Source of the DNA: a virus
Virus record (IMG/VR): IMGVR_UViG_3300020140_000007
Span: 1-22,013 of that record
Strand: one strand, 5' to 3'
Length of the DNA: 22,013 nt
Below are positions 1 to 22,013 of this stretch, in pieces. The translations under genes were made by a program, and so were the position numbers. Positions within the stretch are counted from its first letter, which is position 1, and each line of letters opens with the position of its first letter. Under the pieces are notes generated by a model. That model was not told where the DNA came from. It saw only the letters and a list, made by a program, of their open reading frames with translations, and did no database searches.

Positions 1-133
1 TATAGATGTTGAGTTGTGCTCCACGAGTTATGCCTCTCCCTCGCAGTGCTCTCTTCTGGGTAAGCTCGCCGATCTCTCCGCACTTCGGACACCGGCTTGC
101 CTCTTCCAATGTTGTTTCGACTGACTCACTCAT
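1..133 (-). CDS. Zinc-knuckle protein, N-terminal part (runs off the left edge)
   Basis: An ORF starts with ATG at 133 and stays open to the window edge (44 codons seen). Its first residues, MSESVETTLEEASRCPKCGE, contain a CPKCG zinc-knuckle half-site, so a metal-binding protein is likely; the second Cys/His pair would lie off the edge. The start overlaps the last 8 bases of the upstream gene (ATGAGTGA), the usual arrangement for translational coupling, and no separate Shine-Dalgarno site is visible. It is the most downstream member of the leftward 840-to-1 unit. Function unknown. It could also be a short unrelated protein with one CxxC. Confidence 0.55.
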   Translation of the reverse strand, partial: MSESVETTLEEASRCPKCGEIGELTQKRALRGRGITRGAQLNIY

Positions 134-611
134 TGAAGTTGGTCCATTTCATTAGTGCCCGATTCTCTTCCTTCAGATTGTCGATGGCCGCTTCAAGATC
201 TCGCATGCGTGCTGCCATGTCCTTGACCATCTGTTCGATAATGGTCTGCTTGTTGCCGTGACGAACACGACTTGGCTTTGTGTTCTTCCAAGCCTCAAGC
301 TCTGGTTCCTTCCACAGAACCCATCTGCTCGTTCCATTACCGCCGCCACGACGGGTCTGTTCGATACAACCCATCGCTGTGAGATGGTTCTTGATCGTGG
401 TGTAGTACGGAACGCTCAGCCGAAGCTCCTTGAACAGCCCTGTTAGGTGTCCTTCGTACGTTAAAAGGCCGCCATCCTCAAGTCTGCCGAATGTGGCTTG
501 TCGAGCCATCATCGCATACACCTTTTGCGCATGCTCGAACATGGCTGGGACGATCTCAAGATCACCTTGAGACAGATCCGTACTCGATTCAGAAGCTCGT
601 CCGTCTATCAC
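126..611 (-). CDS. Winged-helix-like DNA-binding protein with C-terminal coiled coil
   Basis: 161 aa, GTG start at 611 behind GGAGGGGGATTA. Residues about 30-100 look like a winged helix: helical segments around LFKELRLSVPYYTTIKNHL (candidate recognition helix), then MGCIEQTRRGGGNGTSRWVLW, a typical beta-wing with a Gly/Arg-rich turn. Residues about 120-155 (MAARMRDLEAAIDNLKEENR) form a heptad-like coiled coil that could dimerise the protein. The gene follows 625-840 with a 13-nt gap that contains its ribosome site and overlaps the next gene by 8 nt. A regulator role is inferred from the fold pattern only; no named family is recognised. Confidence 0.7.
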   Translation of the reverse strand: MIDGRASESSTDLSQGDLEIVPAMFEHAQKVYAMMARQATFGRLEDGGLLTYEGHLTGLFKELRLSVPYYTTIKNHLTAMGCIEQTRRGGGNGTSRWVLWKEPELEAWKNTKPSRVRHGNKQTIIEQMVKDMAARMRDLEAAIDNLKEENRALMKWTNFNE

Positions 612-624
612 TAATCCCCCTCCT

Positions 625-840
625 TCAGAAGTCCGCCTTCAGATGTTGCGTTATCCTTTGCAGCAGCCCGATACGCTGCTGTTGAGTCCCAACGACGGCC
701 GTGAACTCTTCGATCGTCTCAGGCGTTTCGTCGTCGATCATGTACTCGAGGGTACTGTTAGCATGACCAAGAGCCTCGTCAAGCACGTCAAGAAGGATGC
801 CCTTCTCTTCGTCGTCAAGGTCTAATTCAAGTTTCAACAC
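625..840 (-). CDS. Small acidic helical protein, unknown function
   Basis: 71 aa, GTG start at 840 (TTG at 837 is an alternative) with AGGAGGAAAGA just upstream. It is strongly acidic (LELDLDDEEKG near the N terminus, then alternating helices to QHLKADF). No motif is recognised. It is the first gene after the promoter at 858-888, with a predicted leader of only about 10-15 nt, and begins a three-gene unit running off the left edge. Small acidic early phage proteins often bind host machinery or mimic DNA, but nothing here shows that directly. Confidence 0.7.
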   Translation of the reverse strand: MLKLELDLDDEEKGILLDVLDEALGHANSTLEYMIDDETPETIEEFTAVVGTQQQRIGLLQRITQHLKADF

Positions 841-857
841 TCTTTCCTCCTATTCTT

Positions 858-888
858 ATTATACCGTAGGATACCGTATTGACTACAA
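858..888 (-). promoter_or_regulatory. Leftward sigma70-type promoter (TTGTAGTC family)
   Basis: On the minus strand TTGTAG (888-883) lies 19 nt from a perfect TATAAT (863-858); the -35 side reads CCTTGTAGTC. The AGGAGG site of the 625-840 gene starts only a few bases after the expected transcription start. The same layout recurs at 3576, 4301, 5057, 9515 and 10377. Confidence 0.75.
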
Positions 889-911
889 GGGTCTAATTTG
901 CCGACCCTTGT
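885..911 (-). terminator. Hairpin overlapping the promoter -35 region
   Basis: ACAAGGGTC (885-893) and GACCCTTGT (903-911) form a perfect 9-bp stem with a 9-nt loop, downstream of the 956-1192 gene. Its 3' arm on the minus strand runs into the -35 of the next promoter. No U tract follows, so it may terminate weakly, protect the 3' end, or serve as an operator. Confidence 0.5.
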
Positions 912-955
912 CAACGTGGTATGCGTGAAGCAAATCCCCACAGGGGCGATCTGGT

Positions 956-1192
956 TTAGTGGCGCATCTTGAGGTTGAAGTACTCGGTAGTGATGAACTG
1001 GTAGCTGGCGTTAGACACCCAGAGTCGCCAGTTACCATTGTGAGCATCGACGGTTACGGCAAAGCTACTACCCTGCGGAACATCCGTACGATCGCTTGAC
1101 ATCAACATGTCGACGATCTTACGAATATCTTCGGGCGGTAGTTCCAATACGTACGGAAACGCGTTCGGTAGGTGGACTTTGTACATACTCAT
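956..1192 (-). CDS. Small conserved-looking phage protein, unknown function
   Basis: 78 aa, ATG start at 1192 with GAGAGGAGTGAC upstream. The pattern is a short strand (YKVHLPNAFPYVLELP), a helix (PEDIRKIVDMLM) and a sheet-rich C-terminal half with WRLWVSNASYQFITTEY. The sequence FAVTVDAHNGNWRLWV suggests a compact beta fold. It stands alone between the strong terminator at 1222-1273 and the hairpin at 885-911. No promoter of the TTGTAGTC type is visible in the 30 nt between that terminator and the start, so it may depend on read-through. Family not recognised. Confidence 0.7.
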   Translation of the reverse strand: MSMYKVHLPNAFPYVLELPPEDIRKIVDMLMSSDRTDVPQGSSFAVTVDAHNGNWRLWVSNASYQFITTEYFNLKMRH

Positions 1193-1221
1193 GTCACTCC
1201 TCTCATGATCCTTTCGTGGGG

Positions 1222-1273
1222 AAAGAAAAAGGGGCCGACCAAGCCTAGCCGCCTGCTAGACCTGGCCGACCCC
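1222..1273 (-). terminator. Strong rho-independent terminator after tRNA-like gene
   Basis: Bases 1273-1255 and 1249-1231 pair over 19 positions without a mismatch (several G-U) around a 5-nt loop, AGGCG on the minus strand, and are followed by TTTTTCTTT (1230-1222). It ends the unit carrying the tRNA-like gene at 1336-1432. Confidence 0.85.
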
Positions 1274-1335
1274 TCCTTCCTCGGTGCTGCGCCATCACCC
1301 GCGCACCCCATTCACCCTTCAGTAAAGTCCTAGCG

Positions 1336-1432
1336 TGGAGATGGTAGGAATCGAACCTACACCTTCGAAGAGAGGTCAACTTGGCGCCTTCCGACCCGCA
1401 CTTCGATGCTCGTACCTTCGAGCTACATCCCC
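1336..1432 (-). tRNA. tRNA-like gene with enlarged anticodon loop
   Basis: On the minus strand: acceptor GGGGATG (1432-1426) pairs with CATCTCC (1343-1337), discriminator A at 1336; TA at positions 8-9; D arm GCTC-GAAGGTAC-GAGC with the GG pair; T arm GTAGG-TTCGATT-CCTAC. In exactly the anticodon-stem position lies TCGAA...TTCGA, but it encloses 32 nt instead of 7, an excess of 25. If the extra block followed base 37 the anticodon would be GCG (Arg), but the isotype is not safe. No CCA is encoded. A class II tRNA does not fit the pairing better. Confidence 0.6.
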
Positions 1433-1436
1433 TTGA

Positions 1437-1482
1437 AGGACCGGCAGTTCACTACGACTCCATCGTAATGCTTACCGGTCCT
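1437..1482 (-). other. Long hairpin just 5' of the tRNA-like gene
   Basis: AGGACCGG (1437-1444) pairs with CCGGTCCT (1475-1482), and inside it CACTACGA pairs with TCGTAATG (one mismatch) around CTCCA. The 46-nt hairpin ends 5 nt before the tRNA-like gene on the minus strand and may guide processing of its 5' end or attenuate transcription. Bases 1483-1603 hold nothing else I can support. Confidence 0.5.
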
Positions 1483-1603
1483 GTCTTACCTAAATTCGGC
1501 CTAACCCCTACCGACATGCGCCCTTTAACGTGGTGACCTCTCGCCCTCCATATCGGTCTGTTTCACCCGACTCTGCCAGGCTAGCGTACTTCCCCACGAC
1601 GTG

Positions 1604-2116
1604 CTATCCGAACAGCTCGTGAATGTCGTTCCGTGTGGTCGGCTTATCGCCGGAGACGAGCCAGTTCACGAACTCGTCGTACGTGTACACGCTGCCACGA
1701 GGACCGGTCGTGTAGAACTTGTCGGAGATCACGATGGCCGCGTAGGTGTACATCGTGTCCGAACCGGTGAAGCCCTTCCGGAACCTAAGAACGGTTCCGT
1801 CGCCCCATCCGTTCGGACCGAAGTCCGCGATCAGGCCGAGCTTGTCTGCGACGGCCTTCTCCATTGCACGCTCACGACGGATCGCCGCGACCTTGTCGTC
1901 AACGTCGTAGTTGTCGGTCACTTTTACGGTTTCCTTTCGACCATAGAGCGCTTCGAACAGTTGTTGAGTTGCTGCCACGTCGGTACGACTGTACGCCTTC
2001 ATCAGGCGCTCTTCGATCTTGTCGTACATAGGCTCGTGCCTGACGTAGTTTCCGTCTTTGTCGTACACGGGCTCACGTCCAACGTAGAACCCGTCGATGA
2101 AGTTTCCGTCGATCAC
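1604..2116 (-). CDS. Hypothetical phage protein, 170 aa
   Basis: GTG start at 2116 with AAGGAGTAGAC upstream. The N terminus (FIDGFYVGREPVYDKDGNYV) is strand-rich with two similar EPxYDK motifs (EPVYDKDG and EPMYDKIE). The middle is helical and charged (KVAAIRRERAMEKAVADKLG). The C-terminal half has aromatic strands and ends in EFVNWLVSGDKPTTRNDIHELF. No catalytic motif, signal peptide or membrane segment is seen. It lies 29 nt after the 39-aa ORF at 2146-2265, probably in the same unit. The family is not recognised. Confidence 0.7.
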   Translation of the reverse strand: MIDGNFIDGFYVGREPVYDKDGNYVRHEPMYDKIEERLMKAYSRTDVAATQQLFEALYGRKETVKVTDNYDVDDKVAAIRRERAMEKAVADKLGLIADFGPNGWGDGTVLRFRKGFTGSDTMYTYAAIVISDKFYTTGPRGSVYTYDEFVNWLVSGDKPTTRNDIHELFG

Positions 2117-2141
2117 GTCTACTCCTTGATGGTGAAGGTCT

Positions 2142-2253
2142 GGCCCTAACGGATCGTACGCTTCTCAGTCTCCCACGAACGGATCTCAGCGGCTTTTGAG
2201 CTACTCCCCATTCTGTCCCAGTGGTTTCGCGACTCTACGTCCCCGTTAGGGCC
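2142..2253. repeat. 11-bp perfect inverted repeat spanning a small ORF
   Basis: GGCCCTAACGG (2142-2152) and CCGTTAGGGCC (2243-2253) are perfect complements 90 nt apart. On the minus strand the closed loop holds nearly the whole 39-aa ORF. It could be a long-range mRNA helix or the closing stem of a structured RNA; no tRNA T-loop consensus is present inside. Confidence 0.55.
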
Positions 2254-2265
2254 TCGCCTCTTCAT
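2146..2265 (-). CDS. Small basic protein, 39 aa
   Basis: ATG start at 2265 preceded by GAGGGATC. The product begins MKRRGPNGDVESRNHWDRMG and ends SWETEKRTIR. It is basic and has no recognisable domain. It runs in the same direction as the 1604-2116 gene and ends 29 nt before that start. An 11-bp inverted repeat covers codons 5-8 and the last codons plus the stop, so its start and stop regions could base-pair. Ordinary protein-like composition and a good ribosome site favour a real gene; the short length keeps confidence moderate. Confidence 0.42.
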   Translation of the reverse strand: MKRRGPNGDVESRNHWDRMGSSSKAAEIRSWETEKRTIR

Positions 2266-2545
2266 GATCCCTCGATTCCTACTCGTCCGAAGGTCCCTTA
2301 CTATCCGTTGACATAGCTGCAAACTCTACGTTCGATGCAGATACAACGGCCTCGTTCAGGGTCCAAGGCTTTCAGTCACCAAGGGCCTTGCTTCATCCAT
2401 CACCCGCGTCAGCCATTGCTGCGTACGGGTGGCAGCAGCTTTATAATGGACCTGACAAACCATTACGGGCGAACTCGTTTTGTCGGAACGCATACCTGGT
2501 CGTCATGCTCCCGGAACCAATTCGTCGTACGTTTTGCCATTGCCG
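2266..2545. other. Intergenic stretch without a convincing gene
   Basis: About 280 nt between the 39-aa ORF and the tRNA-like gene. It has two abutting tiny minus-strand ORFs (2463-2540 and 2356-2463, joined by TAATG), neither with a ribosome site. The second seems to continue in another frame after its stop as (C)TG-AAC-GAG... to MSTDSKGPSDE, so a decayed gene is possible. A CTGACAAA/TTTTGTCGG inverted repeat lies near 2451-2486. No promoter of the TTGTAGTC type was found. Confidence 0.4.
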
Positions 2546-2617
2546 AGTCCTAGGTGGGAATCGAACCCACAATCTTCCAATCCGAAAAGGACGCATTCAC
2601 CAGAATGCTTCTAGGAA
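2546..2617 (-). tRNA. Degenerate tRNA-like gene, possibly Pro(CGG)
   Basis: On the minus strand: acceptor TTCCTAG/CTAGGAC (first pair T-C mismatched), AA at 8-9, D arm GCAT-TCTGGTGA-ATGC, T arm GTGGG-TTCGATT-CCCAC. The anticodon arm has normal length and reads TCCTT-TTCGGAT-TGGAA, which places U33, CGG and A37 correctly, but the stem has two mismatches and one wobble. Discriminator T, no CCA. Total 72 nt. It may be a decaying tRNA-Pro or a tRNA mimic. Confidence 0.55.
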
Positions 2618-2649
2618 CCAATTCTGCCCCATCGTGTGAGGGCAGAAGC

Positions 2650-2826
2650 CTAACCCTTGAGCGTCCAGCCCATGATGGCGCAGGCACCCTCGGCCAGCTC
2701 GCGCTTGTCGTCCTCGGTCAGCGCCTTGAGCTCCTTCTGGAAGTCGACGAGCGGACGCTTGGCCGTGCCCGCGTTGAAGTAGCCGGCGATGGCACTGGTC
2801 TGAGACTTCTCGTTCACGTTCGGCAT
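2650..2826 (-). CDS. Small conserved actinophage-type protein, 58 aa
   Basis: ATG start at 2826, chosen because AGGAGATAAC lies directly upstream; the longer reading from 2862 has no such site. The product MPNVNEKSQTSAIAGYFNAG... has an N-terminal disordered stretch and a helical C-terminal half (DFQKELKALTEDDKRELAEG) ending in MGWTLKG. I have a general memory of similar short proteins in Streptomyces phages, without known function; this was not searched. It follows a 5' leader with an 11-bp hairpin (2859-2913). Confidence 0.7.
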   Translation of the reverse strand: MPNVNEKSQTSAIAGYFNAGTAKRPLVDFQKELKALTEDDKRELAEGACAIMGWTLKG

Positions 2827-2858
2827 GTTATCTCCTGATGAGGGGGATTTATAAAGCG

Positions 2859-2913
2859 GCACAGCCTACAGTCGTGGCTTAGCGTTTTGGGCATACACTG
2901 TCGTAGGCTGTGC
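2859..2913 (-). promoter_or_regulatory. Structured leader hairpin before the 58-aa gene
   Basis: GCACAGCCTAC (2859-2869) and GTAGGCTGTGC (2903-2913) pair perfectly over 11 bp around a 33-nt loop. The hairpin ends 33 nt before the start codon at 2826, close to its ribosome site, and is followed by CGCTTTATAAAT. It may be a terminator/attenuator between the 2972-3532 and 2650-2826 genes or a stability element. Confidence 0.55.
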
Positions 2914-2971
2914 TCGTGGATCCGGCCCAATTCGATCGGGCACCCTCACGGCGTGTTCGGATCCTACCTTG

Positions 2972-3532
2972 TTACTCGGCTTCGACAACCGGAGTCGCAT
3001 CGGGAGAAGCGGCAGCCGGTACAGCGGCCTTAGCAGCCGCCTTCTTGGCCCGCTCGTCCTTGGAAGCCGCGACGCGAGTGTTCTTCGCGTCCCACCACCC
3101 CAGACCCTCTTCGGGCTTGATGTACCAGGCGTAGCCCTCGATCTCGTGGGTCGGGAACGGGTTCCGAGCACCCTCACCCTGGTTGTTCTTGATGTACGAG
3201 TACACCACCTGGGGCGGAACGACCTTGTTCAGGTGCGTTCCGAGGATCTTCGCGAACTCGACCGGCTTCACGTACCCCTCGGGGGCCTTCGTCCGAGGCG
3301 TTGCGGTGCTGGCCTTCGCCGGCTTCGCTGCATTGGTCTTCACGGCCTCCGCGGGAACCTCGTCGGTGTCGTCCGGCACGTCCACGTCGAGGTTGGCGTC
3401 GTCGTTGACTTCCGCGTCGAGAGCGTCCTCGCCGGTGCCCTCGATGTCGCCATCGTTGACCTGCTCGGTTGCTACGGCGCCGTCGGTCGACTTGACTTCG
3501 GTGTCGTCGAAGTTTGGAGTTGTCATGGTCAT
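2972..3532 (-). CDS. HTH-like DNA-binding protein with acidic N-terminal tail
   Basis: 186 aa, ATG start at 3532 with AAAGG 7 nt upstream. Residues 1-70 are low-complexity and very acidic; residues about 72-90 are Ala/Lys/Thr-rich; residues 95-150 form the folded part with YVKPVEFAKILGTHLN (candidate HTH) and VVPPQVVYSYIKNN. The C terminus is a Lys/Ala-rich tail (RAKKAAAKAAVPAAA). The core resembles the 11038-11418 protein (FAKILGTHLNKVVPPQVVYSYI versus ISKILNTILRSV...MMYNYLRNG), so both are likely one family. The modular acidic and basic tails recall nucleoid-associated proteins, but that is inference. Its own promoter is at 3576-3605. Confidence 0.75.
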   Translation of the reverse strand: MTMTTPNFDDTEVKSTDGAVATEQVNDGDIEGTGEDALDAEVNDDANLDVDVPDDTDEVPAEAVKTNAAKPAKASTATPRTKAPEGYVKPVEFAKILGTHLNKVVPPQVVYSYIKNNQGEGARNPFPTHEIEGYAWYIKPEEGLGWWDAKNTRVAASKDERAKKAAAKAAVPAAASPDATPVVEAE

Positions 3533-3575
3533 CGTGTTGCCTTTCTGGTAAGCTTTTGTATTGCCTTCTACTTTT

Positions 3576-3605
3576 ATTATACAGGTTGTGCTGCTTGGAC
3601 TGCAA
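3576..3605 (-). promoter_or_regulatory. Leftward promoter, variant of the TTGTAGTC family
   Basis: TTGCAG (3605-3600), an 18-nt spacer and TATAAT (3581-3576), followed by AAAAGTAG. It drives the 2972-3532 gene. The -35 side reads CTTGCAGTCC, one base off the family core, and the spacer is one base shorter. Confidence 0.7.
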
Positions 3606-3649
3606 GAGGGATCTTGAAAATTGTTTTGGGGCTCTTTTCTCGGCCCTCG

Positions 3650-3748
3650 CTTGCCCGTAAGGACTTGAACCTTACTCCGTCAGCTCTGCCTAGCAAATGC
3701 GCCGGGTGATCGGTGACGTGTCCTGATGCCTAAAATACAGGCGGGCAA
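3650..3748 (-). tRNA. tRNA-like gene with enlarged anticodon loop and odd D arm
   Basis: On the minus strand: acceptor TTGCCCG (3748-3742) pairs with CGGGCAA (3657-3651), and one further outer pair is possible; T arm TAAGG-TTCAAGT-CCTTA is canonical. The D arm may be CCTG-TATTTTAGGCAT-CAGG, leaving no bases 8-9. CGTCA...TGACG gives a 5-bp stem where the anticodon stem should be, but the loop is 31 nt. No anticodon can be assigned safely and no CCA is encoded. It lies upstream of, and co-directional with, the promoter at 3576-3605. It could be a tRNA pseudogene or a tRNA-mimicking RNA. Confidence 0.45.
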
Positions 3749-3756
3749 GTATTCAG

Positions 3757-4206
3757 TTAGATGCCGTGCTGTTCGGGCTGGAAGACGAATGCCTCGTTAG
3801 CGTCGGCTGCCAGACCTTCCTTGACGGCGTCGGCGATCTTGTCGAGCTGATCGTCGGTCGTATCCTTCTCGACCATGTTGAACTTCATCCCCGGCTCCCG
3901 ATGCCCTGCCTCAGGCCTCGTGAGGAACGTTGGGCCATCCGTCGGAGTGCGCGGAAGGTCCGGGATCGGTCGTGAAGCGACATCCCCGTTGTCCGTGTCG
4001 ATCAGGTCGACGGTTCGCGTCTGCTCGATCCCGTCGCCGGGCTCCCGCATCTGCATAGCCATCATCACGGTTTCCCAGCGGGTCTCGTCGTCGGCGTCCA
4101 TCTCAGCTGCCCGAGCCTTGTCGAGGTCCATACCAGGGTAGGTGGCCTCGGTGTACTCGACGTCAGTGACGACCCGCACGGTGTCGATGATTCGGAACGT
4201 TTTCAC
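3757..4206 (-). CDS. Acidic hypothetical protein, 149 aa
   Basis: GTG start at 4206 (MKTFRIIDTVRVVTDVEY) with GGAG 10 nt upstream. An N-terminal beta segment is followed by an acidic helix (MDLDKARAAEMDADDETRWE), a Pro-rich linker (RPIPDLPRTPTDGP) and a C-terminal acidic helix (DDQLDKIADAVKEGLAADAN). No known domain is recognised. It is transcribed from the promoter at 4301-4331 through a highly structured leader (4232-4292), the longest leader in the left part, so this gene is the best candidate for RNA-level control. It ends 8 nt before the tRNA-like gene at 3650-3748, which may share its transcript. Confidence 0.7.
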   Translation of the reverse strand: MKTFRIIDTVRVVTDVEYTEATYPGMDLDKARAAEMDADDETRWETVMMAMQMREPGDGIEQTRTVDLIDTDNGDVASRPIPDLPRTPTDGPTFLTRPEAGHREPGMKFNMVEKDTTDDQLDKIADAVKEGLAADANEAFVFQPEQHGI

Positions 4207-4231
4207 TTGTCATCTCCAGGTTTGACGTTAA

Positions 4232-4292
4232 CAAGCAAGAGAACAGTCACAAGCTGTAGCTTCCTGTTACGCTGTGGCTATTCTCTTGCTTG
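4232..4292 (-). promoter_or_regulatory. Highly structured 5' leader RNA
   Basis: A 12-bp perfect stem (4232-4243 with 4281-4292) encloses a second stem, CACA-GC-GTA paired with TAC-GCTGTG, with two single-base bulges. It starts just after the expected transcription start of the promoter at 4301-4331 and ends about 25 nt before the GTG at 4206. Candidate cis-regulatory element or 5'-end stabiliser; no known riboswitch consensus is recognised. Confidence 0.6.
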
Positions 4293-4300
4293 CTAATTCA

Positions 4301-4331
4301 ATTATACGCTGGACATACCTCGCGACTACAA
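4301..4331 (-). promoter_or_regulatory. Leftward sigma70-type promoter (TTGTAGTC family)
   Basis: CCTTGTAGTC with -35 TTGTAG (4331-4326), a 19-nt spacer and TATAAT (4306-4301). It drives the 3757-4206 gene through its structured leader. Confidence 0.75.
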
Positions 4332-4350
4332 GGTGTCTCTTTGAGGGCTA

Positions 4351-4500
4351 TTAAATGTAGTCATGGTTCTTAGCCTTGTGCATGCGACGAGCCTGTTGCC
4401 TAGTAAGAATCGGATGCCAACCAGCAACGAACTTGAGAAAGAGGCAGGCGCACGTCCACCCAGTACAAAAGGCGGTGACTATGATCATCCACTCAGGCAT
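4351..4500 (-). CDS. Single-pass membrane protein, 49 aa
   Basis: ATG start at 4500, chosen because GGGGAGTACTCAG precedes it; an upstream ATG at 4554 lies inside the previous gene and has no ribosome site. Residues about 4-26 (WMIIVTAFCTGWTCACLFLK) form one membrane helix, followed by a positively charged tail (LTRQQARRMHKAKNHDYI) that should stay in the cytoplasm. It overlaps the previous gene by 8 nt (ATGCCTGA), so coupling is likely. Size and topology would fit an early membrane effector or superinfection factor, but nothing proves this. Confidence 0.6.
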   Translation of the reverse strand: MPEWMIIVTAFCTGWTCACLFLKFVAGWHPILTRQQARRMHKAKNHDYI

Positions 4501-4666
4501 CTGAGTACTCCCCAATCCAACCAGCGTCAGGGTGACGCAACTGCTTCGGGTCACCAGGAATAATCGGAACGGTTTTGTTCCACTTGCCCTTGATCGTGGT
4601 GTCGATGATGTCGATCACGTTACGGAGCTCATCGATGGTAACTCCGAAGTGCTTGATCTTTGCCAC
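4493..4666 (-). CDS. Small protein starting at the 3' end of a tRNA-like gene, 57 aa
   Basis: An open frame from GTG at 4666 to TGA at 4493. The product begins MAKIKHFGVTIDELRNVIDI and ends HPDAGWIGEYSDA; it has a helix then a Trp/Pro-rich tail and looks like a genuine protein. The GTG lies one base from the last base of the tRNA-like gene, with a stop codon upstream inside that gene and no Shine-Dalgarno site, so processing of the RNA would leave an almost leaderless mRNA. An internal GTG (MIDIIDTTIKGKWN) is a weaker alternative. The 8-nt overlap with the next gene supports a shared unit. Confidence 0.6.
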   Translation of the reverse strand: MAKIKHFGVTIDELRNVIDIIDTTIKGKWNKTVPIIPGDPKQLRHPDAGWIGEYSDA

Positions 4667-4667
4667 G

Positions 4668-4747
4668 AGGGGATGAAAGGAATCGAACCTCTATATACCG
4701 TGCAGCAGCCAGTAAGCACGGGCGCTCTACCATTGAGCTACATCCCC
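4668..4747 (-). tRNA. tRNA-like gene with enlarged anticodon loop (Ala-like body)
   Basis: On the minus strand: acceptor GGGGATG (4747-4741)/CATCCCC (4675-4669), TA at 8-9, D arm GCTC-AATGGTA-GAGC, T arm AGAGG-TTCGATT-CCTTT. The anticodon arm is CCGTGC-TTACTGGCTGCT-GCACGG: a perfect 6-bp stem but a 12-nt loop. The discriminator is T and no CCA is encoded. The body resembles common bacterial tRNA-Ala, but no TGC/GGC anticodon stands in the right place, so I give no isotype. Confidence 0.6.
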
Positions 4748-4767
4748 ATATGTAGTTAGGTTTCGAC

Positions 4768-4788
4768 AAAAACGATCTCCTTAGAGAT
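4768..4788 (-). terminator. Probable rho-independent terminator
   Basis: ATCTC-TAAG-GAGAT on the minus strand, then CG and TTTTT (4772-4768). The stem is short (5 bp). It separates the 4822-5031 gene from the tRNA-like gene. Confidence 0.45.
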
Positions 4789-4821
4789 GCGCCAGTTAAT
4801 CAAGCCAGCCCTGTGGGTTAC

Positions 4822-5031
4822 TCAGACGCCTACGGCTCCATTCATCGTCATGAACGCGAAGGCCGCGTCATGCCAAAGGTTGACGAAGTAGCCTGGAGCG
4901 TTGTGACGCTTCTTCGACTTGTCCAGCGACCGAACGTATCGACGCCAGCCACCACCAATTCGACCGAGCTCCCTGTCTACCCAACTCCACTTGGATTCGC
5001 AGGGCCGGATGATGTTGTTTGATCTGTGCAT
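4822..5031 (-). CDS. Basic hypothetical protein, 69 aa
   Basis: ATG start at 5031 with a strong AAGGAGGTACA site. The product is rich in Trp and Arg (ESKWSWVDRELGRIGGGWRR) with a basic middle (LDKSKKRHN) and a hydrophobic C terminus (DAAFAFMTMNGAVGV). No domain is recognised. It is the first and only gene of a unit from the promoter at 5057-5087 to the terminator at 4768-4788, and a CCCACAGGG motif (4809-4817) follows its stop codon. Confidence 0.7.
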   Translation of the reverse strand: MHRSNNIIRPCESKWSWVDRELGRIGGGWRRYVRSLDKSKKRHNAPGYFVNLWHDAAFAFMTMNGAVGV

Positions 5032-5056
5032 TGTACCTCCTTGCTAGTCTTCCTTA

Positions 5057-5087
5057 ATTATACCGTGACAATCAAGTCTGACTACAA
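5057..5087 (-). promoter_or_regulatory. Leftward sigma70-type promoter (TTGTAGTC family)
   Basis: GCTTGTAGTC with -35 TTGTAG (5087-5082), a 19-nt spacer and TATAAT (5062-5057). It drives the 4822-5031 gene with a short leader. Confidence 0.75.
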
Positions 5088-5118
5088 GCGTCTCCTCTGG
5101 TTGAGAGAAGACGCTTGT
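5084..5118 (-). terminator. Hairpin between genes, 3' arm inside the next promoter
   Basis: ACAAGCGTCT (5084-5093) and AGACGCTTGT (5109-5118) pair over 10 bp, extended by CTCT/AGAG around GGTTG. It starts 2 nt after the stop of the 5121-5411 gene. There is no U tract. Same architecture as 885-911. Confidence 0.55.
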
Positions 5119-5120
5119 GC

Positions 5121-5411
5121 TCAGGCTTGCTTCTGAGCTGGCAAACGCCTTGTGGGCGTTACCGGATTCGACCGCAACATAACTGCCATGTTCGATGCGA
5201 GCAGGGCGCATGTCATGAACTTGTTACGGTCGCCGACCGCATCCTTGTATCCCTTGTTGTCACGTAGGAGCACTGACGCGTCGTTCTTGTTGCCAGCCCT
5301 ATTAAGGGCCTGCTTCTCGTACTCATTTACGAGTTCCTGCATCTCAAGGTACTGAGCGTAGCAGAGTACTGCCTCTTGTGCATAGTATTGTGGATTGGTT
5401 AGGTCGGGCAT
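5121..5411 (-). CDS. Helical hypothetical protein, 96 aa
   Basis: ATG start at 5411, chosen because AAAGGAGGAAAAC precedes it; the upstream ATG at 5444 would read through this ribosome site. The product MPDLTNPQYYAQEAVLCYAQ... is mostly alpha-helical with a probable amphipathic bundle (YLEMQELVNEYEKQALNRAG; NKFMTCALLASNMAVML). Two Cys are present without a zinc pattern. Function unknown. It ends directly before a hairpin and a new promoter, so it closes its unit. Confidence 0.7.
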   Translation of the reverse strand: MPDLTNPQYYAQEAVLCYAQYLEMQELVNEYEKQALNRAGNKNDASVLLRDNKGYKDAVGDRNKFMTCALLASNMAVMLRSNPVTPTRRLPAQKQA

Positions 5412-5438
5412 GTTTTCCTCCTTTGTAACCATGAAGGC

Positions 5439-5456
5439 CGACATCCTTAGATGTCG
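5439..5456 (-). other. Compact intergenic hairpin
   Basis: CGACATC-TAAG-GATGTCG on the minus strand: 7 perfect pairs and a 4-nt loop, between the stop of 5467-5796 and the ribosome site of 5121-5411. It has the same C(TAAG)G loop as the terminator at 4768-4788 but no T tract. Confidence 0.5.
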
Positions 5457-5466
5457 ACCAACATTG

Positions 5467-5796
5467 CTACATGGTGGAAAGGAAGTCGTGCGTGGGTGTT
5501 AGCACGATCTCATCGAGGCTGTGGTCCGTCACCTCAACGTGTGGAACGAATCCGCTTTCGTCGAGGCCGATGTCCGTCACGTTGCCACTACGCATTTGCT
5601 TGGGGGTATACTTCCTGGCCTTGTGCTCCAGGAGGTCCTGCGCCTGACGTACCCTTGCCAGATGCGGCCGGGCAACCAACCGTCCAGCTCCCACGTTCTT
5701 CAGGGAGGCGCACTTCTTGCCCTTTTGCTGACCGCAGAGCGGACATCCAACGTGGAGTGCCCTGATCTCGCCAGGATTGAGTTGTACCTTACGCAC
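5467..5796 (-). CDS. Phage zinc-finger protein (CPLCG type)
   Basis: 109 aa from GTG at 5796, chosen because GAGGAGAGAAC stands just before it; an in-frame ATG at 5811 lies inside the upstream gene. Residues about 15-50 hold CPLCGQQKGKKC followed by a His (RPHLARVRQAQD), the CxxC...C...H pattern of short phage DNA-binding zinc fingers common in actinophages. The rest has no motif and ends in an acidic stretch. It overlaps the 5789-5977 gene by 8 nt. The gene at 6616-7053 has the same finger. A nucleic-acid or host-factor binding role is inferred from the family. Confidence 0.72.
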   Translation of the reverse strand: MRKVQLNPGEIRALHVGCPLCGQQKGKKCASLKNVGAGRLVARPHLARVRQAQDLLEHKARKYTPKQMRSGNVTDIGLDESGFVPHVEVTDHSLDEIVLTPTHDFLSTM

Positions 5797-5977
5797 GTTC
5801 TCTCCTCGCATGTACTTGTACGATTCCAGTGGGGGATTTGGAAACGCGGACGATCTCGAGCTGATCGCCCACCTGGTACACTGTGCCTGGACCGTCGGTC
5901 AGAACGATCTGTATCTCAAGATCGTTCTCTCCCATGAACGCCCGATGAAGGTGTTCAAGGGCTTGTGTGTACTTCAC
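5789..5977 (-). CDS. Small beta-rich protein, 62 aa
   Basis: GTG start at 5977 with AAAGGAGGTAGT upstream; the longer frame from 6079 only overlaps the preceding gene and is rejected. The product MKYTQALEHLHRAFMGENDL... has a short N-terminal helix and then strands (EIQIVLTDGPGTVYQVGDQL, IVQVHARRERA) that suggest a small beta-barrel such as an SH3-like fold. No family is recognised. The stop TAA overlaps the start of the zinc-finger gene, so the two are probably translated together. Confidence 0.65.
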   Translation of the reverse strand: MKYTQALEHLHRAFMGENDLEIQIVLTDGPGTVYQVGDQLEIVRVSKSPTGIVQVHARRERA

Positions 5978-6027
5978 ACTACCTCCTTTCCATGAACGCA
6001 CACGTCTCCGAACGTGTGCGAACAAAG

Positions 6028-6252
6028 CTAGGAGCTTTCGTCGACTTTTACTACCAGATCTCCGAACGGGCACTTGCATTCACCCGTAGCGCTCCGTTCG
6101 ATGTTACCCTCCGGAAGCTTGATCACATGCAGACCTCGCTGGTAAGGGTTCTTGGTGAAGTACTCGGCGGTCGGGTGGTTCTTGCAGGTGAGCGCGAACA
6201 TGTCTGGTCCAGGCTCTGGAAAACGGAACTCTTTTACAGGCACCAATGGCAT
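6028..6252 (-). CDS. Possible zinc-binding small protein, 74 aa
   Basis: ATG start at 6252 with AAGGAGGTAGCC. It has LTCKNHPTAEYFTKNPYQRG and later ATGECKCPFGDLVV; one Cys and one His followed by a CxC could coordinate a metal ion, which would give a small ribbon. No membrane segment. It is co-directional with its neighbours, about 50 nt from the 5789-5977 start. Function unknown; the zinc idea rests on Cys/His spacing alone. Confidence 0.7.
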   Translation of the reverse strand: MPLVPVKEFRFPEPGPDMFALTCKNHPTAEYFTKNPYQRGLHVIKLPEGNIERSATGECKCPFGDLVVKVDESS

Positions 6253-6310
6253 GGCTACCTCCTTCCACAGCCAACGACGAACCGAGGCTCGCCGATGACT
6301 GAAGCTGGAG

Positions 6311-6616
6311 CTAGAACTTTGGCTCGAACCACTCTCGGATGTCGAGCTTGATCTCGCCTCGCTTGGTGTGAACGACGGTCACCCGAAGTTCACCTTCCTT
6401 GTAGGGTATCGCAACGTACACCTTGCGGCCGAAGTTGTCCTTCTCCTCGGTCCACTGGTTCATCTCGCTTTCCAGCAGCGAGTCGAGGATGGGATCGAAC
6501 GCCTTGTCGTCCGCATCCTCGTCGCTGTAGCAGATGTCGATGTCCTCGAGCACCTTCTGCAGCCAGTTGAGATAACGGTCGTTCAGTTCGAGGTGTGCAC
6601 CCTTACCTGGAAGCAT
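6311..6616 (-). CDS. Acidic hypothetical protein, 101 aa
   Basis: ATG start at 6616 behind AAAGGAGAGTA; the stop of the upstream zinc-finger gene overlaps it as TAATG. The N-terminal half is helical and very acidic (VLEDIDICYSDEDADDKAFD); the second half forms strands (GRKVYVAIPYKEGELRVTVV, GEIKLDIREWFEPKF). An acidic, DNA-mimic-like surface is possible but unproved. No known domain is recognised. It is the second gene of the 7053-6311 pair. Confidence 0.7.
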   Translation of the reverse strand: MLPGKGAHLELNDRYLNWLQKVLEDIDICYSDEDADDKAFDPILDSLLESEMNQWTEEKDNFGRKVYVAIPYKEGELRVTVVHTKRGEIKLDIREWFEPKF

Positions 6617-7053
6617 TACTCTCCTTTTCGTACGCCGTCGACGATGATCGCGGCGATGCTACGATCGATGGCTGACTGGATCGTTCCGATCGACCGGGCA
6701 AAGTTGATTGCCCAGAGAACCGTCTGGATCCGCTCTTCCCGTGATCCGGACAAGGTCGTAGCCCAATCGGCGAGGATGTTCTCCTTGCCATGGTCTACTG
6801 CTGGCTCCGATGGTCCAAAGCTGTCATCCTCCTGGTGTACTCGGTTGTCGCCGTTCTTGACCAACCCACCAGTGGAATCCTTGCTCCACACGCTGCCACC
6901 GCTGGCGTCGTTGAAACTCTTCCACAGTTCCTTGCGGGCCTTGTGCGACTGTGCAGGTGGGTACCTGCGGCGGCCTGTACCATCAGCCACCTCACACCTG
7001 TTACCAACCGCAGCACCACATGCGGGGCACACAACCGTTAGGTACTTATGCAT
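6616..7053 (-). CDS. Phage zinc-finger protein (CPACG type)
   Basis: 145 aa, ATG start at 7053 after GGAGGGTGA. The N terminus YLTVVCPACGAAVGNRC plus SHKARKELW gives CxxCGxxxGxxC...H, the same finger as in the 5467-5796 protein. The remainder (about residues 45-145) has a Gly/Ser/Asp-rich linker and a helical C terminus (TIQSAIDRSIAAIIVDG). It overlaps the next gene by 2 nt. Such fingers usually bind nucleic acid or host proteins in actinophages, but the target is unknown. Confidence 0.72.
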   Translation of the reverse strand: MHKYLTVVCPACGAAVGNRCEVADGTGRRRYPPAQSHKARKELWKSFNDASGGSVWSKDSTGGLVKNGDNRVHQEDDSFGPSEPAVDHGKENILADWATTLSGSREERIQTVLWAINFARSIGTIQSAIDRSIAAIIVDGVRKGE

Positions 7054-7076
7054 TCACCCTCCACTGTCAAACGGGT

Positions 7077-7100
7077 CCCTGTCTCATCATTCCCACAGGG
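7077..7100 (-). other. Short intergenic hairpin including a CCCACAGGG motif
   Basis: CCCTGT (7077-7082) pairs with ACAGGG (7095-7100). A longer-range AACGGGTC/GACCCGTT pair surrounds it (about 7070-7145). It lies in the gap before the 6616-7053 gene. Confidence 0.4.
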
Positions 7101-7156
7101 GCTTTCCGTCCGTGAGCAACGGCGCTACTTCGATGCTGACCCGTTGCTTCCCTGTT

Positions 7157-7636
7157 TCAGTACGAAACTCCTTGTGCAGTCAAAGCCTTGATGGCGGCTT
7201 CTGTGTTACGGAGCTCTTCCGTAAGGAACGCCTCGTCCTCTTGGCTCCAGCTCGGGTGACCGTTGTACTTGCTGGTAAGGTCGAGATGAAGTCGTTGCTT
7301 GTAGGAACGAAGAGCGAACCAGACAGTCTTTCCATGGTTCTCGTTCAGCGTTACAGCGCCGACTTCTAACCCGTCGAGAGCTGCAATCTCCCAGCCGCTG
7401 ACAGTATAGAGGCGAATACCTAGATTCCAGCCGTCGTCCACCCAGCCTTCGAAGGCCTCACCGTCCTCGTTAATTCCGCGAACCCAGTGGATTTCCTCCT
7501 CTTCGCCCATCTCGAACATCCGAGTCATGGTATCGAAGAGTGCCTTCTCGTCGTATCCCAAAGTGCGGATATCGCTGAGTGTAGCGTCATCGATTTCCAC
7601 CTTGTACTTACGGGCGACCTTTATAGTTGTAGGCAC
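7157..7636 (-). CDS. Hypothetical protein, 159 aa
   Basis: GTG start at 7636 with AAAGGAGG 10 nt upstream. The product begins MPTTIKVARKYKVEID and has an acidic helix (MTRMFEMGEEEEIHWVRG), a Gly/Trp-rich beta middle (FEGWVDDGWNLGIRLYTV) and a C-terminal helical part (SWSQEDEAFLTEELRNTEAA). No catalytic motif or membrane segment is seen. The family is not recognised. It is followed by a 100-nt gap with hairpins and preceded by the 46-aa gene at 7712-7852. Confidence 0.7.
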   Translation of the reverse strand: MPTTIKVARKYKVEIDDATLSDIRTLGYDEKALFDTMTRMFEMGEEEEIHWVRGINEDGEAFEGWVDDGWNLGIRLYTVSGWEIAALDGLEVGAVTLNENHGKTVWFALRSYKQRLHLDLTSKYNGHPSWSQEDEAFLTEELRNTEAAIKALTAQGVSY

Positions 7637-7711
7637 GATGAATGCCTCCTTTCGAAGATTGGCTGCTTCGATGCTACGGCCTTGTTTCAGCCGACCAACC
7701 CTTTCCCTTTG

Positions 7712-7852
7712 TTACTCCGGCAGCGGTGGACAAGTCCAGTCGCCGTCGAAGAGCACATCCAAGGCCTCTCGATGCGCCTCAACCCACTCAGCGGTCACGA
7801 TGGCCTTGAAGTGCCAATCTCCGTTGATCCTGACAAACAGTCCGTAGACCAT
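7712..7852 (-). CDS. Small protein, 46 aa
   Basis: ATG start at 7852 with AAGGGAGACTGAT upstream, one base after the stop of the 7854-8075 gene. The product begins MVYGLFVRINGDWHFKAIVT and ends in DWTCPPLPE. It has two strands and one helix (AEWVEAHREALDVLF) and looks like a compact folded protein rather than chance coding. The tight spacing and ribosome site make it a real gene despite its size. Function unknown. Confidence 0.68.
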   Translation of the reverse strand: MVYGLFVRINGDWHFKAIVTAEWVEAHREALDVLFDGDWTCPPLPE

Positions 7853-7853
7853 A

Positions 7854-8075
7854 TCAGTCTCCCTTCGGAGCTTCTACCCGCCAGAGAACGTCGTCTCCCG
7901 CGTCACCGCTTTCGCCGAACTTGAAGTAAGCCGCCTCACCATCGGATGGCCAGACGATTAGATCGAAGTCCGAGTGTAGCGAGATCTCCACCTTGACGAT
8001 GTCTCCCTCGCGTTCGGTGTCGAGACCTGCGATCTCCTGCAGGTAGTCGACGATGTCTTGCTTGTGTTCGGACAT
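7854..8075 (-). CDS. Acidic small protein, 73 aa
   Basis: ATG start at 8075 with GAAGGGAAC 6-10 nt upstream. The N terminus is a helix (EHKQDIVDYLQEIAGLDTE) followed by strands (IVKVEISLHSDFDLIVWP, AAYFKFGE), and the protein ends LWRVEAPKGD. It is acidic overall. No family is recognised. It is followed directly by the 46-aa gene, so the two form a translational pair. Confidence 0.7.
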   Translation of the reverse strand: MSEHKQDIVDYLQEIAGLDTEREGDIVKVEISLHSDFDLIVWPSDGEAAYFKFGESGDAGDDVLWRVEAPKGD

Positions 8076-8168
8076 TCAGTTGTTCCCTTCGGAGTGATGG
8101 ACTCGTCGGCGTAGGCATTACCTACGGACAACGTTCGTCTCCCGACAATCGCTGTTTCGTCCTTGTTC

Positions 8169-8342
8169 TTACTCTCCTACCTCCGGAAAGTAGCCCTCGA
8201 TGGGTTCGGTGTTACGCTCCTGCTCTCCCCAGAAGTCGCAATCGATCTTATGAAGGCGCTCCGTTAGCTCCTTCATCTTTGGGAGCTCCCTCGGGTCGTA
8301 CACTACCAGGTAGCGACTCCCTTTGTTACCCTTGTTGATCAT
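8169..8342 (-). CDS. Small protein, 57 aa
   Basis: ATG start at 8342; upstream GAAAGG is a modest ribosome site 8 nt away. The product MINKGNKGSRYLVVYDPREL continues with a charged helix (PKMKELTERLHKIDCDFWGE) and ends FPEVGE, giving a beta-alpha pattern. It lies between the 7854-8075 and 8447-8722 genes in the same direction and fills a gap that would otherwise be empty. A paired-hairpin module (8363-8435) lies directly upstream. Function unknown. Confidence 0.65.
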   Translation of the reverse strand: MINKGNKGSRYLVVYDPRELPKMKELTERLHKIDCDFWGEQERNTEPIEGYFPEVGE

Positions 8343-8362
8343 GTTACCGGCCTTTCTATCTC

Positions 8363-8435
8363 AACGGTCAACTGATGATTCTGACCGTTTAGGGCCGAAC
8401 GTTTAGGACCTGGATAACTCATCCCTAGCGAGTTA
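8363..8435 (-). promoter_or_regulatory. Two-hairpin intergenic module (third, weaker copy)
   Basis: AACGGTCA/TGACCGTT (8363-8370, 8382-8389) around ACTGATGATTC, and TAACTC/GAGTTA (8415-8420, 8430-8435) around ATCCCTAGC. The loops resemble those of the modules at 8754 and 9054, but the order of the two hairpins is reversed. GTTTAGG occurs twice between them. Confidence 0.45.
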
Positions 8436-8446
8436 CCGTTGATCTT

Positions 8447-8722
8447 TTACGAAATGTTCCGCCGATCCAGCTTGGCGAGGTTGTTGGCACTTGCTCCTTG
8501 GCGGATGTGCCAATCTACCGTGTTGTCGAAGTCGCACGGATTGATCTTGTAGAACTGTGCGGCCATCTGCAACACTCTGTCGCGATGACGATCGACCGCT
8601 TTCTTCATGGCAGTCTTTTTGCCAGATGGATCCAACGGTAGGTCCGCCACATCCAAAGGCGCAACGATGACAGCGATGAGTGCCGCCATCCCCTCTGGAT
8701 GGTACTGCTTTGGAATTTTCAT
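8447..8722 (-). CDS. Hypothetical protein, 91 aa
   Basis: ATG start at 8722 with CTGGAG 6 nt upstream. The product MKIPKQYHPEGMAALIAVIV... has a hydrophobic helix (residues 12-26, not long or apolar enough for a certain membrane span) and a basic middle (KKTAMKKAVDRHRDRVLQMA), then an N/D-rich tail. No known domain is recognised. It is flanked on both sides by two-hairpin modules. Confidence 0.68.
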   Translation of the reverse strand: MKIPKQYHPEGMAALIAVIVAPLDVADLPLDPSGKKTAMKKAVDRHRDRVLQMAAQFYKINPCDFDNTVDWHIRQGASANNLAKLDRRNIS

Positions 8723-8753
8723 TCGTTACTCCAGTGTGATGGATTGGAGTGGC

Positions 8754-8815
8754 TCGAACGAACCCCGTGATCGTTCGAACTGGAAATGTAGGAGAGCTGA
8801 TGAGACTCTCCTACA
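8754..8815 (-). promoter_or_regulatory. Two-hairpin intergenic module
   Basis: On the minus strand, TGTAGGAGAG/CTCTCCTACA (10 bp, loop TCTCATCAG), 8 nt, then TCGAACGA/TCGTTCGA (8 bp, loop TCACGGGGT). It lies between the stop at 8825 and the start at 8722. TTTCC after the first hairpin suggests termination or 3'-end formation. The loops match the module at 9054-9110; the stems do not. Confidence 0.6.
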
Positions 8816-8824
8816 CCTCTACGT

Positions 8825-9040
8825 TTACATGTACGCTAGGAAGTTACCATCGTCATCGACGATGGTACCAGAGAACTCGTGCTCTCCTTCTCCTCCTGTG
8901 CAGTACAAATTGCCATCGTCCAACTTCCAGTACGCTCCGTCCTTGAAGAAAACGAACGGCGCAGCATCAGCAGCTGGATTGGACTCGGCGGAGATTACCG
9001 CCGAGGTGTGCGTGTTGCATCGAATCTGAAACTTAAACAA
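8825..9040 (-). CDS. Small beta-rich acidic protein, 71 aa
   Basis: TTG start at 9040 with a very strong AGGAGGTAAGACC. The product begins MFKFQIRCNTHTSAV and has repeated beta hairpins (FVFFKDGAYWKLDDGNLYCT, FSGTIVDDDGNFLAYM) with two Cys. A secreted or disulphide protein is unlikely because no signal peptide is present. Function unknown. The two-hairpin module directly before the ribosome site (9054-9078 hairpin) could control its translation. Confidence 0.7.
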   Translation of the reverse strand: MFKFQIRCNTHTSAVISAESNPAADAAPFVFFKDGAYWKLDDGNLYCTGGEGEHEFSGTIVDDDGNFLAYM

Positions 9041-9053
9041 GGTCTTACCTCCT

Positions 9054-9110
9054 CTCAGTAGACCCCGCGACTACTGAGCGAAGATGATAGGCTGATGTGG
9101 CCTATCATCT
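9054..9110 (-). promoter_or_regulatory. Two-hairpin intergenic module next to a ribosome site
   Basis: On the minus strand, AGATGATAGGC/GCCTATCATCT (11 bp, loop CACATCA), 3 nt, then CTCAGTAG/CTACTGAG (8 bp, loop TCGCGGGGT), directly followed by AGGAGG and the TTG start at 9040. It lies after the stop of the 9122-9451 gene. Both stems are perfect. Confidence 0.6.
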
Positions 9111-9121
9111 CCTACGCCTGT

Positions 9122-9451
9122 TTAGAACTCTCTCGTCCAATCCTCTTGCTCTTGTCCTGTTCTGTCACTATAAACGGCTTTGACAAAATCCAAGCCGTAG
9201 AATCGTGACGAGCCAGGACTTTGAGCAATGATCCTCTGGTTCAGAGTTCCTTGATTAGATACAGGTCGCTTACCAAGCTTCTGACCTGCCTTACATCCAA
9301 TACCAGGACTCATCAGCGATCGGATCCGATCTTCGATTCGGCTAGATTCTGAGTCAGTCTGTCCGTTTCGAAGTCTAGCCTCTCGTTCAGCCATTAGCTG
9401 CTCGAGTTCGACTAGGCGGAGCTCTCGCTCCTTGTACAGGTAGTTACGCAT
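9122..9451 (-). CDS. Coiled-coil hypothetical protein, 109 aa
   Basis: ATG start at 9451 with ACAGGAGTAAC. Residues 1-45 form a charged coiled coil (KERELRLVELEQLMAEREAR); the remainder is a basic, Gln/Gly-rich region (GCKAGQKLGKRPVSNQGTLN) ending in EDWTREF. The N-terminal part could dimerise the protein. No enzyme motif is present. It is the first gene after the promoter at 9515-9544, with a 60-nt AT-rich leader. Confidence 0.68.
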   Translation of the reverse strand: MRNYLYKERELRLVELEQLMAEREARLRNGQTDSESSRIEDRIRSLMSPGIGCKAGQKLGKRPVSNQGTLNQRIIAQSPGSSRFYGLDFVKAVYSDRTGQEQEDWTREF

Positions 9452-9514
9452 GTTACTCCTGTCTCTGTGTGGTGCTATTTAGTTGATAGGTGTTGATGTT
9501 TTGTTGCTAATTCT

Positions 9515-9544
9515 ATTATATAGTGAGGCTACAACGGAACACAA
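9515..9544 (-). promoter_or_regulatory. Leftward sigma70-type promoter
   Basis: -35 TTGTGT (9544-9539), an 18-nt spacer and TATAAT (9520-9515). GACCCTTG before the -35 matches the upstream part of the other family members, and TTGTAG also occurs inside the spacer. It drives the 9122-9451 gene. Confidence 0.65.
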
Positions 9545-9603
9545 GGGTCTTTTTAGGTGCTCTTTCAAGATCTTTTGCCGGGTTATTGGTAAGGTAAAGA
9601 CCC
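9545..9603 (-). terminator. Inverted repeat overlapping the promoter upstream edge
   Basis: GGGTCTTT (9545-9552) and AAAGACCC (9596-9603) pair perfectly over 8 bp, 43 nt apart. As at 885 and 5084, the 3' arm abuts the next -35 element, after the stop of the 9620-9895 gene. Confidence 0.4.
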
Positions 9604-9619
9604 ACAGGGCGAGTTTCCC

Positions 9620-9895
9620 TTAATCCCACCAGTGGTCGTGTTTCTTCCCTAAAGACGGGCAAGAGAGGGCGGCGCAACGTTCGGCGCGGCTCTCGTAACA
9701 CTGGAAATTGAGTAGCCCCCGAGTCATGTCACGACTACATTGAAACCTGACAAACTTACGAGCTGCCCTAGCTTTCGTGAATAGCATAGACCTGAATGAC
9801 AGCATCTCGGATCTTGTTTCGTACTCGACACGGACTATACGTCCGTCGAGCCATTGTTCCCATAACATCTTCGAATGCTTAAGCGGTGGCTCCAC
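9620..9895 (-). CDS. Paralogue of the following protein, 91 aa
   Basis: GTG start at 9895 with GAGG 10 nt upstream; ATG at residue 10 is an alternative start. It shares its layout with the 9901-10326 protein: W, then F/L at fixed spacing, a basic helix (LFTKARAARKFVRFQCSRD) and a strand ending FQCYESRAERCAAL, compared with FQYFKSTEERDAKW. It is Arg- and Cys-rich and probably binds nucleic acid or metal. The two neighbouring genes are likely a tandem duplication. Function unknown. Confidence 0.62.
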   Translation of the reverse strand: MEPPLKHSKMLWEQWLDGRIVRVEYETRSEMLSFRSMLFTKARAARKFVRFQCSRDMTRGLLNFQCYESRAERCAALSCPSLGKKHDHWWD

Positions 9896-9900
9896 TGATC

Positions 9901-10326
9901 TTAGTCCTCAGGTCCTTTGTCGCCATATCCGTCATCGTACTCTACAGCCCACTTAGCATCTCGTTCTTCGGTAGACTTGAAGTACTGAAATCCGATACGT
10001 CCTCCAAGACCCTTCGTTTCCGTTTTCAGGATAAGACCCGAAGACCTGGCTCGGTTGTGCAACCTCTGCTGTAACGCACTGAGCGTGATCCCGAATTCCG
10101 TTGGTTCGGCATCGTGATATTCGCCGTTAGTCCAGAGTAGCCACGGGTATTTCATGGTCTGACCTGATTTGGAAGGAAGTTGGTTATCTATCTTACTATC
10201 TACCTTGCTAGGTAGATAGGTAGGTAGGTGGGTAGATGGATGGGTAGGTAGATAGCCAGTAGTTGCCTCCTTACCAAAAACCTTCTCAAGATCAGCGTCA
10301 GTGACGGGGTCAAATGATCTAGACAC
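9901..10326 (-). CDS. Hypothetical protein with tetrapeptide repeats, 141 aa
   Basis: GTG start at 10326 with AAAGGG 6 nt upstream. Residues 24-50 are a low-complexity stretch (YLPTHPSTHLPTYLPSKVDS) coded by an imperfect tetranucleotide repeat; the 12-nt period makes a four-residue repeat. Residues 58-130 are a folded domain (YPWLLWTNGEYHDAEPTEFG) similar to the 9620-9895 protein, ending in an acidic tail. The repeat length could change by whole 4-nt units and would then shift the frame. Promoter at 10377-10407. Confidence 0.68.
   Translation of the reverse strand: MSRSFDPVTDADLEKVFGKEATTGYLPTHPSTHLPTYLPSKVDSKIDNQLPSKSGQTMKYPWLLWTNGEYHDAEPTEFGITLSALQQRLHNRARSSGLILKTETKGLGGRIGFQYFKSTEERDAKWAVEYDDGYGDKGPED
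10183..10255. repeat. Tetranucleotide repeat (GTAG/GATA class) inside a gene
   Basis: About 70 bp of imperfect TATC/TACC on one strand and GATA/GGTA on the other, including the dyad CTATCTACC-TTGCTA-GGTAGATAG. Related units occur outside the gene at 10362-10378 and 10494-10509. Type: short tandem repeat. Confidence 0.75.
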
Positions 10327-10376
10327 AGTATACCCTTTCTGGGTAGCTATCTAACTAGCTTGTTATCTATCTACCT

Positions 10377-10407
10377 ATTATACTGTGACTACATTACTCG
10401 ACTACAA
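10377..10407 (-). promoter_or_regulatory. Leftward sigma70-type promoter (TTGTAGTC family)
   Basis: -35 TTGTAG (10407-10402), a 19-nt spacer and TATAAT (10382-10377), with TGTAGTC present twice. It drives the 9901-10326 gene; the leader contains GATA repeats. Confidence 0.75.
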
Positions 10408-10871
10408 TGGGGCGCTTTTCTATACTAAACGTCTATAAACCCGGTTTCCGAACGAGTGCTTTTTGTGAAAAATCCATCGGACCTGTCCCAGGCTATCTAT
10501 CTATCTATCCTCTGTGTATATAGAAACATAATACTACCTGTATATATACTACTATATAAGTGAGGGATAGGGGATTGGAGTCGGGAATTAGTATCATATT
10601 ATACTGTACACGAAGGGCTTGTGGGTTTATAGAGAAAATTTTGTTACTATCTACCCAGCTAGTTAGATAGTTACGTGGATAGTTAACTTCCGTACCCCTG
10701 TCACCGGGGCGCACTCGCCCTATTTCATCCCGTTTTACCCGTCTCGCAAATCCCTCCCGACGCCCCGTGGGATTCCTGTGTAGTTCGATCAGGGGGTCCG
10801 TACCCTAAATGCGGAATGCCCGAGAGGCCGAGTGAAGCAGAATTTTTCCTGGACCTGTATCGTCCTCCCGC

Positions 10872-10895
10872 AGGATCTTGAATCGACAAGATCCT
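10872..10895. repeat. 9-bp inverted repeat
   Basis: AGGATCTTG/CAAGATCCT with a 6-nt loop (AATCGA). No U tract on either strand, so an operator-like site is as likely as a terminator. Confidence 0.45.
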
Positions 10896-10928
10896 CTTCA
10901 ACACAGACGGGTGCCCTCCTGGTTCTAG

Positions 10929-10956
10929 CGGATAAAACAGTATAAATCCGGACATA
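10929..10956. repeat. 28-nt inverted copy of the decamer array
   Basis: The reverse complement of these 28 bases is identical to 11849-11876. It is the only clear array segment on the left side of the 11038-11418 gene. Confidence 0.8.
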
Positions 10957-10982
10957 GCTGGTTCTAACCGTACGATGATCAA

Positions 10983-11016
10983 GATCATGAGTAGGTTGGT
11001 TAGACGAACCTTCGGA
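10983..11016. repeat. Left arm of the inverted repeat around the 11038 gene
   Basis: 34 bases matching the reverse complement of 11389-11422 at 32 positions. It would encode MSRLVRRTFGTY and a stop rightward, an inverted copy of the start of the flanked gene. Confidence 0.75.
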
Positions 11017-11037
11017 ACTTACTAGTTAGTTCGGAAC

Positions 11038-11418
11038 TTACTTGTTCGTAACCGACTCAAGATCCAATTCGAGCTGGTTAGGATCTTGAATCTGCATGAT
11101 CTGGATCTTGTTACGCTCCAAGTAACGAACTAGGAAGTTCCGTACTTCCTCGTTCGTAACGTTCCTGAGGTTCTCTCCGAAGATCTTTTCGCCTTTTACG
11201 ATCATTCCGTTCCGGAGGTAGTTATACATCATCTGAGGACGAACCTCAGCCTTACCTACGCTCCGTAGGATCGTGTTAAGGATCTTAGAAATACCATACG
11301 CAGTATATAGATCCTCTGTGACGTACTCTTCGATACTAAACATAGCGCTTACCCTTCGGTTAGGTGTGTATCGAGATCTTTGAATCCCTCCGAAGGTTCG
11401 CCTAACGAACCTACTCAT
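11038..11418 (-). CDS. HTH-like DNA-binding protein beside the decamer array
   Basis: 126 aa from ATG 11418, with GGAGAGAGG upstream; ATG at MFSIEEYV with AAGGG upstream is an alternative. The N terminus is highly basic (MSRFVRRTFGGIQRSRYTPN). The core IEEYVTEDLYTAYGISKILN and PQMMYNYLRNG resembles the 2972-3532 protein and reads as a helix-turn-helix. The C terminus is a charged helix ending LDLESVTNK. It is the only gene in the centre, flanked by 34-bp inverted repeats, with the decamer array right upstream, so it may bind the array. This is inference from position and fold. Confidence 0.65.
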   Translation of the reverse strand: MSRFVRRTFGGIQRSRYTPNRRVSAMFSIEEYVTEDLYTAYGISKILNTILRSVGKAEVRPQMMYNYLRNGMIVKGEKIFGENLRNVTNEEVRNFLVRYLERNKIQIMQIQDPNQLELDLESVTNK

Positions 11419-11422
11419 GATC
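11389..11422. repeat. Right arm of the inverted repeat around the 11038 gene
   Basis: It overlaps the first codons of the 11038-11418 gene and contains the dyad GGTTCG-TTAGG-CGAACC. It pairs with 10983-11016 (32/34). Confidence 0.75.
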
Positions 11423-11460
11423 CTCTCTCCGCTCCGTAGGATCTGGAGCATATGGAGGTA

Positions 11461-12000
11461 AATCCGGCCTTATGCGGATATAGTGCGGAATGTCCTGGAT
11501 TTTGCTGTGTAGTACGATTTTATCCTCTCTGTGCATATTATCCGGTGCTTTATGATGATGATGCAGGACATTTCCGCATAACTCGTGTTATGTCCGGATT
11601 TATCGTTCTATATCGGTCCATACTGCGCTATGTCCGGATATTTGCTACTTTATCAGCTAAATTACGGTTTTATGACCTTTGTTCAGGTTATGTACTCTTT
11701 TACCGGTAAATATGGCGAATTTCCATACTATGAGCCGGTTTATCCGAGTATATCCGCACTTTTCCGTCATTATCCGCAGATACGGTGCTTTATCCGTAGG
11801 TACTACGAAAACGTCCGTTATAATGCGCTTTACCATGGTATTTCTCCTTATGTCCGGATTTATACTGTTTTATCCGGACATACCGCGGTATGGACCGATA
11901 TATCCTGCTCTGTCACGATTTAGTTGTCAATATACGGATAAGTACGGATTTCACCCGATTTATCGGTTCATATCCGGATATGTCCGGATTTAGCCGGCGG
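11461..12000. repeat. Helically phased array of about 54 degenerate decamers
   Basis: Cut every 10 bases from 11461, 45 of 54 blocks begin with T and 50 of 54 end with A or T, while the middle of most blocks is C/G-rich. Consensus TATCCGGATT; exact forms TGTCCGGATT and TATCCGGATA recur. AT steps at every helical turn alternating with CG steps is the pattern of a strongly bent DNA. Plus-strand frames through it are Tyr-rich products of the periodicity, not genes. It covers the upstream side of the 11038-11418 gene and ends about 300 bp before the packaging genes. Confidence 0.8.
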
Positions 12001-12232
12001 TTTCTGTACTTATAACTATATTATATCACATTTTTCAAGATCTTTACCGACCCGAGGGTTCTAGTAGCTGCGAGAGTAAAAAACAAAGAGACGTTTGATA
12101 GACATACTAGCATCTCTTTACTACTAAACAGCCTAGTAGAAAGTCTCTCTATAATTCTAACTAGTCTAAGTAAAGGTCTATTTAAACCTAGAGAGTTTGG
12201 TTAGAAGTGAGTAGTACCTTAAGGAGGTATAC
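12001..12232. other. AT-rich spacer upstream of the late promoter
   Basis: No gene. Hairpins AAAGAGA/TCTCTTT (near 12088-12119) and CTACTA-AACAGCC-TAGTAG (about 12121-12139), and several TATAAT-like stretches (near 12015 and 12150) without clear partners. Confidence 0.5.
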
Positions 12233-12282
12233 TGAGATATAGTGAATTGTTGGCCTTTATACGAGGAACAAGGTATAATCAG
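12233..12282 (+). promoter_or_regulatory. Late promoter, copy 1
   Basis: A 23-base block, TGAGATATAGTGAATTGTTG plus GCC (12233-12255), 18 nt, then TATAATCAG (12274-12282). With TTGGCC as -35 the spacer is 18 nt. The same block, spacing and -10 occur at 19809-19858. It drives the 12305 gene and probably the genes to the portal. Confidence 0.75.
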
Positions 12283-12304
12283 ATGAAGGACCCTGGGAGG
12301 TGTG

Positions 12305-12625
12305 ATGAGCAAGATCGATAGGGACTCAAGAGTGGATCTCTCTGACGAAGCGTTGGCAGCTATCAACATGGAGCGCATCCTCGAGCCTGACAAGACGCAC
12401 GAGGAAATTGCTCGCGAGATCCTCATGTCATCTGCTCCGATGGCTGCGAAGTCGGTAGCTTGGTTGTCAGCCCATGCGTCGGCGGAGCAAGTGCGGCTAG
12501 CGGCTTCCAAGTACATCATCGACGGTGTGGTCGGTGGTGGGTTCAAGGCTGCAGGCTCTGTGGACGACTTGCTCATGTCATTGGTTTCGCAACTGGCTTC
12601 CAACGATGTAGAGGTCATGGAATAA
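12305..12625 (+). CDS. Possible terminase small subunit
   Basis: 106 aa, ATG at 12305 with GGGAGG 4 nt upstream (GTG at 12302 is too close). The protein is helical: LSDEALAAINMERILEPDKT, then AREILMSSAPMAAKSVAWLS and EQVRLAASKYIIDGVVGGGF. The pattern EVRLxAAKYIIDxV is typical of small terminases and related packaging proteins in actinophages. It is the first late gene, 1.8 kb before the large terminase, next to the phased array. No sequence search was made; another small virion or regulatory protein remains possible. Confidence 0.5.
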   Translation: MSKIDRDSRVDLSDEALAAINMERILEPDKTHEEIAREILMSSAPMAAKSVAWLSAHASAEQVRLAASKYIIDGVVGGGFKAAGSVDDLLMSLVSQLASNDVEVME

Positions 12626-12633
12626 AGCAAGCC

Positions 12634-12662
12634 GCCCCTGTGGGTCTTTACTCCATAGGGGC
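12634..12662 (+). terminator. 11-bp hairpin between the first two late genes
   Basis: GCCCCTGTGGG (12634-12644) pairs with TCCATAGGGGC (12652-12662), three G-U pairs, loop TCTTTAC. It is followed by CCGG and a ribosome site, not by a T tract, so it is more likely an mRNA processing or stability element than a terminator. Confidence 0.55.
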
Positions 12663-12682
12663 CCGGTTGCATAGGAGGAAAG

Positions 12683-13222
12683 ATGCCGAATAGGCAAGCG
12701 CAGCTTGGCGATACTGTTCAGTATCGCGATGCTCGGGGTAAGACACACAACATTCAGGTCATTGGGACACAAGCGAATACGGGAGCAGCGCCTGCGGCCC
12801 CAGCGGTTGCGAATAGCGGTACCGGTGGGGTGCTAACAGCTGCTACGTACAGCTACAGGATTTCGGCTGTACGCTTTGGCGCTGAATCCCTTGCGTCGGC
12901 AGCTGGGACAACGGTGGTCGGTGCGGGTACTACGAACAAGTGCACGATCACGTTGCCGGGTGTAGCTGGGGTGCAGTACGCCATCTATGGCCGCGTTGGG
13001 GGTTCCGAACTCTTTATCGGTCTCAGTGCGCTGGGAGCTAGTTCCTTCGATGATACTGGCAGCGTTGTTACGCCGGCTGGAGCATTGCCTTCCACAGACG
13101 GTAGGGTAGGTGCGATCCAGTACCACCAGGAGCCGGAGATGCTCGGGATGCCTGGGCAGCCGACGTCGCCGCTACTGAAGGCAACCTCGGTAGCTTCCGT
13201 GAACGCCTACTTCAAGTACTAA
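12683..13222 (+). CDS. Beta-rich virion protein, probably decoration or fibre-like
   Basis: 179 aa, ATG at 12683 after AGGAGGAAAG. Residues 1-30 have short basic strands (LGDTVQYRDARGKTHNIQVI); residues 35-140 are Ala/Gly/Thr-rich strands (AATYSYRISAVRFGAESLAS), the repeat pattern of a fibronectin-III or similar beta sandwich; the C terminus has QYHQEPEMLGMPGQPTSPLL. The composition is typical of phage surface proteins. The gene stands between the putative small terminase and the Acb2-like gene. No named family is recognised. Confidence 0.6.
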   Translation: MPNRQAQLGDTVQYRDARGKTHNIQVIGTQANTGAAPAAPAVANSGTGGVLTAATYSYRISAVRFGAESLASAAGTTVVGAGTTNKCTITLPGVAGVQYAIYGRVGGSELFIGLSALGASSFDDTGSVVTPAGALPSTDGRVGAIQYHQEPEMLGMPGQPTSPLLKATSVASVNAYFKY

Positions 13223-13235
13223 GAGAAGGGAGACC

Positions 13236-13478
13236 ATGTTGAGTAGCTGGGATGGTAGGCACCCGAGCGTCCAGCATTTCGAGGACTTGTTCATGTATGA
13301 CCACCTGCCTGAAGGTCTTCTGCGTGACACTTCTATGGTGCTTAGTCAGGTAGCGGGCACGATGCTTACCGTGCTTGAGGATGGACCTGAGCTGAGCGCA
13401 GGTCTTCGCAAGCTGCTAGAGGCTAAGGACTGCTTTGTACGTCAGGCAGTCAAGGACCGGAAGAAAGCTGCAGGGTAA
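13236..13478 (+). CDS. Acb2/Tad1-hairpin-like protein, candidate anti-CBASS
   Basis: 80 aa, ATG at 13236 with GAAGGGAGACC. Short N-terminal part HPSVQHFEDLFMYDHLPEG, then two helices: one through MVLSQVAGTMLTVLEDGPE, and a second LSAGLRKLLEAKDCFVRQ. The order (aromatic plus HLPE motif, helix, DGPE turn, helix with LRKLLEAKDCxVR) resembles the Acb2/Tad1 hairpin family. Acb2 of phages such as T4 (Vs.4) and PaMx33 sequesters the cyclic-nucleotide signal of CBASS as a hexamer. Similar short proteins are frequent near the structural genes of actinophages. The assignment is from pattern memory; binding residues were not verified. The next gene overlaps it by one base. Confidence 0.55.
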   Translation: MLSSWDGRHPSVQHFEDLFMYDHLPEGLLRDTSMVLSQVAGTMLTVLEDGPELSAGLRKLLEAKDCFVRQAVKDRKKAAG

Positions 13479-13813
13479 TGGGAGTCTACACCGGCGGGAA
13501 TACAGGAAGTGGGGATACGCACATGGCCAGCATGATTAGTGGTGGCAAGAACCAGCCGAGTAGGGGAATCAAGAAAGCTGCTAAGGCAGCACCAGCGAAG
13601 AAGGTGGCGAAGGTGGCAAAGAAGGCGGTAGCAGCTGAGTCGCCGGCCGTTGAGTCGGCTGAGGTCGGAACGCCTCGACAGAAGAAGGCGACAGCTGCCA
13701 GCAAGAAGGTACCGCGTAAGGTGGCTAAGGCAGCTGCCCCGACGGCTCGCGTAAGGCGACAAGCTACGCTGATGGCAACCAAGAACAACAGTAATGCCAT
13801 TGGTGGGTACTAA
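13478..13813 (+). CDS. Lys/Ala-rich histone-like protein
   Basis: 111 aa from ATG 13478 (TAATG with the previous gene). ATG at 13523 (MASMISGGKN) with GGGGATACGCAC is an alternative start. Residues 30-90 are Lys-Ala repeats (KKAAKAAPAKKVAKVAKKAV), like the C-terminal tail of histone H1 and bacterial HupS-type proteins, with conserved Pro breaks. It is basic throughout and should bind DNA without sequence preference. The late position suggests a virion or genome-condensing role, but a regulatory role is possible. Confidence 0.65.
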   Translation: MGVYTGGNTGSGDTHMASMISGGKNQPSRGIKKAAKAAPAKKVAKVAKKAVAAESPAVESAEVGTPRQKKATAASKKVPRKVAKAAAPTARVRRQATLMATKNNSNAIGGY

Positions 13814-14206
13814 GTGGCAGGTTATCTGCGAAGGCTAGCGAGTGCCACGTTCACGCGCGGTTCTTCGTTGACTGCTTCTTCAGGCAACGTTGCGGCTGCC
13901 GTAGCTACTGCTACACTTGCTGCCAATGCTACGAAGACAACGTACATTACGGGCTTTGAGATCACAGGTGCTGGTGCTACTGCAGGAGCAGCTGTTGTTG
14001 TTACCGTTACAGGTACTATTGGCGGTACAATGTCGTTCGTCTACACGGCTGCTACCGGAGCCGCAGTAGGCAACTTTCCCTTGATCGTCGACTTTCCAGA
14101 GCCGGTCCCAGGCTCTGCGATAAACACTGCGATCGTAGTCTCGTGTCCTTCCCTGGGCGCCGGCAATACGAACAACGCAGTAGTGGCTCACGGCTTCCAG
14201 CTGTAA
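13814..14206 (+). CDS. Surface/decoration-like virion protein, 130 aa
   Basis: GTG start at 13814 directly after the previous stop, with GGTGGG upstream. The product begins MAGYLRRLASATFTRGSS and is Ala/Thr/Val-rich with regular strands (TTYITGFEITGAGATAGAAV, VVVTVTGTIGGTMSFVYTA). It has the same general look as the 17587-18009 protein (AATGTSPTLDVTVQGF; TYITGFEI), so both may be related jelly-roll-type virion proteins. No named family is recognised. Confidence 0.6.
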   Translation: MAGYLRRLASATFTRGSSLTASSGNVAAAVATATLAANATKTTYITGFEITGAGATAGAAVVVTVTGTIGGTMSFVYTAATGAAVGNFPLIVDFPEPVPGSAINTAIVVSCPSLGAGNTNNAVVAHGFQL

Positions 14207-14248
14207 GTCGAAAAGCATTCCTTATTATATAAGGGAGGGTGGGTTCAA

Positions 14249-14452
14249 ATGTTCGACAGATATGCGAAGGCGATTGTAGGAGCGTTAGTAGCTGGAGCCG
14301 GAACGTGGGGAACCGCGGTCGCCGATGGGTCGATCACTGCGACTGAGTGGTCGGCCATTGTTGTGACCGTACTGTTGTCCCTCGGTGTGGTTTGGGCAGT
14401 CCCGAACACTGGTACTGTCGCATCGACAAAGCCAGCTGATGGCGCTAAGTAA
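14249..14452 (+). CDS. Holin-like membrane protein
   Basis: 67 aa, ATG at 14249 with GGGAGGGTGGGTTC. Two hydrophobic segments, residues 6-25 (AKAIVGALVAGAGTWGTAVA) and 33-52 (EWSAIVVTVLLSLGVVWAV), are separated by ADGSITATEW. Similar actinophage holin-type proteins read about the same (short, two helices, DGxITxxEW, ending VPNT). A charged tail follows. Holins open the host membrane at the end of infection. No endolysin gene lies in the window, and the position before the large terminase is unusual, so confidence is moderate. Confidence 0.6.
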   Translation: MFDRYAKAIVGALVAGAGTWGTAVADGSITATEWSAIVVTVLLSLGVVWAVPNTGTVASTKPADGAK

Positions 14453-15917
14453 GGCGAAGTACTTCGATCTGGTTGGGTACAAGCCACACCCCAAGCAGCA
14501 GCTCTTCCATGATTCCACTTCCCGCTTTCGGATTCCGTGCTGCGGTCGACGGTTCGGAAAAAGCAACATGGCCGGCCGCGACACGGGGGCGGAGCTGTTC
14601 CTGCCAAAGCGTCGCTACTGGATTGTCGGACCTACGTATGACCTGGCCGAGAAGGAGTTCCGAGTTATCTGGGACGACCTGATTATTGGTCAGAAACTTG
14701 GGTTAGACAAGCGCGTGAAGAAGTCGTATTCCAAGCGTGGCGGCGAAATGTGGATTGAGTTCCCCTGGCAGACGCGCATCGAGTGCCGATCAGCTGATCA
14801 CCCTGAAGGCCTGGTTGGCGAGAAGCTACACGGCGTGATCATGTCGGAAGCTGCTAAGCACCGGAAGGATACCTGGGAGCGGTTTATCCGGCCAGCTCTT
14901 GGTGACGTGCGAGGCTGGGCTACGTTTCCGACGACACCTGAGGGCTTCAATTGGCTGTATGACCTCTGGTCGTTCGGCAGATCACCTGATCCGATGCTTA
15001 AGGACTACGCTGCTTGGCAATTTCCGAGCTGGGACAATCCCTACATCTACCCGAACGGATTCGACGACCCCGAGATCCAGCTGATCAAGCGGACTGTGCT
15101 ACCTGCATTCTTCGACCAAGAGATCGCAGCTAAGTTCAACGCATTCGTCGGCAAAATCTACGACGAGTTCAGTGAAGTAACACACGTTAAAGGTCACACA
15201 TACCGGCCCGAATGGCCAAACTACATGGCGTTCGACTGGGGATTCACGAACCCACTAGCGTGCATCGAGTTCCAAGTTGATCCTTGGGGGCGCATCTACA
15301 TATGGCGGGAGCACTACAAAGCTGGGATGATGCTTTCCCAGCACATCCGGATGATCAAGGAGCGTCCGAATCCTGCTGGTTGGAAGATCGACCTAGCCTT
15401 CGGAGACGCTGCCAGTCCAGAGTCAGTGATGGAAGTTTCCACGACGCTTGCACCGTGCTATGCCGATCCTCGATCAAAGTCCGGCACGGCAAAGGTAACG
15501 CAGGATAGTCAGGGTCGTCATAGCTCTCAATCCGGATGGCGTGAAGGCGTAGAGCTAGTCAAAGGCTTTCTTCAGACACGTGAAGTAGGCGTACAGGATG
15601 AGTATGGAACTCCAATCCTCGAACCCTGGCTGTTCGTGGATCACTCCTGCGTCAATACGATCCGGGAATTTAACAATTACCGTGCCCCCGATATGGGCAA
15701 GGGAGATCGGAACCTTCGAGAAGATGCCCGACAGCATGACAACCATGCGCTGGATGCAATTCGGTATGCATTCATGCACATCTTCAAGCTCGGTGCAACA
15801 GCGAAGCTGAGCGACATCTACAACCTGGAAGACCTGCAGCGTGCTAGCGATTCCATCTTCGATACTACCGGCACGACGAGCTCGGGCTTCTTCCAGTCGG
15901 AACTACTTCGCTTTTAA
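14439..15917 (+). CDS. Terminase large subunit (packaging ATPase/nuclease)
   Basis: 492 aa, ATG at 14439 overlapping the previous gene by 14 nt. Residues 14-24 carry the adenine-binding Q motif (YKPHPKQQLFH), 36-42 the Walker A (GRRFGKS), 133-137 the Walker B-like strand (VIMSE, Ser replacing the usual Asp before Glu). From about residue 265 the RNase H-like nuclease domain has YMAFDWGFTNPLACIEF, DLAFGDAASPESVM and HALDAIRYAFMH with conserved acidic residues. It translocates DNA into the prohead and cuts it. The Ser-Glu pair in the Walker B region is worth noting; the Glu is retained. Clear family assignment. Confidence 0.93.
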   Translation: MALSKAKYFDLVGYKPHPKQQLFHDSTSRFRIPCCGRRFGKSNMAGRDTGAELFLPKRRYWIVGPTYDLAEKEFRVIWDDLIIGQKLGLDKRVKKSYSKRGGEMWIEFPWQTRIECRSADHPEGLVGEKLHGVIMSEAAKHRKDTWERFIRPALGDVRGWATFPTTPEGFNWLYDLWSFGRSPDPMLKDYAAWQFPSWDNPYIYPNGFDDPEIQLIKRTVLPAFFDQEIAAKFNAFVGKIYDEFSEVTHVKGHTYRPEWPNYMAFDWGFTNPLACIEFQVDPWGRIYIWREHYKAGMMLSQHIRMIKERPNPAGWKIDLAFGDAASPESVMEVSTTLAPCYADPRSKSGTAKVTQDSQGRHSSQSGWREGVELVKGFLQTREVGVQDEYGTPILEPWLFVDHSCVNTIREFNNYRAPDMGKGDRNLREDARQHDNHALDAIRYAFMHIFKLGATAKLSDIYNLEDLQRASDSIFDTTGTTSSGFFQSELLRF

Positions 15918-15926
15918 GGAGAAGGT

Positions 15927-16298
15927 GTGACGCTATACATCTATGCCGCTACTGTACAGCGGGTGATTGACGGCGACACTGTGGTACTGGACGTCGATCT
16001 GGGTTTCAAGACCTGGCACCACGGACCCTTTAGGCTTGTCGGTATCAACGCTCGCGAGTTGCACTCACCTGGTGGGTTGGAGGCACGTGACAACCTCATG
16101 GCACTCTTACCGCCAGGCACATCTGTTGGTTTGTCTAGCGTCAAGCCGGACAAGTACGCGGAGCGCTACGACGCCAAGATTGTCATGCCTGATGGAAGTG
16201 ACCTAGGCGAGCTGCTTGTGTCGACGTCTTGGGCAGCGGTTTGGGACGGACGCGGATCGCCCACGATTCCACCGTGGCCACGGGTTGCTGCTAGCTGA
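15927..16298 (+). CDS. SNase/thermonuclease-like protein
   Basis: 123 aa, GTG at 15927 after AAGGAGAAGGT. VQRVIDGDTVVLDVDLG, RLVGINARELHSPGG and KPDKYAERYDAKIV follow the staphylococcal-nuclease pattern (DGDT, RxxGIDxPE, DKYGR). Compared with that enzyme the Arg and Glu are present, but GIDTPE is GINARE and DKYGR has an insertion, so activity is uncertain. Length and OB-like layout agree with the family (about 120-140 aa), without signal peptide. It follows the terminase by 10 nt; a DNA-processing role is inferred. Confidence 0.75.
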   Translation: MTLYIYAATVQRVIDGDTVVLDVDLGFKTWHHGPFRLVGINARELHSPGGLEARDNLMALLPPGTSVGLSSVKPDKYAERYDAKIVMPDGSDLGELLVSTSWAAVWDGRGSPTIPPWPRVAAS

Positions 16299-16334
16299 AC
16301 AGGCGATTACACGGATCTTGCGATTTAGGTTGAT

Positions 16335-16356
16335 CCGTTATATCATGACTTAACGG
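16335..16356 (+). other. Short hairpin upstream of the 16371 gene
   Basis: CCGTTA-TATCATGACT-TAACGG, 6 perfect pairs. A poor -10-like TATCAT lies in its loop with a TTGCGA about 17 nt upstream, so a weak promoter is possible. No T tract. Confidence 0.35.
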
Positions 16357-16370
16357 TTCAGAGGGGGTGA

Positions 16371-16718
16371 GTGGTGACAACCAAGTACGACATTACTATT
16401 CAGCAAGGAGCTTCCTTCCAACGTACTATCGCAGCCCTTAACCGGGACAGGACGGTTAAGAGCCTAGTTGGATACTCAGCTAGGATGCAGATTAGGCCGA
16501 CAGTTGGTTCTGCGACTATCCTGCTGGATGCCAACACTGCTAACGGTATGCTTACCGTTAATGGGATAGCTGGCACGGTTTCGATTGACGTTGGAGCTGA
16601 CATCACTACTCCCATGACCTGGACTACAGGGGTCTGGGACATAGAGGCGTATCTGGGCAACACTGTAATCAGACTTGCGGAGGGATTCGCTTCCCTTAGT
16701 CAGGAGGTAACACGCTAA
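16371..16718 (+). CDS. Phage structural protein (BppU-like N-terminal type)
   Basis: GTG at 16371 (or 16374) after AGAGGGGGTGA. The product begins MVTTKYDITIQQGASFQRTI and has VGYSARMQIRPTVGSATILL, then ANGMLTVNGIAGTVSIDVGA. The motif YDITIQQGATFxRxxxW...LTGYxARMQIR is common in a family of actinophage and siphophage virion-associated proteins related to baseplate/receptor-binding N-terminal domains. The role is inferred from that resemblance. It overlaps the next gene by one base. Confidence 0.65.
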   Translation: MVTTKYDITIQQGASFQRTIAALNRDRTVKSLVGYSARMQIRPTVGSATILLDANTANGMLTVNGIAGTVSIDVGADITTPMTWTTGVWDIEAYLGNTVIRLAEGFASLSQEVTR

Positions 16719-17587
16719 TGCCTGTTCAGCTTCCCCCGAACTCGACGGGTGCTGTCATCGAGACTCGTACAGTCAGTAGCAAGGAACGCCAAGTGTTTGC
16801 GCTGGGCGAGCCTCCTCGTCCAGCACCAACACGTGCAAGTGGCGGTCAGCTCCTCTACGTCGAAGACTTCTGTGCCGTTCAGCCAGGCTTGTGGAATGAC
16901 GGTGTAGGCTGGTGTGGTATCGACACAGACATCATATTCAATGGCAAGCCAACGCTTCGGCTTGATACTGGTGGCAACTCCAACGGTGGTCCGGCAAACC
17001 CTAACCGGACGGCAATCACATCCGGCGTGGTAACGAAGCGCCGCATCCATGATGGCTACCGTCATAAGTTCGGTATGGAGTTCTGGTTCCGATTTACCTC
17101 GTTGAACCTTACGACCAACACGATGTTCTCCGCGTCGATCTACAACCGCAACGGTACACAGGCACATCACGGTCGGGTGTGGCTTGATCCGAATGGTAAT
17201 AACGTACCCATGCACGCTCGTATCCTCGACGGTGCTGCGACCTTTGCATTGTCCGGAACGAACGGTGCAAGTGCTGCAGTGTACACCGACGTAGTAACAT
17301 CAGTCAATCAGAATGGCGCGGGCACTCACACCTACGACGTTCCGTCCGGTCGGCTGGACCGAGCAGGTGGTTGGCACTGGTGCAAGCTGGTCGTCGACTT
17401 TGTGGCTGCAAAGTACGTATCAATCCAGCTGGATGGCGAGACAGCAGTAGACTTGTCCGCCTACAACCTGGATGTCACCGACACTACTGGCTTCGCAGGC
17501 ATGCACCATAGCTTCGAGTTCAGTGCCTCCACATCAACTCGACGGTACGTCAACATCGCCAACATCATCGGAACGGTGGAAGACTAA
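16718..17587 (+). CDS. Virion protein with lectin-like (LamG/jelly-roll) fold
   Basis: 289 aa, ATG at 16718. Residues 1-40 are Pro-rich; residues 45-285 look like a concanavalin/LamG sandwich: LLYVEDFCAVQPGLWNDGVG, KFGMEFWFRFTS, then WHWCKLVVDFVAAKYVSIQL and the final SASTSTRRYVNIANIIGTVE. Similar sugar-binding modules are common in phage surface proteins and are probably used to bind host glycans. It has no catalytic pattern and is not a lysin. Overlapping starts on both sides (TAATG) show it belongs to the same operon. Confidence 0.65.
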   Translation: MPVQLPPNSTGAVIETRTVSSKERQVFALGEPPRPAPTRASGGQLLYVEDFCAVQPGLWNDGVGWCGIDTDIIFNGKPTLRLDTGGNSNGGPANPNRTAITSGVVTKRRIHDGYRHKFGMEFWFRFTSLNLTTNTMFSASIYNRNGTQAHHGRVWLDPNGNNVPMHARILDGAATFALSGTNGASAAVYTDVVTSVNQNGAGTHTYDVPSGRLDRAGGWHWCKLVVDFVAAKYVSIQLDGETAVDLSAYNLDVTDTTGFAGMHHSFEFSASTSTRRYVNIANIIGTVED

Positions 17588-18009
17588 TGGCAATCAAGCT
17601 AACCATCCCGATGTGGACGTTGTCTACCGATAACGAGCAGTCCCTCGGTGCAGGACGTACGGTTGTCACAGCTACGACCACAGTGAGTCGTGAGTACCCG
17701 GAGTTTAGCCGCTTCGCCAAAGCCATCTTCATCCTGGATGTGTCGGCTGCTACTGGAACGTCCCCCACTCTCGATGTTACTGTCCAAGGCTTCAACGAGG
17801 CATCTGGAAAGTGGCACACAGTAGTTACTTTCCCACAGCAGGTCGCTGCGTCTGCAGCTAGCCCACTCGCTGCGAACTCGGTTCTAGTTCAGTCGGCAAA
17901 CTTGGACTACACCCGATACCGCGCTCAATGGGTAACTGGTGGTACTGGTATTTCCATCACGTTCACGCTTGTCGCAATTGCACACACAGAAGAGGCTGTG
18001 ACTCGATGA
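17587..18009 (+). CDS. Decoration or surface virion protein, 140 aa
   Basis: ATG at 17587 overlapping the previous stop (TAATG). A beta-rich protein: IKLTIPMWTLSTDNEQSLG, KAIFILDVSAATGTSPTLDV, SITFTLVAIAHTE. It shares the overall layout of the 13814-14206 protein. No enzyme motif. Its TGA overlaps the next tiny ORF (ATGA). Confidence 0.6.
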   Translation: MAIKLTIPMWTLSTDNEQSLGAGRTVVTATTTVSREYPEFSRFAKAIFILDVSAATGTSPTLDVTVQGFNEASGKWHTVVTFPQQVAASAASPLAANSVLVQSANLDYTRYRAQWVTGGTGISITFTLVAIAHTEEAVTR

Positions 18010-18041
18010 TCATCGCATCGTTTTGGCTAAACGGATGGTAA
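18006..18041 (+). CDS. Tiny leader-like ORF, 11 aa
   Basis: ATG at 18006 overlaps the previous stop (ATGA) and reads MIIASFWLNGW, then TAA. The same N-terminal pattern reappears in the next ORF (MVIAAAFWLAGW). It may be a leader peptide that hands ribosomes to the 18035 ORF, or a decayed duplicate. Too short for confidence on its own. Confidence 0.35.
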   Translation: MIIASFWLNGW

Positions 18042-18181
18042 TCGCCGCTGCATTCTGGCTTGCTGGTTGGGGACCTGCTCTCCAACCGGCTATTGTTTGG
18101 CACGATGAACAAGTCGTTGGGTACATCGATCCAGACATCATCTACTGGTACACCGAACCGATACTCACCGTAGTTATTTAA
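18035..18181 (+). CDS. Small hydrophobic protein, 48 aa
   Basis: ATG at 18035, inside the 11-aa ORF, with no Shine-Dalgarno site, so coupling is expected. The product begins MVIAAAFWLAGWGPALQPAI and continues VWHDEQVVGYIDPDIIYWY to a hydrophobic end (ILTVVI). It is Trp-rich, could attach to membrane or a virion, and its start is a duplicate of the 18006 ORF. Function unknown. It fills an otherwise empty gap before the portal gene. Confidence 0.55.
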   Translation: MVIAAAFWLAGWGPALQPAIVWHDEQVVGYIDPDIIYWYTEPILTVVI

Positions 18182-18222
18182 TTCGCCAATCGACTATTTC
18201 GCCCTGTGGGAGGTTGAACAGC

Positions 18223-19803
18223 ATGAGCGCGGTTGATCCGGGTAGCGCGGCACTCTCACAGTACCGCGAGATTTCGATTCAGGAACTAATAGAGCAGTAC
18301 GAAGTTGTGAAGGTTGATGAAGGTAACCGCAACCTCGGTACGTCGCCCTTCATCGTTGTGTCCGAGAGCGGTGGCATCAAGCTTGCAGGTACTCCGAACA
18401 TAGATGCACAGTTCGGGATACAGGAGCTCGGTTATACTTCCATGAGCCCTTGGACTGCATGGACTCGAGAAGAGCTCATTCCCGAGCTACGAAACAAGCA
18501 AGGCATTCGCAAGTTCTACGACATGAAGCGTAACGATGGTGCTGTACGTGGCTCGCTTCGTTTGCTGAAGACTCCAATCCAGGCTGCTCACTGGTTTGTA
18601 GAGCCGGCAAGCGACAGCGCTCTAGACAAGAATATCGCAGACTTTGTCAAGGCGTGTTTGTTCGACAAGCTAAACGTCAACTGGTCACAGGTACTCGACG
18701 ACGTACTACTGATATTCGAATACGGTTACATGGTCTTCGAGAAGGTGTACGACATTGATCGGGATGGTAAGGTCGTCCTGAAGAAGCTCGGTCCACGACA
18801 CCCTCTCGACATCCAGGAATGGATATTCGACGATCATGGTGGTCCTGCAGGTATTGTTATGGAGCCGTTTGTCCCGTACGGTAACCAGTACATCACTGGC
18901 AATAATAGTCCCTATGCCACTACCGATCAGTTCGGTGCTGTTATGGCACTCGGACAATTCATTCCGATCAACAAGCTGGTAATCTTCTCTCTCGAAGCTG
19001 AAGCTGGTGACCTTCGTGGCATCTCTGTTCTTCGGTCCGCGTACAAGCACTGGTACTACAAAGACACGCTCTATAAGATCGACGCTATACAGAAAGAACG
19101 GCACGGTATTGGGGTACCTATCATCAAGCTTCCGCCTGGGTTTAGTCCTGCGGACAAGAAGCTCGCCGACGAGCTTGGTCGTAACCTACGCACCAACGAT
19201 CGTGCTCACATCGTTGTGCCTGCGAACTGGGAGATCATGTTTGCGGTACTTGGTGGCAATCCGGTTTCGGCCATTGAGTCAATCAACCACCACAACGACC
19301 AGATACTTCTAAACATCCTTGCACCCTTCATCACAGATGCACGAGTGCGTGACGTAGCTGCCGACATGTTTCTCAAGTCGACTAGGTACCTAGCTGACGC
19401 AGTCGCCTCGATCTTCAATAAGCACATCATCGAACAACTGGTTGATCTGAACTTTGCAAGGGGCAAGTACCCAAAGCTTCGTGCACGTCGTATTGGTGAG
19501 TGGGACGATCTTCGTACGCTCAGCTTTGCCGTTCGTAACTTCGTTGGTGCTGGTCTGATAACGCCTGACGATGTACTCGAAGCATCGCTACGTGAAGAGA
19601 CCGACCTTCCGAAGATGGATAAGGCTACTCAACGTATTCCTGTTACGCCTCAAGTACCGGGTGGAGGTGCTCCAGGCGACGGTGGAGACGCAAATGCTCC
19701 TAGTGCACCTAAGCCGCCAAAAGCAGGACCTCCTAGGCAAGGACCCCCTTCTACCGGTGGCTCAGGCGCTCCTACTAAAGGAAGGGATGCCTCAGGGGGT
19801 TAA
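18223..19803 (+). CDS. Portal protein (DUF935/Mu gp29-like)
   Basis: 526 aa, ATG at 18223; the in-frame TTG at 18214 abuts the GGGAGG site and is too close. Features: N-terminal helices with EISIQELIEQYEVV, RKFYDMKRNDGAVRGSLRLL, then MVFEKVYDI (clip/wing region), a central stem helix region and PVSAIESINHHNDQILLNIL, typical of portals. The last ~50 residues are Gly/Pro/Ala-rich and disordered. The portal forms the 12-subunit ring through which DNA enters the head. The family is called from memory of DUF935-type sequences. Confidence 0.85.
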   Translation: MSAVDPGSAALSQYREISIQELIEQYEVVKVDEGNRNLGTSPFIVVSESGGIKLAGTPNIDAQFGIQELGYTSMSPWTAWTREELIPELRNKQGIRKFYDMKRNDGAVRGSLRLLKTPIQAAHWFVEPASDSALDKNIADFVKACLFDKLNVNWSQVLDDVLLIFEYGYMVFEKVYDIDRDGKVVLKKLGPRHPLDIQEWIFDDHGGPAGIVMEPFVPYGNQYITGNNSPYATTDQFGAVMALGQFIPINKLVIFSLEAEAGDLRGISVLRSAYKHWYYKDTLYKIDAIQKERHGIGVPIIKLPPGFSPADKKLADELGRNLRTNDRAHIVVPANWEIMFAVLGGNPVSAIESINHHNDQILLNILAPFITDARVRDVAADMFLKSTRYLADAVASIFNKHIIEQLVDLNFARGKYPKLRARRIGEWDDLRTLSFAVRNFVGAGLITPDDVLEASLREETDLPKMDKATQRIPVTPQVPGGGAPGDGGDANAPSAPKPPKAGPPRQGPPSTGGSGAPTKGRDASGG

Positions 19804-19808
19804 TATAT

Positions 19809-19858
19809 TGAGATATAGTGAATTGTTGGCCCGTAAGCTTTGAAGATGATATAATCAG
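19809..19858 (+). promoter_or_regulatory. Late promoter, copy 2
   Basis: The same 23-base block as at 12233-12255 (TGAGATATAGTGAATTGTTG plus GCC, 19809-19831), 18 nt, then TATAATCAG (19850-19858). It lies between portal and protease, so the head genes get an additional start. Confidence 0.75.
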
Positions 19859-19877
19859 GTGAGGAGGTACCGCTAGA

Positions 19878-21041
19878 ATGGATAAGCACTTCGGTTGGTG
19901 GGTTGACTTAGAGAAAGTCACCCTGAGTGATACTACCGCGGGTGCGTCCAGCTGGGTCCACGCCCTACCACTCGGTAAGTATCAGCACCCGCTTCACGGT
20001 GAACTGAACTTCGACATCGCCAAGCTTACGGCTCTGGCATCGAGTGTGAAGACGAAGGCACGTGGTATAGACCCTGACATCGACTACGACCACAAGGCGG
20101 ACCCTGCTAAGGGCAACCAAGCGGCGGGGTGGGTGAAGGACGCTGAAGTTCGTACTGATGGTTTGTACCTCAGTGTGGACTGGACGAAAGACGCAGCATC
20201 GGACATCAAGGAGAAGAAGTACCGTTACTTCTCCGCCGAGTTCGTAGACGAATGGAAAGACCCTCAGGGCGCAAGTCACAAGGATGTTCTCTTTGGCGGA
20301 GGTCTTACCAACCGACCGTACATGAAGAACCTCTTGCCAGTGAACCTGTCGGACCTCATCATCTCAGAACCACCCCGAAACCAACCACCCACGGAGGCAG
20401 AAGTGGATCTGAAGAAGCTCGCAGAGCTTCTTGGTCTGCCCGCGACTTCGACCGAAGAGCAGGTACTCGCCAAGCTGGGTGAGATGGCCTCGGGCGTCGT
20501 CAAGTTGACGGAAGACAACAAGAAGCTCGCCGACGAGATCGAGAAGCTCAAGAAGGACCCGACGGAGGGTCTGGACCCGGAGCTCATGCGGCTGGTCGAA
20601 GCAAGTCCCGCGTTCTCCAAGATGTTCGCGGACATGCAGGAGAAGGACAAGAAGCTCACCGAGATGCAGACCGCTATGCGGCTGACCGAGGTGAACTCCC
20701 AGCTCGGCGAATTGCAGCGCGGGAAGATGTTCGCTCTGGCTCCCGTCGTCAAGGAAGACGTTCGGAACATCCTGCTCAAGTCGACTTCTGAGGCCGGTGA
20801 GCAGCTGTTCAAGTTCCTCGCGAAGGTCATGGACGGTACGGCGATGGTCGACCTGTCCGAGCGCGGTCATGCAGGTCGTCGACTCGACGAGGCGGACATC
20901 ACCAAGCGGTTCAACGACATGGTCACGCAGCACATGCAGACCAAGAAGTCGAACTACGGCGAAGCCGTTGAAGCCATCGCGCGTGAGAACCCGCAGATGT
21001 TCAACGACTACCGCGAAGCGTCCTACCAGTTCAAGGCATAA
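19878..21041 (+). CDS. Mu-I-like prohead protease/scaffold fusion
   Basis: 387 aa, ATG at 19878 after GAGGAGGTACC. The N-terminal half (about residues 1-165) has the Mu gpI-like protease pattern, with DIDYDHKADPAKGNQAAGWV and YRYFSAEFVDEWKD and the final FGGGLTNRPYMKNLL. The second half is coiled coil (KLTEDNKKLADEIEKLKKD; MQEKDKKLTEMQTAMRLTEV), the scaffold region, cut out during maturation. This arrangement is known for Mu-like and actinophage heads. It has its own late promoter. Confidence 0.85.
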   Translation: MDKHFGWWVDLEKVTLSDTTAGASSWVHALPLGKYQHPLHGELNFDIAKLTALASSVKTKARGIDPDIDYDHKADPAKGNQAAGWVKDAEVRTDGLYLSVDWTKDAASDIKEKKYRYFSAEFVDEWKDPQGASHKDVLFGGGLTNRPYMKNLLPVNLSDLIISEPPRNQPPTEAEVDLKKLAELLGLPATSTEEQVLAKLGEMASGVVKLTEDNKKLADEIEKLKKDPTEGLDPELMRLVEASPAFSKMFADMQEKDKKLTEMQTAMRLTEVNSQLGELQRGKMFALAPVVKEDVRNILLKSTSEAGEQLFKFLAKVMDGTAMVDLSERGHAGRRLDEADITKRFNDMVTQHMQTKKSNYGEAVEAIARENPQMFNDYREASYQFKA

Positions 21042-21057
21042 GGGGAGGTGAACTAGA

Positions 21058-21507
21058 ATGGCTGGATCAAACTACGTACTCGACAAGGGCTTCGATGTCC
21101 TGTCGACCTACAACTCCTCGGCCACAACGGGTGTAACGGCTTACCGTTGTGTAGCAGTGAATAGCACGACCGGTAAGATCGACCTGAATGCCACCTCTAC
21201 TGTAATGAGCATCGGTGTCGTTCAGGAGAACGTCGACGCGACGAAGGTCGTGCAGGGCAAGGCCGTAGTCGATGTTCGACTGCTAGGCATTACCAAGGTT
21301 CGTGTGTCAGACACCCCTGGTACAATCGTCCTCGGGTCGAGAGTAGCGGCTAGCGGTACTTCGACGAACTCCGGCGGCGTGAAGTTGGCCGTCACAACCA
21401 ATGCGGTCCTCGGCATCGTGGTTGGTCCCGTGCCAATCGGTACACCTGCCGCTGGCGACCTCATCGATGTGCTGTTGACGCCTGGTGCCGTCGCAGTCCT
21501 AACGTAA
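21058..21507 (+). CDS. Capsid decoration protein (DUF2190-like)
   Basis: 149 aa, ATG at 21058 with AGGGGAGGTGAACTAG. The product begins MAGSNYVLDKGFDVLSTY and has KVVQGKAVVDVRLLGITKV and TNSGGVKLAVTTNAVLGIVV, the beta pattern of DUF2190-type head decoration proteins next to the capsid gene. It follows the protease by 16 nt and precedes the major capsid gene, the usual order. Confidence 0.75.
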   Translation: MAGSNYVLDKGFDVLSTYNSSATTGVTAYRCVAVNSTTGKIDLNATSTVMSIGVVQENVDATKVVQGKAVVDVRLLGITKVRVSDTPGTIVLGSRVAASGTSTNSGGVKLAVTTNAVLGIVVGPVPIGTPAAGDLIDVLLTPGAVAVLT

Positions 21508-21529
21508 TCTGAAGGGAGTGAAATAACCA

Positions 21530-22013
21530 ATGCCCGTTTACAACCCGACAGGTTCCGTTAACGTCCACATTGATCAGATCCTGACCCAGATCAGTGTCGG
21601 ATGGCCCAACAACGGACTCGTAGGTGAGCAGCTCTTTCCTACCGTCAACGTTCAGAAGCAGTCGGACAAGTACTACGTCTTCGGCCGTGAAGGTTGGAGC
21701 GTTCAGAACGATGTGCGTGCTCCGGGCGCCGAGGCGAACGAGATTCCTGGTCTCACGCTGTCGACTGACACGTACTATGCACAGGAGCACTCGCTTCAGA
21801 TTCCGGTAACGGATGAAGAGCGTTGGAACGCTGATAGTCCTCTGGCGCCGGACCGTGATGGTGCTGAGCTCGTGACCTCCAAGATCTGGTTGGGTCGCGA
21901 GAAGGCGATGCAGCTGTTGGCGACCACCGCTGCGAACTACGCATCGACTAACACCATCACGCTCTCCGGCACGAGTCAGTTCAACGACTACATCAACTCG
22001 GACCCGATCTCGG
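21530..22013 (+). CDS. Major capsid protein, N-terminal part
   Basis: ATG at 21530 with GAAGGGAGTG 13 nt upstream; the frame is open to the right edge (161 codons). The product begins MPVYNPTGSVNVHIDQILTQ and has WPNNGLVGEQLFPTVNVQKQ and RAPGAEANEIPGLTLSTDTY, then KAMQLLATTAANYASTNTIT, the pattern of HK97-fold actinophage capsids downstream of a Mu-I-like protease. The role is supported by the gene order. It is cut by the window edge. Confidence 0.85.
   Translation, partial: MPVYNPTGSVNVHIDQILTQISVGWPNNGLVGEQLFPTVNVQKQSDKYYVFGREGWSVQNDVRAPGAEANEIPGLTLSTDTYYAQEHSLQIPVTDEERWNADSPLAPDRDGAELVTSKIWLGREKAMQLLATTAANYASTNTITLSGTSQFNDYINSDPIS

Follow-up and report, generated by a model that had tools for sequence, protein, structure and literature searches.

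A 10-bp A/T-G/C lattice over stem-enclosed one-gene cassettes in a group of related phages

What is a 540-bp run of ten-base units doing in a phage genome? The window analysed here is the whole stretch of 22,013 nucleotides from the uncultivated-virus record IMGVR_UViG_3300020140_000007 of IMG/VR. Its positions 11461-12000 form a lattice of 54 units of degenerate TATCCGGATA, assigned to neither strand, in which A/T and G/C alternate. A sequence-only reading of this DNA had counted a T at the start of 45 of the 54 ten-base blocks and an A or T at the end of 50. Both counts were exact (the 50 being 27 A and 23 T), and the consensus of the blocks is TATCCGGAT(A/T). The period-10 peak exceeded all shuffled controls (chi2 of 364.5, shuffle maximum of 58.8), with none of 2000 shuffles reaching the value of the array. 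Per degree of freedom, chi2 was 13.5 in the array and at most 1.61 in non-overlapping 300-bp windows of the 22-kb window. An HMM of the unit gave a spacing of exactly 10 in 52 of 52 gaps, and the global period was 10.002. The 10-bp rhythm of the window is real.

The 10-bp lattice and its phylogenetic range

The same reading had placed the units in strict helical phase. The exact 10-bp step stood, whereas its equality with one turn of relaxed DNA did not. Relaxed B-DNA has about 10.5 bp per turn, so a step of 10.00 drifts by some 2.6 turns over 54 units and does not imply a strict helical phase. The units were also said to be too degenerate for a plain satellite, and indeed Tandem Repeats Finder gave only 11751-11778 within the array. 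A or T fills the central three positions in most units (84-96% per position in the window; for the related locus L031, 86-95%). The comparison of 11001-12700 with known phages by DNA similarity gave no match, and we know of no phage element that accounts for a strict 10-base A/T-G/C rhythm.

Relatives were viral contigs retrieved via the HTH gene that neighbours the array and via the large terminase, and we scanned loci L006-L075 together with the window, then L107-L224, for the lattice. The exact 10-bp lattice defines a core group of seven distinct phages: the window's own (G001, also L006), L028 (G002), L029 (G003), L030, L031, L032 (G004), and L039 (G006). Their periods are 9.974-10.002 and their coherence is 0.97-1.10, full across up to 1.1 kb; L036 has an eighth core lattice, truncated by the contig end. 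The lattice signal is restricted to a single place in each of the five core records of 53-55 kb, and the related records G005, G007, G010, and G012, each of 51-55 kb, have no lattice. A sister group with the same kind of unit comprises L051, L052, L054, L069, L134, L136, L139, L140, L141, L146, L147, L150, L152, and L154, with weaker signals of the sister type in L053 and L048. Best periods in the 14 sister loci are 9.27-9.73, the units being spaced by 9 or 10 bp over kilobases. Unlike the core, the sister group loses phase coherence over the full length (0.14-0.26). In nine sister loci we counted 821 coding spacings of 9, 539 of 10, 31 of 8, and 24 of 11; the non-coding spacings were 729 of 9, 697 of 10, 54 of 8, and 44 of 11. 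The spacing HMM left out L048, L051, L052, L053, L054, L141, and L152, and L150 was used in the sister spacing set only. Exact W/S patterns proved too insensitive as a query of the viral collection and were not used.

The proposal that the phase is preserved better than the sequence was borne out by the relatives, which retain the phase with different letters. Unit types vary among phages and among segments within one phage (TATCCGGATA, TCG-type, CCGGTTTAGA, and CAAATCCGGT), and A and T interchange between segments of a single array (L030, L039). Despite these changes of letters the phase of the A/T triplets is largely constant, except for a drift in L039 and a phase slip in L030. The latter, by some bases, occurs inside a gene in which 18 nt are inserted compared with L031, and the old phase is not regained. 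Poly-C tracts were seen immediately left of the lattice in L031 (about 1143-1155) and L032 (about 15-32), and in L032 the break of the contig lies close to the tract.

The lattice spans coding and non-coding DNA and extends leftward across small genes whose Shine-Dalgarno sequences are good. Its power was matched by at most 1 in 1000 synonymous-codon shuffles in 12 of the 13 core array ORFs tested (one further core ORF, from L028, was omitted for an internal stop). The window ORF was weaker, with 39 of 1000 shuffles reaching its power. Eight of 13 sister-clade ORFs were at 0/1000 and the remaining five at 3-45/1000, and five HTH-gene controls showed no lattice beyond their synonymous shuffles (172-794/1000). 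Homologues of array genes exist only between some of these phages. Where they do, the lattice was retained in five pairs at 46-66% protein identity and in a sixth at 35% (17/49). Codons with shared fourfold sites in such homologues were identical in 29 of 51 cases; since the lattice was kept despite this level of agreement, its maintenance is favoured over a relic.

The array had been placed between the HTH gene and the packaging genes. The position is right, yet the array itself holds a small leftward ORF of 59 aa (11657-11836, minus strand), stem-enclosed and led by the Shine-Dalgarno sequence AAGGAGA, whose homologue in G002 matches at 69% over 49 aa (tblastn). On the left, the lattice ends short of the conserved HTH-like gene (11038-11418, minus strand, 126 aa), a stem cassette that lies off the lattice. 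On the right, its boundary in an 80-bp phase table adjoins a conserved element at 12014-12042 (minus strand), GATCTTGAAA-N-TATAATATAG, which we infer to be a leftward promoter with TATAAT as its -10. The core of this element, AACTATATTA on the plus strand, occurred in 18 of the 18 lattice loci checked, in single copy except for a second one in L152, and the longer promoter-like pattern in 14 stretches of the viral collection. A simple sigma-70 scan did not call the leftward promoter. A 28-bp exact inverted copy of the lattice segment 11849-11876 is found at 10929-10956 (plus strand), where it precedes the next leftward ORF.

We rejected the HTH gene as the dedicated partner of the lattice, as it occurs in lattice-free phages and was not found in 16 sister-clade loci, which are fragments. 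For the possibility that its product binds as a MerR/Xis/Cox-type filament, the model of the product had a mean pLDDT of 68; the top structural rows were EF-hand proteins with Z under 6, and the MerR-type CadR had a Z of 3.5. A second conserved protein with an HTH-gene-like motif (PPQVVYSYIKN) is encoded at 2972-3532 of the window (minus strand) and was present in 9 of the 9 searched records of 51-55 kb. A lysine/alanine-rich histone H1-like protein is coded at 13478-13813, between the terminase genes. The conserved stretch 12050-12300 separates the promoter-like element from the small terminase gene and is rich in TAGAC/GTCTA words. It has homologues in L028, L031, L033, L036, and L047, most of which share GAGATATAGTGAATTGTTG-like words, and is possibly a structured late leader. 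It had no Rfam match, and known RNA families across the window gave three tRNA matches only.

Stem-enclosed one-gene cassettes

The small early genes are flanked by private pairs of complementary arms of about 30 nt. We scanned 29 sources for such arms, and the 22 non-duplicate sources with arms gave 85 pairs. An ORF of at least 25 aa led by a Shine-Dalgarno sequence lay inside 83 of the 85 (taking the longest ORF; 39-163 aa) and occupied 84% of the loop (median). Its start codon was 27 nt past the 5' arm and its stop 12 nt ahead of the 3' arm (medians). Neighbouring cassettes abutted within 9 bp in 33 of 63 cases. The window array contains one cassette, 11609-11902, where the 5' arm of the leftward mRNA (11871-11902, minus strand) is paired at 30 of 32 positions with the 3' arm (11609-11640, minus strand). 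The HTH gene forms another, 10983-11422, with 32 of 34 positions paired between its 5' arm (11389-11422) and its 3' arm (10983-11016), both on the minus strand.

Scans of nine whole records of 51-55 kb gave 19 arm pairs, of which 18 were at the HTH gene or in adjoining cassettes; the one remaining pair (G004 3326-3462) has no ORF inside. HTH-region cassettes are present in the lattice-free G005, G007, and G010 too. No arm pairs were found in the control stretches (window 1-10500 and L134 8100-16000), in L036, L051, and G012, or in the stretches scanned of phages Wollypog (50 of 63 kb) and Kurnik (14 of 56 kb). Control inverted repeats numbered 16 in 384,166 bp, all within two of 21 control loci (L166 and L196). 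These two are bacterial MAG contigs, and their long inverted repeats are clustered. Stem cassettes without the W/S lattice were seen in L124 (1314-3300), L110 (4870-6670), and L114 (880-3790). These regions are 5-8 fold enriched in GATC and have a different rhythm in the same place, of purines and pyrimidines with a period of about 4.3-4.6.

Within one genome, arms matched those of other cassettes at 0.432 (n=156), and across genomes at 0.399, as measured on 46 of the 85 stems; the within-cassette match of 0.895 is high because arms were found by complementarity. The privacy of the arms, the enclosure of the genes and the bias towards G.U do not follow from the arm search, which scored G.U and A.C both as mismatches. 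Away from the stem centre, the ratio of G.U to A.C was 39:5 in the 85 stems (P 1.4e-7) and 22:2 in 22 additional stems taken from nine further loci, our second set (P 3.6e-5), P values that overstate independence because related phages share stems by descent. The ratio was 29:3 in the 46 centre-aligned stems. The second set was obtained with a score limit of 17 instead of 19 and had an ORF in 21 of its 22 stems. It includes L048, with its weak lattice signal, a low-complexity pair in L142, and two pairs in L124 that cross each other. Homologous cassettes, compared in seven cases, differed by 4-17 double compensatory changes and by 0-3 one-sided ones, part of this excess being due to how the arms were found. 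The tolerance of G.U far above A.C indicates that pairing matters in the mRNA, as a DNA-level site would lack a preference for G.U. An excess of G.U might also arise if mutation on the mRNA strand were biased from C to T, an explanation that the A-rich and T-poor loops (0.32 and 0.20) make less likely.

The stems, of about 30 bp, are roughly symmetric around two central pairs. The centre consists of a mismatch, two base pairs, and a mismatch in 46 of the 85; these mismatches are the alignment criterion, and only their letters are informative (C.A in 83%, A.C in 76%). The aligned stem table omits the 39 stems that lack such a centre. This centre was present in 7 of the 22 stems of the second set, two of which have C.A/A.C, and the window's own stem lacks the C-W-W-A centre.

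Array RNA outfolds shuffled versions in which the units or the phase are preserved, because of its long inverted repeats. The native energy was below that of all 24 unit-order shuffles in seven of eight segments, and that of the window was below 23 of 24. Loop ORFs folded better than their synonymous shuffles (mean z of -2.38 for 14 core ORFs and -1.61 for 43 sister-clade ORFs), and this foldability was weak in the lattice-free L124 (mean z of -0.71, 5 ORFs); HTH cassettes and some wide spans were left out of this test. Among 13 arrays folded whole, the mRNA strand had no consistent advantage (lower in 6, equal in 1, higher in 6). We rejected local hairpins between neighbouring units, as short-range complementarity is only slightly raised.

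Alternative explanations of the lattice and the cassettes

The location between early and packaging genes had suggested a pac/cos site, a gyrase-wrapping site, a centromere-like site or a replication origin. We regard this whole class as very improbable, as the array overlays genes. The lattice is missing from G010, G012, G005, and G007, and the last two have large terminases closer to that of the window (76% identity) than is that of the lattice-bearing L039 (69%). Hence, the lattice is dispensable for packaging, which speaks against a pac/cos site. Wrapping by gyrase is positive and should favour a period above 10.5; the observed step is 10.0 or about 9.4. No partition ATPase (ParA), partition filament gene or integrase was among the hits of 51 of the 102 called G001 proteins (Pfam, and the 25 of 43 PHROGs families listed), and the array lies in the leftward early region over coding sequence. 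A transcription-pause array (G-10 Y-1 G+1, 10-nt step) was rejected as well, since the strongest constraint appears to fall on the A/T positions and not on the pause letters. The lattice might instead be the decayed relic of an expanded 10-bp satellite, as the exact and nearly indel-free 10-bp steps of the core clade and the slip of L030 without re-locking, in the gene with the insertion relative to L031, would suggest. We find such a relic improbable, given that the lattice is kept in homologous genes though their fourfold codons agree in 29/51 cases, and that the letters of the units shift while the A/T phase stays. It is also rather unlikely that the cassettes are mobile units of DNA with arms serving as recombination or transposon ends. 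They do hold a single gene each, their ends often abut, and array genes are homologous between some phages only. Yet, G.U far above A.C is not expected from DNA ends, the arms are cassette-specific and offer no shared recombination ends of the integron or transposon kind, and their two central bases are complementary between arms, not identical.

Two other accounts of the lattice deserve more weight. It may be a DNA signal, with A/T triplets every 9-10 bp bound in the minor groove by a filament of a phage or host protein that covers the early region at a 10-bp step, much as phi29 p6 might at 12 bp, and we keep this as a possible reading of less than even probability. Reading through the minor groove would permit the swapping of A and T at the A/T-rich central positions; the full coherence up to 1.1 kb, the rarity of spacings of 8 and 11, and the excess over synonymous shuffles in coding DNA point the same way. 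However, we saw no protein cluster common to the five lattice-bearing records of 53-55 kb and missing from the four lattice-free ones, the HTH gene is found in lattice-free phages too and was not found in the fragmentary 16 sister-clade loci, and the arms are left unaccounted for. The other account, possible rather than probable, makes the lattice a side effect of selection for mRNA that is structured throughout, its reverse-complement symmetry letting any two stretches pair. In all eight segments, phase-column shuffles, in which nothing but the lattice is preserved, average better folds than composition shuffles, and ORFs outfold their synonymous shuffles. Moreover, L124, L110, and L114 have no lattice and show their own GATC-rich pattern with the purine-pyrimidine period of 4.3-4.6. 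Selection for structure leaves unexplained the exact step of 10 in one clade; adjacent units show little extra complementarity, and the peak of perfect 7-mers falls instead at the distance of the arms.

Proposed processing of the early transcript and its relation to known systems

In our best reading, the array of one-gene cassettes opens the leftward early region of the phage. As read from the sequences, each cistron lies from before its ribosome-binding site to just past its stop in the loop of a predicted stem of about 30 bp with private arms. Two clades superimpose on these cassettes an A/T-G/C lattice, exact at 10 bp in the window's clade and of 9 or 10 in the sister clade. We favour, with slightly better than even confidence, an early operon of stem-enclosed cistrons with RNase III-type processing and a separate, unexplained layer in the 10-bp lattice. 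A common leftward transcript would start at the promoter-like element and span the cassettes. An enzyme of the RNase III type would then cut both strands of each stem near its centre, leaving about 15 bp of helix on each side, and each early cistron would be freed as its own mRNA, like pre-16S and pre-23S rRNA. The lattice would be a separate layer, either read in the DNA by a protein with a footprint of 9-10 bp or kept for the foldability of the mRNA, two possibilities that we hold about equally.

We propose excision of this type because RNase III makes two cuts flanking two base pairs, which the centre of the stems fits. Arms of about 30 bp with a G.U bias would supply double-stranded RNA spanning two or more helical turns, going by their sequence, and the geometry of 46 of the 85 stems would suit cleavage with the 2-nt 3' overhang of RNase III. 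The arms, their privacy, their position, and their strand can be read off the genomes; the cutting, the enzyme, and the benefit are what we infer from them. The Pfam hits of the 51 scanned G001 proteins included no RNase III family, and so a host enzyme is assumed. We give even chances to a more general statement, that this is an undescribed architecture of one-cistron cassettes with co-varying stems of symmetric centre, set on a 9-10 bp lattice that acts as a second code read by a filament or through self-pairing of the mRNA.

We found no described equivalent in the part of the literature covered by our search. The closest likenesses in action are with pre-rRNA and with T7 early mRNA. In pre-rRNA, long-range stems of roughly 25-30 bp enclose each product of a polycistronic transcript and are cut by RNase III. 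The phage stems are likewise long-range, enclosing, symmetric, and suited to a double cut, but they enclose small protein genes, with one private stem per cistron, and part of them have a centre of C.A, 2 bp, and A.C, where cleavage is predicted. The RNase III sites of T7 early mRNA are local hairpins between genes. They share with the cassettes an early polycistronic phage mRNA and cutting between genes (proposed for the cassettes), but the arms of a cassette flank the gene whereas T7 hairpins are intergenic. Start-associated sequences of cluster K mycobacteriophages are short words repeated near gene starts, a likeness to the phages studied here; we know of no description of a lattice or of gene-enclosing arms for them. 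A start-associated word ahead of every gene was not general across our genomes, and we rejected it.

For the lattice, the closest parallel is with the signals of phi29 p6. As described in PMC10899789, phi29 p6 contacts DNA every 12 bp, forms a right-handed superhelix, and has higher affinity at genome ends; the likeness lies in a periodic pattern of bendability without fixed sequence and in minor-groove contacts. The lattice differs in its step (10.0 or 9-10 bp), in its length of up to kilobases, and in running through genes. The families listed for 51 of the 102 called G001 proteins (25 of 43 PHROGs families) included no p6-like protein. In prokaryotic chromosomes, a curvature-related periodicity of 10-11 bp is a genome-wide statistical signal, as described in PMC3431218 and PMC7537859, and the former describes strong curvature periodicity as generally absent in phages. 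The phasing of A/T is shared with this signal; the lattice is instead local, exact, and very strong.

The gene content of G001 was surveyed through 51 of its 102 called proteins, with a complete list of Pfam families and 25 of 43 PHROGs families listed. These families include DNA polymerase A, helicase, primase, Sak4, exonuclease, and FolE/QueC/QueD/QueE, and neither an integrase nor a partition gene was among them. The phage of the window is probably virulent. The homologues of FolE, QueC, QueD, and QueE are among the early and middle genes of G001, which suggests 7-deazaguanine in its DNA. Naming a host from the terminase was abandoned, as the best of 57 genome loci were at 53-55% (Bacterium UASB270, SAR202 MAG) and too distant.

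To our knowledge, no phage shows a stricter A/T-G/C periodicity than this lattice. It falls in a group of genomes for which PMC3431218 reports no strong periodicity of this kind. A single short phage region would carry two overlapping codes atop its protein-coding sequence. The stems offer the virus a route from one early transcript to separate mRNAs for each gene, and they would allow new early genes, probably directed against the host, to be added as self-contained packets.
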